Assembly: GCF_000312485.1 (NCBI RefSeq)
Contig: NZ_HE997646.1
Location: 1 to 64,000 of the forward strand
Source of the DNA: Yersinia massiliensis CCUG 53443
Lineage (GTDB): Bacteria; Pseudomonadota; Gammaproteobacteria; Enterobacterales; Enterobacteriaceae
Reading direction: 5' to 3'
DNA: 64,000 nucleotides
Part shown: positions 1-64,000 of the stretch, piece after piece
Position numbering within the stretch: position 1 is the stretch's first letter
How the letters are laid out: every line of letters begins with the position of its first letter
Made by a program: the position numbers and the translations under genes
Notes under the pieces: generated by a model
Told to the model about the DNA's origin: nothing
The model's input: the letters and a program-made list of their open reading frames with translations, nothing else
The model's database searches: none

Positions 1-2
1 CC

Positions 3-140
3 TGCTTTAACGATAGTTGCGATGCCCTACCAGTCTCAGAAGATATCTACCCTACTAAATCCGAATGCACAATTATGTTAGCGCGAATTAAAGAGCGAAG
101 GCCTGATGCTGTGCTCATGTGCGGCGAAGTCTATCGGTAA
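3..140 (+). CDS. Partial small phage protein, C-terminal end only
   Basis: The reading frame enters from the left edge and runs open for 45 codons to a TAA at 138-140, so only the C terminus is visible. It has four cysteines and ends in CGEVYR. Size, Cys content and position at the head of a lambdoid accessory string recall small DUF1482-type phage proteins, but this is a weak resemblance from memory. A ribosome-binding site for the next gene follows closely, which agrees with this being the end of a real upstream gene. The function is unknown. Confidence 0.4.
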   Translation, partial: CFNDSCDALPVSEDIYPTKSECTIMLARIKERRPDAVLMCGEVYR

Positions 141-179
141 CCGCGCTATACTCCAATAAAGTAAGCGGAGGATAAGCAA

Positions 180-410
180 ATGGCGCGTCGTCAGGATGTA
201 CCAATAGCCTTTAGAGCCTCAATCGTCATTGAGCCGAGTGGACGGAAAGTTGTCTCAACCGCTCGATTTATTGCTGAGCTTGAAAAGGTTAATCATCACT
301 ACAGCCCATCACAGGCTAACGACTACATAGTCAGATATGAAAGAAGCTGGAAGCTCATGGATGAGCAAGATAACGGATTAAATACTTACTTTATGTTCAA
401 CAGTTACTAA
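180..410 (+). CDS. Small phage protein of unknown function (76 aa)
   Basis: A 76-residue ORF with a strong Shine-Dalgarno (GCGGAGGAT) seven bases before the ATG. It has a basic N terminus (MARRQDV) and a mixed alpha/beta-looking body, with no signal peptide, membrane segment or cysteine cluster. An intrinsic terminator follows its stop codon by about 20 bases, so it is probably the last gene of a short transcript. I do not recognise the family; location and size fit a lambdoid accessory gene. Confidence 0.6.
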   Translation: MARRQDVPIAFRASIVIEPSGRKVVSTARFIAELEKVNHHYSPSQANDYIVRYERSWKLMDEQDNGLNTYFMFNSY

Positions 411-429
411 GCGTCACCACCTCAATGAA

Positions 430-451
430 CCTCGCTAATGCGGGGTTTTTT
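430..451 (+). terminator. Intrinsic terminator after the 76-aa phage gene
   Basis: Six-base stem CCTCGC / GCGGGG (one G-U pair) around a TAAT loop, followed by six T. Short terminators of this form are common between lambdoid accessory genes. Confidence 0.6.
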
Positions 452-465
452 ATTGGGAGTAAATC

Positions 466-621
466 ATGAGCGACTCATTCGAAAAGTGGCTCAACGAGCC
501 TATCGGCCCTAACGGTGAACAACGCCGCTACGTCCTCAGCATACCACGTCAACACTTCGCTAAAACAGTATGGAACGATTGCGAGAAAGCAATCAAAGGG
601 AAACGGACTTCATCTAAATAA
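466..621 (+). CDS. Small phage protein (51 aa)
   Basis: An ATG at 466 preceded by GGGAGT opens a 51-codon frame to a TAA at 619-621 (begins MSDSFEKWLNEPIG, ends GKRTSSK). It precedes the next gene's Shine-Dalgarno (CTGGAGAT) directly, so translation of the two is probably coupled. It overlaps, in another frame, a longer apparent 5' extension of the next ORF, and that extension is likely spurious. Lysine-rich C terminus; no known domain. Supported by start signal and gene packing only. Confidence 0.5.
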   Translation: MSDSFEKWLNEPIGPNGEQRRYVLSIPRQHFAKTVWNDCEKAIKGKRTSSK

Positions 622-634
622 CTGGAGATTCCCT

Positions 635-928
635 ATGCGTATCGAAATAGAAAATTACGTCATCACTAGTGACGAATATCAGTTCACGCTCAGTTCAAAG
701 AATGTGTTTGGCAATGATAGCAAGCATGCTGGGCAGACCTATGAAAAGACTGTCGGGTATTACCCAAAGCTGAGCCAGCTTATCACCGCATTGATTATGC
801 GTAGCGTGATGAAGTCAGAAATTGATTCTTTGCAAGCTATGCAGCAGCACATCAACCGAGTAAGTCTTGCATGTGAAAAGGCACTGAAAGATTTCACATC
901 CGAGCCGGTAAATGACGAGGTGGCTTAA
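635..928 (+). CDS. Phage protein resembling DUF5405 (97 aa)
   Basis: The frame is open further upstream, but the ATG at 635 has a proper Shine-Dalgarno (GGAG) seven bases away and sits just after the preceding stop, so I chose it over 515. The protein begins MRIEIENYVITSDEYQ and has a helical C-terminal half. This start, with the ENYVITSD segment, resembles the small DUF5405 proteins of P2-like and lambdoid phages; I am moderately sure of that link. Its TAA overlaps the next ATG (TAATG), implying translational coupling. Function unknown. Confidence 0.55.
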   Translation: MRIEIENYVITSDEYQFTLSSKNVFGNDSKHAGQTYEKTVGYYPKLSQLITALIMRSVMKSEIDSLQAMQQHINRVSLACEKALKDFTSEPVNDEVA

Positions 929-1131
929 TGTGCGATGAAATTGACAGGGCCCAAGAGCTTGAGTCTCTGGACATAGAAATCGGTATCGCTAATCGCAAGC
1001 CAGCAATGGCATTCACTGGCTTCTGCCACTTCTCAGAGTGTCGACAGCCAATCACTCGCGGACTCTTCTGTGACGAAGGATGCCGTGACGACTTCGAAAT
1101 TGATGAGCGAAGGAAAGGGAGAGTGGCATGA
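928..1131 (+). CDS. Small four-cysteine phage protein (67 aa), zinc-finger candidate
   Basis: Starts at the TAATG overlap with the upstream stop and ends in an ATGA overlap with the downstream methyltransferase gene, so it belongs to the coupled string. It has an acidic helical N terminus, then four cysteines spaced CX5CX9CX3C (FCHFSEC ... FCDEGC), which could bind one zinc. This recalls the short TraR/DksA-like phage proteins, but the canonical CxxC pairs are not present, so family assignment is open. Confidence 0.6.
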   Translation: MCDEIDRAQELESLDIEIGIANRKPAMAFTGFCHFSECRQPITRGLFCDEGCRDDFEIDERRKGRVA

Positions 1132-1838
1132 GTAGAGGAACGATTATTTGCCTGTGCGACCTGACTGGAATTATGGCGGGACCGTGGGTTACGGCTGGGT
1201 ATGATGCAATTTTGATTGACCCTCAGCATATCGAGAAAAGTAACCAGGGAAGAATACGAAAGTGGCCAGAGACAGTTCTCACGGCAGCCGGCGCATTGGG
1301 TGACGTTATCCGGAAAGAGAAAATCGTTTTTGTTGCAGGGTTCCCGCCATGTACTGATGTGGCAGTAAGCGGTGCCGCCCACTTTGAAAAGAAACGCAAA
1401 GCTGATATCCACTTTCAAGCAAAGGCGGCACTGGTGGCTGAGCAATGCCGGATGATTGGCGAAATAACCGGAGCTCCCTGGTTCTTTGAAAACCCTATTA
1501 GCGTTTTCAGTGGCATATTCGGAAAACCAGATTTCATCTTTAATCCGAGCGACTTCGGCGGTTATCTGCCAGTTGATGACGCACATCCAACCTACCCCGA
1601 TTACATTGCCCCGCGTGATGCCTATCCCAAGAAAACGTGCCTATGGACCGGTGGAGGGTTTGTTATGCCAGATAAGTTGCCAGTTCCTGTTCCTGAGGGT
1701 TATTCAACTCAGCATCTGAAGTTAGGTGGAAAGTCAGAACGTGTGAAGAACATTCGAAGTGCCACACCACGAGGTTTCGCTGAAGCTGTTTACCAAGCTA
1801 ACGCTCCGCATCTTAAAGCAGTAAAGGAGGCGGCATGA
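1128..1838 (+). CDS. Phage C5-cytosine DNA methyltransferase-like protein
   Basis: 236 residues. The motifs GFPPCTDVAVSG (PC catalytic motif, about residues 71-82) and WFFENP (equivalent of the ENV motif) are those of C5-cytosine methyltransferases, in a compact arrangement often seen in phage. I do not see a full TRD-to-motif X region as in Dcm, so it may be a divergent or minimal enzyme. It overlaps neighbours on both sides by ATGA. Likely role: modifying phage DNA against host restriction. Catalytic activity is inferred. Confidence 0.6.
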   Translation: MSRGTIICLCDLTGIMAGPWVTAGYDAILIDPQHIEKSNQGRIRKWPETVLTAAGALGDVIRKEKIVFVAGFPPCTDVAVSGAAHFEKKRKADIHFQAKAALVAEQCRMIGEITGAPWFFENPISVFSGIFGKPDFIFNPSDFGGYLPVDDAHPTYPDYIAPRDAYPKKTCLWTGGGFVMPDKLPVPVPEGYSTQHLKLGGKSERVKNIRSATPRGFAEAVYQANAPHLKAVKEAA

Positions 1839-2659
1839 ACGAAATCAAACACCCCGCTATACGTTACCACGGTGGAAAATTCAGATTGGCACCGTGGGTT
1901 ATCAGCCACTTTCCCGCCCACACCCATTATGTAGAACCATTCGGTGGCGCAGCCTCAGTGCTTTTAAGGAAAGAACGGAGCTACGCAGAGGTCTATAACG
2001 ATTTAGATGGTGACGTAGTTAATCTCTTTTTAGTTCTGCGCGACATGACGCTGCGTGAATGCCTTATCGAGTCATTGATTCTGACCCCCTACTCTCGCGA
2101 CGAATTTACAGGCGCATACGGCGAAGCAGAAACGATGGTCGAGAAGGCGCGGAAATTAGTAATCAGAGCAACAATGGGATTTGGTTCTGCCGGCGCAACA
2201 AAAGGAACAACCGGTTTTCGACTAGATACCAAGCGCAGTTCTGCAACCGCTCAGCACTTGTGGGCAAGGATGCCTGAAAACTTAGCGGCAGTTGGACAGA
2301 GATTCGAAGGTGTCCTGGTAGAGAATCGCGATGCAGTCCAATGCATGCTAGACCACGACACAGTTTCAACGCTTCACTTTGTTGACCCGCCATACGTCCA
2401 TGACACCCGCGTCATTTCATCCCGATACTACCGCCATGAAATGGATAATGCCGCCCACTTAAACCTGCTCGATACCGTGAACAAGCTTGAGGGTATGGTC
2501 GTGCTTAGCGGCTACAACACGGATATGTATAACGACATTCTTGGCGGCTGGGCAAAGCAGGAAAAACAATCATCGGCAGCCGGACGAAAAGGCTCGGTTA
2601 AGCGCCTTGAGTGCCTGTGGCTGAGTCCTAATGTTTTATCTGGGAGTAAAGCAGCATGA
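1835..2659 (+). CDS. DNA adenine methyltransferase, D12 class (Dam-like)
   Basis: 274 residues, starting in an ATGA overlap with the previous gene. AdoMet motif I is VEPFGGAASVLL (about 33-44), an acidic NDLDGD segment follows, and the catalytic motif DPPY lies near residue 188. Order and size match D12-class N6-adenine methyltransferases, which normally modify GATC or a similar site in phage and host DNA. Prophage copies probably protect phage DNA or shift regulation. The target sequence cannot be read from the gene. Confidence 0.85.
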   Translation: MNEIKHPAIRYHGGKFRLAPWVISHFPAHTHYVEPFGGAASVLLRKERSYAEVYNDLDGDVVNLFLVLRDMTLRECLIESLILTPYSRDEFTGAYGEAETMVEKARKLVIRATMGFGSAGATKGTTGFRLDTKRSSATAQHLWARMPENLAAVGQRFEGVLVENRDAVQCMLDHDTVSTLHFVDPPYVHDTRVISSRYYRHEMDNAAHLNLLDTVNKLEGMVVLSGYNTDMYNDILGGWAKQEKQSSAAGRKGSVKRLECLWLSPNVLSGSKAA

Positions 2660-2772
2660 AACTACCAAAAATATCAGACGGTGTATGGTTCTTTGTCGTC
2701 ATCATCACATGGGCGGTGCTGGCAACTATTTACACGATTGAGAATGAAGCTGTTATGGGGATATTCGGATGA
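2656..2772 (+). CDS. Small phage membrane protein (38 aa)
   Basis: A 38-codon ORF that begins in the ATGA overlap with the stop of the adenine methyltransferase gene and itself overlaps the next start (GGATGATGG). It begins MKLPKISDG and then has one hydrophobic stretch of about 18 residues (residues 11-28), so it is likely a single-span inner-membrane peptide. Both overlaps and the TM profile support a real gene. Function unknown. Confidence 0.5.
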
Positions 2773-3074
2773 TGGCTATGAAAATTGATTTCGCTAAGTG
2801 GAAAGTTGAAGAGGTACCGCTAGGAGTTACATGCTCATTTTGCAAAAAACCTGAAAGCGAGGTTCGCATTATTACCGGCCCATCGGTAAATATTTGCAAT
2901 GAGTGCGTTGGCTTGTGCAATGAAATATTGGACGGGGAGGAATTGGCTCGGCGTAATTCAGCAATTGAGGACATTTTAAATATTCAGAATGGACTTGCTG
3001 ATAGCTATCAGCCTATTGATGTTGCTGAGGCTATTTATAATGCTGGGTATCGAAAGGTTAATGGTGATTTATGA
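2769..3074 (+). CDS. Phage protein with a ClpX-type C4 zinc-binding domain
   Basis: 101 residues. Residues about 22-53 read [11 protein letters not shown] ... [18 protein letters not shown], which closely matches the N-terminal zinc-binding domain of ClpX (CxxC ... GPSVYICDECIDLCNDI). In ClpX this domain dimerises and docks adaptors such as SspB. Here no AAA+ module follows, only a short C-terminal tail of about 45 residues. It could therefore mimic or modulate ClpX, though the same fold also occurs in unrelated small phage proteins. Start at the first of ATGATGGCTATG, overlapping the upstream stop. Confidence 0.7.
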
Positions 3075-3169
3075 GTGTAGCTAGCTTTGTGATGACGTAC
3101 CTAGATTGGATTCTGCTGCTTATCGGCGTATGCGCTGCGTTCTATCTCGTTTGGGTGAAAGGATGGTGA
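3071..3169 (+). CDS. Very small phage membrane peptide (32 aa)
   Basis: A 32-codon ORF overlapping the preceding stop by ATGA, with a single hydrophobic segment covering about residues 11-28 and a short basic end (VKGW). It continues the overlapping gene string and ends three bases before the next gene's start. Coding status rests on overlap and membrane-like composition. Function unknown. Confidence 0.4.
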
Positions 3170-3172
3170 CAT

Positions 3173-3397
3173 GTGACTCCTGAAGAGAAACAAAGCGCCC
3201 TCCTATCAGCCGCAAAGAATTGTAACAGCGAAATCAAAACCACCCTAGCCGCTCTGCCGGCCAACACAAACAAAGACTCCATTACCCGCCCTATCATCCT
3301 GCGCCACTACGAGAAGATAAAGCCACTTGGCTACAAGCTGGCTTGGCTTCTTTTCGCCATTGGCGTTCTGAATGGTCAGTTTAAGTGGAATCGGTGA
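3173..3397 (+). CDS. Small phage protein, GTG start (74 aa)
   Basis: A GTG at 3173 begins the frame (residues MTPEEKQSALLSAAKN), with AAAGGATGG upstream as possible ribosome-binding site. The N-terminal half is helical and charged; residues about 55-68 are hydrophobic (LAWLLFAIGVLNG) and could be a short membrane segment or amphipathic helix. I do not recognise the family. It precedes the excisionase gene by 30 bases and is likely co-transcribed with it. Confidence 0.5.
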   Translation: MTPEEKQSALLSAAKNCNSEIKTTLAALPANTNKDSITRPIILRHYEKIKPLGYKLAWLLFAIGVLNGQFKWNR

Positions 3398-3427
3398 TGG
3401 GATTGATAAAGAGATAAGAGGTCAACT

Positions 3428-3643
3428 ATGAAAACAAGTAAGGAGTCACTTGGACCTGACTCGCTAGTAGACATGAAATTTATTACTGCGGACACCGGCA
3501 TGACGTCCAAATGGTTTTATGATCTGATTAAGCGAGGGGTGTTCCCAAAACAAATTAAGCTTGGACGAATGTCTCGCTGGAAGTATTCTGATTATCTTGC
3601 GTGGAAATCGAACCTGGAAATCGAACCACGAAAAGCAGCATGA
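3428..3643 (+). CDS. torI: TorI-like excisionase / AlpA-family DNA-binding protein
   Basis: 71 residues. The central part (DSLVDMKFITADTG ... YDLIKRGVFPK ... SRWKYSDY) lines up with E. coli TorI, the KplE1 prophage excisionase that also binds and inhibits the TorR response regulator. The fold is a winged helix of the AlpA/Xis type. It is the last gene before the attachment repeat at 3740, where a recombination directionality factor is expected. Whether it also inhibits a response regulator here is unknown; no torR is visible in the window. Ribosome-binding site AGAGGTC precedes the ATG. Confidence 0.8.
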   Translation: MKTSKESLGPDSLVDMKFITADTGMTSKWFYDLIKRGVFPKQIKLGRMSRWKYSDYLAWKSNLEIEPRKAA

Positions 3644-3656
3644 AAAACGAATTGGG

Positions 3657-3685
3657 GGTGTTATTGGGGGTATCCATATAACACC
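3657..3685. other. Inverted repeat between torI and the attachment site
   Basis: GGTGTTAT (3657-3664) and ATAACACC (3678-3685) form an 8-bp inverted repeat just before the attachment core, with GGGGG runs nearby. It could be a terminator-like hairpin for the phage transcript or part of integrase/excisionase arm sites; the sequence alone does not decide. Confidence 0.3.
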
Positions 3686-3739
3686 GCAATTTAAAACCCT
3701 TTAATTTAGCGCCTCTCAGACAATTTAATGAAGTCAGTC

Positions 3740-3754
3740 GGGGACACCATAACC
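3740..3754. repeat. Attachment-site core copy 1 (tRNA-Arg(CCU)/argW 3' end)
   Basis: GGGGACACCATAACC occurs here and again, identically, at 10226-10240. GGGGACACCA is the acceptor-stem 3' end plus CCA of E. coli argW tRNA-Arg(CCU), a known integration site of KplE1, HK620 and Sf6-type prophages. It lies 97 bp after a torI-like gene, as at one end of KplE1. I infer that it is the right attachment site of the prophage; the tRNA gene and integrase should lie left of the window. Confidence 0.7.
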
Positions 3755-3781
3755 TTGTCTACTTGAGCATTATCATAAGGT

Positions 3782-4255
3782 TTAAATGTTTTTCCTGTGC
3801 ATACCATCAGTATCAATTTCTGCCGAATAATCCCCTGCACAAACCCATTCCTCAACCCTGTCTAAAAGCTGCAGGGGAGAGAGTTTTAGTCTACCTTTTA
3901 TCGCACACTCCCAGATAATCATTACATGCCAGCCACCATCCCTGAGCTTTTCATAGACATTTTTATCCCGCACAACGTTTTTCCCAATTTTTTCCATCCA
4001 AAAATCAGTTCTCGTGGCAGGTGGTTTGAACAGATGGCAGTCATGCTTATGCCAAAAACAGCCATGAGTGAAAATTATTTTTCTATATTGTTCAATAACA
4101 AAATCAGGTTTTCCGGGCAATTCTTTTACCTGTGTTTGAAATTCAAATCCAAGATCTCCAAGCATAGTATTTAGCTTAAGTTCAATCTGCGTATCATGAT
4201 TACGGATCGCCTTCATATTCTTACTGCGGATCTCAGGACTATGAACATCAGCCAT
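3782..4255 (-). CDS. vsr: Very short patch repair endonuclease Vsr
   Basis: 157 residues, the usual Vsr length. It nicks 5' of the mismatched T in T:G pairs arising by deamination of 5-methylcytosine. Visible residues match E. coli Vsr in register: D51 in LPGKPDFV, then THGCFWHKHDC with C66, H69, H71 and C73 (metal and zinc ligands), and PATRTDFW. It is transcribed away from the HNH gene and serves the Dcm-like methyltransferase 1.2 kb on, since Vsr usually accompanies a C5-methyltransferase. Convincing assignment. Confidence 0.93.
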   Translation of the reverse strand: MADVHSPEIRSKNMKAIRNHDTQIELKLNTMLGDLGFEFQTQVKELPGKPDFVIEQYRKIIFTHGCFWHKHDCHLFKPPATRTDFWMEKIGKNVVRDKNVYEKLRDGGWHVMIIWECAIKGRLKLSPLQLLDRVEEWVCAGDYSAEIDTDGMHRKNI

Positions 4256-4497
4256 AAAAACTCCAATAATCAGATAAAATCTATAACATACTGATTTAAA
4301 TAGGTATTAAAACCACTAACACTCACTATAAGTCCGTTGTATATCATCCCTTCACTTTTCTCAGACATTATAGATTAAAGAGTGTGTGTATAAAAATCAC
4401 ACAAGCTAACTCTCTTTAAAGATCACACAGAAGAGGCTAGAATTATCAACAGATATTTAGATTCATAAAAATAAACTATAAAACAAGGAGATGTAGT

Positions 4498-5373
4498 ATG
4501 CCATTCATGAATCAGGGACAATTGCAGTTACTGGGAGCGGATGCAGGCGCTTATTCTGAGGTAACAGATCGTGAAGCAACAGGAGATCGCAGCATTACTC
4601 TGGATCGTTATGAAAAAGACATATTAGCCAAATATTTCGATCTCAATGAATTCAACAGACGTGGAATAAGTAATAAAGAAAAATTACCAGAGAGAGTAAA
4701 ATTATTAACTCTAGAAGATGAGGGGTTTGAAAATTTAGAAACCAAAGAAATCCTTATTGTTCATCCGAAAAAAAAAGGAAATGAGTTAAGATTATATATG
4801 AGTATAGAGTTTTATGGTAATACGGGGGATATATTTATAATATATACTAAAAATAACATATCTCTTCCAATAATTGGTTTTATTCCACTACAAACTTGGA
4901 AAAAATTTTCAGACGACAGTGATAAAGCTTGTCTAATAAGCACTCTGGATACTGATGATGACAAATATCAGAAAGGAATTTTACTTTCACAGGCCGGTAT
5001 TCCCTTTGAGAGAACTAGTTTACTGTTTCCAAGAAACGTGGCTATAGCACGGCAAGCTCTCGAAAAAGCAAACTATCAATGTGAATATGGAAGCGCTCAT
5101 AAAACATTTATATCCCCGATAACAAAGCTTGAGTTTATGGAAGCTCACCATCTAATACCGTTATCAGTGCAGAAGGATTTCTCAATTTCACTTGACCATA
5201 TATGTAATATATTTTCACTATGCCCAAATTGTCATAGAAAAATTCACTTTGGTAGTGTTAAAAGTAAAGAGGAGATACTTGAAAGACTATATAGATCAAG
5301 AGAAAAACTGTTTCTTTCGAACTGGAAGCTGAGTTTCGAAAAATTATGTAATTACTATGGAATAACGATATAA
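4498..5373 (+). CDS. HNH endonuclease (probable restriction enzyme)
   Basis: 291 residues with Shine-Dalgarno AAGGAGATG. The C-terminal third carries an HNH nuclease: EAHHLIPL (H217/H218), NIFSLCPNCHRKIH (C242, C245, H246) and a possible early Cys ligand near residue 198. The N-terminal 180 residues have no motif I recognise and may be a recognition domain. It sits between vsr and a convergent Dcm-like methyltransferase, so it is likely a restriction endonuclease whose site is protected by that methylation, or a modification-dependent nuclease. AT-rich like the rest of the island. Confidence 0.75.
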   Translation: MPFMNQGQLQLLGADAGAYSEVTDREATGDRSITLDRYEKDILAKYFDLNEFNRRGISNKEKLPERVKLLTLEDEGFENLETKEILIVHPKKKGNELRLYMSIEFYGNTGDIFIIYTKNNISLPIIGFIPLQTWKKFSDDSDKACLISTLDTDDDKYQKGILLSQAGIPFERTSLLFPRNVAIARQALEKANYQCEYGSAHKTFISPITKLEFMEAHHLIPLSVQKDFSISLDHICNIFSLCPNCHRKIHFGSVKSKEEILERLYRSREKLFLSNWKLSFEKLCNYYGITI

Positions 5374-5421
5374 ATTTGTATGTATAAATTACAAAAACAG
5401 CTTTCAAAATTATTAACAGCA

Positions 5422-5456
5422 CATACATCTGAAAGCTTGAAACTTTCAGATGTATG
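5422..5456. terminator. Bidirectional terminator between convergent HNH and methyltransferase genes
   Basis: Perfect 14-bp inverted repeat CATACATCTGAAAG / CTTTCAGATGTATG with a 7-nt loop, placed between two convergent stop codons. T-runs are modest, so efficiency is uncertain. Confidence 0.6.
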
Positions 5457-5482
5457 ATTAGCAATTACATATCAATTAATTA

Positions 5483-6817
5483 TCAAGCCACCTTACTACT
5501 TTTTTCAATTAAAGATGTAGCTTTTTCTAGTGCTTCAACCAGTTGGATTGCAACTGCTTCAATAACTTTTACACAAACAGAATTTCCAAATTGCTTATAT
5601 ATCTGCCCATGAGATACGGCATCAACAACAAACTCTTCTGGGAATCCCTGCAAACGGGCACATTCGCGCGGCGTAAGCTTTCTGGGATTTTTACCAATTT
5701 TACTTTGATCGATAAGGATTTCAGAACCATCTTTATAGTAACGGGCACTGATAGTATTAGCATATGGACTTTTCTCATTAAAAAGAGAATATCCAAACCC
5801 ATTGCCTTTTGTTTTATGTTCTTCCTTTCTTTTCTTATGCCCGCTCCACAGCTTATCAGAGATAGTATATACATCTTTATTAAGGCTAATCTGGATCTCA
5901 TCTAATTCATTCTGGGACTGAAGGATCTCACCTAAACGAGTTTGTGTCTTGGGAGCTTCAGGCCATGAGAACAGCGTATCAAAGTTCACCCCTTTAAAAT
6001 AATCCTTATCAAAACCAATTATAAATATCCGCTCTCTGTTCTGAGGAACTCCGAAGTCTGCTGCACGTAAAACTTTATAATCAACCCAATAATTCAGGCG
6101 TTGAGACAAAGCATTACGAGCCTCATCGCTCATAGGAATAGCAGCCGGAATTTCTTTCTCATTTTTTCCCTGAAGAATATTAATAATTGTTTTAAGCGTA
6201 TATCCTTTATTATGCCCTTGTAATTGCTTAACATTTTCAAGAAGAAATACTTTTGGCCTTTTTTCAGTGAGTATACGCTGGATCTCAAAGAACATGGTTC
6301 CCCGCGTATCACTGAACCCTTGTTTTAAACCTGCCTGCGAGAACGCCTGACACGGAAAACCACCCAAAAGAATATCATGATCAGCGATATCAGACGCCTT
6401 TATGGTAGTAATATCGCCATCGGGCATCTCGCCATAATTAGCCAGGTAAGTTTTTTGAGCAAACTTGTCCCACTCGGACGTAAAAACACAATATCCACCT
6501 AACTTCTGGAAAGGTAAGCGAATTCCACCAATTCCAGCAAACAGATCAATAAATGTGAATTTACTGTTTTCGATAGATTCTTGCTTGAAAGGGGAATTTA
6601 CAGATTTAGTTCTCATGGCATCTTCCAGTTTAATGATCTCTTTCCACTTATTAAGTGTGGGGTTATGTTCACCGGACTCCCATCCCCTCACCGTGCGTTC
6701 ACCAGATACACCCATTCCCAGAAGATTAGCAAAATCAGTCTTACCCAGACCCAGTCTTTTTCTTAAATTCTTGATATAGTATGCTTTGTTTTTTTTCATA
6801 GGTGCAGGCGATTCCAT
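5483..6817 (-). CDS. DNA cytosine-5 methyltransferase (Dcm-like) with N-terminal HTH
   Basis: 444 residues. Residues about 13-60 form an XRE-like helix-turn-helix (LGLGKTDFANLLGMG ... RTVRGWESGE). The C5-methyltransferase follows: DLFAGIGGIR (motif I, 91-100), GGFPCQAFSQ (catalytic C156), LLENV (E194), QNRERIFIIGF, and a Dcm-like end (GNGFGY, TLS-like ARYYKDG, LTPRECARLQGF, QFGNSV). Many segments resemble E. coli Dcm, so a CCWGG-type target is possible but unproven. The HTH fusion, plus divergence from the ATPase gene 64 bp away, suggests self-regulation of the locus. Confidence 0.9.
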   Translation of the reverse strand: MESPAPMKKNKAYYIKNLRKRLGLGKTDFANLLGMGVSGERTVRGWESGEHNPTLNKWKEIIKLEDAMRTKSVNSPFKQESIENSKFTFIDLFAGIGGIRLPFQKLGGYCVFTSEWDKFAQKTYLANYGEMPDGDITTIKASDIADHDILLGGFPCQAFSQAGLKQGFSDTRGTMFFEIQRILTEKRPKVFLLENVKQLQGHNKGYTLKTIINILQGKNEKEIPAAIPMSDEARNALSQRLNYWVDYKVLRAADFGVPQNRERIFIIGFDKDYFKGVNFDTLFSWPEAPKTQTRLGEILQSQNELDEIQISLNKDVYTISDKLWSGHKKRKEEHKTKGNGFGYSLFNEKSPYANTISARYYKDGSEILIDQSKIGKNPRKLTPRECARLQGFPEEFVVDAVSHGQIYKQFGNSVCVKVIEAVAIQLVEALEKATSLIEKSSKVA

Positions 6818-6881
6818 TACTTATCCGGTTTCTGTCCTGGTAATCATAGCGCTGTACAAAAACACATGCAATGGATAATTT

Positions 6882-8297
6882 ATGTATATAAAACCTATTG
6901 ATGAATTTATAAACGATTGTTCAAAACTATCAAGTTCAATGTCTGTTTCATACGGTCAGGTAGCTCCTAGTTTTATTTTTTCAAATACAGGGCGAAGGAA
7001 TGGAACAAAATATTTTTCCATCACTCTGCCCCAGCTTATTTCTGTTTTAAAAGACATTCAGAATAACATTGATGAATTTAAGGTAAACAGTGATTATGTA
7101 GAAGACGACTGGAGATATTTGTTTTCAGAATATATTAACGATGATGTGATCAACGCATTATCAACAGTTCAGACCTTGCCATTATTTTCACTTATAAACA
7201 AAGTAATTACTAGTGCTAACAGCAATGACTCAAACTATGTTGAAAAATCAATGCACTTAGAAGAGGGTTATATCGAAAATGCTATTAATTACTTAAGTGG
7301 TCAGTTGCCAGACAATGAAGAATATTTATTCGAGTTAACAGAAAAAAATGTTCCTAATGAAATTATGTTTGGGATAAACAAGATATATTATGGCGCTCCG
7401 GGAACAGGAAAGAGTCATAGAATTAATGAATTAATAGGTTCGTCAAAATGCATAAGAACTGTTTTCTATCCAGATATGCAGTATTCTGATTTTGTAGGTA
7501 GTCTTAAACCCAGAACGATCGAAGACAGCAGTGGCAATAAAAAAGTAGTATATGAGTTTCGGGCCGGTCCATTTATAAGAGCAGTAATTGAAGCTCTTAA
7601 TGTCAAAAATCTGAAAGTAAATGTATATCTTGTTATCGAAGAAATAAACAGAGCATCAGCACCTGCTGTTTTTGGTGAAATATTTCAGCTATTAGATCGC
7701 AACGGAATTGGGGAAAGTAAATATGAAATTGATATATCAGATCCTGATATGCTTGACTATATCAATGATAGAGTTGGTGAAAAAATAACAACATTAAAAA
7801 TCCCTAGAAATTTAAGCATTCTGGCAACAATGAATAGCAGTGATCAGGCCGTAATGCCAATGGATACTGCGTTTAAGCGCCGCTGGCAATTTGAATATCT
7901 ATTAATAAATTACAGTCAGGCAACAGAGGGAATTATTCCGATTGATATACTATCTGAAGATGGCGATGTAAAAACAGTCAACATTCACTGGAAAGATTTT
8001 GCAAAAATATTGAATGATGAACTGAAATCCCTAAAAATACCGGAAGATAGATTATTGGGACATAGATTTCTTGACGAAATTGAATTGAATACCCCAGAAA
8101 TTGCGAGAGCAACGCTGGCAGGGAAATTATTAGTTTATCTTTGGGATGATGTGTTACGTCATGGTAAGAAGAACTTCATATTCCGTTCAGAGGAATTTAG
8201 CACTTACGGGGATTTATTTAACGCATTTATATCTGGAAAGCCTATTTTCAATGAAAATATAGAAGAGAAAATTGAGTCGGTAACGTCTAAGTATTAA
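6882..8297 (+). CDS. McrB/LlaJI-R1-like AAA+ NTPase of a restriction complex
   Basis: 471 residues. Walker A GAPGTGKS (171-178), Walker B VYLVIEEINRA (248-258), and MNSSDQAVMPMDTAFKRRW (about 317-335), which corresponds to the McrB NTAD guanine-recognition region and the arginine finger. The N-terminal 160 residues would carry DNA recognition and lack a familiar domain. The family drives DNA translocation for the partner nuclease encoded immediately downstream. The NSSD variant recalls LlaJI R1-type proteins more than McrB itself, so nucleotide preference (GTP or ATP) is open. Confidence 0.85.
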   Translation: MYIKPIDEFINDCSKLSSSMSVSYGQVAPSFIFSNTGRRNGTKYFSITLPQLISVLKDIQNNIDEFKVNSDYVEDDWRYLFSEYINDDVINALSTVQTLPLFSLINKVITSANSNDSNYVEKSMHLEEGYIENAINYLSGQLPDNEEYLFELTEKNVPNEIMFGINKIYYGAPGTGKSHRINELIGSSKCIRTVFYPDMQYSDFVGSLKPRTIEDSSGNKKVVYEFRAGPFIRAVIEALNVKNLKVNVYLVIEEINRASAPAVFGEIFQLLDRNGIGESKYEIDISDPDMLDYINDRVGEKITTLKIPRNLSILATMNSSDQAVMPMDTAFKRRWQFEYLLINYSQATEGIIPIDILSEDGDVKTVNIHWKDFAKILNDELKSLKIPEDRLLGHRFLDEIELNTPEIARATLAGKLLVYLWDDVLRHGKKNFIFRSEEFSTYGDLFNAFISGKPIFNENIEEKIESVTSKY

Positions 8298-8316
8298 TCT
8301 TTTCGGAGTTAATAAG

Positions 8317-9630
8317 TTGAAAAATTTAACATTTTATAACGACCGAATGAATGTGAATAAGATCCCAACCTCTTTGAGCTCTTTTCTGGTATCAAAAGGT
8401 ATTATCACTGACGATGACATAAATGTTCATTTCGTCGGGTTGGTATATTTTAAAAACAGACCATATATTTTCTTACCAAGAAACAGCGGCATTAGTGACA
8501 TTGAAAATTTATCTGTTACTGATAAAGAAGGTATAGCCAGAGATCTTTTAAACGCAATTCATATATACCAACAGTCACCAAAAAACCTTGTCAAAAATGA
8601 CGACTCTGGTGAAGGCTTTGTCGGAGAAAAAAGCCTAAGCCTGATCATTTCTCTTCTGGAGGATTTCAATCTTAACGGGTTATACAAACGCCGCACAAAT
8701 AGAAAAACAATTAATTCAGGGAAAATAAACTGGAAAAAGACTATTCGTTCATTCTCCCCATACCCTACTGATGATGCGCCGTTTTATCTTGATTTAGAGG
8801 GAACAGAGAAGAGAACTGAATCTGATAATGAGATATCACGAATTCACTCGAAAATAATTAGGGGTATAAGCACAGATTTAGGCTGGCTTACTTACTCAGA
8901 TAATTCTTATTATGAAAATACACTGAATTCCATACGTCATTCTGAAATGGATGTTGACGGACAGCTAGCCATTATTAAAAAAGAGCTGGAAAACACATAC
9001 ACTGAAAGAAATATTTTTTTATTAAACTCCATTTATCAGTATCTTCTAGATGCAAGTGGTAAAGAAAGCAACAATTTAATTACAGGCATAAAAGAATTTC
9101 ATGGAATGTGGGAGCATATGCTTGGAAAGGTAATAGATAATAAAATATATATAAATCATAGGCTAACAGCCCCTGTGTATAAGATATCAGATGAATATAT
9201 ACTTGCATCGTCCAGAGGGCATAAGACGGATATTGTTATCAAAGAAAGTAATACTAATAGATTTATAATTATTGATGCCAAATATTATAAAGCTAGCAAC
9301 ATCCATGATGCTCCAGGATTATCCGATATAGTGAAACAATTTTATTATGCAAAAGCGTTAGGTTTACTTGAAAATGACGCTGAAGATATAAGAAGTGTTT
9401 TCATTTTCCCCGGTAAAAGTGGATATATAGAATCCATACATATGGCATTCAAAAGCTCTAATAAGAAATACTCTTATGATGACTGCCTTGATGATCAATA
9501 TCCACTTATTTTATGTTTATATCAAGACCCAATAGAATTAGTTGGTTACTACTCTCATGGTAAAAAACTAAAAAAACTGACACAGGAAATAACAGATATC
9601 GGAACCAATAATGCTCCGATTTACTCATAG
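8317..9630 (+). CDS. McrC/LlaJI-R2-like PD-(D/E)XK endonuclease subunit
   Basis: 437 residues, TTG start at 8317 with CGGAGTT upstream, 19 bp after the ATPase gene, so co-translated. The C-terminal half has a PD-(D/E)XK-type core: D305 (KTDIVI) and IIDAKYYK with D320 and K322. The N-terminal part (VHFVGLVYFKNRPYIFLPRN) resembles the LlaJI/McrC N-terminal domain. Together with the upstream AAA+ protein it should form a motor-nuclease complex. Whether it cuts unmethylated sites (LlaJI-like) or methylated ones (McrBC-like) depends on the methyltransferase relationship. Confidence 0.8.
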   Translation: MKNLTFYNDRMNVNKIPTSLSSFLVSKGIITDDDINVHFVGLVYFKNRPYIFLPRNSGISDIENLSVTDKEGIARDLLNAIHIYQQSPKNLVKNDDSGEGFVGEKSLSLIISLLEDFNLNGLYKRRTNRKTINSGKINWKKTIRSFSPYPTDDAPFYLDLEGTEKRTESDNEISRIHSKIIRGISTDLGWLTYSDNSYYENTLNSIRHSEMDVDGQLAIIKKELENTYTERNIFLLNSIYQYLLDASGKESNNLITGIKEFHGMWEHMLGKVIDNKIYINHRLTAPVYKISDEYILASSRGHKTDIVIKESNTNRFIIIDAKYYKASNIHDAPGLSDIVKQFYYAKALGLLENDAEDIRSVFIFPGKSGYIESIHMAFKSSNKKYSYDDCLDDQYPLILCLYQDPIELVGYYSHGKKLKKLTQEITDIGTNNAPIYS

Positions 9631-9667
9631 TTCCATTATGTTTTTTGTTGATAAATATAGTTAAATT

Positions 9668-9694
9668 GGGTGATATAAATAGCCTGTATCACCC
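9668..9694 (+). terminator. Terminator-like hairpin after the nuclease gene
   Basis: GGGTGATA / TATCACCC inverted repeat with an 11-nt loop, followed by CTTTGCTT. It is placed 38 bp after the stop of the McrC-like gene; the T-run is weak. Confidence 0.4.
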
Positions 9695-9709
9695 CTTTGC
9701 TTCAATCTC

Positions 9710-9790
9710 CTACTTTACCAACTCCTGACGGGCAAGCTCTTTGAACCAGTTGCCAAGGCTGACACCTTCTTGTGTATATCCATACCGATA
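9710..9790 (-). pseudogene. C-terminal remnant of a small protein
   Basis: On the minus strand, a frame directly after an in-frame TAA reads YGYTQEGVSLGNWFKELA and on to RQELVK before a TAG. It looks like an amphipathic C-terminal helix of a small DNA-binding or antitoxin-like protein, but there is no start codon and no upstream part. Most likely a decayed fragment at the island's right edge. Confidence 0.35.
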
Positions 9791-9803
9791 TTAAGCTAAG
9801 CCT

Positions 9804-10031
9804 TTAAATAAAAGATTCTTTGATTAAATGTAAAGTATTTTGTAAAAAACACATCAATTTAGCCAGTATAACTTCAAGATCTCCATTTTCAGATTTAAAA
9901 AATAACGATCTCATCACTAACTCATGATAAAGCCGCTCAAGAGATATGTTTTCAAACTGATGATATGTATCGATATTCATCCATTTTTTGATTGTTTCAG
10001 TCTGGGTATCCGACCACTTTTTCATCACCAC
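9804..10031 (-). CDS. Small hypothetical protein (75 aa)
   Basis: 75 codons starting ATGGTGATGAAAAAG with GGAG nearby as possible ribosome-binding site. Sequence is helical (MKKWSDTQTETIKKWM ...), with no signal, TM or Cys cluster, and is AT-rich like the rest of the island. It lies between the restriction genes and the right attachment repeat. Coding status is uncertain; no family recognised. Confidence 0.4.
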   Translation of the reverse strand: MVMKKWSDTQTETIKKWMNIDTYHQFENISLERLYHELVMRSLFFKSENGDLEVILAKLMCFLQNTLHLIKESFI

Positions 10032-10225
10032 GCTCCGCTATGAATAAGCCCTTTGTGATAGCATAGTAACTATAAGCTTTTAGGCTTTTTCACCGGATTT
10101 TATGCGCCTAAAATGATTATTTAAAACTCAAATTCATCCGTTGGTATAAATGTTGGGATTCTTTATGAATAAAAAATAAAATTTTCTTTTAAATCATTTG
10201 AATACTTATACATTTGTTTCCTTCT

Positions 10226-10240
10226 GGGGACACCATAACC
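10226..10240. repeat. Attachment-site core copy 2 (right boundary of the defence cargo)
   Basis: Identical 15-mer to 3740-3754 (GGGGACACCATAACC); flanking bases differ on both sides. It closes a segment of about 6.5 kb that has defence genes but no recombinase gene. To its right the chromosomal torYZ terminator and genes begin. The rest of the 408-bp gap 10032-10439 shows no ORF beyond this repeat and the terminator at 10342. Exact sharing of a 15-mer in tRNA 3'-end sequence is unlikely by chance and implies a second integration event at the same site. Confidence 0.7.
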
Positions 10241-10341
10241 GCTTCTCATCGTGTCTCGTTCAGATTCAAATCACTTAAAAATCAAATAAAGACCAGATAG
10301 GTCAAAACCTCACTCATTTGAAACCATGTCAAAATTTAGCC

Positions 10342-10392
10342 ATAAAAAAACTGCACCCTAGCTGTTGGGCATCCAACATTTGGGGTGCAGTT
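10342..10392 (-). terminator. Terminator of the torYZ operon
   Basis: AACTGCACCC (10349-10358) and GGGTGCAGTT (10383-10392) pair perfectly; on the minus strand the hairpin is followed by a run of seven T. A second palindrome TGCGATCG / CGATCGCA lies at 10402-10428, between it and the torZ stop. Confidence 0.75.
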
Positions 10393-10439
10393 CAGCGGTA
10401 TTGCGATCGGTAATCAATAGCGATCGCAGTGTTTCGGTT

Positions 10440-12887
10440 TTAAACACTGGCCCCCTGCGGAGGATCAAATGCCGTTAGCGTCAGCGCTGGGCCGGTATAT
10501 TTCTCAATAGAAACCAACGCAGTATTACCGGAACAACCATTGGCTAACTGAGACGTTGGGATATCCAGCGTCAGGACGTTTGCCCCGCCGTTCTTACAAA
10601 TACCGGTTGCAGGATCAAGGTCCGGCCATGCACCTTCATGGATACAAACGACGCCGGGCTTAATGCCGTCAGAAACTACCGCACCAACTAACACCTGCCC
10701 ACGATCGTTAAAGGCTCTGACTAAATCACCATTGGCAATGCCGCGAGCTTTAGCATCCTCAGGATGAATAGTAATAGGCTCGCGATTATCAACAGCATAA
10801 AGCTCACGTAGCTTGGCATAGTTAAGCTGGCTGTGAAGACGGTGTGCCGGATGGGCAGTTAATAACTGGAGCTGGCCCTCTTTGGCTGACCCTTTCCACT
10901 CATCAGGCGCAAGCCATGTAGGGTGCGGTGGGCAATCTTTATAGCCATAACCTTCGATGGTTTTCGAGAAGATTTCTATTTTTCCACTTGGCGTACCTAA
11001 TGGATTCATGACCGGGTCATCCCTAAACTCAGCATAGCGAACATATTTTGCGTTCTTTTCATTTTTACGCATTTCAATCAGCTTATTGTCCTGCCAGAAC
11101 TGATTAAACTGCGGCATGGCAACACGCTGCGCACGAGCGCCCTTCTGTGCCGCGTCATAAAACTCTCGCAGCCAGTCCATCTCTTCTTTACCTTCAGTAT
11201 AAACTTTACGGCCACCTGGTTTGAGTAACTCAGACATATCAGCAAATACATCAAAGTCATTGCGGGCTTCAAACTGCGGAGCGATGACCTGCTTCATCGG
11301 AACCAAATGCTGGTTACTGTAATCACCGGTCATAGTCAGATCATTACGTTCAAACGACGTGGTAATCGGTAAAACAATATCGGCATGCTTAGCTGCGGCA
11401 GTCCAGTAACATTCGGAGACCACAATCAGTTCTGGTTTTTGCCAGGCTTTAATCAAACGGTTGGTATCTTGATGATGCGTAAAGTTAGCACCGCCAGCCC
11501 ACCAGATCATTTTGATGTCAGGGTAAGTCAGTTCATGGCCATTATGCTGATATTTAGTATTCGGTTTTTCCAGCGCTTCAACAATACGAGCCAGTGGGAA
11601 ACTGTTCACTGCATCTGACGCTGCCCAGTCATTCCCTGCTGAAGATGTTCCGGCGACGGAGGATGATATCGCAGAAAGTACACCACCAGAGCGGGTCGGG
11701 TTACCGCCGTTAGAATAGTGATAGGAGAAGCCAAAACCACCACCTTCAGTACCAATTTGCCCCAACATGGCGGCCAGCGTCACCATCATCCAGTGTTTTT
11801 GCTCACCGTATTGCTGGCGCTGAATGCCCCATCCACCCATGAGCATGGTACTGTTTTTACTGAAGATCTCAGCCAATAATTCGAGTTGAGCCGCCGGTAC
11901 GCCACAGATCTCCTCAGCCCAAGCTGCACTCTTCGGCGTATTGTCTTGCTTCCCGAGCAAGTACTCCTCGAAGCGATCATACCCAGTGGTGTATTTCTCC
12001 AGGAACGCCTTATCATGTAAGGACTTAGTGACTAAAGTATGCGCAATACCCAGCATCATAGCCACATCAGTCCCCATATTTGGGGCCAACCATTGCGCCT
12101 GTTCACCAAAGAAATCAATCGTTTCTGAACGCATTGGGTCAATGGCAATAATGGTTTTTCCTGAACTCTTGAGCTGATTGAAGAATTCAAGGCCTTGCTC
12201 GTCGGTACTGCTCCAAGCAATCTTCAGCGTATTCAGTGGATTAACACCCCACAAAACAACGACCTTTGAATGTTCCAGAATCATCGGGTAAGTGGTCTGT
12301 TGTTCATAAACTTCAACAGAACCCACCACGTGCGGCATAATCACTTGTGCAGCACCGGTCGAGTAATCGCCCAGATGACCTGAATATCCTCCCGCTAAGC
12401 TCATATAACGTTGAAGTAATGTTTGAGCCTTATGTAATACACCACTGGAGCGCCAACCATAGGAGCCAGCAAAGACCGATGCGGGGCCATTTTCTTGACG
12501 AATACGCATATGCTGCTCATGAATTAGCTTCATGGCATCATCCCAGGAAATTTTGACAAACTCGTCGCTGCCGCGCTTACCATCGGGTTTACCCGGTGCA
12601 GCAAGGAAGCTTTTGCGTACCATTGGGTATTTAATCTTGGCGTTGGTATTTATCTGATCAGGTGCGGTAGTCTGTAAGCTATTAGGTATTGTTGTGGCTA
12701 ACGCGCCCTTCGATGAAACAACTTTGCCGTCTTTTACTTCAACATACATGGCGCCCCAGCGCCCTGCAGTCAGAATAGTCCCTGCGGGTGCATTAGCCCA
12801 TGCTGGCAACGGAATGGCAGAAGAGATCACCATCGCTCCAGCAGTAACACCCGCACCTTTAATAAAACCTCTACGTGAAAGATCCAT
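10440..12887 (-). CDS. torZ: Periplasmic molybdopterin TMAO/biotin-sulfoxide reductase TorZ
   Basis: 815 residues. The Tat signal is at the start ([11 protein letters not shown], cleavage likely near AWA-NAPAG). The body matches E. coli TorZ over its whole length, with long identical runs such as [38 protein letters not shown] and [16 protein letters not shown]. The Ser in GDYST is the expected molybdenum ligand. It reduces TMAO and other N- or S-oxides, taking electrons from the membrane-anchored cytochrome TorY encoded 17 bp upstream. There is no N-terminal Fe-S cysteine motif, as expected for the DMSO-reductase type III subfamily (TorA/BisC/TorZ). Confidence 0.93.
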
Positions 12888-12904
12888 ATGCCATCCTCGT
12901 TAGA

Positions 12905-14002
12905 CTAGTGACTGTTGATGTCCTTGGCGTTGTACTGAAAATATTTGGTTAAAATGTCCAGGTCTTGTGGCGTGATATCGGTTCTTGCCCCCATGCCTTT
13001 TGCTACCGCAGGCCAGGCATTAACGGTGTAATGTTTGGAGGATATTTTGGCGTGACAGCCGGAACAGTAAACGTTATCCAGATTTTCTGCATAACCCCAT
13101 AATGGCTGGCGATCCGATAAAACAGGTTCCGTAATGGTGACGGTGAGCGTGACCGGCCGCCATTGGTTGTCGTACTCGTCCTTAGTGAATTCCCCATTAA
13201 TTTTTAACGCTTTTTCACCTTGCTCGGTTAACGAAGCCAAAATCAGGCGCTGACCTTTTTCTATATAAATAACTTGTTCAGCGCCTTTCATCTGAACCCC
13301 ACTCAACATAATTTCTCGCTGAGTACCGTCAGTGTTAAGTACCTGTAGTGCAGTCGCCGGATAAGCCGTACCAAAATCCCCCAACTTAACGGGCTGAACC
13401 GGATAAACTTCTTTCGCTTCGGCAGATGTCTGTTTTGCCAAAGCCATCAATTCGTCTAACGCCTTGTCATCCATTTTGATTTCAGGCGGGAAATGGGCGA
13501 TTCCTTTATGGCAATCAATACAGGTCTGCTGTTCTTTTATGGCCAGATTATGCATTTTTTGTGCATCGGCACTTTGTGCTGCGAGATCCATCGCATCAAA
13601 CTGATGACAGGAGCGACAAGTGGCAGAATCATTTTCTTTGAGCTGCTGCCAAACGGTCTGGGCCATAGCCAGACGTTGTTCTTCGAATTTTTCAGGGGTG
13701 TCAATACTTCCGGTAATAAACTGGTGATAGACATCTTTGCCGGCTTTTATTTTTGCAATAATAAAATCGAGTGGTGCCTTAGGTATGTGGCAATCTGAAC
13801 ACTCAGCCCGGATACCTTTTTGATTTTTAAAGTGTATTGAAGCTTGATACTCATCATAAGGTGCTTGCATGGTATGGCAAGAAAGGCAAAAACTGGTTTC
13901 AGAGGTTTTATGCAATACATAGCTTCCACCACTAAAACCAATTATTCCTAATACAATCCCAATAAAAATCAATATATAAATTTTAGTTTTTTTTATTGCC
14001 AT
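12905..14002 (-). CDS. torY: Membrane-anchored pentahaem c-type cytochrome TorY
   Basis: 365 residues. An N-terminal anchor (residues about 8-27) is followed by five CxxCH haem sites: CLSCH, CSDCH, CRSCH, CIDCH in the NapC/NirT-like part and CSGCH in the C-terminal extension. The fifth, C-terminal haem is what distinguishes TorC/TorY from NapC. It passes electrons from the quinol pool to TorZ. It is first gene of the torYZ operon; its start has only a weak ribosome-binding site (AGGGTTAT). Confidence 0.92.
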   Translation of the reverse strand: MAIKKTKIYILIFIGIVLGIIGFSGGSYVLHKTSETSFCLSCHTMQAPYDEYQASIHFKNQKGIRAECSDCHIPKAPLDFIIAKIKAGKDVYHQFITGSIDTPEKFEEQRLAMAQTVWQQLKENDSATCRSCHQFDAMDLAAQSADAQKMHNLAIKEQQTCIDCHKGIAHFPPEIKMDDKALDELMALAKQTSAEAKEVYPVQPVKLGDFGTAYPATALQVLNTDGTQREIMLSGVQMKGAEQVIYIEKGQRLILASLTEQGEKALKINGEFTKDEYDNQWRPVTLTVTITEPVLSDRQPLWGYAENLDNVYCSGCHAKISSKHYTVNAWPAVAKGMGARTDITPQDLDILTKYFQYNAKDINSH

Positions 14003-15105
14003 GTTTTTATAACCCTGTAATCAAAAAAATCAAACAAACACCAAGAATAGTAAAAACCATAGAAATAACTTTTGATAATATAGATTAATTATTATTAATA
14101 TCTGAATAAGTCGGCAATGTCACAAAAATGAAAAATACAACATTTCAACCTCAAAATGAAATGCAAAAAATAAAAATAAAAACCCTATCGATATAAATTT
14201 TATTACATAACGAAATATTAATAAAATTTAATACTTGAGAAACAATCACCATCAATGACTTGATGGTAAGCAATTGAAAATAAATAAATAAAATAATCAC
14301 TTAATTGCAGTGTAAAATTAAATATTAAAAATACACCTAGGGATTATAAGATCGAATGGCTGATAGAAAATTCAATGCCGCCATTATTTTATGATTTTAC
14401 ACATCAATCTCATTCTTATATCAAAGTTAGAATAATCACCTAACTTTGATATTTATCAATAAATCTACATTTTATCCATCGTCAATCTGAAGCACTAAAC
14501 TATCGCATTAACAAAGGTTGCTATTAGGACAATATCCGCTGATTTCACCGTCAGACATGCTGCTAACTTGCCGCGCACCACCACTTTGACGTCGCGAAGT
14601 TTGACCTCCTGGCTGGATCTGCACGTGGATGCCCCAACCGGCATCGGTTATCGCAGGAAGGATAAACTTAGTGATGATGGTCCTTATGAGCTGGTTATTT
14701 TCCAGCAGGGATAGTGGTTAGTATATTCCATGAATGAGTTTTAGTTTTCATATGACACCAGACAACCATTAAATCCTTAAAGGAGGATATTTACCGGCAT
14801 AAGCATTTTCCACTACATTTATATCAGTGTCGCCGATAGATTAAATTAAAATAATCACATCGAAATATTAATTCCAATTAATTTTCTGCTCTATTACGTG
14901 TATATAAAGTAACATATAATATCTTCAATGAATTTTTATGCATAAAATTCATTACATCAGTGAATTACAATGAGATTTAACACTTGAGAAAAGTCTTCAA
15001 ATGTGAGTAATTAAATAGAAATTTAAACAAAATCAATACCTTTAATTCCATTACTACTATACTGAATAACCATGGGCAATAATAAAGTGAAATAAGGATA
15101 CCCAG
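14003..15105. other. Long AT-rich divergent spacer between torY and evgA
   Basis: About 1.1 kb with no complete gene. Most is strongly AT-rich, with repeated TTAAT/ATTAA-type stretches, as in H-NS-silenced promoter regions. One less AT-rich patch at about 14508-14720 looks like gene remains and is listed separately. Promoters for torYZ and evgAS must lie here; I could not find a convincing FNR or EvgA site by eye. Confidence 0.6.
14508..14719 (-). pseudogene. Orphan C-terminal gene remnant
   Basis: On the minus strand, after an in-frame TAA, an open frame of about 70 codons reads protein-like (LLENNQLIRTIITKFIL, then DAGWGIHVQIQPGGQTSRR, ending GYCPNSNLC, TAA). Composition and a GC content higher than the surrounding spacer suggest the C-terminal end of a lost gene. 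No start codon or ribosome-binding site is present. Family not recognised. Confidence 0.35.
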
Positions 15106-15720
15106 ATGAGCGCTATCATTGTTGATGACCATCCGTTAGCCAGGATTGCTATCCGAAACTTACTGGAAAATGAAGGGATTACCGTATCACTTGAAGCGTC
15201 TGATGGTGCAGAAGCGCTAGCGCTGATTGAAAGTCATCAACCAGAGATTGTTATCTTAGATGTTGATATCCCAACACTCACAGGCATAGAAGTTGTTGAA
15301 GCACTAAGAAAAAAACAATATAACGGTATTATTATCGTTGTTTCAGCTAAAAATAATATCTTCTATGGCAAACGGAGTGCTGATGCAGGTGCAAATGCCT
15401 TCGTGAGTAAAAAAGAAGGTATGACAAATATTACTGCTGCGATAAATGCTGCCCAGAATGGATATAGCTATTTCCCCTTTTCATTAAGTGGATTTGTCGG
15501 CAGCCTCAACTCTGAAGAAGAAAAGCTGCAATCTCTCTCATCGCAAGAAATCAAAGTTATGCGGCATATTTTAAATAGTATGGATACCGCGCAGATTGCA
15601 TCCGAGATGAACATCAGCAGTAAAACAGTCAGTACCTATAAAAGTCGTTTAATGGAAAAACTGGAGTGTAGGTCATTAATGGAGTTATTTTCATTTGCCA
15701 GTCGCAATAAGATTGGTTAG
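15106..15720 (+). CDS. evgA: Response regulator EvgA (LuxR-type)
   Basis: 204 residues, the length of E. coli EvgA. The receiver domain has the DD pair (VDDHPLA), phospho-acceptor D52 in VILDVDIP, and a lysine in FVSKKEG. The C-terminal LuxR-type HTH reads LSSQEIKVMRHIL ... SSKTVSTYKSRLMEKLECRS, nearly as in EvgA. In E. coli, EvgA activates acid-resistance (ydeO-gadE) and efflux genes. It is followed after 5 bp by its sensor gene. Ribosome-binding site AAGGA. Note the gadBC operon 7 kb away. Confidence 0.92.
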   Translation: MSAIIVDDHPLARIAIRNLLENEGITVSLEASDGAEALALIESHQPEIVILDVDIPTLTGIEVVEALRKKQYNGIIIVVSAKNNIFYGKRSADAGANAFVSKKEGMTNITAAINAAQNGYSYFPFSLSGFVGSLNSEEEKLQSLSSQEIKVMRHILNSMDTAQIASEMNISSKTVSTYKSRLMEKLECRSLMELFSFASRNKIG

Positions 15721-15725
15721 TCATT

Positions 15726-18700
15726 ATGTCACAAAAATTTATCAGTATTTTCTTCTCGCTCATGATGCTGATGCCCTTGGCTTATGCAGACCCCGTCACG
15801 CCTATCGCGCTTGAACTGGCAGGTCACACTGAAGCAGACCTCCCGACAATAAAACTCAGCAATGATGAGCTACTTTGGTTAGCGAAAAAAAATAAGCTGA
15901 CAGTGGCTGTCTATCCTCCCGAATATCCCCCGCTGGCATTTAGTAGTCTGACTGGGCGTTATCGGGGGATGAATGCAGATTATTTGGCGCTCTTACAAAG
16001 ATCCCTTAATACTGACATAGAAGTAAAGCGCTACCCTGACCAACAGCAAGCCTTGGCGGCGATAAAATCGCGTGACGTAGATCTTATCCTCACCAAACAG
16101 ACCGACTATATCGCTATCAATAGCCCTTTTATTGTCTCTGAACCGATAGTTCGCTCTTATCCCATGCTGGTGGCGCGGCAAGACGAAACAATGCAGCCGC
16201 TACATACGAATAAACGCGTCAACATTGCTATTTCAGGGGGATTTCCGTCAGAGGAATTTATCAAGCAATCATTTCCTAATGCCAATATTGTTTCTTTTGA
16301 CAGTGAATATCGGGCGTTGGAATCGGTTGTCGAGCGACAAAGCGACTATTTTATTGGCAACAATCTCACCGGCAATATCGTCATGGCGAGGGATTTTCCC
16401 TATACGCTTAGCGTGGTCAAATTCTGGGAAAAACCGCAGATCAGTAACCGCTTCATCGCGTTAGAAAGCGAAAAGCTGCTCATTGATATTATCAATACAT
16501 TCCTCAATGTAGAAAGAGATCAAATTCATAATCATGAAACTCAATTTTGGGTTGATGGTGTTAGCCTCTCACACCTTGCTAAACCACTTCCTCTGACGCC
16601 AAAAGAACAACTCTGGCTACAAAAAAATCCTAAGCTGCGTGTACTCATTAATCCTTACTATGCCCCTTTTACGATGGTGGATGAAAATTTGGAAATCCGG
16701 GGGCTTATTGGCGATATTCTTAATCTTATTCAACTAAAAACAGGCCTGGAATTCGAGCCCATTATCGTCAATTCTAACAGTGAAATGGCTAATATTATGC
16801 GCAAGGGTGATTGGGATATATTGCCCACGACAACCTACAGTTTAGAGCGTGAATATTATCTTTCTTTCACTCACCCTTTTATTGCGACACCATTTGTTGC
16901 AGTTGTCAGAGATAAACCTGATGGCATTACAAAATTATCTGCGGGCATGAAAGTCGCCATACCTGAATACCATACGCTGTATGAGCAGTTAAAAAGTCGA
17001 TATCCCAATATTCAATGGATTAATGTCGATAATAGTAGTGTGGCGCTCAACATGGTGAAAGATGGTCGTGTAGATGCTTCTATCTATAATTTACTGTCTG
17101 CTCGGTATATGATTGACCATTATTATCTCGGAGAATTAAAATATTTCCGTATTGCTGATGATACACCAGCATTAATTAGTTTTGCATTCCCTCGAGGGAA
17201 TACAGAGTTACAACAGATTCTTAATAAATCGCTCGACGATATTCCGCAAAAGGAAATATCACGTCTGGCGGCTAAATGGGCGAAAATGCCTAATGTTAAA
17301 ATTGATACTTGGAATTTATATAACAAACAATTTTACTTGGTCATTGCGTTAGCTGCGCTGTTGATCTTTAGTAGTTTGTTATGGGGGCTTTATCTTTCCC
17401 GCGAAATCCGCATGAGAAAAAAAACACAAGCAGCACTCGAAACTCAACTCAGTTTTCGCCAAACACTCTCTAATGCGATTCCCATGCCAGTTTATGTCAT
17501 ATCACTGGAAGGTGAGTTACAGAGCTATAATAGTGCGTTTACAGATTTCTTTTCACCGGAGATGCGTGAAGAGATCCGCCCATCGTTATTTGATAGCCGC
17601 CACCCACTCGCCAATATCTTCTCAGTCATCCATCATGATATTGAAAAAGGTCTGATACCGGAATCCGTCCTTGCTCATCACTTGGTGCTCAATAACGGCC
17701 AAGAAGAGCGGCATATTGTGCATTGGCTGACCCTTTGCCTTATGCCCGCGAATGTTCCTGCAACCATTATTTGTGGCTGGCAAGATATCACCGAATCGAA
17801 GCAGTTAATGAAAGCGCTTCAGATAGAAAAAGACAAAGCGATACATGCCAATCAGGCAAAAAGCACTTTCTTAGCGAGCATGAGCCATGAAATTCGGACT
17901 CCGATTAGTACCATTATGGGCTTCTTAGAGTTGCTATCTACCCATAAACAATCTCCTGACGAAGATCAAGAATCGATTCAATTAGCCTATGCCACCGCCC
18001 AGCACTTGCTAGGATTAATCGGCGATGTCTTGGACATGGAGAAAATTGAATCCGGCAATTTTGAACTAGCGCCTGAATGGGTCGATGTGGAAGCTTTGAT
18101 AACCAGTACGCTAAGAACATTTGCAGGGCTGGCGAAACAAAAAAATCTCCAGCTCATTTTTGTTAATCGATTAGTGAAAGGGGAATATCTGTGGCTTGAC
18201 CCGCAAGCCCTAAGGCAGATATTAAGTAATTTCCTCAGCAATGCCATTAAATTTACACAACAAGGCAGCATTGAGGTCTGTGTCGAAACACATGCCAAGA
18301 GTAAGATGCAAACTCAATTAATATTGAGCGTGTCGGATACTGGCTCTGGAATCAGCCAACAAGATCAGCAAAAGTTGTTTACACCCTTTAGCCAAACGCA
18401 AGTAGGTAAACAGCAAATGGGGTCCGGCCTCGGTTTGGCAATATGTCGCGAACTGGTCTCACGCATGGGCGGTGAAATTAAGATGCTCAGTGAATTGGGC
18501 CAGGGAACGACCTTAACGGCTACGTTTACGCCGGAGGTTTCGCGTGACGCAGTTATCGCAACACTGACGTCAAAATACGCAACCGAGCTACCTAAAAATC
18601 TTAATATTCTCGTTGCTGATGACCATCCCAACAATCGCCTGCTGTTAAGACGCCAGTTAGATAAGTTGGGATATCATATCGACGAAGCTATAGATGGGGT

Positions 18701-19313
18701 TCAGGCATTAGAATTAATTAAGCGAAATAGCTATGACCTGCTGATTACAGATATCAATATGCCGAATATGGACGGCATTACCCTCACACGCCATATTCGA
18801 GGCTTCAATCAAGATATTGTTATTTGGGGATTAACGGCTAATGCGCAAGCAGAGGAGAAAGAGCGCTGCCTCGCCATAGGGATGAATTTATGTCTCTTTA
18901 AGCCAGTGAATTTGCAACAGTTAGAATCTTCATTACGCTTGATCGATATACGCCAGCCAAGATCTCGATTGGGGGAGCTTATCGATCTCGAATTACTCAA
19001 AACATTAACATTGGGTGATGACAAATTAATGCAGCAAATGTTGACGACTTCTCAAGTGGAAAATGGCAAAGACCTGACATCCGCTAAAGAGGCTGCTCGT
19101 ATAGGAGATTGGGCCGCATTGCAAAATCATTTGCATCGTATTAATGGTTCAGCACAAATTTTAGGGGCTGCTGCCATACTTGCACTTTGTGAACGGTTGG
19201 AAAGTCATGAACCAATGCAGGTTCCAGACCCTATTATCGAAGAAGGATTGCAACAATTGGCGCAGCAACTAACTGAACTTAATGATGAAATAGACTTAAT
19301 GTATCGGGCTTAA
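15726..19313 (+). CDS. evgS: Hybrid sensor kinase EvgS
   Basis: 1195 residues (E. coli 1197). A signal peptide is followed by two periplasmic solute-binding-protein-like (VFT) domains (about 45-270 and 290-520), one TM segment near 538-557, a PAS-like region, then the kinase (SHEIRTP, H721), ATPase (N-box SNFLSNAIKFT, GSGLGLAIC), receiver (LLITDINMPNMDG, D1009) and HPt (HRINGSAQ, H1137). These three phosphorelay residues have the same numbers as in E. coli EvgS. It senses mild acid and ions and relays phosphate His-Asp-His to EvgA D52. Confidence 0.93.
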   Translation: MSQKFISIFFSLMMLMPLAYADPVTPIALELAGHTEADLPTIKLSNDELLWLAKKNKLTVAVYPPEYPPLAFSSLTGRYRGMNADYLALLQRSLNTDIEVKRYPDQQQALAAIKSRDVDLILTKQTDYIAINSPFIVSEPIVRSYPMLVARQDETMQPLHTNKRVNIAISGGFPSEEFIKQSFPNANIVSFDSEYRALESVVERQSDYFIGNNLTGNIVMARDFPYTLSVVKFWEKPQISNRFIALESEKLLIDIINTFLNVERDQIHNHETQFWVDGVSLSHLAKPLPLTPKEQLWLQKNPKLRVLINPYYAPFTMVDENLEIRGLIGDILNLIQLKTGLEFEPIIVNSNSEMANIMRKGDWDILPTTTYSLEREYYLSFTHPFIATPFVAVVRDKPDGITKLSAGMKVAIPEYHTLYEQLKSRYPNIQWINVDNSSVALNMVKDGRVDASIYNLLSARYMIDHYYLGELKYFRIADDTPALISFAFPRGNTELQQILNKSLDDIPQKEISRLAAKWAKMPNVKIDTWNLYNKQFYLVIALAALLIFSSLLWGLYLSREIRMRKKTQAALETQLSFRQTLSNAIPMPVYVISLEGELQSYNSAFTDFFSPEMREEIRPSLFDSRHPLANIFSVIHHDIEKGLIPESVLAHHLVLNNGQEERHIVHWLTLCLMPANVPATIICGWQDITESKQLMKALQIEKDKAIHANQAKSTFLASMSHEIRTPISTIMGFLELLSTHKQSPDEDQESIQLAYATAQHLLGLIGDVLDMEKIESGNFELAPEWVDVEALITSTLRTFAGLAKQKNLQLIFVNRLVKGEYLWLDPQALRQILSNFLSNAIKFTQQGSIEVCVETHAKSKMQTQLILSVSDTGSGISQQDQQKLFTPFSQTQVGKQQMGSGLGLAICRELVSRMGGEIKMLSELGQGTTLTATFTPEVSRDAVIATLTSKYATELPKNLNILVADDHPNNRLLLRRQLDKLGYHIDEAIDGVQALELIKRNSYDLLITDINMPNMDGITLTRHIRGFNQDIVIWGLTANAQAEEKERCLAIGMNLCLFKPVNLQQLESSLRLIDIRQPRSRLGELIDLELLKTLTLGDDKLMQQMLTTSQVENGKDLTSAKEAARIGDWAALQNHLHRINGSAQILGAAAILALCERLESHEPMQVPDPIIEEGLQQLAQQLTELNDEIDLMYRA

Positions 19314-19373
19314 ATAGACCGATTCGGATAAACAGAAAGCATGTTGATTATTGAGATATAGGAAAAGTAGCAT

Positions 19374-20447
19374 ATGAATAAAAACCGGATATCAAAAATT
19401 CTGTTTGGTGTCATGGCCTTTGTTGGCACCATTACATTGATTCCTGCAGCACAAGCATGTACCAGAGCAGTGTATCTAGGGCCGGAAGATTTAGTGATAA
19501 CAGCAAGGTCGATGGATTGGAAAGAAGACCTGCATTCCGATTTGTGGATATTCCCGCGAGGAATGGAACGTACAGGTAATGCTGGACCAAACTCCGTAGT
19601 CTGGACATCAAAATATGGCAGCGTGATCACCGCAGCCTACAATATCGCCAGCACTGACGGTATGAATGAAAAGGGTTTAGTGGTGAACATGTTGTGGTTA
19701 GCTGAATCTCAATATCCAACGCCAGCCCCAGATAAGCCTAACCTTTCACTGGCTGCTTGGGGACAATATGTTCTCGATAATTTTGCCACTGTCGATGAAG
19801 CTGTTAAGACATTAAAAAATGAACCTATTTCCGTATTAACCAGTAAAGTACCGGGTCAAGAAAGGCTGGGGACCATTCATCTCACGCTTTCCGATCCCAG
19901 CGGAGATAGTGCTGTATTTGAATACATTGATGGAAAACTGACGATTCATCACAGCCGAGAGTACCAAGTTGTCACTAACTCGCCGACCTATGACAAACAA
20001 TTAGCCATTGATTCATATTGGCAAAGAATTGGTGGTACTAACATGCTACCGGGCACCAACAGCTCCAGCGATCGTTTTGTTCGGGCACAGTTTTATATTA
20101 ATGCGATCCCAAAATATACGGATAAGCAATTGGCCACAGCAAGTGTGCTGAGTGTTATTCGTTCTGTTTCTGTTCCTTATGGTATCAGTACCCCTGATGA
20201 ACCAAATATTTCTTCCACCCGTTGGAGAACACTCTCGGATCAGAAAAATAAGATTTACTATTTTGAATCCACTCTAATGCCAAATACATTTTGGGTCGAC
20301 TTTAACAAAGTTGATTTTTCAAAATCTGCTGAAGTTAAAAAACTGAAGATAAATACGCCTCAAGCAATTCAGTATACCGGTGATGTTTCTGCACATTTTC
20401 AACCTGCGAAACCCTTTGTATTTGAACCTGTAACACCTTCAGTATAA
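19374..20447 (+). CDS. Secreted Ntn hydrolase, choloylglycine hydrolase / penicillin V acylase family
   Basis: 357 residues. A 28-residue signal peptide ends AAQA, leaving C29 as the mature N terminus and the catalytic nucleophile of this Ntn family. Other family signs are ARSMDWKED (early Arg/Asp), NEKGL, and NSPTYDKQL. Gram-negative members hydrolyse bile salt conjugates poorly and often cleave penicillin V or long-chain acyl-homoserine lactones, so substrate is open. It starts 60 bp after evgS on the same strand and could be in the EvgAS regulon or operon. A strong terminator follows. Confidence 0.82.
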   Translation: MNKNRISKILFGVMAFVGTITLIPAAQACTRAVYLGPEDLVITARSMDWKEDLHSDLWIFPRGMERTGNAGPNSVVWTSKYGSVITAAYNIASTDGMNEKGLVVNMLWLAESQYPTPAPDKPNLSLAAWGQYVLDNFATVDEAVKTLKNEPISVLTSKVPGQERLGTIHLTLSDPSGDSAVFEYIDGKLTIHHSREYQVVTNSPTYDKQLAIDSYWQRIGGTNMLPGTNSSSDRFVRAQFYINAIPKYTDKQLATASVLSVIRSVSVPYGISTPDEPNISSTRWRTLSDQKNKIYYFESTLMPNTFWVDFNKVDFSKSAEVKKLKINTPQAIQYTGDVSAHFQPAKPFVFEPVTPSV

Positions 20448-20450
20448 CGG

Positions 20451-20479
20451 ATTTGAAGGGAGTCACCTTCCCTTCAAAT
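20451..20479. terminator. Bidirectional terminator after the Ntn hydrolase gene
   Basis: Perfect 11-bp stem ATTTGAAGGGA / TCCCTTCAAAT with a 7-nt loop, placed between two convergent genes, with T-rich sequence after it. Confidence 0.75.
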
Positions 20480-20511
20480 TTCAATCTATCAATTATGCGT
20501 CTATTTTAACG

Positions 20512-21162
20512 CTAACGCATTGAATGTATCTCTACCATCACTAAATCTGTTAATCCTGTGACTAGCAATTGCAATGAAAGCGTCACCAGAATAATACCTG
20601 AAATACGCGCCAGCGTATCCATCGCTCCCGTAGAAAGCCGACCATGTAATGGACCTGATACTAAAAAGGTCAACGCAATTGTCGGCGCCATCATTAATAT
20701 CACGGCTGACAGCGTCAACATGCCTTCTAATGTACTATTGTGCGCTGCGGAAGATATCCCTACAGCAATCGTTCCTCCTCCCATCGATAACGGAAATAAC
20801 AACGGCACCACAGCCAGATCACGAAATCGTTTAGGATTATCACTATCTAATGCGTGATTACTTTGCTCTACTTTGGTTCCACGCATCATCAATGGCCAGC
20901 CTTGAAACAGTAAAGCAGCCCCGCCAGTGACGGTTAAAGCGTGTGGGCTTAACCCTAATGCCATCAGCATGTAATTACCCAGCCAAATAACAAAGAGCAT
21001 GATCACGACATATTCAAACGCCACACGCCAAGCTAATCGCTTCAGAATCGTGTTGGGTACACCATCTAAAATAATTGCCGCGGTGGCCATAGTAGCTGGA
21101 GGGCTAAACATTGACAAAAAAGTGATATACAACAATAAAAACTGAAGCAGCCACTGTTCCAT
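20512..21162 (-). CDS. MarC-family (UPF0056) inner-membrane protein
   Basis: 216 residues with about six hydrophobic segments in the MarC pattern: an N-terminal span with MFSPPATMATA (in place of the usual NP), GLSPHALTVTGGAALLFQGW, PLLFPLSMGGGTIAVGISSA, and a C-terminal pair ending RISGIILVTLSLQLLVTGL. The family is widespread and its function is unsettled; an earlier link to multidrug resistance was not confirmed. Single gene, convergent with the hydrolase. Confidence 0.8.
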   Translation of the reverse strand: MEQWLLQFLLLYITFLSMFSPPATMATAAIILDGVPNTILKRLAWRVAFEYVVIMLFVIWLGNYMLMALGLSPHALTVTGGAALLFQGWPLMMRGTKVEQSNHALDSDNPKRFRDLAVVPLLFPLSMGGGTIAVGISSAAHNSTLEGMLTLSAVILMMAPTIALTFLVSGPLHGRLSTGAMDTLARISGIILVTLSLQLLVTGLTDLVMVEIHSMR

Positions 21163-21344
21163 GTTTTTTCCTATAATGTCTTGATGACTGACTGTGAATA
21201 TAACGACACGCTATAACTATATTAAATATACGAGAATATTCCGCGATTCAGCAATGATTAAGTCACGACAGCGAGAATAATACGCTAGCGGTAAGGCGAT
21301 CATAATCATTGTGGTTACCAATGTAATTATTAAAATCTACTATT

Positions 21345-21363
21345 GATAATGATTATCGTTTAC
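21345..21363. promoter_or_regulatory. Candidate Fur box
   Basis: GATAATGATTATCGTTTAC matches the 19-bp Fur consensus at 15 of 19 positions, including a perfect GATAATGAT/TATC core. It lies 183 bp from the marC-like start and about 70 bp before a small GTG-start ORF. Confidence 0.45.
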
Positions 21364-21430
21364 TTTTTGTTTAAATTCAATAGCGCATTATTGGATTAGA
21401 CATTGCATTTATGACTTCGAAGGATCGACG

Positions 21431-21568
21431 GTGAAAGTAATCAGCCTCACAATACCTTTAATTTTTGATAGGTTATGCCTATCTCCGCAGGTAAAGAATG
21501 TAGACGATATCTCTAAGCATCCTTGGGTAAATGAGTCGGTCACTGTTAATCAATCTTCTATTTCCTGA
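21431..21568 (+). CDS. Possible small protein (45 aa), GTG start
   Basis: GTG at 21431 with AAGGA upstream opens 45 codons (begins MKVISLTIPLIFDRLC) before TGA. The N-terminal third is hydrophobic. A Fur-like box lies upstream, so it could be an iron-regulated small protein; it may equally be the degraded end of a lost iron-uptake gene. The rest of the spacer 21163-21620 shows nothing else. Confidence 0.3.
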   Translation: MKVISLTIPLIFDRLCLSPQVKNVDDISKHPWVNESVTVNQSSIS

Positions 21569-21620
21569 AATGCACAGTGATATTCAATCTGTATTATTAA
21601 TAATTTAACCAAGGTTCTTT

Positions 21621-21983
21621 ATGAAAAAGCACTCATTAGCAATTTTTGCCACATTGATTTTATCTGGCTGCGCGACAAAATGGGAGCCATTAAATAATCC
21701 GACACTAACGCTTCAAGAAGCTAAGAAGCTTTGTCATGAAAAAGCACAGGCTCAATACCCCGTCAGAAATGAGGTCGCAACAAGAAGTGTTCAACAGCCG
21801 ACCTATATAAAATGTAATAAAAAAGACGATGGATGCTCTAGCAGTGGCTACAAATCAGATAAAGTCTTAGGTTTTGAGAGCTACGCCATGGATGTAAATG
21901 AAGACAGCAGAAATAGTATGTTTTTAGCTTGCATGGAAACTAACGGGTGGAAAAAACCAAATTGGTTAGATGCGTATCTCTGA
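21621..21983 (+). CDS. Small lipoprotein of unknown function (120 aa)
   Basis: Signal peptide with lipobox LSGC (C17), so a mature lipid-anchored protein of about 104 residues. No Asp follows the Cys (CATK), which predicts sorting to the outer membrane. Mature part has five further cysteines (including KCNKKDDGC), likely disulphide-bonded. Starts after a good spacing from AAGG. Family not recognised; the next gene is a second small lipoprotein, 138 bp on. Confidence 0.7.
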   Translation: MKKHSLAIFATLILSGCATKWEPLNNPTLTLQEAKKLCHEKAQAQYPVRNEVATRSVQQPTYIKCNKKDDGCSSSGYKSDKVLGFESYAMDVNEDSRNSMFLACMETNGWKKPNWLDAYL

Positions 21984-22121
21984 AACATCCACAATGATAT
22001 TCACCATGTCATTTAAGCGATAGAAAACCTCATCACTAATTTAGGTAACATATTGATATGTTACCCACTTAGTTAAATAAGCGAACTGACAAACTCTCTT
22101 CTTGTATGGAAACAAAGCTCA

Positions 22122-22457
22122 ATGATAAGAAAGTCAATATTTGTCACGGCATTGATACTCTCTGGTTGTACGCCCAAACCAACACCTCCTGAAAATTTTA
22201 AGTCACTCAATAATCAACAACTATGCCAAGCTCTTGGATATAACTCAGACAAAGCAGTTGCGACTCTCAGTATATTGAATGAAATATCATCTAGAGGGGA
22301 ATCAATCGATATGGATCAGTGTCATGCACTTGAAATGGCAACCAGAGAACATCCGGTAGATGTTCTTAAAACAGAACCGTGGGATGATTTTTCTCGTCAG
22401 GTAAACAAGAGAATCATGGAGGATATCCAAAAAATGCATCGAGAAGGAAGACTTTAA
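22122..22457 (+). CDS. Small lipoprotein of unknown function (111 aa)
   Basis: A signal peptide with lipobox LSGC (C16) followed by TPKPTPP, again predicting an outer-membrane lipoprotein. The mature part is helical with two cysteines (LCQALGY and DQCHAL), reminiscent of small periplasmic lipoproteins with one disulphide. Related in size and lipobox to the gene upstream but not obviously homologous. Followed by a hairpin terminator. Function unknown. Confidence 0.65.
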   Translation: MIRKSIFVTALILSGCTPKPTPPENFKSLNNQQLCQALGYNSDKAVATLSILNEISSRGESIDMDQCHALEMATREHPVDVLKTEPWDDFSRQVNKRIMEDIQKMHREGRL

Positions 22458-22467
22458 GCATTGTTTT

Positions 22468-22502
22468 CAAATAAATGTATCGGAGAGAGATACATTTATT
22501 TG
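22468..22502 (+). terminator. Hairpin after the second lipoprotein gene
   Basis: Perfect 14-bp inverted repeat CAAATAAATGTATC / GATACATTTATTTG, loop of 7 nt, 10 bp after the stop. AT-rich stem without a long T-run, so it may be a weak terminator. Confidence 0.5.
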
Positions 22503-22582
22503 AATGTAGCATGCTCATCAATATTAGCTATATCTCAGACAATATCATCGTAAATTAATTATTATCAACAAGAGCACCAACG

Positions 22583-22614
22583 AATAAAGTCAGGCAAACT
22601 CGCCTGACTTTATT
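22583..22614. terminator. Bidirectional terminator at the gadC end
   Basis: Perfect 13-bp stem AATAAAGTCAGGC / GCCTGACTTTATT with a 6-nt loop; T-rich on both strands. Sits 28 bp past the gadC stop. Confidence 0.75.
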
Positions 22615-22642
22615 GTATTAAAACACTCGTGGTCAATGAGGG

Positions 22643-24181
22643 TTAATGTACTTTTTTACCATCCACCACGATATGATGTGGAGAACGGGCTCTTGGATGA
22701 ATGAAGAAATGCCCTTTCGGTGCAGTATCTGCTGTAATAGGAACTAACGTCACATTATTCTTATTCCCTTTCTTATCGTGTAGCGCATAAATAATGAAAG
22801 GAATCGCTAATACAACCAAGAAACTAACAGCCAGCAAACCGGCATAAATGTCATTAGCCTCTTTACCTGGCAAGCCAGACGGCGGGAAGAACGATACAAC
22901 AAATGCAGTAATTGAAGTGATTAAGCCAATCGTTGCCACGGTAATCTTAACGGCATTTCCCCCTGGGATATTAAAGGTACGTTTGTTTTCTGGCTGTTTC
23001 CTGATCAACGTAATATAGCCGAGGAACAGCAAGAAATAACTGCACAGATAAATCACGACAGTTAAGGCTAGCGCAATCAGGAAGGACATATTATTACCGC
23101 CCCCCGTATTCGTCAGCACAATCAGCGCGATAGACGTAATCACTAACTGAGAAATAACCAAGGTAACGGGCACACCGTTCTTGTTCATTTTGGCAAAACG
23201 AGCAGGCAAAATACCTTGCTGCGCGGTGACTAACATTCCGCGAGAAGGCCCAACAATCCAAGCCGCAATTTCAGCCAGCACACCTAGCAGTAACAACGCG
23301 GCAATCACACGGATAGCCCACTCAAATCCCGGACCAAAATGATTAATCAGTACGGTAAAGCTCTGCATCACCCCCGCAGATAGGTTTATCTGCTCGTGAG
23401 GAATTACCGCCGCAATAGAAAGCCCACCAACGGAGCTTAAGCAAATCGCAGCAAACATAAGCAGCAACATGGCAAGCGGATAATCGCGACCAGGATTTTT
23501 CATTTCGTTGACATGGGTTGCAGAGGCCTCAACCCCCATATAACTCAAGATGAAAGCAACAAATACGACTAACGTTCCCATACTGGTAAAGTCAGGGAAG
23601 AATGTTGCCGCACTGATTTCAATGGCAACGGGTGCACCTGCGTGTAAATAGAAAATGACTAAAATAACTAATATTGCGGCGGGCAAAAGTATGCCAGCAA
23701 AGAAACCAATTTTCGCAATACGTGCGGTATTTTTAGTACCACCAAATTGGGTGAAAGCCAGTGCCCACAAAATAATCAGCGCGGCGATTGTTTTGACAAC
23801 CGGCTCCTCATTCAATGCTGGCCATTTGAGGATATAAGAAAGTGCACCGAGTACAAAATAGAGCATTGGAATAAAGCCAATGGCGATTTGCAAATAACCA
23901 AAGGAAATGGCAGCAAATCCCCAACGTTCCCCTAATGTTTTAGAAACCCAAGTAAATACCCCACCTTCTTGCCAACCTTCAACTGTCGCCATTTCAGCGG
24001 CGCACAAGCCGACGGGAATAAACCAAAGCAATCCACCTAAAAGTAAGAAGAAAATAAGCGCAAAACCGGAAGTTGCAAAAGTTGGATATTCATAAACCGC
24101 CATCACCATGGATGCTGTTATCGCAAAAAAACCGAGTAGCGATAATTGTTTTGGCGTGGCGCTCGTTTGTGTACTCGCCAT
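22643..24181 (-). CDS. gadC: Glutamate/GABA antiporter GadC
   Basis: 512 residues from the ATG at 24181, which has AGGAGAG eight bases upstream; a longer frame to 24235 adds 18 residues absent from E. coli GadC and is rejected. Twelve TM segments of the APC fold, with family sequences [33 protein letters not shown] and [12 protein letters not shown]. The C-terminal plug ([19 protein letters not shown]) that closes the carrier at neutral pH is present. It exchanges external glutamate for GABA in acid resistance, partner of the adjacent gadB. Confidence 0.95.
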
Positions 24182-24284
24182 AATCACTCTCCTGAAGAAA
24201 GATAAGCCGATACTCATTGAATATTGCATGAGCATTACGGGGTAGTATTAATTACCACCCCGTAAATTAAGTTATCGAATCGTT

Positions 24285-25685
24285 TTATCCGTGGTTAAAA
24301 CCACTCGCTTCTTCTTCAGTCAGAGGTTTCGTGACTGGGTGGTTTTTGAAATAGTCTAGCGCTCTTTTAATATCATCAATCAACAGGCTTCCGAGGTCGT
24401 AGCTCACCCCATGACGCACCAGAATACGCTGGATAACCAAATCTTCTCGGTTCGCCGGCATGGAATAGGCTGGGACCTGCCAACCGCGAGAGCGTAACTT
24501 ATCGGCCAAGTCATAAAGGTTATATCCACCTAACGCCGCATTATCTTTCAGCTTCCATGCTAATGCTGGGATCCCTTTACTGCTGTCACCATCAAACAGC
24601 ATTTCAAATGGCCCAATATTGCCAATTTCCTCAGCCAAATACTGGGCAGTGGCATAGCAAGCATTATGGATTTTTGCGTACCCTTCACGGCCCAGACGCA
24701 AGAAATTGTAGTACTGCGCAATGATCTGGCCTCCGGGGCGCGAGAAGTTCAGCGCAAAGGTGGGCATGTTGCCGCCAAGGTAATTGACGTTGAAAATGAG
24801 ATCTTCAGGTAAATCAGAGGCTTCACGCCATACAACCCAGCCAGCCCCGAGTGGCGCCAAACCAAATTTATGGCCGGAAGTATTGATAGATTTTACTCTC
24901 GGCAAACGGAAATCCCACTCCAGTTCTGGCGCGCAGAATGGCGCAAGGAAGCCGCCGCTCGCGCCGTCAATATGCATAGGAATATCTAGGCCGGTATCTT
25001 TTTGCAGCTTATCAAGTGCATCACAAACCGCTTTAACCGGTTCGTACTGACAAGTAAAGGTGACGCCAAGTGTCGGCACCACACCGATGGTGTTTTCATC
25101 AACACGCTTGAGCACCTCTTCTGGGCTCATGATCAAACGGTCACCTTCTAACGGAATTTCACGCAATTCAACATCAAAGTAACGGGCAAATTTATGCCAA
25201 CAAATCTGTACTGGCCCACAAATCATGTTCGGTTTATCGGTCGGCAGCCCTTTCGCAGCACGCTTATTTCGCCATTGCCATTTTAATGCTAGCCCTCCTA
25301 ACATCGCGGCTTCAGAGGAGCCAATAGTGGAGCAACCCAAGGTCGTTTCTGGTGTTGGGGAGTTCCACAGATCAGCCAGCATTCGCACGCATCGTGCTTC
25401 AATTTCTGCTGTTTGCGGATATTCATCTTTATCGATCATGTTCTTATCGATCGACAAATCCATTAGTTCACGAATTTCGTCATCGACCCATGTTTGGCAA
25501 AAAGTGGCCAGATTTTGACGAGAATTACCGTCTAACATCAGTTCATCACGAATAGCGCTAAATACATTGCGCGCATTACGTTCTTTCGCTGGGAAAGTAG
25601 ATTTAGGCATCGATTTCGCTAAATCAATAGAAGCATACACATCATCGTTTTCATTGTAGTTAGTAAATACGTTATTTTTATCCAT
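24285..25685 (-). CDS. gadB: Glutamate decarboxylase GadB
   Basis: 466 residues as in E. coli GadA/B. A PLP lysine is in [11 protein letters not shown] (K273 here), with the family's HIDGASGGF and [13 protein letters not shown] motifs. The penultimate residue is His (GFNHG), as needed for the pH-dependent C-terminal autoinhibition. The N-terminal acidic/TM-association segment is also present. Decarboxylates glutamate, consuming a proton; its product GABA leaves through GadC encoded 103 bp downstream. SD CTTAAGG before the ATG. Confidence 0.95.
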
Positions 25686-26189
25686 GATCTCACCCTTAAG
25701 GAGAATGTATTAAATATTAATGTATTGACTGATACGATCCGAAAAAATTATCTTTCTTTCAGAACGATGTGGCAGGATTTCATTTTTAGCCTACACAATC
25801 ATTGATGACTCTTTATGCTAGCTACAGAGTCATGTTCAACAACATTAAATGTATTACAAAAAGCTCAGAATGCCAGAATTCTTACTCATTTTGAGGTATT
25901 TTAATTTAACCAACTGTTTTTAATCATTTATTTTATTGAATTTTATTATCCATAACACGGATTAATTCTATTGGTGAAAATGTCATTTGTTACGTAATAG
26001 TAAAAGTTTTCAAATAATTAAATTAATAAAAAATTCACCGAAAACGCTAAAAACAAATGATTTACAATCGTCATCATCAGGAAAGTCATCATATTTGTTA
26101 TGTTTTTTATTGATACCAAGTACAGGGAATATGGTAGTGTGCTTCTCTATCCTATATTTTTTATCGTCTATCAATAATCAGAAGAAACC
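25686..26189. other. AT-rich divergent spacer upstream of gadB
   Basis: About 500 bp between gadB and a divergent methyltransferase gene. It must carry the gadB promoter. No GadE box or other operator could be recognised with confidence. An apparent ORF from 25987 overlaps the downstream gene in another frame and is not supported. Confidence 0.5.
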
Positions 26190-26846
26190 ATGGATAATTC
26201 ACTACAAAAAGTTGCTGAACAATTACGTTGCCCAGATGGGGAGGACGGAAAAGCCTTAGGCCATATCATGAACATGCGTAATCTCCCTGTGATCATGAGC
26301 GGCATTCATCAGCTTTGTCTGAGTGAGGGTGATCATCTGCTTGAGTTGGGATACGGCAATGGCGGGTTGTTAGGTTATATTCTTTCTTTGGCCGAGAACC
26401 TCCACTATACCGGTTTGGAGTTTTCGCCATTAATGCATCACGAAGCTTTGGGCTTTAATCATCCGTATATTCAAGCGGGCTGGGCAGATTACCGTTTGTA
26501 CGATGGCGTAACACTTCCGCTAGCCGATGCCACTGTCGATAAAGTGTTAACCGTCAATACGATATATTTTTGGCAGCAACCTGATGCATTACTCAAAGAG
26601 ATCTGTCGAGTGTTGACCGTTGGTGGGCTTTTCTGTGTGACGTTTTGCGATAAAGCTTTCATGGCGAAACTGCCTTTTGTCGAGCATGGATTTCAATTGT
26701 ATAGCGAGTCAGAAGTGCGCGCCTTAATGGCGAATTTGCCGTTAAAACTGCATGCGCAAGAGCGCAAAAAAGATAAAAGTATCAGTAAAACAGGCGAGAT
26801 CGTTGACCGTGAGTTCATCAGTTTGGTATTCGAACGAACAGCTTAA
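26190..26846 (+). CDS. Class I SAM-dependent methyltransferase
   Basis: 218 residues. Motif I reads LLELGYGNGGLLG (about 50-62), then an acidic end of beta2 (TGLEFSP), and a post-motif hydrophobic strand (VDKVLTVNTIYFW). Similar to small-molecule methyltransferases of the Methyltransf_11 type. The target is unknown. Lies alone between gadB and yjdM; I have no evidence that it belongs to the lyase/P450 locus, which starts 0.85 kb on. Confidence 0.75.
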   Translation: MDNSLQKVAEQLRCPDGEDGKALGHIMNMRNLPVIMSGIHQLCLSEGDHLLELGYGNGGLLGYILSLAENLHYTGLEFSPLMHHEALGFNHPYIQAGWADYRLYDGVTLPLADATVDKVLTVNTIYFWQQPDALLKEICRVLTVGGLFCVTFCDKAFMAKLPFVEHGFQLYSESEVRALMANLPLKLHAQERKKDKSISKTGEIVDREFISLVFERTA

Positions 26847-27116
26847 TCAGACACATCCCTACATTTAGGCTAATTCCACACCTAAAGAGACGATTAGCCA
26901 TCAAACTTAAATATTTTAATTTATTGAAAAATAAAAATATTAAGTAAAAATTCAATATATCATTCAAAGCAAAATCATCAGCTACGGCAAGCTTTATACC
27001 CTAGTTCGCTTTCCAATAACCTGATAAAAAGTGTAAAATAGGCCCCCATCAAAGCACCAATCAATTTTTTATCACTTTTTTATATTTATTGAATTTAATT
27101 TCAAGAGGTTATAGAG

Positions 27117-27455
27117 ATGAGTTTACCAAACTGTCCAAAGTGCAATTCTGAATTTACATGGCAGGACGGGGAAAAACTAAATTGCCCAGAGTGCGGAAAT
27201 GAGTGGTCAGAAAACACGGCTTCATCCGCTGATGAAGAAGGTCTAGTGGTACGTGATGCCAATGGTAACCTGCTAGCTGACGGCGACTCAGTCACCGTAG
27301 TCAAAGATCTGAAAGTAAAAGGCAGCTCTTCAACGCTGAAAATTGGCACTAAAGTGAAAAGCATTCGCTTGGTTGAAGGTGACCACAATATCGATTGTAA
27401 AATTGATGGTTTTGGTCAGATGAAGCTCAAGTCTGAGTTTGTTAAAAAGAGCTAA
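27117..27455 (+). CDS. yjdM: PhnA/YjdM-family zinc-ribbon protein
   Basis: 112 residues. N-terminal zinc ribbon [10 protein letters not shown] ... CPECGNEW, then a beta-rich domain ([20 protein letters not shown]) typical of YjdM, formerly PhnA. Despite the old name it is not a proven phosphonate enzyme. Well-formed ribosome-binding site (AAGAGGT). Single-gene unit. Confidence 0.9.
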
Positions 27456-27474
27456 TGGCCTAAGTCTGCCTTTT

Positions 27475-27532
27475 GCCCCCTGTAGAGTGACAATATTCTC
27501 TGTAGCTTAGGAGATTCACTTGCATTGGGGGC
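27475..27532. repeat. ERIC-like palindromic element
   Basis: Nested inverted repeat of 58 bp: outer GCCCCC / GGGGGC, then AGTGA / TCACT and TCTC / GAGA. On the minus strand it contains GTGAATCTCCTAAGCT, close to the core of enterobacterial ERIC elements (GTGAATCCCCAGGAGCTT). Probably a truncated or divergent ERIC; transcription would form a hairpin at the yjdM 3' end. Confidence 0.45.
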
Positions 27533-27699
27533 CGTTCGTTCCACACCTCACTTAGTAGCGATTCTGTGCCTATGCCAACCTCCGCATAGTCGTCAGATAC
27601 AACACAATCTATTCGTCACCAGTCAAAACACAAAATGAGTGTGAGACACCGAGCAAAAAAATCCGGTAGATAACATAGTAAGCCATGAAAAACATTACG

Positions 27700-29013
27700 T
27701 TATAGATAATGCATGTCTTGTGCATCAGTATTGATTAACTTATTTATAAAATCTGTCTTATCCATCAACTTGCAGTTTTTGATCACTTTCCTAGAATAAT
27801 GCAACTGGACCATTGCTTCTTTGAATGAAATAAATTTTAGGATTAATGCATGCTTTAGTCCTAGTTTAGTCGATATCTTATCCGAGAAGAAATAGACCAA
27901 TCCGCCGCCTGTTAATGCTCTATCGTGTTCAATCGAACTAATAAATGAATATTTTTTTAGCATAAGTCTTACTAGGGTGGCTGCAATATTATGCGAGAAT
28001 TTCTTTGCAGGACACATTCTTGAACCTGCGCCGAATGGCATATAGCAGTCATCTAATTGATCGCGTTCTAACCATCTATCTGGATCATATAAATTTGGAT
28101 GTTCAAATCCTTTCTCATGGCAAGCTAAAAAATCAAAAATCATGTTAATTCCTTCAGGTATAATCACTCCATGACTAGTATGATATTCGTGCTCTGCTAT
28201 CCTATTTGTAATACCAAATAGTGGATATAATCTTAATGTTTCATCAAGTATCCTTTTTATTAAGTCATTATCATTCATATTTTCTTTAAGTCTAACTTGA
28301 AAATTAACATTCTGCGATAAAGCGACAATAGTATGAGCGATAAATTCTGATATTTGAATGACTCCCGTATGAAAGAATACGCCCATAATTAATTTCGCAA
28401 CTATCTCTTGGCTTACACCAATGGATTTTTTTGATTTTAAATCGTAAATCACATCTAAATCACATTGAGAGCGTATATATCTTAAAACTGTTTCCCTCAC
28501 CTCAACATCTGGAAAAGAAATAAATGAAATAGTTTCTTTAAAAGAAATGACATTTTTACTTAGCAACTCCAATATTTCATTTGAACATGGTTGGCCAAAT
28601 ATTTTAATATGAAAAAACTCTACCATTATAGTGATAATTTCATTTCTTATGATTGAAACTCCCGATTCCTTATCATTAAAGAATTGAAACCCTCTTCTTT
28701 TAAAAACATCATAAAGTATACTATCCATCTCATCTTGAGAAACAACCAACATTGGTTGAATGATTTTTTTAAGCTCCTTATATAACTCCCCGACTTCCAT
28801 ATTTTCCACATGACAATCAACTGGAGAATGAAAATACTCTATTAGCTTTCTAGTGACATCTTTCCCTTTATATTGATTATCCCTAAGCAGAGATTTAATT
28901 TCATGGCCCGTTACATTTTCATACGGTAAAAGAATAAAATCTTCACCTCCCCTGAAAATCTCATCCCTTCTTATTTTTGCCTCTGACTTTAATTTTCTAT
29001 AAATCCACCTCAT
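27700..29013 (-). CDS. Cytochrome P450 with atypical I helix
   Basis: 437 residues; no N-terminal membrane anchor, so soluble. ExxR is DETLRLYPLFG, a PERF-like segment is DPDRWLE, and the haem loop is PFGAGSRMCPAKKF with ligand C334. The I-helix position that normally reads AGxxT appears as TGVIQ, so the acid/alcohol pair for O2 activation looks lost. Shine-Dalgarno AAGGTGG. It lies 156 bp downstream of, and on the same strand as, two tryptophanase-like genes. Codon use is AT-rich, unlike the flanking core genes, suggesting transfer. Substrate unknown. Confidence 0.85.
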   Translation of the reverse strand: MRWIYRKLKSEAKIRRDEIFRGGEDFILLPYENVTGHEIKSLLRDNQYKGKDVTRKLIEYFHSPVDCHVENMEVGELYKELKKIIQPMLVVSQDEMDSILYDVFKRRGFQFFNDKESGVSIIRNEIITIMVEFFHIKIFGQPCSNEILELLSKNVISFKETISFISFPDVEVRETVLRYIRSQCDLDVIYDLKSKKSIGVSQEIVAKLIMGVFFHTGVIQISEFIAHTIVALSQNVNFQVRLKENMNDNDLIKRILDETLRLYPLFGITNRIAEHEYHTSHGVIIPEGINMIFDFLACHEKGFEHPNLYDPDRWLERDQLDDCYMPFGAGSRMCPAKKFSHNIAATLVRLMLKKYSFISSIEHDRALTGGGLVYFFSDKISTKLGLKHALILKFISFKEAMVQLHYSRKVIKNCKLMDKTDFINKLINTDAQDMHYL

Positions 29014-29168
29014 ACACCACCTTCTTATGGCACATATAAGCGCATTTCTGAGAGATTTGTGACATATTATTTTATTTAGGATTTAACAATCCTTAAATAA
29101 AAAATGATTTAACATTACCTGCTTAATCAACACTCATCATTAGCTCAATCTACTTACAGTGAACTAAA

Positions 29169-30638
29169 TTAAGGAAGTGGTGAGACAGGCTCATAATCAT
29201 CAAAGAATGTATGTAAACCGATTTCACTTAACTCCAGCGGTGGCCGATCATCTACAATTGGCTTAAATGCTGGAAGTTTGTCTCCCCATTCTATCGCTCT
29301 AAAAAGGCACTCGGCAGCCCAGTCATAATGTGGTTCATAATAAGTTCGCCGAGGTATTGCGCATCGTATTAACTCATAAGGTGCTTTTATTCGCTTACTT
29401 GAATCCTGCGGATTATTGGCATCAATACGGCCTCGTTGTAATGAATCCATTGCCGTAGAAGCAAACCCTCCTTCAATGTAAGCTTGTGCAGATAAGCAGG
29501 TGGCAGGTCCCTGAGTATGGTCTAAATGGGGTAAACATTTCCCCGCATTAATATAAACGGCGAAGCAGCTGGCTGGTTCCAAAATATGTATTCCTCGCTT
29601 CTGGCAAGCATTAGCAAAATAATCAACTTGTCTCTGTCGGTCTTGAAGATAGTAATCATTAACGCCCTCGATTAACCCAACCGCTAGAGATTCCAAATCA
29701 CGGCCAGCTAGACCGCCATAAGTAATAAATCCATCAGTACGAATGACCTTTGGATGCATTCTCTGCCAAAATATCTTATTTCTAAGCGCAATAAAACCGC
29801 CCATATTCACTAAGCCGCCTTTTTTTGCACTCATATGGCATCCATCTGCGTAGGAGAGCATTTCATTTACGATACCCAAACAACTTTTATCTTTATACCC
29901 AGGTTCATGACTCTTTATTATCCAAGCATTTTCAGATATGCGTGCTATATCTAAATAAAGCTGGGTATCAATTTTATTATACTTATCAATTATTGCTCTG
30001 ACATTTTTGATATTTTCCATTGATACAGCTTGCCCACCATTTAAGTTATTTGGAACGACTAACTCTACTAGTGGTATTTTTTCGGCATATTCAATAAAGT
30101 AATCCTCAAATTTTTCTAAATTCATATTCCCTTTGAACCAACTATAGTTTTCCTCATCCAGATAGTCGGGACATATTAGGTCTACCGGCTCAGCTCCCCG
30201 CTGAAACGCCCAAGTGCTGGTAGTCGTAAAGTGTGTATTGGAGGGTACTTTGTCACCAGGCTTTACAAAAATCTCATAAATTGGTGCTTCAGCAGAGCGA
30301 CCTTGATGTGAAGGAATAATGTATGGCATTTTAGTAAATGCTTGGCACGTCTCCTCGAAAATTTCGTAACTACGGCAATTGAAATAAGATTCATCACCTT
30401 CCATCATCGCCGACCACTGCCTGTCACTTAATGCCCCAGTGCCAGAATCAGTGACCATATTGATAAAAACATATTTCGCCGGCAATAGTCGGCCAGAATA
30501 GCCGTACTCTTGCATGATTTCTTTTCTTTTTTCTCGCGTTGTCGGAATACTATATTCGACCGCTTTTATTCGATAAGGGGGGGCTTTATCAAATGGCAGA
30601 TCGGTTTCCCGCAACATATCTTCATTACTGATTCTCAT
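29169..30638 (-). CDS. Tryptophanase/tyrosine phenol-lyase-like PLP enzyme, paralogue B
   Basis: 489 residues from the ATG at 30638, whose Shine-Dalgarno GAGGAGG contains an earlier in-frame ATG (30653) that I reject. Beta-eliminating-lyase fold: TDSGTGALSD, HQGRSAE, GGQAVSMENI, D230 and R233 (LDIARISENAW), PLP lysine K273 in MSAKKGGLVNMGG, and TYGGLAGRD. Co-linear without gaps with paralogue A for at least the first 280 residues, but the TTTRAH segment is TTTSTW (141-143). The Arg of TPL that reads the ring (R381) seems to be Ser (SMDSL-like context). Substrate unknown. Confidence 0.85.
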   Translation of the reverse strand: MRISNEDMLRETDLPFDKAPPYRIKAVEYSIPTTREKRKEIMQEYGYSGRLLPAKYVFINMVTDSGTGALSDRQWSAMMEGDESYFNCRSYEIFEETCQAFTKMPYIIPSHQGRSAEAPIYEIFVKPGDKVPSNTHFTTTSTWAFQRGAEPVDLICPDYLDEENYSWFKGNMNLEKFEDYFIEYAEKIPLVELVVPNNLNGGQAVSMENIKNVRAIIDKYNKIDTQLYLDIARISENAWIIKSHEPGYKDKSCLGIVNEMLSYADGCHMSAKKGGLVNMGGFIALRNKIFWQRMHPKVIRTDGFITYGGLAGRDLESLAVGLIEGVNDYYLQDRQRQVDYFANACQKRGIHILEPASCFAVYINAGKCLPHLDHTQGPATCLSAQAYIEGGFASTAMDSLQRGRIDANNPQDSSKRIKAPYELIRCAIPRRTYYEPHYDWAAECLFRAIEWGDKLPAFKPIVDDRPPLELSEIGLHTFFDDYEPVSPLP

Positions 30639-30662
30639 TTTACGCCTCCTCATTAGTGAGAG

Positions 30663-32138
30663 TTATGGGTGATCAAATAAGGGCTCATATTCATCAAAAA
30701 AAGCCCTAAGTCCGATATCCCTTTTTTCTAGAGGGGGCCTAAGCTGATTCATTTTCTGGCGGACGTAAGGCGGAATTTTGTTCCCCCAGTTCATTGCGCG
30801 ATAAAGCGACTCGGCACACCACTCATAGTGGGAGTCCATATATACCCGCCGAGGAAATGCACATCGAATTAATTCATAGGGTGCCAACTGAATTTTTTGA
30901 ATATTAGTCGGGTCACTACTATCTTCTCTTCCCCGATGCAGTGAGTCCATAGAGGTAAAACCAACCCCACCTTCAATGTAAGCTTGCACACACAGTGCTG
31001 TACCGGGCCCGTGCTGCTTTTCTATATGTGGCAAACAATGCTCTGCAAGAATCCAAATACCCAATGTGCAAGCTGGGTTAAATGTTGCAATGCCCCTCTC
31101 TTTACACGCCTTCGCAAAAAAATCACACTGCCTTTGCTTATCTTCTAGATAATAATCGTTGACTCCCTCCATTAATCCTATGGCTAACGCTTCTAAATCA
31201 CGACCAGCAAGCCCACCATAAGTTATAAATCCATCAATACGAATGAGCTTTGGTTGAAGCCGCTGATAATCTATTTTATTTCTTAATGCAACAAAGCCCC
31301 CCATATTGACAAGGCCAGCCTTTTTAGCGCTCATATGAGTAACATCAGCAAAAGACATCATTTCTTGAACGATTTCCAGACAAGTTTTATCTCCATAACC
31401 AGCCTCATGTTTTTTTATAATCCAGGCATTTTCGGAAATTCTTGCGGCATCTAATGAAAAAATCACATTTCTGCGGCTGTAATTATCAATGATCTGACGA
31501 ACTTCACGAATATTCGCCATTGAAACTGGCTGACCGGCGCATAAGTTATTTGGAACGACCAATTCAACTAAGCCGATCCGATCACCTTGTTCAATAAATA
31601 GTTTCTTTAATTTTTCCGTATCAATATTCCCTTTAAACCATGAAGAATTATGTTCATCAAAATACTCAGGACAAGTCAGGTCAATAGGCTCGGCCTGCTG
31701 GTAATAGCAGTGCGCTCTGGTAGTAGTAAAATGGCAATTAGATGGAACAAGATCGCCATTATTGACAAAAAGCTCATAAATAATAGCTTCTCCTGACCTT
31801 CCTTGATGACAGGGCATGACATATTCCATCCCTGTGAATTTTTGTAAAACTTCTTTAAGTGGGTCCCAGCTCTTTGAATTAAAATAAGACTCATCTCCTA
31901 GCCACATCGCAGCCCACTGTCTGTCGCTCATAGCATTTGTGCCAGAATCAGTACACATATTGACATAGATATATTCAGCGGGAAGGTTAGGTGCTGACCA
32001 GTTGTACCTTTTAATCAACTCTTTTCTTTCCGCACGCGTAGTCGGCATGCTGTACTCCACGACTTTCACCCGATAGGGGGGCACTTTGTCAAAAGGGATA
32101 TCGGTTGATGCCATCATTTCTTCATTGGATATTCTCAT
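30663..32138 (-). CDS. Tryptophanase/tyrosine phenol-lyase-like PLP enzyme, paralogue A
   Basis: 491 residues, SD AAAGGTG. Visible motifs: TDSGTNAMSD, CHQGRSGEA, TTTRAH (138-143), AGQPVSMAN, D230/R233 (LDAARISENAW), K272-K273 (MSAKKAGLVNMGG), TYGGLAGRD and FPRRVY. This retains the PLP-binding residues of tryptophanase and TPL, but is longer than either at the C terminus, with an ...EKRDIGLRAFFDEYEP tail shared with paralogue B. The TPL ring-binding Arg is not conserved. It probably catalyses elimination or its reverse on an aromatic or related amino acid. First gene of an operon with paralogue B and probably the P450. Confidence 0.87.
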   Translation of the reverse strand: MRISNEEMMASTDIPFDKVPPYRVKVVEYSMPTTRAERKELIKRYNWSAPNLPAEYIYVNMCTDSGTNAMSDRQWAAMWLGDESYFNSKSWDPLKEVLQKFTGMEYVMPCHQGRSGEAIIYELFVNNGDLVPSNCHFTTTRAHCYYQQAEPIDLTCPEYFDEHNSSWFKGNIDTEKLKKLFIEQGDRIGLVELVVPNNLCAGQPVSMANIREVRQIIDNYSRRNVIFSLDAARISENAWIIKKHEAGYGDKTCLEIVQEMMSFADVTHMSAKKAGLVNMGGFVALRNKIDYQRLQPKLIRIDGFITYGGLAGRDLEALAIGLMEGVNDYYLEDKQRQCDFFAKACKERGIATFNPACTLGIWILAEHCLPHIEKQHGPGTALCVQAYIEGGVGFTSMDSLHRGREDSSDPTNIQKIQLAPYELIRCAFPRRVYMDSHYEWCAESLYRAMNWGNKIPPYVRQKMNQLRPPLEKRDIGLRAFFDEYEPLFDHP

Positions 32139-33055
32139 AATTCATTTCACCTTTGATTTCTAAGTAATTTCAGGTTTGAGTCAAAGTTTCCATCTTGATA
32201 AAGAAATGCTTAATCTCTCGTTGCATCAACAATATCCAAAATATATATCTCACATAAATAACTATAAATGATTACATATATACTTATCACACAATTAATT
32301 AAAGTCGTTAATTACATTGGAATTTTTTTGTACCACACCCGCATTCACAATTATTAATTTTGAATAATGAAATTGTCACTTTAATTATTTTAGCGCACTG
32401 ACAAAATAGCCAAAAAGCAATTGAAAGTGCAATAATTAGCATAGTATCGAATCTTTAAGTGTCAAATATAACTGAAGTGAAAATCACAAAAACCGCATAA
32501 ATTAATAAATAAGTTAGATATTTTTATCTATAAAAATATGAAACTCTCTAACTCACTAAGACTGTAAAACACTGCCCAACTTCACCATGGATATTAAAAT
32601 GATACAGTCAATCTCAGTATCAATATTAAGCCATGTTTTTCATCAGAAAAACCTAAACATTGATAATAACCTTAATGTTCATGGTAATTTTATATTCATA
32701 TCAATTATTAGACAATTAATCACTTTAACTAATTAATAAATTAAGAAGATATAAGCCATTATACTTTATGACGCTGTATTCCATCGGGAAAAATTTAATG
32801 GATATCATATTCCCTCACTATCATGATATTCATTATCAAAAAAAGCAGGTGCAACAACTTTGGCTATACTAAATTATCTCACCATACCAAAGCAAGATGT
32901 TGCCATGCTCTTGCAGAGTTCTCTACTCGGGAATAAACACCAGTTAGGAATATTATTATCAATAGAATAAATGGAGGATTATGACCAAGTTAACACATCT
33001 GCATTGGGAGCAAAAAAACATTCTTCTTTAAGAATAAGTCATTGAGGTAATTAAC
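32139..33055. other. AT-rich divergent control region of the lyase/methyltransferase locus
   Basis: About 0.9 kb, strongly AT-rich, between the lyase operon (minus) and the methyltransferase (plus). It must hold both promoters. Apart from one short candidate ORF (32981-33031), I see no gene. Base composition suggests H-NS-type silencing, an inference. Confidence 0.5.
32981..33031 (+). CDS. Possible 16-residue leader peptide
   Basis: ATG at 32981 with a perfect GGAGG six bases upstream; the frame reads MTKLTHLHWEQKNILL then TAA, 24 bp before the methyltransferase ATG. Such a strong ribosome-binding site on so short a frame suggests a leader peptide or a tiny secreted/precursor peptide. A second frame at 32971 (24 codons) overlaps it. 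Low confidence. Confidence 0.3.
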   Translation: MTKLTHLHWEQKNILL

Positions 33056-33844
33056 ATGAGTCAAGATGAAAATTATGGCGACACTCTATTTTGTCAGGAA
33101 ATTGCTGACGAAATGTATCGCCTAGAACTGGTTTCAAAAACCTACGATTTCATTAGCCAACGTCAAATATCCACACTCATTACGCAGCCTGATATGCGTT
33201 GTCTGGATATAGGTTCAGGTACTGGGAGTATGGCAAAATGGTTATCTGAACAGCCTAAGGTAAAAGAAGTTGTTGCGCTTGACAGATTCGTGAATTTATT
33301 AGAAAAAAAACTAACCATTTCAGAAAAGTTACATATTGTACAACACGATTTGAATAGTGATGATTATACTGGCGAGTTTGATCTTATCAATATTCGTTTT
33401 GTTCTTATGCATCTAAGAGATAGGGAGAAAATATTAAATAAAATATCCTCATGGTTAAAACCAAGTGGATGGTTGATTGTCTCTGATGTTATTGATTTAT
33501 CGCCTGAAGAGGTGGATGACCCCCTTTATAGAAAAATCATGTCAACGATGTGGCAAGTTCTCATTGATTCCATTGGTACTGATAAAAATTGGTCTCACAA
33601 ATTAAATTTACAATTTCAATATCTTGGCTATAGAAATATAACGAATGAAGTTTATCTACCACCAATTAGTAAAGATTCCCCTATGGCTGAATTTTGGTGT
33701 CTTACTTGGCGAGCCATGCATGATCGTTTGTTAGAAATGAGCGATCTAGATGAAAGAACTTTAACAGATGCTGAAAATAGGCTGATTCAGGGAGAGATGG
33801 TGGCTTTATCGCCAGGCATGATGACTTGCATTGGTCAAAAGTAA
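33056..33844 (+). CDS. Class I SAM-dependent methyltransferase of the lyase/P450 locus
   Basis: 262 residues. Motif I is CLDIGSGTGSMAKWL (about 49-63), then VVALDRF at the acidic beta2 end, FDLINIRFVLMHL and the post-I strand SGWLIVSDVID, so a Methyltransf_11/25-like small-molecule methyltransferase. SD GAGGT. It is divergent from the lyase operon across a shared AT-rich control region and is AT-rich itself; I infer that it methylates a product of that pathway. No substrate domain is recognisable. Confidence 0.75.
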   Translation: MSQDENYGDTLFCQEIADEMYRLELVSKTYDFISQRQISTLITQPDMRCLDIGSGTGSMAKWLSEQPKVKEVVALDRFVNLLEKKLTISEKLHIVQHDLNSDDYTGEFDLINIRFVLMHLRDREKILNKISSWLKPSGWLIVSDVIDLSPEEVDDPLYRKIMSTMWQVLIDSIGTDKNWSHKLNLQFQYLGYRNITNEVYLPPISKDSPMAEFWCLTWRAMHDRLLEMSDLDERTLTDAENRLIQGEMVALSPGMMTCIGQK

Positions 33845-34003
33845 GATTTTGCTTTATACGGCTAATGGCGCAGCACAATCAGTGATGTCCTTATAGGAAG
33901 CCTTAACCAGTGCTCATTCATTAAGTTAACCTATTGATAAAAGGTTACTTAGGTATTTATTGCTGCCCTTCTTAACCATAAACTCTCCCGCACAATTCAT
34001 TTA

Positions 34004-34087
34004 GATATATCTTTTTTGACTTCCCCTCTTGCAAACTTCGATATATCGATCTAGATTAGATATATCGAAATTATTTCGATATATCTA
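34004..34087. promoter_or_regulatory. Operator array of GATATATC palindromes upstream of the PadR gene
   Basis: Four GATATATC palindromes begin at 34004, 34040, 34059 and 34078; the last three are spaced exactly 19 bp. The last two sit in a perfect 14-bp inverted repeat (TAGATATATCGAAA / TTTCGATATATCTA, 34057-34087) ending four bases before the Shine-Dalgarno AAGGAG. PadR-family proteins bind AT-rich palindromes of this kind, so autoregulation is the simplest reading. Confidence 0.65.
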
Positions 34088-34100
34088 AAGGAGATAAATT

Positions 34101-34766
34101 ATGTTTGGATTTTCAAAACGTGGTCACAGCCACTGTGGCGAACATCGGGAAGAACACCACCGCAGCGGTGAAAGAATGCATCGTGGTGGTCGTCACCCAA
34201 TGGCCGGTAAGGGCCCGGAAGCAGGCAGAGGTGGGCGGCATGGTCGTGGTGAGAAGATGCAACGGCTGTTTGAGCACGGTGATTTACGTGTTGTCTTGTT
34301 GGCGCTACTGGATAAAAAACCCAGCCATGGCTATGAGCTCATTAAAGCAATCGAAGAGGCTTCTTCAGGACTGTATGTGCCAAGCCCAGGCGTTATCTAC
34401 CCGACGCTGACACTGCTTGAAGAGCAAGATTTTGTCACCCCTGTTGCCACCGGCAATGGCCGTAAGAGCTACCAAATTACCGATGCTGGTAAGGTTGAGT
34501 TACAACAAAATCAAGCCATGGTTGATGTCATCTTTTCTCGACTGGCGCAGGTCAATCGCCGTCCTGAAGGGAATCTCGCTGAAGGCATTTCTGATGTGAT
34601 GCACCGTTTACGTCATATTTTGCGCAGTAACATGGTGCGTTCAGACGTGACACCAGAGCAGGTACTCCGCATTAATGCCGCGTTAATGACCGCAGTAGAA
34701 GCCATTGAGAAAGAGTTAACACAACAATCGACAGACGCAACGACGGATGAACAGGAGAAAAACTGA
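34101..34766 (+). CDS. PadR-family regulator with His-rich N terminus (YqjI-like)
   Basis: 221 residues. The first 50 residues are rich in His, Gly and Arg (GHSHCGEHREEHH ...), a metal-binding-like tail, followed by a PadR winged helix (HGDLRVVLLALL ... PSHGYELIKAIEE ... YVPSPGVIYPTL) and a helical dimerisation part. This layout matches E. coli YqjI, an iron/nickel-responsive PadR repressor. Here the neighbour is a DUF3861 gene rather than yqjH. Its stop overlaps the next start (TGATG). Likely binds the upstream GATATATC array. Confidence 0.85.
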   Translation: MFGFSKRGHSHCGEHREEHHRSGERMHRGGRHPMAGKGPEAGRGGRHGRGEKMQRLFEHGDLRVVLLALLDKKPSHGYELIKAIEEASSGLYVPSPGVIYPTLTLLEEQDFVTPVATGNGRKSYQITDAGKVELQQNQAMVDVIFSRLAQVNRRPEGNLAEGISDVMHRLRHILRSNMVRSDVTPEQVLRINAALMTAVEAIEKELTQQSTDATTDEQEKN

Positions 34767-35080
34767 TGCCCGGCTATCGTTATCGAATCACCATTGAGCC
34801 TATGACTGACCGTAAAGGTGAGCCGATTGATAAAGCCCCTGTCACATTTGAAGCCGAGAATCATGATGAGATCCTCGGCATCATCGAGCGGTTACAGGCG
34901 CGCGAAGATCTGGATTTTGGCAAAGAGAAAACAGCGGCCTTCGCTTTGGGGCTGAAGTTATTCTCAGAAACCATGATGGAGAACCGCAAACATCCCTTAT
35001 TCGCGCCGCTTCGTACTGCGTTTACTGAATTTATGATGCTGTTGAAAAAAGGGCCATCTCACGATCGTCACGAGCCCTAA
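34766..35080 (+). CDS. DUF3861-family protein (104 aa)
   Basis: Starts in a TGATG overlap with the PadR gene, so the two are co-translated. Sequence (GYRYRITIEPMTDRKG ... FAFALGLKLFSE-like, then HPLFAPLRTAFTEFMMLLKK) fits DUF3861, small cytoplasmic proteins of unknown function, often next to regulators. One beta-sheet half and one helical half; no cysteines. Function unknown. Confidence 0.75.
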   Translation: MPGYRYRITIEPMTDRKGEPIDKAPVTFEAENHDEILGIIERLQAREDLDFGKEKTAAFALGLKLFSETMMENRKHPLFAPLRTAFTEFMMLLKKGPSHDRHEP

Positions 35081-35112
35081 AATCGAAAAGGCCATTGTTA
35101 TGCGTGATGAGA

Positions 35113-35142
35113 TGGGAATATCGTTTATCGAGGATATTCCCA
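35113..35142. terminator. Terminator between convergent DUF3861 and ascB genes
   Basis: Perfect 10-bp stem TGGGAATATC / GATATTCCCA with a 10-nt loop, followed by GCATTTTT on the plus strand. Confidence 0.7.
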
Positions 35143-35148
35143 GCATTT

Positions 35149-36594
<1,446 letters not shown>

Positions 36595-38052
36595 TCAGTT
36601 AATCTTTATTGCGTTCTGCGCCGCAACGGCATCGGTCGGATGGGCGGTATCGCCTGCATTATCCTCGACCGGAATATCCTCAAAACCCAGTAGCAGTGTG
36701 GTGACGAATGAAATCACGATTGCCAGAACCATGACGCCAAATACCCATACGATACTCATTGGATTTGCGGGGTCGAAGAACTGGACACTGGTAAACAGCC
36801 CAGGTGAGGCCATGGAATGACTGGCTAGCCCACCAATACCCGCTACCGCGCCACAAATAAACCCACTGATTAGGCTGGCGATTAATGGGCGTTTGAGTCG
36901 TAAAGCGACACCATAAAGTGCGGGTTCAGAAATACCGGCCACGATTGCCGAGGCCGCCGCAGCCAGTGCCGTCTGGCGTAACTCTGGGTTCTTGGTACGC
37001 CATGCAACAGCCAATGAAGAGCCGCCGAGCGAAAGGTTCGCACCAATTTCCGATGGCATGACCATGCCCTCTTTCCCGGTTTCGGCAATGGTTTGAATGA
37101 TGGTCGGGGTGAATACACGGTGCATACCCGTCATCACCAGCAATGGCCAGAGTGCACCCATAATCGCCACAGAGAGCCAGCCCAGATAATCATGTACGCT
37201 GTACACCAGAGATGAAATGCCACTACCAATCCAGATCCCCAGCGGGCCGATGAAAATAATCGCGATAGGCGCAGAAATCAGCACAATCAGCATGGGTTTG
37301 AGGAAGTTTTTTGTTACCGCAGGGGTGATGCGATCAACCCAACGTTCGATATAAGAGAGCAACCAAGTCATGCACAACGCTGGGATCACGGTATAGGTAT
37401 ATTTCACCGCAGTGACCGAAACACCCATAAATTCAACATGCTGGCCTTGGGCGGCTTTCGCCATCAAATCAATAAAGGCGGGATGGACCAACACACCCGC
37501 AATGGCGATAGCCAGCGACATATTGGTTTTGAATTTGATGGCAGCAGAGGCGGCCACCATCACTGGCAGGAAGAAGAAAGCACCGTCACCAATCACATTA
37601 AGAATAATCAGTGTCGATGAGCCTTTCTCAAAGATACCGGTCATATCCAGTATCATTGCCAGCAATTTCACCATCGAACCGCCAATAATGGCGGGGATCA
37701 GCGGTGACATAGTGCCAATCAGTGCATCTAAAATGCCAGCCCCAATACGTCTTAAGGTGATTTTGTTTTTCTGTGGCTGAGCATTTTCAGGCAATGCGCC
37801 TTCTGGTAGGAGCTTCACTACTTCTGCATAGGCATATGCCACATTATTGCCAATGATGACCTGACATTGGTTTTCATTTCGCACCACGCCCAGTACACCA
37901 CTGATCGATTTCAACTTTGCCAGATCAACCGCACTGTCATCATTGAGCACGAAACGTAAGCGTGTCATACAGTGAGTCACTGCCCCGACATTGTTGGCTC
38001 CGCCAATAGCCTCGACAATTTGCTGAGATACTGCGGCATAATTCTTTGACAT
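36595..38052 (-). CDS. ascF: PTS beta-glucoside EIIBC AscF
   Basis: 485 residues from ATG 38052 (SD GGGGAG); a longer frame to 38079 adds nine residues not in AscF. The EIIB domain has the phospho-cysteine in VGAVTHCMTRLRF; EIIC follows with about 10 TM segments (KLTLRR-like junction, GIWIGSGISSLVYSV, TGMHRVFTPT, GISEPALYGV). There is no EIIA domain, as in E. coli AscF, so the phosphate comes from another EIIA (probably Crr). Operon with ascB, controlled by the divergent AscG. Confidence 0.93.
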   Translation of the reverse strand: MSKNYAAVSQQIVEAIGGANNVGAVTHCMTRLRFVLNDDSAVDLAKLKSISGVLGVVRNENQCQVIIGNNVAYAYAEVVKLLPEGALPENAQPQKNKITLRRIGAGILDALIGTMSPLIPAIIGGSMVKLLAMILDMTGIFEKGSSTLIILNVIGDGAFFFLPVMVAASAAIKFKTNMSLAIAIAGVLVHPAFIDLMAKAAQGQHVEFMGVSVTAVKYTYTVIPALCMTWLLSYIERWVDRITPAVTKNFLKPMLIVLISAPIAIIFIGPLGIWIGSGISSLVYSVHDYLGWLSVAIMGALWPLLVMTGMHRVFTPTIIQTIAETGKEGMVMPSEIGANLSLGGSSLAVAWRTKNPELRQTALAAAASAIVAGISEPALYGVALRLKRPLIASLISGFICGAVAGIGGLASHSMASPGLFTSVQFFDPANPMSIVWVFGVMVLAIVISFVTTLLLGFEDIPVEDNAGDTAHPTDAVAAQNAIKIN

Positions 38053-38218
38053 GAGTAACAACTCCCCGTAACGACGCACGCTGAGCTAAGCGAACTATTT
38101 GCGGTCGAAGGGTCAGCGCCCTTACCAGCATAATGGTACAATTAGCCATTGTATTCATATAGTTATGATTAAAAAATCGACCAGTCAACCATCGAGATGT
38201 GTTCTTTTTAGACAAATA

Positions 38219-38234
38219 GGTAACCGGTTCCACA
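38219..38234. promoter_or_regulatory. ascG: Candidate AscG (LacI-type) operator
   Basis: GGTAACCGGTTCC-type near-palindrome with a central CG, close to the GAAACCGGTTTC-like operators known for E. coli AscG. It lies 170 bp from the ascF start in the divergent ascF/ascG spacer. Confidence 0.5.
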
Positions 38235-38357
38235 TGAGAATCGTTAATTACGGATTGGATTTCAATAGCTATAGAAACAGTATTTCAATTTTGTGATGAT
38301 GATCGGTATGTGTGTAGCAATTGATCCAATTCGGTAGGCAACTTCTTATTCGCAGTG

Positions 38358-38446
38358 GCATGTTCGCCGTGACGAGTCATAGTCACGTGTCCGTAGTGAC
38401 ATGTCCGCAGTAACATGTCCGTAGTAACATGTCCGTAGTAACATGT
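38358..38446. repeat. 14-bp tandem repeats upstream of ascG
   Basis: Unit ACATGTCCGTAGTA, with units at 38385, 38399, 38413 and 38427, a partial unit at 38441, and two degenerate copies from 38358. Copies differ by single bases. The array ends 36 bp before the chosen ascG start, inside the control region. Confidence 0.8.
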
Positions 38447-38482
38447 AGAATGACCGTCAATATTAAAAGCCAGGAAGAATCT

Positions 38483-39514
38483 ATGTCGACGATGCAGGAA
38501 GTGGCAAAGAAAGCCGGTGTGTCAAAAGCCACTGTTTCTCGGGTTCTATCAGGCAAAGGCTATGTTAGCGAAGCGACCAAAGAACAGGTCTTTAAAGCGA
38601 TTGAAGAGGCGGGATATCGGCCAAATTTATTGGCGCGGAATTTGGCGACAAACAAATCTGAATGTATCGGTTTCGTGGTCACCAATACACTTTACAATGG
38701 GAATTACTTTAGTGAAATTCTTTCTCAAGCTGCGAAGAAATTAGAAAATAATGGCCGGCAGTTAGTGTTAGTCGACGGAAAACACAGCGCCGAAGAAGAA
38801 CGAGAAGCTATTCAATTCCTGCTAGACCTACGTTGTGATGCCATTATCATCTATCCCCGTTTTTTGACTGTCGATGACATGGATTTGATCATCGATAAAT
38901 ACAAACAGCCGATTATGGTGGTCAACAGAAAATTAAGAAAAAATGGTAGCCACTGTATTTTCAGCGATCATGCAGGTGCGAGTTACAACGCCACACAATA
39001 TCTTATCGAACGCGGGCACCGTGATATCGCTTTTATCACGGGTTCGCTGGACTCCCCGACTGCTATTGAGCGCCTTTCCGGCTATAAGAGTGCGCTAACC
39101 GCCAGCTCTCTACCGATACAAGATTCGCTTATTGTGCAGGGAAAATGGACGCCAGCATGTGGCTTCGCGGCCGTAGAGTCATTACTCACAAGTCAGGTGC
39201 CGTTTAGCGCCATTATTGCTAGCAATGATGATATGGCTATTGGTGCGATGAAAAAGTTAAATGAAGCAAAGATTAAAATACCGGATGAAATATCTATCAT
39301 TGGATTCGATAATATTCCATTGGGGCCATTTCTTAGCCCTTCGTTATCCAGTATTAAAGACCCCGTCAGCAGCATGATCAATGAAGTCATCAACCGGTTA
39401 ATATCAATGCTGGACGGGGGCTACTTATCAAACGAAAATCTTTTTCAATCTGACCTAATCGTCAGAGACTCAGTTTGTCATGGCCCTTTCTGGGGCCAAA
39501 ACATTGATCTATAA
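38483..39514 (+). CDS. ascG: LacI-family repressor AscG
   Basis: 343 residues from ATG 38483 (SD AGGAAG); an upstream in-frame ATG at 38429 falls inside the tandem repeats and is rejected because AscG begins directly with the HTH (TMQEVAKKAGVSKATVSRVLSG). The sugar-binding core follows (GFVVTNTLYNGNYFSE, VDGKHSAEEEREAIQFLLDLRCDAI, ASNDDMAIGAMK). It represses ascFB in E. coli and responds to beta-glucosides. Confidence 0.92.
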   Translation: MSTMQEVAKKAGVSKATVSRVLSGKGYVSEATKEQVFKAIEEAGYRPNLLARNLATNKSECIGFVVTNTLYNGNYFSEILSQAAKKLENNGRQLVLVDGKHSAEEEREAIQFLLDLRCDAIIIYPRFLTVDDMDLIIDKYKQPIMVVNRKLRKNGSHCIFSDHAGASYNATQYLIERGHRDIAFITGSLDSPTAIERLSGYKSALTASSLPIQDSLIVQGKWTPACGFAAVESLLTSQVPFSAIIASNDDMAIGAMKKLNEAKIKIPDEISIIGFDNIPLGPFLSPSLSSIKDPVSSMINEVINRLISMLDGGYLSNENLFQSDLIVRDSVCHGPFWGQNIDL

Positions 39515-39555
39515 ACATTGATCTATAAACATTGAGTCAAAAGAGTTAGCAAGAA

Positions 39556-40134
39556 TTATTTAACCTGTACGCCTTCAACAGATAATATTAGCTCGACCTC
39601 TTGTGAGGCTGGGCCTAAATCGGTGGTGATATTAAAGTCTTTCAACTTAATATTACCATTCGCTTCGAAACCAGCGCGGTATCCGCCCCATGGATCACTG
39701 CCTTGACCTGTCAATTTACTTTCCAGTGTTACAGGCTTAGTGACGCCATTTAAGGTCAGATTCCCGACCACGGTATATCCTTCGCCGTTCTTCTTCACTT
39801 CAGTAGACTCAAATGTCGCCTGTGGGAATTTACTGACGTTCAGGAATTCTTTACTGCGCAGGTGTTTATCACGCTCTGCATGATTGGTATCAACGCTATT
39901 GGTGTTGATCACCACATTCACTTTATCGGCAGCCGGATTTTTCTCATCAAAGGTGAATGTTCCGTCGAAATCATTAAAGCTACCGTATAACCAGCTATAG
40001 CCTAAATGTTTAATCCGAAACTCGATAAAGGCATGTTGCCCTTCTTTATCGATTTTATAATCGGCGGCTACGGCGCTGCCGGCAGTCAACATCAGTGCGC
40101 CTACAGTCAGGCCCAATAGGGTCTTATTAAACAT
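39556..40134 (-). CDS. yceI: YceI-family periplasmic lipocalin-like protein
   Basis: 192 residues from ATG 40134 with GGAGAA upstream; a frame to 40239 adds 35 residues overlapping the upstream gene and is not a signal peptide. The real start gives a signal peptide ([16 protein letters not shown] ... AVAADYK). Mature part is a beta-barrel ([36 protein letters not shown]) that binds polyisoprenoid lipids in homologues. Paired with yceJ as in E. coli, stop-to-start gap 26 bp. Confidence 0.9.
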
Positions 40135-40159
40135 AGTTAATTCTCCATAATACAGTTGG

Positions 40160-40714
40160 TTAATCGGTGCTACGTCCCAGCATCCGTTTAAGGGTAATAT
40201 CACCATCAATAAAGTGGTGCTTGATTGCAGCCAACCCATGCAATAGTGAAAGTACGACTACAGCCCAAGCCAGATAAAGATGTATCGTTCCGGCGGTATC
40301 CGCCTGATCAGGTAAACCCGTTAATGTCGCAGGCACAGAGAACCAACCAAATACATTGATAGGTTGCCCATCAGCCGTTGAGATTAAATAACCGCTGAAC
40401 ATAATACAAAATAGAATAATATATAAAGCCAAATGAGCGAATATCGCGCTGGCACGTGTCAAACGACTATAGCTTGATAAGGGTTTTGGTGGCGGTGAAA
40501 TAAAACGCCAAATAACCCGAAATAGCATTACGGCAAATAATAAGCACCCAATACTTTTGTGTATTTCGGGTGCTTGATGATACCAGCCATCATAGTAGCC
40601 CAGCGTCACCATCCATAATCCCAAAGCAAACAGTGCATAAACGGTTAATGCCACCAGCCAGTGGATGCCAATAGTGATGCGCCCAAACTGTTCCTTGGTA
40701 TTTTTCCAAAGCAT
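40160..40714 (-). CDS. yceJ: Cytochrome b561 family protein YceJ
   Basis: 184 residues from ATG 40714 (SD AAGGGA); 11 further residues to 40747 are not in family members. Four TM segments with histidines that could ligate two haems b ([66 protein letters not shown]). Transfers electrons, probably from the quinol pool, partner of YceI. Electron acceptor unknown. Confidence 0.9.
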
Positions 40715-41097
40715 AATGAGTCCCTTATTGCTCAATTCACAGCGCAATAATCAAACATTATGAAACATAAAATCAACACTTATTTGATATAAGATATATT
40801 TCCATACTGGCTTTCAGTTATTTTGCGCGAGTCGATCATCACTCGGTCAGTTTAATTGGCTGACTTTACTTATCTTGACACAGGCATAACAAATATAGAG
40901 AAATAAAAATGACGCTATATTAGTCAATGCCTCATCGCCTGCATAAATTCAATTAAGATAATGTCTATTTGTTATACATAAATCGCGTCATTCACGCATC
41001 GCAATAATGCTGAGTGATCGAGGGGAATACCCTGAAGTCGTCGACAGAAATCCCCCAAGCTGATAGTGATATCGGCTTGGGGGAAATAGGGTCTGAA
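40715..41097. other. Spacer between yceJ and the MCE operon
   Basis: About 380 bp holding the yceJ promoter. The only clear structure is a hairpin (next entry). No ORF with start signals was seen. Confidence 0.5.
41051..41084 (-). terminator. Terminator of the MCE operon
   Basis: Stem CCCCCAAGC (41052-41060) with GCTTGGGGG (41075-41083), 14-nt loop, 14 bp past the stop of the last operon gene. GC-rich stem with a modest minus-strand T-run (TTTCTG). Confidence 0.7.
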
Positions 41098-41733
41098 TTA
41101 CTGAAGAGACTGCTGTAACATCCAGTTCAATACTTGTGCGGCTAATTTATCACTCGCCAAACCAAATGCTTCAACCACCTCATTCATGTCCGTGCCTTTT
41201 ATTGGCTGACGGATTTCAAAATGGCGAGTCGCGATAATTCTACGATCCGAAATTCGTACCAGTCGGGCATCGAAACTGATCAGTACTTCACTGCGATCCG
41301 TTAGGTATACGCCTTGGAATGCAGAGAGATCACCGCTCAACTCGACATCTGCTTGCAAACTATCATCGTCACTACTGACGGCACGAATACGGCCATCTGC
41401 ACGGAACTCCTGAATCAAGCGGTTACGCAGTAAAATCGGCGCAGGATCACTCCAGCGAGAGTTTTGATAGACTGCAATTTCCTGCCCTTGAGGTTGCACA
41501 GCAATGCGCGAACTGTTCAAGAATTGGCTGGTCATTGGTTGAGAAACTCGCAATGACCAATCCACGGTTTGTGCACGCGGCGTATTGGTTGCTGGCGGCA
41601 CTGGCAATAGATAGACCTGCGAAATCGGTACAGTTGGGAGAATAGTGCAAGCTGATAGCAACATCGCCAGCATGGAGACCATCAGTAACCCAGTGCGGCG
41701 TCCTGCGCTGCGCATTACCTTAAGAGATATCAT
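41098..41733 (-). CDS. PqiC/YmbA-like auxiliary lipoprotein of the MCE transporter
   Basis: 211 residues with a lipobox (LLSACTILP). The mature part has the ABC-transport-auxiliary pattern (YLLPVPPATN ... VDWSLRVSQPM, VYQNSRWSDPAPILLRNRLIQEF), which is the DUF330/PqiC type. It overlaps the MCE gene by 4 bp. In PqiABC the equivalent protein sits on the outer membrane inner leaflet and receives the MCE tunnel, so it probably completes the lipid path here. Confidence 0.85.
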   Translation of the reverse strand: MISLKVMRSAGRRTGLLMVSMLAMLLSACTILPTVPISQVYLLPVPPATNTPRAQTVDWSLRVSQPMTSQFLNSSRIAVQPQGQEIAVYQNSRWSDPAPILLRNRLIQEFRADGRIRAVSSDDDSLQADVELSGDLSAFQGVYLTDRSEVLISFDARLVRISDRRIIATRHFEIRQPIKGTDMNEVVEAFGLASDKLAAQVLNWMLQQSLQ

Positions 41734-42671
41734 CGAGGCGTAAACTCCTGTGTTCTTTCACGACCACGCAGCAAGGCTGCTGGGTTTTCTTCCAAACGGG
41801 AAACAGCGGCGCGCAATGTGGCTAATGTTCTGCGCAGCTCATCCACCGCTGGCCCCAGTTCATTCATTCCTTGCATACCGTTATTGAGCGAAGTTTGATT
41901 TTCGCTGACCAATTTATTGAGGATCGTGCTGGTATTTTGCAATGACGCCATGGTCTTAGCTGCATCGCCGAGCAGTTGTTTCCCCTGCCCCTCCATCAAT
42001 CCATTGGCATTACGCAGTAAGCGATTGGTTTGCGCTAACGTATCATTGGCCTGTTTACTGGCCTGCGCCAACTGCTGCAACATGGTACGGATATCTGAGC
42101 GTTGATCCGCCACAGTCTGAGTGACCAACGCCAGATTATCCAGCGTTCTGATCAGCCGTTGTTGGTTATCCGGTTCCAAAAGCTGATTCAAACGCACCAA
42201 GACTTCATTGGCGTTACTCATGAAACTCTCACCATTAGCTAATAGCTGGCTCATCGGCGATGGTGTGGCAACAATAATCGGGATTTCGCCATCTACCCCT
42301 TCGAGCAACGGGCTTGATTGGTTGCCGCTGCTGAACTGAATATTTGAGGTGCCCGTAATACCGGCTACCGTCAAGCGTGCTTGGGTATCTTGGCGAATGG
42401 GCGTTGATGCTGAAACTCGCACCCTCGCCCAAACTTTATTGGGGTTATCTCTGTCTAAACGTAGTTGCGTCACTTCACCGACACGAATCCCACTGTATTG
42501 CACTGTACTCCCTTGAGACAGGCCACTGACCGGTTCATTGAAGACAATATCGTACAGATTGAATTGGCGGTTTGAGCCAGCGTTGGTCAGCCATAGGCAA
42601 AATAATAGCGCGGCAGTGACCACAATGAGAGTGAACAAACCAATGACAACATGGTGCGCACGGGTTTCCAT
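41730..42671 (-). CDS. MCE-domain (MlaD-like) periplasmic lipid-transfer protein
   Basis: 313 residues from ATG 42671 (SD GGAGAGG); 28 codons upstream to 42755 are not accepted. One N-terminal TM (VVIGLFTLIVVTAALLFCLWL), then a single MCE domain (NEPVSGLSQGSTVQYSGIRVGEV ... VAGITGTSNIQFSSG, about 35-120), then a long helical region (LNQLLEPDNQQRL ... AAVSRLEENPAALL) that would form a tunnel. Overlaps the following lipoprotein gene and begins 3 bp from the ATPase stop. Confidence 0.9.
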   Translation of the reverse strand: METRAHHVVIGLFTLIVVTAALLFCLWLTNAGSNRQFNLYDIVFNEPVSGLSQGSTVQYSGIRVGEVTQLRLDRDNPNKVWARVRVSASTPIRQDTQARLTVAGITGTSNIQFSSGNQSSPLLEGVDGEIPIIVATPSPMSQLLANGESFMSNANEVLVRLNQLLEPDNQQRLIRTLDNLALVTQTVADQRSDIRTMLQQLAQASKQANDTLAQTNRLLRNANGLMEGQGKQLLGDAAKTMASLQNTSTILNKLVSENQTSLNNGMQGMNELGPAVDELRRTLATLRAAVSRLEENPAALLRGRERTQEFTPR

Positions 42672-42672
42672 A

Positions 42673-43473
42673 TTACAACCTCTCTCCACTATTCGTTGCT
42701 GCCTGATACGCAGCTCGGCCACGCGGGCCATGAAAATATGCCTGAATCCAGTCATCAGGGTATGCAGCGACGTTATCTAAAGTATCCACCACCAGCACTT
42801 TCTTCTGCGAAAGCACCGCCACTCGGTCACACAGTGTATAGAGTGTATCCAAATCGTGTGTCACTAAGAACACCGTCAAATTTAAAGCATCACGCAATGT
42901 CCGAATCAAACTGTCAAATGCTGCTGCCCCAATGGGGTCAAGGCCCGCCGTCGGTTCATCAAGAAACAAAATATCGGGATCCAATGCCAGCGCACGGGCT
43001 AAGGCGACGCGTTTAACCATGCCGCCCGAAAGTGACGCTGGATATTTACTGCCCGCACCTGGCGGCAAGCCTGCCAATGCCAGTTTAACTTGCGCCAAAC
43101 GTTCCGCTTCATCCCGTGGCAATCCCGCATTTTCAATTAATGGCAGCGCCACGTTTTCAGTCACTGTGAGCGAGCTGAACAGCGCACCGCGTTGAAATAG
43201 AACACCAAATCGGCGTTCAACCATCGAGCGGGCCTGCCCCGACAGTGCCATTAAGTCCTGACCAAAAACATGAATCTGCCCACCCGTGGGGCGGCGCAAT
43301 CCAACAATGCTGCGTAACAGCACGGATTTTCCTGTTCCTGATCCCCCCACTACGCCAAGGATCTCGCCACGCTGAACATCGAGATTCAGGTCTTGGTGAA
43401 CCGTCTGTTTGCCAAAGCTGTTGACCAAACCGCGGATTTGAATGATTGCTTCTTGCGACATTTGGCTCACCAT
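42673..43473 (-). CDS. ABC ATPase of the MCE transporter (MlaF-like)
   Basis: 266 residues. Walker A GGSGTGKSVL (about 40-49), Q-loop LFQRGALF, signature LSGGMVKRVALARAL, Walker B DILFLDEPTAGLD, H-loop VTHD. These match the MlaF family. The start overlaps the permease stop (GGATGGTGAGCC); an internal ATG at 43461 is possible. Powers lipid transport between inner and outer membrane with its permease. Confidence 0.9.
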   Translation of the reverse strand: MVSQMSQEAIIQIRGLVNSFGKQTVHQDLNLDVQRGEILGVVGGSGTGKSVLLRSIVGLRRPTGGQIHVFGQDLMALSGQARSMVERRFGVLFQRGALFSSLTVTENVALPLIENAGLPRDEAERLAQVKLALAGLPPGAGSKYPASLSGGMVKRVALARALALDPDILFLDEPTAGLDPIGAAAFDSLIRTLRDALNLTVFLVTHDLDTLYTLCDRVAVLSQKKVLVVDTLDNVAAYPDDWIQAYFHGPRGRAAYQAATNSGERL

Positions 43474-44612
43474 CCCATTTCCATGAAAAATAGCGCCGCG
43501 ACGGCATCAAGCAAAATAACGACAAAGATAGAATGCACGACACTCGTGGTGGTATGAACCCCCACAGACTCGGCGCTACCGGTGACTTTAAAGCCTTCCA
43601 AACAACCAATAATGGCGATGAGGAAAGCGAAAATCGGCGCTTTACTGATCCCCACCAGAAAATGCTGCAATCCATTACTGCTTTGCATAATCGATAAGAA
43701 CATCGTCGGCGAAATGTTTAGCGCTAAAGCGCACACCACCATGCCGCCGAAAATACCGCAGATCATGCCGATAAAGGTGAGCATCGGAAGTGAAATTAAT
43801 AGCGCCAAGACTCTGGGCAACACCAGCAACTCGACCGGATTCAGCCCCAGCGTTTGGATGGCATCAATCTCTTCATTCGCTTTCATCAGCCCGATTTCAG
43901 CCGTAAAGGCGCTGGCTGTCCGTCCTGCCATCAAAATAGCGGTGAGCAAAACCGCAAACTCACGCAAGAAAGAAAACACCACCAGATCAACCGTAAAGAT
44001 ACCCGCACCGAAGGTGGTTAGCACCGTTGCACCGAGGAAAGCGATGACAGCCCCGACCAAAAAGGTCAGCAGCATAATGATGGGGACGGCATTCAAGCCA
44101 ATTTGTTGAATATTGGCGATAAGCGACGTCATTCGCCAACGAGAGGGACGAAACATCGTGCTGAATAAAGCTTCGAGTGTTAGACCGACAAAGCCAAGTA
44201 ATGACTTGAAGTCTTGCCATAAATTGTCCATCGAACGGCCAATATTGGACAATAACTCCAGCCAAAATGGTGAGGGCTTTTTGGTCGGCTCTGGTGCTAA
44301 ATCGGGTAAAACACGGCTCACCGTTTCCAGTAAGACTCGGCGCTCTTCAGGTAATGTAGGGGCGAGTTCACGCAGTTGATTAACACGCTCCTCGCCCAGT
44401 AATAAGGCCAGTAAAGTCGCCCCAGCCGTGTCCATCGCGCCCAATTGGCTAAGATCAAACACCACCGTCGCCGGGAGATTGGCGCGTAATTGCGTCACTT
44501 CAGGTTCAAGGGTGCGGTAATGCGCTAATACCCAATCCCCCTTTGCGGCAACTCGGGCAGGTTGAGCCGAGCTATCGATATCGAGTTGTGCTGTAAACTG
44601 CCGCTCGGTCAT
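43467..44612 (-). CDS. MlaE-like permease with N-terminal STAS domain
   Basis: 381 residues. Residues about 6-100 are a STAS/MlaB-like domain (VVFDLSQLGAMDTAGATLL), then an MlaE permease with the usual pattern (NAVPIIMLLTFLVGAVIAFLG, EFAVLLTAILMAGRTASAFTAEIGLMKANEEIDAI, MVVCALALNISPTMF). The STAS domain is a separate protein (MlaB) in the Mla system; here it is fused. First gene of a four-gene operon: fused permease, ATPase, MCE protein, lipoprotein. No MlaC equivalent. Confidence 0.9.
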   Translation of the reverse strand: MTERQFTAQLDIDSSAQPARVAAKGDWVLAHYRTLEPEVTQLRANLPATVVFDLSQLGAMDTAGATLLALLLGEERVNQLRELAPTLPEERRVLLETVSRVLPDLAPEPTKKPSPFWLELLSNIGRSMDNLWQDFKSLLGFVGLTLEALFSTMFRPSRWRMTSLIANIQQIGLNAVPIIMLLTFLVGAVIAFLGATVLTTFGAGIFTVDLVVFSFLREFAVLLTAILMAGRTASAFTAEIGLMKANEEIDAIQTLGLNPVELLVLPRVLALLISLPMLTFIGMICGIFGGMVVCALALNISPTMFLSIMQSSNGLQHFLVGISKAPIFAFLIAIIGCLEGFKVTGSAESVGVHTTTSVVHSIFVVILLDAVAALFFMEMGW

Positions 44613-44787
44613 AGAGAAAGCCTTACTCTTTATTAAGATACGGTGATGGTATCGTCAATATACCAAAACCCAATTCATAACCTTAAATAGATATATCACA
44701 CACTTTAGCAAGAGTAATGACTAATCAGAGTATTGCCAGACAGATTATTAGGCGACAATTTAAGTATTCACCCACTGGGATATCACA

Positions 44788-46284
44788 TTAGGCTTTTGCC
44801 AATTGTGGCGATTCTTTCCTCGGCATCGTAAACCAAACGACAGCGGCTAGCAGGATCAGTAGCGCACTGGCGGTGCCTAATACCAAACTATGTGAAGCCG
44901 AGAAAGCAAGCTTGGCGCTAGTCAGTAGCTGCTCATGCCCGCCCAGACGATTAACCACTTGGATAGTTTCGCTAATGGATGCGCTCGCCTGACTCACTAA
45001 ATCTGCCGGTAAATCGGCCGGTAGCACAATAGAGGCGGTATAAGCGCGCGACAGCATCAAGCCAAATATGGCGACCCCGAGTCCAGCCCCCAGCTCATAA
45101 GCCATTCCTTCGACTGCGCCCGCCGCACCCGCTTTTTCAGGCGGAGCAGCACTCATGATGGCCGCCGTCGAGGCTAATAAAGAGGCCTCGATGCTGAAAC
45201 CAAGCAATATCATCCATCCCCACGCCAGATAGGCTTGAGTGGCAAAATCGGTCCACGCCAGCCCCAGAAAACTCAGCGAGCTCAGTGCGATGCCTGCACT
45301 GGCGACGGCACGCAACCCCAGTTTAGCCACCAGCCAACCAGAAAGCGGCCCACTCACGCCACTGGCAATCATGAGCGGCAGTAGGAACATGCCGGCATCA
45401 AGTGGGCTTTTGCCCAAGACAAACTGCAATTCTTGCGTCAAAAGCAGCTCGAAACCCACCAAGGTGATCATCGCGGTCATTGCCATCACCATCCCCACCG
45501 CAATCACCCGCTGGCTGATCAACCGAAAATCGATCATTGGGGTTTGGCTTGAGAGTTGATGGCGCACAAATGCATATAGCATCACCCCACCGAACAGCGC
45601 TGTCAGGGAGGTTATCACCATATCGCCACCACCACGCAACCCCGTTTTGGCCGCATAGACCAGCATTAAAATTGCGGTAATCAAGACCAGTGCAGGAGCC
45701 AGTTTCCATGTTTGCTCTTTGCGAACAGGTTGACTGGGAATCACCACCAGCGTGGCGATAACCACAATGATGATAATGGGGATATTGATCAAAAATACCG
45801 AGCCCCAATAGAAGTACTCCATCAAGACGCCGCCCACCAGCGGCCCCATTGCGGCCCCCATGGTACCAATCGCGACCCATATCCCCAGCGCCATCGCGCG
45901 TTCCCGCTCATCAGTAAAGATATGGCGCACAGCGGATAAAGTGGCAGGCAAGATCATCGCGGCACCGATAGCCAGAAAGGCGCGAGCAACAATAAGCGCG
46001 GCAACCGAGGGGGCCAGCGCCGCCGCCAAAGAAGCCAATCCAAACAATACCGAGCCGATTAAGGCCAGTCGCTTAAAGCCTATGCGATCCCCCAACGCCC
46101 CCATTGGGAGTAATAAGCACGCCATGACCAGTGAGTAGATATCAATGATCCACAGCAATTCGCTGCCCGTTGCGGACAGGGCAATGCCTAACCGAGGCGC
46201 AGCGACATGTAATACGGTTGCATCAATCGATACAGGCAAATACATCAAGATAATAACGTAGAAAATAATCCACTTTTTAGACAT
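44788..46284 (-). CDS. smvA: SmvA-like MFS drug efflux pump (14 TM)
   Basis: 498 residues from ATG 46284; a TTG-start extension to 46296 has no ribosome-binding site. Fourteen-span EmrB/QacA type with DATVLHVAAP, ELLWIIDIYSLVMA and LPMGALGDRIGFKR near the N terminus, and MTAMITLVGFELLLTQELQFV, all as in Salmonella SmvA. It exports methyl viologen, cationic biocides and dyes. Divergent from a TetR gene, as smvA/smvR in other enterobacteria. Confidence 0.88.
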   Translation of the reverse strand: MSKKWIIFYVIILMYLPVSIDATVLHVAAPRLGIALSATGSELLWIIDIYSLVMACLLLPMGALGDRIGFKRLALIGSVLFGLASLAAALAPSVAALIVARAFLAIGAAMILPATLSAVRHIFTDERERAMALGIWVAIGTMGAAMGPLVGGVLMEYFYWGSVFLINIPIIIIVVIATLVVIPSQPVRKEQTWKLAPALVLITAILMLVYAAKTGLRGGGDMVITSLTALFGGVMLYAFVRHQLSSQTPMIDFRLISQRVIAVGMVMAMTAMITLVGFELLLTQELQFVLGKSPLDAGMFLLPLMIASGVSGPLSGWLVAKLGLRAVASAGIALSSLSFLGLAWTDFATQAYLAWGWMILLGFSIEASLLASTAAIMSAAPPEKAGAAGAVEGMAYELGAGLGVAIFGLMLSRAYTASIVLPADLPADLVSQASASISETIQVVNRLGGHEQLLTSAKLAFSASHSLVLGTASALLILLAAVVWFTMPRKESPQLAKA

Positions 46285-46390
46285 AAAAACGCTCAAATAG
46301 GGCTATGAAATAATGTTGAACACACGTTCAAGATGCAAATAATAGCGGAAAGTTGAACTAACGTCCAATTCATCACATAATGGCGTGCAC

Positions 46391-46454
46391 ATTGATGTTC
46401 CAAATGATTGATGTTCCAAAGGACTGATGTGCCAACTAATTGATGTTTCAGATT
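46391..46454. repeat. Four 16-bp tandem repeats between smvA and smvR
   Basis: Unit ATTGATGTTCCAAATG at 46391, followed by copies at 46407, 46423 and 46439 with increasing divergence. It occupies most of the divergent smvA-smvR promoter gap and ends one base before the smvR Shine-Dalgarno. Confidence 0.8.
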
Positions 46455-46465
46455 AAGGAATTCTT

Positions 46466-47050
46466 TTGGCCTATTTGAACCGCGAAGAACGCCACGACAC
46501 CATTTTGCAGGCCGCGATGCGTGTCGCCATTTCCGAGGGGATGGCTGCCACCACCGTGCGCCGTGTTGCCAGTGAAGCCGGTGTCGCTGTTGGGCAAGTC
46601 CATCACCACTTCTCGTCCGTTTCACGTCTACGCGCGGATGCTTTTTTGTGCCTAGTGAAACAATCACTCGCCGCGTTTATGGTCAGTAGCCAAGAGTTAC
46701 CCGCCACTGAACGGGTGCTAAAGGTACTGGGTTATCCGCAAGATGAAGTGGGACAAAGAGAAACTCGGTTGTGGAATGAAGTCTCGATTTTGGCTGAGCG
46801 AGACGAACTGATTAAAGCAGCCTATGCCGTCTCGATGTCTGATTGGCATCAGGCCACGCTGGATGCCATCCATGCCGGCGTTGCCAGTGGTGTCTTTCGC
46901 GCAGAGTTGAATGCCAGTGATATCGCTTGGCGTTTGATCGGGCTGATTTGCGGTTTAGATGGCCTGATCCAATTTACGGAACTGGGCTTTTCCGAAGCAG
47001 AAATTATGCGCCACCTATCGGCCATCATGACAACCGAATTGCTCAAATAA
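46466..47050 (+). CDS. smvR: TetR-family repressor SmvR
   Basis: 194 residues, TTG start at 46466 with AAGGA six bases upstream. HTH near the start (TTVRRVASEAGVAVGQVHHHF) and first residues MAYLNREERHDTILQAAMRVA match Salmonella SmvR. The C-terminal ligand-binding part is helical. It represses the divergent smvA and is relieved by cationic biocides in homologues. Confidence 0.87.
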   Translation: MAYLNREERHDTILQAAMRVAISEGMAATTVRRVASEAGVAVGQVHHHFSSVSRLRADAFLCLVKQSLAAFMVSSQELPATERVLKVLGYPQDEVGQRETRLWNEVSILAERDELIKAAYAVSMSDWHQATLDAIHAGVASGVFRAELNASDIAWRLIGLICGLDGLIQFTELGFSEAEIMRHLSAIMTTELLK

Positions 47051-47171
47051 GCTAATTAACCTTTGGTTTCAGCCGGTTTAACATACTGGCGGTTTTTGCC
47101 GTCAATAATTGGCTATAATCGCTATTTAATGATTATTATCCCCAGTCGAAGGGGATTATTGAGAAGATAAA

Positions 47172-48905
47172 ATGACTCAACAATCTACTGTCGCCGATGT
47201 TATCTATTACAACGGCACAATTTATACGGCTGATACGGATAACACAGTTTGCAGCGCCATTGCGATAAGCCAAGGTTATATTCTGGCTACCGGTGGTGAG
47301 GAAATTAAGCAAAAATTCAGCGGCCCTGATACCCAACTTATCGATTTGGCTGGCAAATTTATGATGCCGGGTCTAATTGATAGCCATATGCACCCTTTCT
47401 GGGGCGGGAAACAACTGATTGGTTGTAACCTCAATTATGCCGCGCTGAGTGTTGAGCAAACACTGGATATTATCCAGAAGCACCTCGATAGTGACCCGTT
47501 TAAAGGCGAGAATGACTGGCTGACTGTGCGTGCTTGGCAGCGGCAAGCAATGACGCCGGTAGGGGCGGATATGAGCCGTGCGGCGTTGGATTCGCTCAAC
47601 ACTCGCCGTCCAGTTGCGCTGTTCTCGAATGACTGCCATACCTTAGCCGCCAATAGTCGTGCGCTGGCCCTGCTGGGTATCGATGAAAATACCCCTGTGC
47701 CACCCGATGGTAAAATTGCCCGCGATACCCACGGGAAGTTAACCGGTATTTTGGAAGATGCACCGGCCATGCGTGCCTTTGATAGCATCCCATCCGCGAC
47801 ACCAGAGAAGAACGTGCAAATTGCCGCCCATGTGCAGCAAGTGCTCAATGCTCAGGGTGTCACTACCGTAATGGATACCCGTGTTTTTGCCGAACAATTG
47901 CTAGCCTTCCGTCGGTTACATGAACGCGGTGAATTGACCTTACGTGTGCTCGGCGCAAAAGAAGTGACCCCTGATAGCCTGCAAGGGCCAGAAGATGCCG
48001 CGCGCGTAGTGCAAGAAGTGGTGGACTTTGGTCGCGAATGGGGCAGCCAAACATGGACACCGGCACCGGGTTTTGCCGTCGATCACCTAAAACTCTTTAT
48101 TGATGGCGTATTACAGCCCCCGACCATGACGGCGGCGTTATTGAAACCCTATCGTGCAAACCGAGGTACCGCGCAGCAACCGGACTGGCAAGATACCGAT
48201 CACTATGGCGATCTCTACTTTACCGCGCCAGTGGTCAATGCCGTGATTCTAGAGTGTGCGCGTGCCGGTCTGCATCCCCATACCCATACCGTGGGCGATG
48301 GCGCTATCGAGATGGTACTCGATGCAGTGGAACAGATGCGCGCGGCATTGCCAGGCAAAGATATCCGTCCAGGATTGGCGCACAACGAGTTGGTCGCCGC
48401 CCATCAATATGACCGTTTCGCCAAGCTTGGTGCAACGGCAGTGCTCTCCTTCCAGTGGGGTGGCTTGCCGGGTGTGTTGATTGATGAAGAGCGCGAGATG
48501 CTGGGCGAAGAGCGTTTTCAGCATATGGAGCCTGCTGCGCGTTTTCTGGATGCCGGTGCACGTCTCGCTTATGGCAGTGACTGGCCGATTGACCGCTTAG
48601 ATGAGTGGTACAACCTGCAAGTGGGTATGACCCGCCGTGCGTGGGATCTTGAGGGTAATCCAGCCGGTCCACGGTTAGATAATGATCGGGATTTGACGCT
48701 GCTCGAAACACTGCGCTCCGCCACGATTGATGCTGCCTATATGATTGCCAAGGAGCAATATATTGGCTCACTGGAAGCGGGCAAGTTCGCCGATATCATT
48801 ATTTTGAAGCAGAATTTGTTTGAACAGTCGCCGGAAACAATCTATCAAACTGAAATTGAACGCACGATCATCGGCGGTAAATCCGTCTATCCACTGCGGA
48901 CTTAA
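47172..48905 (+). CDS. YtcJ-like amidohydrolase (metal-dependent hydrolase)
   Basis: 577 residues. Amidohydrolase-3 fold: metal HxH in IDSHMHPFWGG, a later His in LHPHTHTVGDGAIEM, and GSDWPID near the C terminus holding the catalytic Asp. No signal peptide, so cytoplasmic. Related to YtcJ and N-substituted formamide deformylases; the real substrate is an amide, imide or ester not deducible here. It is followed by an APC permease on the same strand after 215 bp, a possible transport/catabolism pair. Confidence 0.8.
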   Translation: MTQQSTVADVIYYNGTIYTADTDNTVCSAIAISQGYILATGGEEIKQKFSGPDTQLIDLAGKFMMPGLIDSHMHPFWGGKQLIGCNLNYAALSVEQTLDIIQKHLDSDPFKGENDWLTVRAWQRQAMTPVGADMSRAALDSLNTRRPVALFSNDCHTLAANSRALALLGIDENTPVPPDGKIARDTHGKLTGILEDAPAMRAFDSIPSATPEKNVQIAAHVQQVLNAQGVTTVMDTRVFAEQLLAFRRLHERGELTLRVLGAKEVTPDSLQGPEDAARVVQEVVDFGREWGSQTWTPAPGFAVDHLKLFIDGVLQPPTMTAALLKPYRANRGTAQQPDWQDTDHYGDLYFTAPVVNAVILECARAGLHPHTHTVGDGAIEMVLDAVEQMRAALPGKDIRPGLAHNELVAAHQYDRFAKLGATAVLSFQWGGLPGVLIDEEREMLGEERFQHMEPAARFLDAGARLAYGSDWPIDRLDEWYNLQVGMTRRAWDLEGNPAGPRLDNDRDLTLLETLRSATIDAAYMIAKEQYIGSLEAGKFADIIILKQNLFEQSPETIYQTEIERTIIGGKSVYPLRT

Positions 48906-49120
48906 TATGCAATAAAGGTCGCTACTTTGACTCACCTGAATCACGGGTTTACGCCAGTGATTCAGGTAAATAGTAGCGGTAAACGTCACCCTCATTTAGC
49001 CTACATCGTGATGGGCTTTTAAAGCAGCCCCCCTTGTGTCAGAATCCGCTTCTTTATGTTTTATAGCTGCATAAAAATGCAGCATAACGGTGCTCGTTTA
49101 CACCAGGAGATGATACGGTA

Positions 49121-50461
49121 ATGCCACAAAATATTCAGTTGCGCAGAGTGCTTAAAACCCCCGCGCTGGTCGCTTTCGGCCTTGCCTACATGGTGCCATT
49201 AGGCGTATTTACCACCTACGGACAGGTGACCGTATTAAGTCAGGGCCATCTGCCCATTGCCTATCTGGTGACTGTTGCCACCATTTTGTTTACTGCCCTC
49301 AGTTATTGCCGGATGACGAGCGCCATGCCGCTATCAGGTTCCGCCTACTCATATGTCCAGCGCAGTTTTGGCGGGAAAACCGGTTTTCTGGTGGGTTGGG
49401 CACAAATTCTGGATTATCTGTTCCTGCCGATCCTGAACTATTTAGTTTTAGGCATTTTCTTGCATGAGGCATTCCCAGCGATCCCTGCCCCTGTATTTAT
49501 TATTGCGTCTATCGTCAGTGTCAGCCTGCTGAATATTCTCGGTGTGCGGCTACTCACCTCAGTGAATTTCTCGCTGATCGCCGCACAGATGATCTTTATC
49601 GTATTATTTATCGCCCTGTCCTTCAGTCAGGCCGATTTAAGCCCCGCCGCGTTAATGAAACCGCTACTGGTGAACGCCGGTGATCTTTCAGGGTTGTTAT
49701 CCGGCGCAGCAGTGCTCTGTTTAGCCTTCCTTGGCTTTGATGCCATTGCCACCATGGCAGAAGAGGCGCACGACGCGAAACGCACGCTACCGCGCGCTAT
49801 TTTGTTTACCGTGATTAGCGCGGGAGCCATCTTTATTGCCGTCTCTTATGCCGCGCATTTGGCCTACCCAGATTGGCAGTCACTGATCCCCTATCAGGAC
49901 ACGGCGAGTTTGATTATCTCGGAGCACGTCGGCGGTAAGTGGATGTATAACTTCTTTATGGCGACTTACCTGACGGGTGTGTATGCCTCGGCCATGACCG
50001 CACAGACCAGCGTGTCGCGGATCTTCTATGCCATGGGCCGTGAAGGAGTGCTACCACGTCGAGTGTTCTTCCATCTGCATCGTAAGTTCCACACGCCATG
50101 GCGGGCCATTTTGTTCGTCGCCACTATTTCATTATTAGCCTTGTTCCTTGACCTGAATTTAGTGGTATCGATGATTAGCTTTGGTGCGCTGGGTGCGTTT
50201 ACCTTTGTTAATTTGAGCGTGATAAAACATTTTCTAATCAATGAGAAGCGCCGTGGCGCATCTGCCCTGTTTAAATACGGGCTATTACCGCTGATGGGGT
50301 TTGTGATGTCAGCTTGGTTGTGGCTGCATTTGGAACAGCGCGCGTTAGAGGTGGGCTTGTTGTGGTTGCTTGCAGGCTTTATTTATCTGTTGTGGTTAAC
50401 TCGCGGTTGGCGTAATTCCCCGCCGTCAGTGAATCCGGATGATATTTCGCACCTACTGTAA
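49121..50461 (+). CDS. APC-superfamily amino acid/polyamine permease
   Basis: 446 residues, 12 TM segments in the PuuP/YeeF subgroup: LKTPALVAFGLAYMVPLG, SGSAYSYVQRSFGGKTGFLVGW, GFDAIATMAEEAHDAKRTLPRAI, then the second inverted half. SD CAGGAGATG. Substrate may be an amine or amino acid connected with the upstream amidohydrolase, but this is a guess. Confidence 0.82.
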   Translation: MPQNIQLRRVLKTPALVAFGLAYMVPLGVFTTYGQVTVLSQGHLPIAYLVTVATILFTALSYCRMTSAMPLSGSAYSYVQRSFGGKTGFLVGWAQILDYLFLPILNYLVLGIFLHEAFPAIPAPVFIIASIVSVSLLNILGVRLLTSVNFSLIAAQMIFIVLFIALSFSQADLSPAALMKPLLVNAGDLSGLLSGAAVLCLAFLGFDAIATMAEEAHDAKRTLPRAILFTVISAGAIFIAVSYAAHLAYPDWQSLIPYQDTASLIISEHVGGKWMYNFFMATYLTGVYASAMTAQTSVSRIFYAMGREGVLPRRVFFHLHRKFHTPWRAILFVATISLLALFLDLNLVVSMISFGALGAFTFVNLSVIKHFLINEKRRGASALFKYGLLPLMGFVMSAWLWLHLEQRALEVGLLWLLAGFIYLLWLTRGWRNSPPSVNPDDISHLL

Positions 50462-50536
50462 TGCATTGAAATAACGGTAAAAGGGGCCACAGATAAACCG
50501 TATCGTTACGGATAAAGTGGCCATTGCGGAGCGAAC

Positions 50537-50620
50537 AGGCAGATCGTAAAGACGCCGTGAATCCATCCATGGAGGCTCGAGCCGCGCCATCCTTGGCGCG
50601 GACGCTTTACTCTTCTGCCT
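50537..50620. repeat. Palindromic intergenic element (cruciform-like)
   Basis: AGGCAGA...GTAAAG (50537-50551) pairs with CTTTAC...TCTGCCT (50605-50620), enclosing CCGCGCCA/TGGCGCGG and ATCCATCCATGGAGG. Two-level inverted repeats of this size and composition recur in Yersinia intergenic regions; copy number is not testable here. Confidence 0.5.
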
Positions 50621-50664
50621 GTCCTCACCGTTACCGATCGAGTCGTCAACATTCATCAACAGTC

Positions 50665-50688
50665 TGAGGGCCACTCGCGTGGCCCTCA
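50665..50688. terminator. Hairpin between the permease and mltB
   Basis: Perfect 10-bp stem TGAGGGCCAC / GTGGCCCTCA with TCGC loop, between two convergent genes. Confidence 0.6.
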
Positions 50689-50695
50689 ATTATCG

Positions 50696-51775
50696 TCAAT
50701 AACCTCTACGCGCCCTACCAACCGCCTCCCCCAGTTGCCATACTGCCATCGCATAGTGAGTGCTGTGGTTGTAACGGGTAATAGTGTAGAAATTCGGTAA
50801 ACCGTACCAATACTGATAGCCCGTGCCGACATCAAGGCGTAATAAGCTGGCTTCCTGATAATCACCCAATGGGGTCGTCGGGCTTAGCCCTGCCGCTGAT
50901 AAAGTCGAAACTGGGAATTTGGTTTTAAAGCCATTATCAAGAGAAGGTGCTTGGCCGTTCGCAAGAATGGCAACAGGGGCCCCTTTCGTCCAACCATGTG
51001 CTTTGAAGTAATTGGCAACGCTGCCAATCGCATCCTCTGGGTCCCATAAGTTGATATGCCCATTACCGTTAAAATCAACCGCATAGCTTTTAAATGATGA
51101 TGGCATAAATTGGCCGTACCCCATCGCGCCTGCGTATGAGCCTTTCAAGCTGAGTGGGTCATTGCCCTCAGCCCGTGCCATCAATAAGAAGGTTTCTAGC
51201 TCACCGGTAAAGTATTCAGCCCGACGCGGATAAGCAAAGGAGAGTGTCGCTAACGCATCAATGATACGGGTCTTACCCATCACCCGGCCCCAACGCGTTT
51301 CAACACCGATGATACCGACGATAATCTCAGGCGGTACGCCGTAAATCTCATAAGCACGCTGAAGCGCCTCTTCATATTGATTCCAAAAAATCACACCCTT
51401 TTGCACATTATCAGGGGTAATAAATTGGTTACGATAGCGGTTCCAAGCCCCATTTGGCCCAGAAGGACGGCCTGACGTCGGTGCTTGCTTATCCATCAAA
51501 CGGATAACCCAGTCCAGTTTTTGCGTTTGAGCCAATACATCATGCAATTGTTCACGTTCAAAACCGTGCTCACGCACCATTTTGTCGACAAAACGCGCGG
51601 TGTCAGGGTTATAAGCGAAATCACCGTTTTGCAGATGCCCTTGATGTTCCGGTTCAAGTAAAAAGCCGCTCTGAAGCAACGCTCCCGTAGGTTCAGCCGC
51701 TACAGGTGCCGCAGGCTTGCTACTACAGGCCGAGAGCAAAGCAAATAAGGGGAGAAGAACAACCAAGTAGCGCAT
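50696..51775 (-). CDS. mltB: Membrane-bound lytic murein transglycosylase B
   Basis: 359 residues from ATG 51775; an earlier frame to 51793 adds six residues. Lipobox LLSACSSKP (C17 here). Catalytic Glu in IIVGIIGVETRWGRVMGKT and conserved YGQFMPSSF, DPEDAIGSVANYF, YWYGLPNFYTITRYN as in E. coli MltB. Cleaves peptidoglycan with 1,6-anhydro bond formation. Outer-membrane lipoprotein. Confidence 0.93.
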   Translation of the reverse strand: MRYLVVLLPLFALLSACSSKPAAPVAAEPTGALLQSGFLLEPEHQGHLQNGDFAYNPDTARFVDKMVREHGFEREQLHDVLAQTQKLDWVIRLMDKQAPTSGRPSGPNGAWNRYRNQFITPDNVQKGVIFWNQYEEALQRAYEIYGVPPEIIVGIIGVETRWGRVMGKTRIIDALATLSFAYPRRAEYFTGELETFLLMARAEGNDPLSLKGSYAGAMGYGQFMPSSFKSYAVDFNGNGHINLWDPEDAIGSVANYFKAHGWTKGAPVAILANGQAPSLDNGFKTKFPVSTLSAAGLSPTTPLGDYQEASLLRLDVGTGYQYWYGLPNFYTITRYNHSTHYAMAVWQLGEAVGRARRGY

Positions 51776-51945
51776 TGAATACCCATGAAACATGCAAAAA
51801 AGTGATAGCTATGTTAAGCCATTGTTTGATCCGAACAAACAGGAAAATGTAGAGATAGTGCTTTAGCAAAAGGGGATAAGCACTTATGCACACATCGCTT
51901 GGTATTTAGTAGGGCGTTGGATCAGAATAAACCGGCTCGAGGCGC

Positions 51946-52464
51946 TTAGCCCGCAGGTTTCGTCCCATGTCGCAACTGCCGGTATTCGAGTATGGTCAAC
52001 ACAATCACCACCACATCCAAGAGCGTTATCAGAATCAACATCGGTGAGTGGGTGAAAGTATAACGATAGAGTTGATAAGCAATAAATAAGCTAAAAATAA
52101 CAATGGCCATAGGATAATAGCCTAACTTTTTGCGCCACAGTCCGACAATAATCCACAATTTAATCGCACCGTGAGCGACCAAATAAAAAGCCGCAAAATG
52201 CAAACTGCTGATGGAAAGACTCTGTGCAGCATGCAGCAAATAATTCGCCACGACATCACCACGGTCTTCGATAAATTCAACCTGCGTAATGCGATGTAAC
52301 AGATGAAGCAAAAATTGCGGGGTAATAAAGTAGGTTAAAATCCCAGCGATAATTTCCATCACGGCCAAGATAGCTTTCAATAGCAGGCTAACTTCAAATA
52401 CCGCGTGGATATTCTGTTCTCCGAAGAGATTTTTTCGATCAAAACGATGAGTGACTTTCGCCAT
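51946..52464 (-). CDS. DUF2127 inner-membrane protein
   Basis: 172 residues from ATG 52464; 15 residues further to 52509 lack a ribosome-binding site. About four TM segments (VSLLLKAILAVMEIIAGIL, LHFAAFYLVAHGAIKLWIIVGLW, YYPMAIVIFSLFIAYQLY, LILITLLDVVVIVLTILE). DUF2127 proteins are of unknown function. Stands alone between mltB and the antiterminator. Confidence 0.75.
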   Translation of the reverse strand: MAKVTHRFDRKNLFGEQNIHAVFEVSLLLKAILAVMEIIAGILTYFITPQFLLHLLHRITQVEFIEDRGDVVANYLLHAAQSLSISSLHFAAFYLVAHGAIKLWIIVGLWRKKLGYYPMAIVIFSLFIAYQLYRYTFTHSPMLILITLLDVVVIVLTILEYRQLRHGTKPAG

Positions 52465-52556
52465 CGCGCTAATTCCTTGCGTAGTCAAACCTAAACAATC
52501 GCAACCCAAGACAGAATAGTAGCCGAATCCTGCGCTCGCCTCTACGAAGCGATATT

Positions 52557-53405
<849 letters not shown>

Positions 53406-53417
53406 TTAGCCCTGAAA

Positions 53418-53492
53418 ACAAAAAAACCTGACTTAGTAGCATTCATCAAGCCACTCAATCAGGTTTTGCCCGCCATTGACGGTGACAATCCA
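53418..53492 (-). promoter_or_regulatory. RAT antiterminator overlapping an intrinsic terminator
   Basis: On the minus strand, GGATTGTCACCGTCAATGG with GCGGGCAAAACC after it matches the BglG/LicT RNA antiterminator consensus. It overlaps a terminator: AAAACCTGATT pairs with AAGTCAGGTTTTTTT across an internal loop. Binding of BglG-type protein to RAT should prevent terminator folding, giving positive autoregulation of the downstream gene. Confidence 0.85.
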
Positions 53493-53504
53493 ACTCTAGC
53501 TAAA

Positions 53505-53681
53505 TTACCATGTTACTCCTCGACAACAAGCCGCTAATAATGAAAAACGTGATGGGGATCTATCCATTATTCGGAGAAAAGGGATCGCGATACCCTTTAA
53601 GTCAACCAATGAGGCAATAAACCCACCAAACGACAAAATAAACGGCCCGAAGCTGAACAGTAAAAGCAAGAATAGTCTCAT
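53505..53681 (-). CDS. Small membrane protein upstream of the RAT (58 aa)
   Basis: ATG at 53681 with AGAAGAGAG upstream; 58 codons to TAA at 53505. Residues 3-27 are hydrophobic (FLLLLFSFGPFILSFGG), predicting one TM or signal anchor; the rest is basic. It ends 13 bp before the RAT, so transcription initiating before it would read through RAT into the antiterminator gene. Could be a leader ORF or a real small protein. The remaining spacer to 54018 shows only an FNR-like site. Confidence 0.45.
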   Translation of the reverse strand: MRLFLLLLFSFGPFILSFGGFIASLVDLKGIAIPFLRIMDRSPSRFSLLAACCRGVTW

Positions 53682-53932
53682 TCTCTCTTCTAGGCACGAA
53701 GTCGCAAATTAAGACTTTTCTTGCAAAAGATAAAATAAATTAAATAAATACCACCAATGAGTTTAAATGAAATATTTCATTTTCGTTTGAGAGTGATTCT
53801 TTATTACAAATCGCTCGCTTTGAATTGTATTAATAATATGTATAGAGAACCGTTAATATCTCTATAAAAAATATTAATAACTCTCGCGACGCTCACATTA
53901 CTTTCCTTGGAAATATCGTTACCTCGCCTTAA

Positions 53933-53946
53933 TTGATTTACATCAT
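53933..53946. promoter_or_regulatory. Candidate FNR box upstream of dmsA
   Basis: TTGATTTACATCAT matches TTGATN4ATCAA at 9 of 10 fixed positions, centred about 80 bp upstream of dmsA. FNR activation of dms operons is known in E. coli; the fit is by eye. Confidence 0.55.
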
Positions 53947-54018
53947 ATGAAAGTAACAATTTATTTCATAAGGTGGAGGATAACCGATTAATTCTGATTT
54001 TTTTATTTTCGCCAGATA

Positions 54019-56466
54019 ATGTCTTTAGCAAAGGTAATGTCGATGAATAACAATAAAAAACCACCCCAGGGTTCACTGAGTCGCCGCGAATTTATTCAAA
54101 CATCTGCCGCAGTGACCGGTGCTGCGGCCATTGCGGGTTCAATCACCCTTCCTTTCTCCGCTCAGGCCAAATCAGTCCAAACACCTGCAACAAGCGAAGA
54201 AACCATTAAATACAGCGCGTGCTTGGTTAACTGTGGTAGCCGTTGCCCACTGAAAGTTCACGTCAAGAATGGCGAAATTATTAAAATTGCTAATGAAGCC
54301 ATTTATGACGATTCGACTTTTGGCGAGCATCAAATTCGCCCGTGTTTACGTGGCCGATCCGTTCGCTGGAAAACATATCACCCCGACCGGGTGAAATACC
54401 CCATGCTACGTGTTGGTAAGCGCGGTGAAGGTAAATTTAAGCGTATTAGTTGGGATGAAGCGACCACGATTGTGGCGGACAACCTGAAAAAGACCATCGC
54501 ACAATACGGTAACGAAGCCATTTATTATCAATACGGTTCCGGTTCGACCGGCGCTAATTTACAAGGCCGTAATGCCTGTAAAAGAATGCTGAGTTTACTG
54601 GGTGGTTTTCTCGATCAACACGGTACTTATTCAACCGCTCAAATAAATACCGTGATGCCTTATATTTATGGTAATGCTGATGAAACCTTGCTGGATGAAA
54701 TTAAAAACTCAGATTTAGTGGTGATGTTTGGTCATAATCTGGCAGAAACACGTATGTCAGGCGGTGGCCAATATATCGAGACGATCCATGCGCTAGGCAA
54801 AAGTAAAGCCAAGGTCATTATTATTGACCCCCGAATGACTGACAGTGTCACCACCTTAAATGCAGAATGGATACCGATATTCCCTGGCACAGATGCCGCA
54901 CTCGTCGCGGCATTAGGGTATGTCCTCATCAAGGAAAATCTCACCGATGAGGATTTCCTGCAAGAATATTGTGTCGGCTGGGATGCCACAACCCTACCCG
55001 ATTCAGCCCCTGCCAATGGCTCGTATAAAGATTATATTTTAGGCAATGGCAATGACGGCGTAGAAAAAACGCCGCAATGGGCGAGCGAAATAACCGGTAT
55101 CGACCCTGTGCGTATTACTCAATTGGCTCGAGAATTAGGCAATGCCCGCGCAGCTTGGATTTCACAAGGTTGGGGCATTCAACGCAGTGCCAACGGTGAG
55201 CAAGCCGCTCGCTCAATTATGATGCTACCGCTCATGACGGGGAATATTGGACGCGCAGGAACCAATACTGGCGCATGGGGTGGAAACGTAAAATACCCAG
55301 TCCCTGGATTCAGTATTCCTAACCCAGTGAAAACAGCCATTCCTTGCTTTATGTGGACGGATGCTATTTTCCGTGGCACCGAGATGACCGCGCAAAATGC
55401 CCATGTGAAGAATAAAGACAAACTTGATACCAATATTAAGTTTATGTGGAATTACGCCAGTAACGTTATTGGAAATCAGCATTCTGACCTGAATAAAACC
55501 CACAACATTTTACAAGATGAATCACTGTGCGAGTTTATTTTGGTGTGGGAAAACCACATGACTAACTCTGCCAAATATGCAGATTTACTCTTACCTGATG
55601 TCACCTCGGTGGAATCCAACGATCTGATTGATAACTCCTACGCCAGTGGCGCTTATCACTACGTCACGCGGTTACAAAATGCTATCGACCCGCTGTGGGA
55701 ATGTCGCCCGTCGTATGATGTTTTAGCTGAAATCGCCACGAAGCTCGGCATTGGCGATGCCTTTACTGAAGGCCATACACAGCAAGAATGGATTGAGATC
55801 AGCTATAACAAGATGCGCGATAAAAATCCTGCATTACCCCCATTTGAGCAAACCGACGGCCAAGGCATTATCGACCGTATTTATGCTGACAGTAGCGAAT
55901 ATATTGCCTTAAAAGCCTTCCGTGATGACCCACTCAATCACCCACTCAAAACACCGTCCGGCAAAATTGAGATCTACTCCGAAGCACTGGCCAAACTGGA
56001 AAAAGAGTGGCAACTGGCACCGGGTGATCGCATTACCGCCGTCGCAGAATATTGCCCGACGTTTGAAGGTGTCAGTGATATCGACACCATGAAAACCTAC
56101 CCGTTACAGATGACCGGTTTCCATATCAAAGGCCATACCCATTCTTCTTATTACAACGTCGCGATGTTGCGCGAAGCCGTTCCCCATCAGTTTTGGATGA
56201 ACCCCATTGATGCGCAGGCTCGGGGCATTCAGCAAGGTGAAATGGTTGAGATTTTCAACGGCCGTGGTCGTATTCGTATTGCCGTCAAAATCACCGAAAG
56301 GGTCTTACCAGGCGTAATCACGGTGCCACAAGGGGCATGGCGTAATCTCAATAAAGAGGGCGTCGACGTCGGCGGGTGCATCAATACCTTAACCACGCTG
56401 CGACCTTCTCCTCTGGCGAAAGGTAACCCACAACATACCAATCTCGTTGAAGTAAAACGTGCATAA
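54019..56466 (+). CDS. dmsA: DMSO reductase catalytic subunit DmsA
   Basis: 815 residues; start may be 54019 or the ATG at 54037 with AAAGG nearby. Tat signal LSRREFIQTSAAVTG. Fe-S motif at the N terminus of the mature protein (CLVNCGSRCP ... RPCLRGRS). Molybdenum serine in GTYSTAQI. Long agreement with E. coli DmsA (ISQGWG, KYADLLLPD, GGCINTLTTLRPSPLAKGNP). Reduces DMSO/TMAO in the periplasm. First gene of dmsABC-dmsD-napF-like. Confidence 0.9.
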   Translation: MSLAKVMSMNNNKKPPQGSLSRREFIQTSAAVTGAAAIAGSITLPFSAQAKSVQTPATSEETIKYSACLVNCGSRCPLKVHVKNGEIIKIANEAIYDDSTFGEHQIRPCLRGRSVRWKTYHPDRVKYPMLRVGKRGEGKFKRISWDEATTIVADNLKKTIAQYGNEAIYYQYGSGSTGANLQGRNACKRMLSLLGGFLDQHGTYSTAQINTVMPYIYGNADETLLDEIKNSDLVVMFGHNLAETRMSGGGQYIETIHALGKSKAKVIIIDPRMTDSVTTLNAEWIPIFPGTDAALVAALGYVLIKENLTDEDFLQEYCVGWDATTLPDSAPANGSYKDYILGNGNDGVEKTPQWASEITGIDPVRITQLARELGNARAAWISQGWGIQRSANGEQAARSIMMLPLMTGNIGRAGTNTGAWGGNVKYPVPGFSIPNPVKTAIPCFMWTDAIFRGTEMTAQNAHVKNKDKLDTNIKFMWNYASNVIGNQHSDLNKTHNILQDESLCEFILVWENHMTNSAKYADLLLPDVTSVESNDLIDNSYASGAYHYVTRLQNAIDPLWECRPSYDVLAEIATKLGIGDAFTEGHTQQEWIEISYNKMRDKNPALPPFEQTDGQGIIDRIYADSSEYIALKAFRDDPLNHPLKTPSGKIEIYSEALAKLEKEWQLAPGDRITAVAEYCPTFEGVSDIDTMKTYPLQMTGFHIKGHTHSSYYNVAMLREAVPHQFWMNPIDAQARGIQQGEMVEIFNGRGRIRIAVKITERVLPGVITVPQGAWRNLNKEGVDVGGCINTLTTLRPSPLAKGNPQHTNLVEVKRA

Positions 56467-56477
56467 GGATCTGAAAA

Positions 56478-57095
56478 ATGAAGCAATATGGTTTTTTTGT
56501 CGATTCAACCAAATGCACGGGCTGTAAAACCTGCCAGATCAGTTGCAAGGATGAAAAGAACTTGGACCTCGGGCCAAAGCTGCGCCGCGTGTATGAATAT
56601 GGTGGTGGAAGTTGGGCCCAGCAAGGCAATATCTGGGTGCAAAACGTGTTCAATTACTATTTATCGATTGCCTGCAATCACTGCTCATCTCCCACTTGTG
56701 TGACCGGCTGCCCAACCGGTGCCATGCATAAACGTGAGGAAGACGGTTTGGTGGTGGTCAATCAAGACCTCTGCGTCGGCTGCCGCTATTGTGAAATGCG
56801 TTGTCCGTATGGCGCACCACAATTTGATGCCACGAAAAAACTGATGACCAAATGTGATGGCTGCTATCAGCGGGTGGCTGAAGGGCATAAGCCCGTTTGC
56901 GTCGAATCTTGCCCACAACGTGCGCTCGATTTCGATGACATCACCCGATTAAGAGATAAGTACGGTGAAACCAATGCCGTTGCGCCGTTACCACACGCGC
57001 ATCTGACACAGCCTAATTTGGTCATTAGAGCTCATCGTGATGCCAAACCATCCGGCGACACATCAGGCCGCATCCAAAATCCGGCGGAGGTATAA
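56478..57095 (+). CDS. dmsB: DMSO reductase iron-sulfur subunit DmsB
   Basis: 205 residues, as E. coli DmsB. Four [4Fe-4S] clusters visible: CTGCKTCQISC, CNHCSSPTCVTGCPTGA, CVGCRYCEMRCPYG, CDGCYQRV ... CVESCP. Starts MKQYGFFVDSTKC. It transfers electrons from DmsC to DmsA. Gap of 11 bp from dmsA; periplasmic, exported with DmsA. Confidence 0.93.
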   Translation: MKQYGFFVDSTKCTGCKTCQISCKDEKNLDLGPKLRRVYEYGGGSWAQQGNIWVQNVFNYYLSIACNHCSSPTCVTGCPTGAMHKREEDGLVVVNQDLCVGCRYCEMRCPYGAPQFDATKKLMTKCDGCYQRVAEGHKPVCVESCPQRALDFDDITRLRDKYGETNAVAPLPHAHLTQPNLVIRAHRDAKPSGDTSGRIQNPAEV

Positions 57096-57096
57096 A

Positions 57097-57873
57097 ATGC
57101 ATGAATTACCCTTAGTATTTTTCACGGTGCTGGGGCAAACCGCCGTCGGGTTGTTTGCACTGGCGCTAATGAGCCATAAACTCGGCATGACGACTGCATT
57201 ACAGCTAAAACACGCCAATATTATCGGACTGATATTGATGATGGTGGGCCTGATCGTCGGCACATTACACGTTGGGCAACCGCTGAGGGCTGCCACCATG
57301 TTGATGGGAGTCGGCCGCTCGCCAATGAGTAACGAAATTCTGCTCAGTGGTCTGTTTGTTGCCATGGCCTGCGGCACCGTCTTTTTCTCAGTCATCGTCA
57401 AAAATACCGTACTGGCAGGCCTGTTCAATGTGGCTACGGTGATATTTGGGCTCGCCTTTGCTTGGTCAATTACCGAGGTATACCAACTGACAACCGTGCC
57501 AAACTGGGATACGTCCTACACTTCGCTGCAATTGTGGATGACGGTGCTGGTCGGCGGCGGTGCATTTGCCATGCTGGCGGGTGCTCGCCAGTTAGGTGCG
57601 ACAGCCCTGCTCATCGGTGCGATTGTCACATTGGTGAATAAGCCCGGTTATCTCAGCTTCCTCGGGCAAAGTGCCGTAGACCTCAGTAGCCAGCAAGCCT
57701 GGTTTTGGGGTGTCCAAATTTTACTGCTGACATTGGGTATTTTTGTAGCTGCCGCGGCACTGCTCAAAGATAGGATCCCACGGGCCACACTGGCGGTCAG
57801 TGCTTCGGTGTTAGTGATTGGCGAACTGGCTGGACGTATTGCTTTTTATAACCTTTGGCAAGTGCCAATGTAA
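57097..57873 (+). CDS. dmsC: DMSO reductase membrane anchor DmsC
   Basis: 258 residues from ATG 57097, one base after the dmsB stop, with GGAGG; an out-of-place extension to 57037 overlaps dmsB and is rejected. Eight TM-like segments, starting MHELPLVFFTVLGQTAVGLFAL as in DmsC. Anchors DmsAB and oxidises quinol. NrfD/DmsC family. Confidence 0.9.
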   Translation: MHELPLVFFTVLGQTAVGLFALALMSHKLGMTTALQLKHANIIGLILMMVGLIVGTLHVGQPLRAATMLMGVGRSPMSNEILLSGLFVAMACGTVFFSVIVKNTVLAGLFNVATVIFGLAFAWSITEVYQLTTVPNWDTSYTSLQLWMTVLVGGGAFAMLAGARQLGATALLIGAIVTLVNKPGYLSFLGQSAVDLSSQQAWFWGVQILLLTLGIFVAAAALLKDRIPRATLAVSASVLVIGELAGRIAFYNLWQVPM

Positions 57874-57969
57874 CCTAATTTTTTGATTTTATTCGCTTAT
57901 AGTTCAACCATGGATGGGCCACCAGCGGCTCATCCAAGCTTAGCTAATAGAGCCTAAAGAGAGATCATT

Positions 57970-58614
57970 TTGACGTTATTAGTGACGACACTGCCACGTA
58001 TTTTAGGCGTACTTTTTTACTCTCCTCCACAGTCCGAAACCGCGCGGCAGCTTTGGCCGTTATTACCACAAATCACCGAGTATTTTCCTTGGCCGGATCG
58101 GGTTGAAATTGCACAATATTGCCAGCAACTACACGATATTAACCCCGAAGCACTGGAATATGATTTTTCGATTCTGTTTGAAGGGCAAGGCGAGATGCCC
58201 GCCCCGCCTTGGGGATCAGTTTATTTAGACAAAGAAAATTGCTTGATGGGAGCCAGTACCCTGCGATATCGCGAGTTTCTAGCTGGACTAGGATTGGCAA
58301 GCCAAAGCGCCATCCGTGAGCCAGAAGATCAGTTTGGCTTGATGCTCTTGGCTTGGGTATATTTGCTGGAGCAATTTTCAACAAAACAACATCCATCGAA
58401 ACAAGACGCTGATAAACAGCCCCCGAGCGAAGCCGCAACTACGTTGCTTACCGAGCATTTACTGCCGTGGGCTTATCGCTACCTTGAGTTTGTCAAAAAT
58501 GCCCGGACCGAACATCAGGTCTATCCGATATTGGCCGCTATTTGCGAGTGTTATCTGAAAACTCTGCAAACCGAATTGGGCTTACAGCCCCAGTCTTACC
58601 CATTCTTTCGTTGA
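57970..58614 (+). CDS. dmsD: TorD/DmsD-family redox enzyme maturation chaperone
   Basis: 214 residues from TTG 57970. DmsD-like core: YDFSILFEGQGEMPAPPWGS, VYLDKENCLMGAST, REPEDQFGLMLL, LPWAYRYLEF. All-helical chaperone that binds the Tat signal of DmsA before export. Encoded between dmsC and the ferredoxin, as in other dms operons. Confidence 0.88.
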   Translation: MTLLVTTLPRILGVLFYSPPQSETARQLWPLLPQITEYFPWPDRVEIAQYCQQLHDINPEALEYDFSILFEGQGEMPAPPWGSVYLDKENCLMGASTLRYREFLAGLGLASQSAIREPEDQFGLMLLAWVYLLEQFSTKQHPSKQDADKQPPSEAATTLLTEHLLPWAYRYLEFVKNARTEHQVYPILAAICECYLKTLQTELGLQPQSYPFFR

Positions 58615-58670
58615 ACATCGTTTCGATGAACATGGTTTCGCTGAACATAAAATAGCGGCAATAGAGAACA

Positions 58671-59216
58671 ATGATAAAAGACGAGCGCTACTATAAAGCT
58701 TACATGGAAAGCCGCACTATCAGCCGGCGGGGGCTGTTCCGTGGGCTGTTAAAAGGCGCTCAGCCTCTTGACGCTCACTCATCAACGCTCCCCGCTACGA
58801 CAGCCATTCGGCCACCTGGTGCTGTAGCAGAGCATCTTTTCCTCCAGCGTTGTACTGGCTGTCGCGCTTGTGCCGATGCCTGTAGCGAAAGTTTAATCGT
58901 GGTGGTGAACCAGCGGCCAGAGTTAGATTTTTCCACACAATATTGTCGCCGTTGTCATGCCTGCAACAGGGTCTGCCAAACGGATGCATTATCCCCCTCC
59001 TCATACGTTATCGCCGCACGACCCGTGGTAAAAAACACCTGCCAAAACAGTTATCTCTATTGTGATAGTTGTGCTGATTATTGTGAGAAACACGCCTTGC
59101 AGTGGCAAACTCAACAACCACCAATACTGATTGATGACCTTTGTGATGGTTGTGGCGAATGCACCTTTAGATGCCCTGCCGTTGCGCTAGAGATGCAGCT
59201 AATTGAACAAAAATGA
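58671..59216 (+). CDS. NapF-like ferredoxin (maturation factor)
   Basis: 181 residues. Starts with SRRGLFRGLL, characteristic of NapF (not a Tat-exported precursor in practice). Three or four Fe-S groups: CTGCRACADAC, CRRCHACNRVC, CDSCADYC, CDGCGECTFRCP. NapF binds the catalytic Mo subunit in the cytoplasm and helps insert its cluster; here it should serve DmsA. Ribosome-binding site is weak (AGAGAAC). Terminates at a hairpin 81 bp on. Confidence 0.85.
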   Translation: MIKDERYYKAYMESRTISRRGLFRGLLKGAQPLDAHSSTLPATTAIRPPGAVAEHLFLQRCTGCRACADACSESLIVVVNQRPELDFSTQYCRRCHACNRVCQTDALSPSSYVIAARPVVKNTCQNSYLYCDSCADYCEKHALQWQTQQPPILIDDLCDGCGECTFRCPAVALEMQLIEQK

Positions 59217-59296
59217 AGGATTGATTTAGGAGAAGGATTATTTTTAGCGATCGATTATTTTTAGCGATCGATCGTTTTAGGCGAAAGATAAAATAA

Positions 59297-59322
59297 ATGC
59301 CCCCTGCTCGTTTAGGGGGCAT
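59297..59322. terminator. Bidirectional terminator between napF-like gene and the lipoprotein cluster
   Basis: Perfect 9-bp stem ATGCCCCCT / AGGGGGCAT with an 8-nt loop between two convergent genes. A 17-bp direct repeat (TTATTTTTAGCGATCGA) lies just before it, at about 59238-59271. Confidence 0.7.
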
Positions 59323-59337
59323 ATGAACTAAAGAGGC

Positions 59338-59994
59338 TTAGTGAGCTTCTTTACCGTACATTGGTGAACGCGGACCATACAAAATACCGTTAGGTGTTCC
59401 CGCAGTCAGCATGCGAGCGCTCGTGACACCGGCAATATCGTGGCTACGATCGGTCAAGGTATTGCTTATTTGGGATACTGCGGCTTGAACCAGCATACCA
59501 ATGATGCCACCCGATGAATTATCACCCTCATTGCTCGATGCCGTCGCACTGCCACTCCACAGCAATTGACCATTTCTCAAATCGACCAATTTAGCATTCG
59601 CTGTTACGCGAGTATCACTGGTGATGATTTGATAAGAAGTGCCATATTGCACCACGGTAATATAGAGCACCGCATCTGCACCAAAGATTTTATGCAATTT
59701 AGCTGGGCTAGCCGCACTGATGTCACCTGCGTTTGTCATGCCATTTTGCTTAAATGTCTCTTCTACCACCGCGACTGGCAACACGTAATAACCCGCTTCA
59801 GATAATGGAAGCGTGACCTGAGATAACATGCCATGGCTAGCAGCCACTTCAGGTGATTGGTTTTGCGGCAACAGCACCAAGATACTTTTGGGTTTGCTTT
59901 GCTTAAAAGCTGAATAGTCATGCTGTACTGGCTTAGCACACCCCGTCAGTAACAATGCCATCATGACCGCGCATATTGCGAAAATCGATTTCAT
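59338..59994 (-). CDS. DUF799 (GNA1162-type) lipoprotein
   Basis: 218 residues; lipobox LLTGCAKPV. Mature part has the DUF799 pattern (ILVLLPQNQSPEVAASHGMLSQVTLPLSEAGYYVLPVAVVEE, split here as GYYVLPVAVVEETF; FGADAVLYITVVQYGTSYQI). This matches the Neisseria GNA1162 family, with a TolB-N-like fold. Third gene of a three-lipoprotein operon; overlaps DUF4810 gene by 4 bp. Confidence 0.82.
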   Translation of the reverse strand: MKSIFAICAVMMALLLTGCAKPVQHDYSAFKQSKPKSILVLLPQNQSPEVAASHGMLSQVTLPLSEAGYYVLPVAVVEETFKQNGMTNAGDISAASPAKLHKIFGADAVLYITVVQYGTSYQIITSDTRVTANAKLVDLRNGQLLWSGSATASSNEGDNSSGGIIGMLVQAAVSQISNTLTDRSHDIAGVTSARMLTAGTPNGILYGPRSPMYGKEAH

Positions 59995-60347
59995 TTAAAT
60001 GCCCCTTTATCCTTGCTCATCAAGAAATCCATAAATGGCGCAGACTCTGGGAATGCCGCCTTCTCGGTATTGAACTCAGCCATGGCTAAATCGGTATGCC
60101 CAGTATTGCCATACAGCATGCCCAAATGTGCATGCAGGCCTGGCGGCACCGGCATATTTTTCGCGCGAGACTTTTCAATATTTTCTTTTAAAGCCGTAAT
60201 TTGCTCTTCAGGGCTGCTATCTGATTTATAGTAATCATAAATCGTTGCTTGGTAGTTATCCCAGTTGTAAATAGGTTTTGGTGCTGTTGCGCAGCCTGCC
60301 AATACAGCAGCGGCCAGTAGCAAAGATATTTTTTGCACTAATTTCAT
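59991..60347 (-). CDS. DUF4810 lipoprotein
   Basis: 118 residues; lipobox VLAGCATAP. Body YNWDNYQATIYDYYKSD ... PPGLHAHLGMLYGNTGHTDLAMAEFNTEK matches DUF4810, with TPR-like helices. Middle gene of the CsgG/DUF4810/DUF799 trio; gene order is widely conserved in Gram-negative bacteria. Function unproven; may build a surface or secretion channel with the CsgG-like neighbour. Confidence 0.82.
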   Translation of the reverse strand: MKLVQKISLLLAAAVLAGCATAPKPIYNWDNYQATIYDYYKSDSSPEEQITALKENIEKSRAKNMPVPPGLHAHLGMLYGNTGHTDLAMAEFNTEKAAFPESAPFMDFLMSKDKGAFK

Positions 60348-60394
60348 ATTGCGGTATCCATACTCGTGATTAGGAATTTAAAGGCATTTAACCT

Positions 60395-61066
60395 TTACTT
60401 CGTTGGCTGCCATGCACCTGATTCAATACCGGCCACCAAATTGTTGACGGCTTCGCGGATAGCTAAATCCAACACTTTGCCATTCAAGGTAGAGTCGTAA
60501 CTTGCTGTCCCACCAAAACCAATCACTTCACGGTTGGACAGTTCATACTCGCCTGCGCCCTGTGAAGAGAACACCACTTCAGAAGTCTTCACATTGACGA
60601 TATTCAAGTTCACTTTGGCATAAGCTACTTGAGACTTACCCCGACCCAGAATGCCAAACAACTGACGATCGCCCGTCTCTTTGCGGCCAAATTCGGTCAC
60701 ATCGCCGGTCACGACATAGGTAGCGCCCTTCAATTGTTGGTTTTGCCCTGCGATAGCTGCTTCTGTTTTTAGCTCTTCCATGTTGGTGCGCTCTAATACG
60801 TTAAAGCGACCGGTCTGTTGCAAGTGCGTCACCAAAATGGTTTTTGACTGGTTCCCTAAGCGGTCTACACCATCGGAGAATATCCCGCTCATGTAGCTAG
60901 AACGATTGTCGAATTTACCGACCGAAATAGGGCTGCGTGGACCGTTATATTGCGTGCCATAGGAAGCCACTTTTGCAACTTCTAATGACCGTGAGGACTC
61001 AGTGGCACATCCACTTAATAAAAAAACGGTTATTAAGGTAGAGGCCATCATTATTTTCTTCATCAT
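60395..61066 (-). CDS. CsgG-family lipoprotein
   Basis: 223 residues; lipobox LLSGCATES. CsgG domain (ILVTHLQQTGRFNVLERTN, LKGATYVVTGDVTEFG, VNLNIVNVKTSEVVFSSQG, LDLAIREAVNNLVAGI). Part of the trio with DUF4810 and DUF799; no curli genes nearby, so not the curli pore. Probably periplasmic, outer-membrane-attached. First gene of the operon. Confidence 0.85.
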   Translation of the reverse strand: MMKKIMMASTLITVFLLSGCATESSRSLEVAKVASYGTQYNGPRSPISVGKFDNRSSYMSGIFSDGVDRLGNQSKTILVTHLQQTGRFNVLERTNMEELKTEAAIAGQNQQLKGATYVVTGDVTEFGRKETGDRQLFGILGRGKSQVAYAKVNLNIVNVKTSEVVFSSQGAGEYELSNREVIGFGGTASYDSTLNGKVLDLAIREAVNNLVAGIESGAWQPTK

Positions 61067-61518
61067 AAAAGCAATATTCTCAATAAAAGATTGAACACCA
61101 TAACTGGACGAAATAAATAGTGATAATTTAACTTAAGTTAATATGATTACCATTTTAAAACATAGGGAGATAACAATAACTAACAGTTACCATTAACAAA
61201 TACACGTCATTTTTATCTTTGATTTAAAAGGGTTATAGCGGAGGGGATATTAACAGATGTCAAAAAGAATTTGAAATGAGAAATCCGAACTATTTATTGA
61301 AATTTAACTTAAGATTAAAAAAGAATTATTGTGTGATAGGTTTTGAGTGATATCTGTTACAGGTTAATATGATGTTGAATATTCGTTGGTGCAATGTTCT
61401 TTTGTGAAGTTCAATATCTATATCATTAAAAGTATCCCCCAAATGTCAGGTTGTTATCCGACATTTGAGGGCAGTTCAACATAATAGAGAGGGCTATTTA
61501 TGTTTTTTCAGCGCTTAA
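61067..61518. other. AT-rich spacer upstream of the lipoprotein trio
   Basis: About 450 bp. Carries the promoter of the csgG-like gene; a weak hairpin (AAATGTC / GACATTT, 61441-61466) lies downstream of the phosphatase gene. No ORF was found. Confidence 0.5.
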
Positions 61519-62289
61519 TTAACGCGTTGCACCTTTTTCTACATAGCTCATGTCACCTATTTTACCCACAGTGAATTCACCGTTCTTATAAGTTATCGTC
61601 GTCACGCTGGCATTAGACAGCGGTGCCACAATAGGGGTTGCACTCATGTCCGATATCATGGCCAAAATAGCCGCACCATGTGAAACCAACAGTACGTTAC
61701 CCCCACCTTGAGCGGCCGCTTCCTCAGCGATAGTTTTTAACTCTGACTGCATACGCACTTTGACAGTATCAAAGGTTTCAGCCTCACCAGTACTGTCAAC
61801 TAACGCCACACCACTGAACATTTTGCTAAAAGGCAGTTTCCCATTGGCGAAATCACCGAATAGCGCTTTTTCGGATTCATAACCTAACTTGGTGGCAATG
61901 GCTCCCCACATATTGGCATCAAGATCACCTTCGTAAATACCGAAGCAGAATTCACGCAGTTTTTCACTTTCAATCACATCCATTGGCTGCCCTTTTGCCA
62001 TCAATATGATACGAGCAGTCTGACGCGCTCGCCCAAGATCGCTGGCATACGCCTTTTTAAACTCAACCTCTTTTAGCCCTTTGCCGAGTTGTTCTGCTAC
62101 CGTCACGCCAGCGGCCGTTAATGGGGTATCAGCCCAGCCCTGAACCCGATGAACCGTATTGAACATGGTTTTCCCATGGCGGGTGACGTAAATGGTGACC
62201 GTATTATCATCCACTGTTTTGGCCTGAATGGTGAGAGGGCTAAAAATAAGCGAAGATAACAACGCGATTAATAATGAAAACTTTTTCAT
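61519..62289 (-). CDS. Periplasmic histidine phosphatase (phosphoglycerate mutase-like)
   Basis: 256 residues. Signal peptide (MKKFSLLIALLSSLIF ... QAKT), then TRHGKTMFN with catalytic His, an Arg in DLGRARQTARI, acid in LREFCFGIYEGD, and the second His in LLVSHGAAI. Histidine phosphatase branch 1. Secreted form suggests hydrolysis of external phosphate esters. Follows the porin gene on the same strand after 99 bp, possibly co-transcribed. Confidence 0.85.
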   Translation of the reverse strand: MKKFSLLIALLSSLIFSPLTIQAKTVDDNTVTIYVTRHGKTMFNTVHRVQGWADTPLTAAGVTVAEQLGKGLKEVEFKKAYASDLGRARQTARIILMAKGQPMDVIESEKLREFCFGIYEGDLDANMWGAIATKLGYESEKALFGDFANGKLPFSKMFSGVALVDSTGEAETFDTVKVRMQSELKTIAEEAAAQGGGNVLLVSHGAAILAMISDMSATPIVAPLSNASVTTITYKNGEFTVGKIGDMSYVEKGATR

Positions 62290-62388
62290 GGTGATTTCCT
62301 AAATAGTTTTAGTTTGTGTCATTTTTCGCAGGGTAAAACACAGCTTAAAAATATTGCTTACTCATCAAGTGAATCTATTTTTTAAACA

Positions 62389-63747
62389 TCAGAAAATGGA
62401 GAATTTATAATCAATAACTATCTCAGCAGCGAGTGATTTTGCCCGTTGTACCTCACCATCACCGCCACGAATTGGGCGATAACCTTGCTGTTGATAGGTC
62501 CAGCCAGGGCCAGCCATGACAAAGACAGACAGCCCTTTCAGTTGTGTCTGAGAGGGTATCCAGCGCGCATAGAGGTTAACCTCACTTTCATGGATACTTT
62601 GGTTTTCAAAGTTAAAGAATGCATAGTTAGCGTAAATACCGGTGGTTAATTCCGGCGTTAAGTTATACCCCGTTGCCAGTGAAAACGTTGTTTCACCATC
62701 GCGCATATAATCCAATCCAGCCGTGGCCATAGAATTAAAGGTGCCACGTGAATTCTTACTGATATGACGGGGGAATTGGCCGATCCCGTTGGTCTTATTG
62801 GCATCGGTGTAAGCAACGCCCACTTTGGTGAACCAGTCTTTTTCCTTCCAACGCGCATCAACAGCATAGTGCCAAGCACTATCATCAAAACTCTGCTTGC
62901 TTGCCGCCATGGACTTCCACTTTTCTTGCCCTTCAGTACCGTAAATCTGAGTACCAATTTGCAATTTTTTCAGTGCATTCCACTCGGTTTCCAAACCGTG
63001 TCGTTGCAAGTAATCTTTACTTTCACCATAGAAATACTGAGCGGTGAGATTTTCGGATTTATAGCGCACGTCCCCGGTGAAAATATAAGTGAGCGATTGA
63101 CCATCGTTAGTGGCAAATGAGACTTTATCCGGTGAGTCACGGTTATAAGAGCTGGTGACATAAGCCAAACGTAGCCGATAGGCATCAAGATTAATGTCAC
63201 CACTCCAACCCAGATAACTGTTGGGAGCAGCACGATTGGAGGTGGTCAGCGCCCCAAACTTATTCAGTGTTTTCCAGCCACCATATAAATTGGCACCCAA
63301 TGCGTCATCACCGGCTTTCATTTTCCCATACAGTTGGCCGACTTTATTAAATCCACTGGCATTATCTTTATTGGCACCTGGATATCTGCCGTCGTTAAAT
63401 AAAATGCCACGAGAAGCGAAGTTATCACTTGCACCGAGTTTAATAACGCCATAGTAAGAAGCATCCATACCAATTATGTCAGCCAGATAACCGGATTTAT
63501 AATCAAGCGTAATACCTTGGCCCCAAGCTGAATGGATGTTCTTTTTACCCGTTTCTTCTTCGTTTAAATATTTCCACATATTACGTGTGGAGAAGTCCAG
63601 TGTACTGTCGGTGAACAGTTGATTGGCAAACAGTTGATTGGCAAACAGTTGATTGGCAAACAATGAGTTTTCCTGTGCTGCCAGTGGTAATGAGATTACG
63701 CCAGTGAGCAGCAGCAACGAATGTTTGGTACAGAGTTTTTTTATCAT
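62389..63747 (-). CDS. OprD-family outer-membrane porin
   Basis: 452 residues from ATG 63747; 16 residues to 63795 lack signal-peptide character and are rejected. Signal peptide (KKLCTKHSLLLLTGVISLPLAAQE), then a short FANQL repeat, then an 18-strand-type beta barrel (WGQGITLDYKSGYLADIIGMDASYYG ends here split; typical OprD start), ending in Phe (YKFSIF). A substrate-selective uptake porin such as ChiP or another OprD type; substrate not clear. Next gene is a periplasmic phosphatase. Confidence 0.85.
   Translation of the reverse strand: MIKKLCTKHSLLLLTGVISLPLAAQENSLFANQLFANQLFANQLFTDSTLDFSTRNMWKYLNEEETGKKNIHSAWGQGITLDYKSGYLADIIGMDASYYGVIKLGASDNFASRGILFNDGRYPGANKDNASGFNKVGQLYGKMKAGDDALGANLYGGWKTLNKFGALTTSNRAAPNSYLGWSGDINLDAYRLRLAYVTSSYNRDSPDKVSFATNDGQSLTYIFTGDVRYKSENLTAQYFYGESKDYLQRHGLETEWNALKKLQIGTQIYGTEGQEKWKSMAASKQSFDDSAWHYAVDARWKEKDWFTKVGVAYTDANKTNGIGQFPRHISKNSRGTFNSMATAGLDYMRDGETTFSLATGYNLTPELTTGIYANYAFFNFENQSIHESEVNLYARWIPSQTQLKGLSVFVMAGPGWTYQQQGYRPIRGGDGEVQRAKSLAAEIVIDYKFSIF
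63616..63660 (-). repeat. In-frame 15-bp tandem repeats in the porin gene
   Basis: Three exact copies of CAGTTGATTGGCAAA (plus strand) at 63616, 63631 and 63646. They encode repeated LFANQ at the start of the mature porin. Being 15 bp, slippage keeps the frame. Confidence 0.9.
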
Positions 63748-63829
63748 AATAATTCCCAGTGCGATATTTAATAAAAATACAAAGTCGTTATTCACTCGAT
63801 TATTATTAACGTCTCTATCAAGTGATATT

Positions 63830-63854
63830 ATCTGTCACACAACAAATGACAGAT
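63830..63854. promoter_or_regulatory. Candidate operator upstream of the porin gene
   Basis: Inverted repeat ATCTGTCA / TGACAGAT with a 9-nt spacer, 83 bp before the porin start, in the promoter region. Fits a dimeric repressor or activator site; regulator unknown. The rest of the window to 64000 shows no gene. Confidence 0.5.
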
Positions 63855-64000
63855 GTGTCTATTTAACCCCGACAAATCGGATTGTTTAATATATAAGTGA
63901 AGGGAGAATCTTCTATTATTTGAAAGACCCTCCTGCAATCTGTTATTGCTTTAAATGAGACAACCGCGTTATTTCACCTATGAGTTTTGACGCCACAATA

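What the first reader, a model, noticed from the sequence alone, without database searches (positions are those of the whole stretch)
27700..33844. Possible undescribed pathway: tandem tryptophanase/TPL-like lyases, P450 and methyltransferase
Two tryptophanase-fold enzymes (491 and 489 aa, co-linear), a soluble P450 on the same strand and a divergent SAM methyltransferase share a 0.9-kb AT-rich control region. The lyases keep PLP residues but have lost the ring-binding Arg of TPL, and the P450 has an unusual I helix. I know no described cluster of this composition. A plausible output is an oxidised and O- or N-methylated aromatic or related amino-acid product made by elimination or reverse lyase addition.
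Basis: partly seen in the sequence, partly recalled or inferred. Interest (0 to 1): 0.85.

Follow-up and report, generated by a model that had tools for sequence, protein, structure and literature searches.

The report
Mobile four-gene paired-lyase pathway cassette
Four neighbouring genes (two related vitamin-B6-dependent lyases of an unstudied type, an oxidising P450 and a methyltransferase) sit together as one inserted block and recur together in two other enteric-type bacteria, so they probably serve one pathway for a small molecule that is still unknown.

Summary
In detail: P450 (27700-29013 -), lyase B (29169-30653 -), lyase A (30663-32138 -), methyltransferase (33056-33844 +). They behave as one unit. 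The closest same-genus genome has both flanks at 96-97% identity around an empty site; the window carries these four genes as a 6.46-kb insert (27541-33998). The set recurs in Pantoea allii (intact, at another place) and in an unnamed Enterobacteriaceae genome, G707 (lyases recombined into one A/B chimera, P450 split over two frames). The lyases are neither tyrosine phenol-lyases nor tryptophanases by curated scores and specificity residues: A and B form their own clade, occur in tandem in 8 of 8 intact loci, and keep the catalytic PLP residues. In six anaerobe loci the pair stands without P450 or methyltransferase, near a YheO-type regulator (5 of 6) and transporters: apparently an amino-acid beta-lyase system. 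In enterics it was joined to a P450 whose two distant relatives lie beside adenylating or NRPS-like genes. Best reading: a mobile minimal metabolite cassette around a paired beta-lyase. Substrate, direction and product are unknown; an aromatic product is unsupported. Structure prediction could not be completed.

The parts
27541..33998 (.). whole inserted cassette; in the closest relative about 115 unrelated bases stand instead; no ORF of 100 aa or more in it besides the four genes
   Evidence: G024 aligns to window 24664-27540 (96.3%) and 33999-36208 (97.0%)
27700..29013 (-). cytochrome P450, 437 aa, no N-terminal membrane anchor by eye; ExxR at 258-261, heme loop PFGAGSRMCPA, I helix VFFHT
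   Evidence: PF00067; 47% to P. allii, 64 and 66% to the two G707 pieces
29169..30653 (-). lyase B (TPL/tryptophanase superfamily, new clade), 494 aa, or 489 aa from 30638
   Evidence: PF01212 and PRK13238; 77-87% to seven B homologues
30663..32138 (-). lyase A, 491 aa, 60% identical to B; first gene of the three-gene co-linear group
   Evidence: PF01212 and PRK13238; 76-82% to seven A homologues
32139..33055 (.). AT-rich divergent intergenic region, presumed to hold promoters of both sides; not conserved in sequence
33056..33844 (+). SAM-dependent methyltransferase, 262 aa, divergent here and in G707, co-linear in P. allii
   Evidence: PF13489 and others; 52% to P. allii, 83% to G707

Best explanation
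A horizontally acquired four-gene pathway cassette. Its core is a pair of PLP lyases (A and B) of a third clade of the tyrosine phenol-lyase/tryptophanase family; the pair is encoded in tandem wherever it was found intact, so the two probably work together, perhaps as one mixed tetramer (inferred). Lys257-bound PLP takes up an L-amino acid, Tyr71 and Arg100 assist, and the beta-substituent leaves, giving a free leaving group XH plus aminoacrylate, which becomes pyruvate and ammonia (mechanism by homology). XH is probably neither phenol nor indole but something that fits a pocket without Arg381 and with Ala/Thr at Phe448. In anaerobes this looks like amino-acid use: the pair stands near importers and a YheO-type regulator. 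In enteric bacteria the same pair would feed XH to a P450 with an altered I helix and to a methyltransferase, giving a small oxidised and methylated metabolite. Shown: gene content, pairing, catalytic residues, the separate clade, the insertion, recurrence of the set. Inferred: joint action, direction, order of steps, and that the end product is a secondary metabolite.
For: Clean insertion: flanks at 96-97% in G024 around an empty site; by my count the two flank genes lie within 1.4 kb of each other in 18 of the 24 other genus genomes, too close for the cassette (in 3 they are apart or on different contigs, in 3 only the left flank was found). Same four genes, intact, in P. allii and a recombined copy in G707. 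P450 at E<=1e-20: 3 of 392 family genomes, 2 of them (own, G707) in the cassette; lyase at E<=1e-140: 2 of 392, the same two. A and B: each one clade (99/98 and 99/96), together 100/100; pairwise distances of A and B correlate at r=0.99 over 28 non-independent pairs; tandem order A-B with 24-101 bp between them in 8 of 8 intact loci. Purifying selection: methyltransferase vs G707 pN 0.09, pS 0.63; A and B vs P. allii pN 0.11 and 0.09, pS saturated. Anaerobe context within the fetched stretches: YheO-type regulator in 5 of 6 loci, Opp/Nik-type binding protein in 3 of 6, sodium symporter in 2 of 6. P450 relatives next to an NRPS-like gene (L035, by eye) and an adenylating enzyme (L053, Pfam).
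Against: No substrate, product or expression data. No transporter, pathway regulator or redox partner lies in the cassette. Between window and P. allii the P450 (47%) and methyltransferase (52%) are much less alike than the lyases (82 and 87%): faster change, or separate recruitment. The chimera in G707 is open over its whole length, so a single lyase chain might suffice (though its P450 is split, or the sequence has an error). The spirochaete row groups differently in the A and B halves of the tree, on unstarred branches. The order of steps is a guess: oxidation could precede elimination, or the lyases could run in reverse. Only three cassette copies were found here. The tree tool warns that long branches meet, so how the new clade relates to TPL and TIL is unsure. 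No structural model was obtained.
Confidence: 0.45

Rival explanations
1. Same cassette, reverse chemistry: the paired lyases build a beta-substituted alanine from pyruvate, ammonia and a nucleophile, or swap the beta-substituent of a cysteine- or serine-like amino acid, and the P450 and methyltransferase then decorate this unusual amino acid.
For: TPL is used to make L-DOPA from pyruvate and a phenol (abstract in listing, PMC7508748) and TIL elimination is called reversible (abstract in listing, PMC11301627). The cassette holds no importer, unlike the anaerobe loci. P450 relatives stand beside adenylating genes.
Against: The setting of the pair in anaerobes, near importers and a YheO-type regulator, points to elimination. 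Nothing shows which way the reaction runs in the cell.
Confidence: 0.3
2. Breakdown or detoxification: the pair cleaves an amino acid met in plants, soil or gut, for carbon and nitrogen, and the P450 and methyltransferase only make the leaving group harmless.
For: The lyase pair belongs to apparently catabolic loci in 6 of 7 fetched relatives. One cassette carrier, P. allii, is an onion pathogen also isolated from other plants and rainwater (abstract in listing, PMC12873547); onion is a source of cysteine sulfoxides (recalled).
Against: P450 plus methyltransferase is an unusual outfit for simple catabolism; no importer; the P450 kin lie beside adenylating or NRPS-like genes. The lyase is very rare: 2 of 392 family genomes.
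Confidence: 0.15
3. Chance neighbours: a horizontally acquired lyase pair with unrelated P450 and methyltransferase genes beside it.
For: GC differs between genes: P450 32%, methyltransferase 36%, lyases 41-42%, so the block is probably of mixed origin. The lyases occur without the other two in six anaerobe loci. The P450 and methyltransferase are less conserved than the lyases.
Against: The same set is found at three different genomic places, with the methyltransferase kept although its orientation differs, and one copy is a clean insert of just these genes.
Confidence: 0.06
4. P450-modified ribosomal peptide: the 16-residue reading frame at 32981-33031 just upstream of the methyltransferase would be the precursor (or a leader peptide).
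For: A GGAGG stands three bases before its ATG and the frame holds His and Trp. The best NCBIfam model for the P450 is the RiPP P450 ApyO, although at 50.5 bits against a cut-off of 525.
Against: No similar frame was found upstream of the methyltransferase in G707 or P. allii; lyases acting on free amino acids have no obvious place in it.
Confidence: 0.03

Closest known systems
Tyrosine phenol-lyase (TPL)
   Same: PLP fold family and catalytic residues (Tyr71, Arg100, Asn185, Asp214, Arg217, Lys257, Arg404) and Thr124; a P. ananatis TPL is 35.7% identical to lyase A.
   Different: Arg381 is Met in 16 of 16; Phe448 is Ala (3) or Thr (13); Met288 is Phe (9) or Tyr (7); Met379 is Thr in 16 of 16; 357-381 bits against a TPL model cut-off of 720.7; encoded as a tandem pair.
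Tryptophanase / tryptophan indole-lyase (TnaA, TIL)
   Same: Subfamily model PRK13238 passed (445-449 bits, cut-off 285); no Arg at position 381; Phe at 288 in 8 of 8 A and 1 of 8 B.
   Different: The position of indole-binding Asp137 is Thr, His463 is Ala/Thr, Val394 is Thr and Ile396 is Met in 16 of 16; 287-308 bits against the TnaA cut-off of 825.8. The genome has a separate TnaA-type gene on another contig.
Actinomycete indole-prenyltransferase clusters of Type A (6-dimethylallylindole-3-carbaldehyde)
   Same: A tryptophanase inside a small metabolite cluster (PMC3617294, passages; they also mention neighbouring conservons, some with a P450). A Streptomyces gene annotated tryptophanase beside a prenyltransferase was also met here.
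   Different: One tryptophanase, a prenyltransferase instead of a methyltransferase, no lyase pair.
Aetokthonotoxin pathway
   Same: P450 (AetB) joins two indole units in a five-enzyme pathway (PMC10224044, passages); that it includes a tryptophanase, AetE, is recalled.
   Different: Brominated indole nitrile chemistry; no paired lyases and no methyltransferase (recalled).
Beta-eliminating lyase domains of PKS/NRPS lines (leinamycin LnmJ type)
   Same: Arg381 missing, in natural-product settings (PMC3870968, passages); weak hit to solved structure 9cen, named polyketide synthase protein (E=5e-6 with B, 7e-4 with A).
   Different: Those are embedded domains in which the Tyr71 counterpart is replaced as well; here both enzymes are free-standing and keep Tyr71.

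Membership tests
Beta_elim_lyase / tryptophanase-TPL superfamily | Pfam PF01212 and NCBIfam PRK13238 above cut-off | tested here: met
   168-170 bits vs 27 and 445-449 bits vs 285
Tyrosine phenol-lyase | TIGR02618 equivalog score at least 720.7 | tested here: not met
   380.8 (B) and 356.8 (A)
Tyrosine phenol-lyase | Specificity residues Thr124, Met288, Met379, Arg381, Phe448 (list from PMC5805759, passages) | tested here: not met
   Thr124 kept 16 of 16; the other four replaced in 16 of 16; the 448 position lies near an alignment gap
Tryptophanase (TIL) | TIGR02617 score at least 825.8, or NF053783 at least 750 | tested here: not met
   308.3 (B)/286.6 (A) and 389.0 (B)/392.8 (A) bits
Tryptophanase (TIL) | Asp137, Phe304, Val394, Ile396, His463 (PMC5805759, passages) | tested here: not met
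   Only the Phe is kept, in 8 of 8 A and 1 of 8 B; the other four replaced in 16 of 16
PLP beta-lyase activity | Catalytic Lys, PLP-binding Asp and Asn, carboxylate Arg, Tyr71 | tested here: met
   Residues present in 16 of 16 sequences; activity itself not testable here
Heteromeric A/B lyase | Physical complex of both chains | not testable with these tools
   Only indirect: tandem in 8 of 8 intact loci, correlated distances; no model was obtained
Cytochrome P450 | PF00067, ExxR, Cys heme loop | tested here: met
   65.8 bits vs 22.8; ETLR 258-261; PFGAGSRMC
Cytochrome P450, classical oxygen activation | Acid-Thr pair (AGxD/ET) in the I helix | tested here: not met
   V/A-F-F-H-T; Thr kept, acid replaced (placement by spacing only; motif recalled)
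ApyO-type RiPP P450 | NF050147 score at least 525 | tested here: not met
   50.5 bits
P450-RiPP cluster | Conserved precursor peptide gene | tested here: not met
   16-aa frame has no counterpart upstream of the methyltransferase in G707 or P. allii
Mobile genetic island with own transfer genes | Integrase, transposase, att site or terminal repeats | tested here: not met
   No further ORF of 100 aa or more in the insert; no terminal inverted repeat of 18 bases or more; no target duplication seen by eye

The most novel reading that the evidence does not exclude
The pair is the first heteromeric member of the tyrosine phenol-lyase/tryptophanase family, specific for an amino acid that no studied member cleaves; enteric bacteria took it over from anaerobic amino-acid degraders and, with an acid-less P450 and a methyltransferase, turned it into a mobile minimal pathway for a new class of small metabolite.
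Probability: 0.25. Interest if true: 0.8.

Novelty: new variant of a known kind. Interest (0 to 1): 0.6.

Why it matters
TPL and tryptophanase are textbook enzymes with two known specificities; a third clade with a different specificity code, encoded as a pair, gives a direct test of how substrate choice evolves in this fold and whether it can work as a mixed complex. The enteric cassette is small, cleanly bounded and present in at least one named, cultured species (Pantoea allii), so its product should be findable by ordinary comparative metabolomics.

Tried and rejected
Membership of TPL or TnaA: rejected by curated scores and specificity residues. Regulatory leader peptide or RiPP precursor at 32981: no counterpart in the sister cassettes. 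Conserved control region: only a few 10-base matches between window and G707. Plasmid origin: 59 plasmid records match lyase A at E<=1e-60, all under 60% identity, so no close copy; the DNA search finds only two short Cetobacterium matches. E. coli: 27541-31500 has no match in the collection of 5,426 genomes. Known clusters: full-text searches of open-access papers (listings) and passages of four papers gave no paired-lyase/P450/methyltransferase cluster; the P. allii genome paper's main text has 0 occurrences of tryptophanase, P450 or phenol-lyase. Host: all five phage records matching window 1-10400 are Yersinia enterocolitica phages, over 1824-3425, which hints at Yersinia but does not prove it; species not determined.

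So no fold search was made.

Limits: the contig scan looks for exact short peptides of lyase A and finds only close relatives; two of its nine loci (L011, L012) are about 40% tryptophanase-like genes and are not counted as members. Absence of genes around the anaerobe pairs refers to the fetched stretches only (10.6-21.5 kb), except for the P450, which was sought in whole genomes. Genome draws are samples of larger groups. Scripts read every FASTA file in the data folder, where alignment rows bear the same names as proteins, so a gapped copy may have been read; one search shows the two window lyases at 491 and 489 residues in the alignment used, and the only visible effect is a length of 439 instead of 437 for the P450.
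Full report
What is there. The window holds, on the minus strand, a 491-aa lyase A (30663-32138), a lyase B of 489-494 aa (29169-30653) and a 437-aa P450 (27700-29013), and divergently a 262-aa SAM methyltransferase (33056-33844). A and B are 60% identical.

One inserted unit. The closest same-genus genome, G024, matches the window at 96.3% over 24664-27540 and 97.0% over 33999-36208, with about 115 unrelated bases between the two matches; the window has 6458 bases there, in which the four genes are the only ORFs of 100 aa or more. All 25 genus genomes match the query of window 25700-35200; only the window's own genome matches through the insert. By my count, 18 of the other 24 have the two flank genes within 1.4 kb of each other, 3 have them apart or on different contigs and 3 show only the left flank. 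No target duplication was seen by eye and no terminal inverted repeat of 18 bases or more was found.

The set recurs. P. allii carries methyltransferase, A, B and P450 co-linearly (52, 82, 87 and 47% identity) at a different place on a 754-kb contig; its right flank reads by eye like a transposase remnant. Of 101 sites at which A and B share no residue, the G707 lyase is A-like at 33 of the 35 up to residue 225, neither at residues 243 and 249, and B-like at 61 of the 64 from residue 261 on, with no site reversed: a recombination between tandem A and B. In draws from the family the P450 was found in 3 of 392 genomes (own, G707, and G578 at 35%), the lyase in 2 of 392 (own, G707) and the methyltransferase in 3 of 246 (own, G707, and G547 at 29%); among 99 relatives the lyase was in 1, the own genome. 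In the genus of P. allii the lyase is in 1 of 61 genomes; in the genus of G707 the methyltransferase is in 1 of 4. Against close linkage: P450 and methyltransferase are much less alike between window and P. allii than the lyases are.

A third clade of lyases. A contig scan found nine loci; seven hold both A and B in tandem at 76-87%: P. allii, five clostridial-type MAGs and a spirochaete; two are about 40% tryptophanase-like genes. Draws around the anaerobe carriers added none: 2 of 398, 1 of 198 and 1 of 167 genomes, all already known. In a tree with 11 TPL/tryptophanase-type rows the 16 A and B sequences form one group (100/100, stem 1.4 changes per column), split into A (99/98) and B (99/96); the root is a midpoint and the tool warns that long branches meet, so the order of the clades is open; the spirochaete falls differently in A and B on unstarred branches. 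A and B distances run in parallel (r=0.99, 28 non-independent pairs), and 50 positions are invariant in the group and differ from all 11 others. The window's genome has a TnaA-type gene besides.

Active site. Using P. ananatis TPL numbering, Tyr71, Arg100, Asn185, Asp214, Arg217, Ser254, Lys257 and Arg404 are kept in 16 of 16. TIL and TPL differ at five active-site residues: Asp137/Thr124, Phe304/Met288, Val394/Met379, Ile396/Arg381, His463/Phe448 (PMC5805759, passages). The new group reads Thr (16), Phe (9) or Tyr (7), Thr (16), Met (16), Thr (13) or Ala (3): one residue shared with TPL, one with TIL in 9 of 16, three of its own; position 448 lies near an alignment gap. Substituting Arg381 in TPL impaired activity on Tyr but not on other substrates (PMC3870968, passages). 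In TIL, Asp133 contacts the ring nitrogen of a ligand and is bonded to His458, and a starred Tyr72 contacts the ligand (PMC11301627, passages; that it comes from the neighbour chain is recalled). A and B differ from each other at position 36 (Pro 3 or Cys 5 in A, Arg 8 in B) and 127 (Arg in A, Ser in B). So both look like working PLP lyases for something other than Tyr or Trp, and not like redundant copies.

Two settings. Of the seven genomes with fetched pairs only P. allii has a P450 like this one (1 of 7). In the anaerobe loci the pair lies near a YheO-type PAS/HTH regulator in 5 of 6 (in the sixth, L008, the stretch begins 863 bp before A), an Opp/Nik-type binding protein in 3 and a sodium:solute symporter in 2. 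This fits uptake and cleavage of an amino acid or small peptide. In the enteric cassettes these are absent and P450 plus methyltransferase stand in their place. The P450's two distant relatives stand directly after an NRPS-like gene (L035, by eye; P450 by Pfam) and after an adenylating enzyme (L053, Pfam; with one further ORF without a Pfam match between it and the P450); the G547 methyltransferase stands beside a terpene-synthase/P450 fusion. Against solved structures mostly the C-terminal part of the P450 aligns (about residues 250-364; 154-357 for aromatase). Its I helix, FF(H/V/T)T, lacks the usual acid. GC differs: P450 32%, methyltransferase 36%, lyases 41-42%, rest of the window 44%, so the cassette was probably put together from more than one source.

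How it most likely works. Shown: gene set, insertion, recurrence, pairing, purifying selection, catalytic residues. Inferred: A and B act together; an L-amino acid is cleaved; the leaving group is oxidised and methylated. The reverse (synthetic) direction is the main rival. I give 0.45 to the forward-cleavage pathway, 0.3 to the reverse, 0.15 to detoxification or breakdown.

Novelty. In the open-access searches made I found no report of this cluster or of paired lyases of this kind; the P. allii genome paper's main text does not mention tryptophanase, P450 or phenol-lyase. Nearest described kinds are tryptophanase-containing prenylindole clusters (PMC3617294, passages) and the aetokthonotoxin pathway (PMC10224044, passages; its tryptophanase recalled). 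It is a new variant of a known kind: known enzyme families, in a new clade and a new combination.

Noticed in passing
window 3782-9630: AT-rich restriction-modification island: Vsr endonuclease, C5 DNA methylase, AAA protein (McrB-like by eye) and LlaJI-type restriction protein (Pfam).
   Followed up: partly
window 1824-3425: About 89% identical to Yersinia enterocolitica phages in two pieces (methyltransferase genes): prophage remnant and the only hint at the host genus.
   Followed up: partly
L034 6367-7836: In-frame A/B lyase chimera formed by recombination between tandem paralogues; a natural test of whether one chain suffices.
   Followed up: yes
L035 1-10048: Repetitive NRPS-like gene with near-identical stretches (by eye) followed by a relative (35%) of the cassette P450.
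   Followed up: no
L048 191-3192: Terpene-synthase/P450 fusion beside a methyltransferase 29% identical to the cassette one.
   Followed up: no
L034 251-4415: SIR2-like and HerA-like gene pair (Pfam) and a short O-methyltransferase-family ORF, apparently truncated, next to the G707 cassette.
   Followed up: no
window 34049-34095: Inverted repeat (23-nt arms, 87%) just before the PadR-type (YqjI-like, by eye) gene; the 33-base core is kept in relatives; probable operator.
   Followed up: no
window 19374-20447: Choloylglycine-hydrolase-family protein (PF02275).
   Followed up: no
L004 14560-14860: Transposase-like remnant (by eye) beside the P. allii cassette, a possible trace of how it moved.
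   Followed up: no
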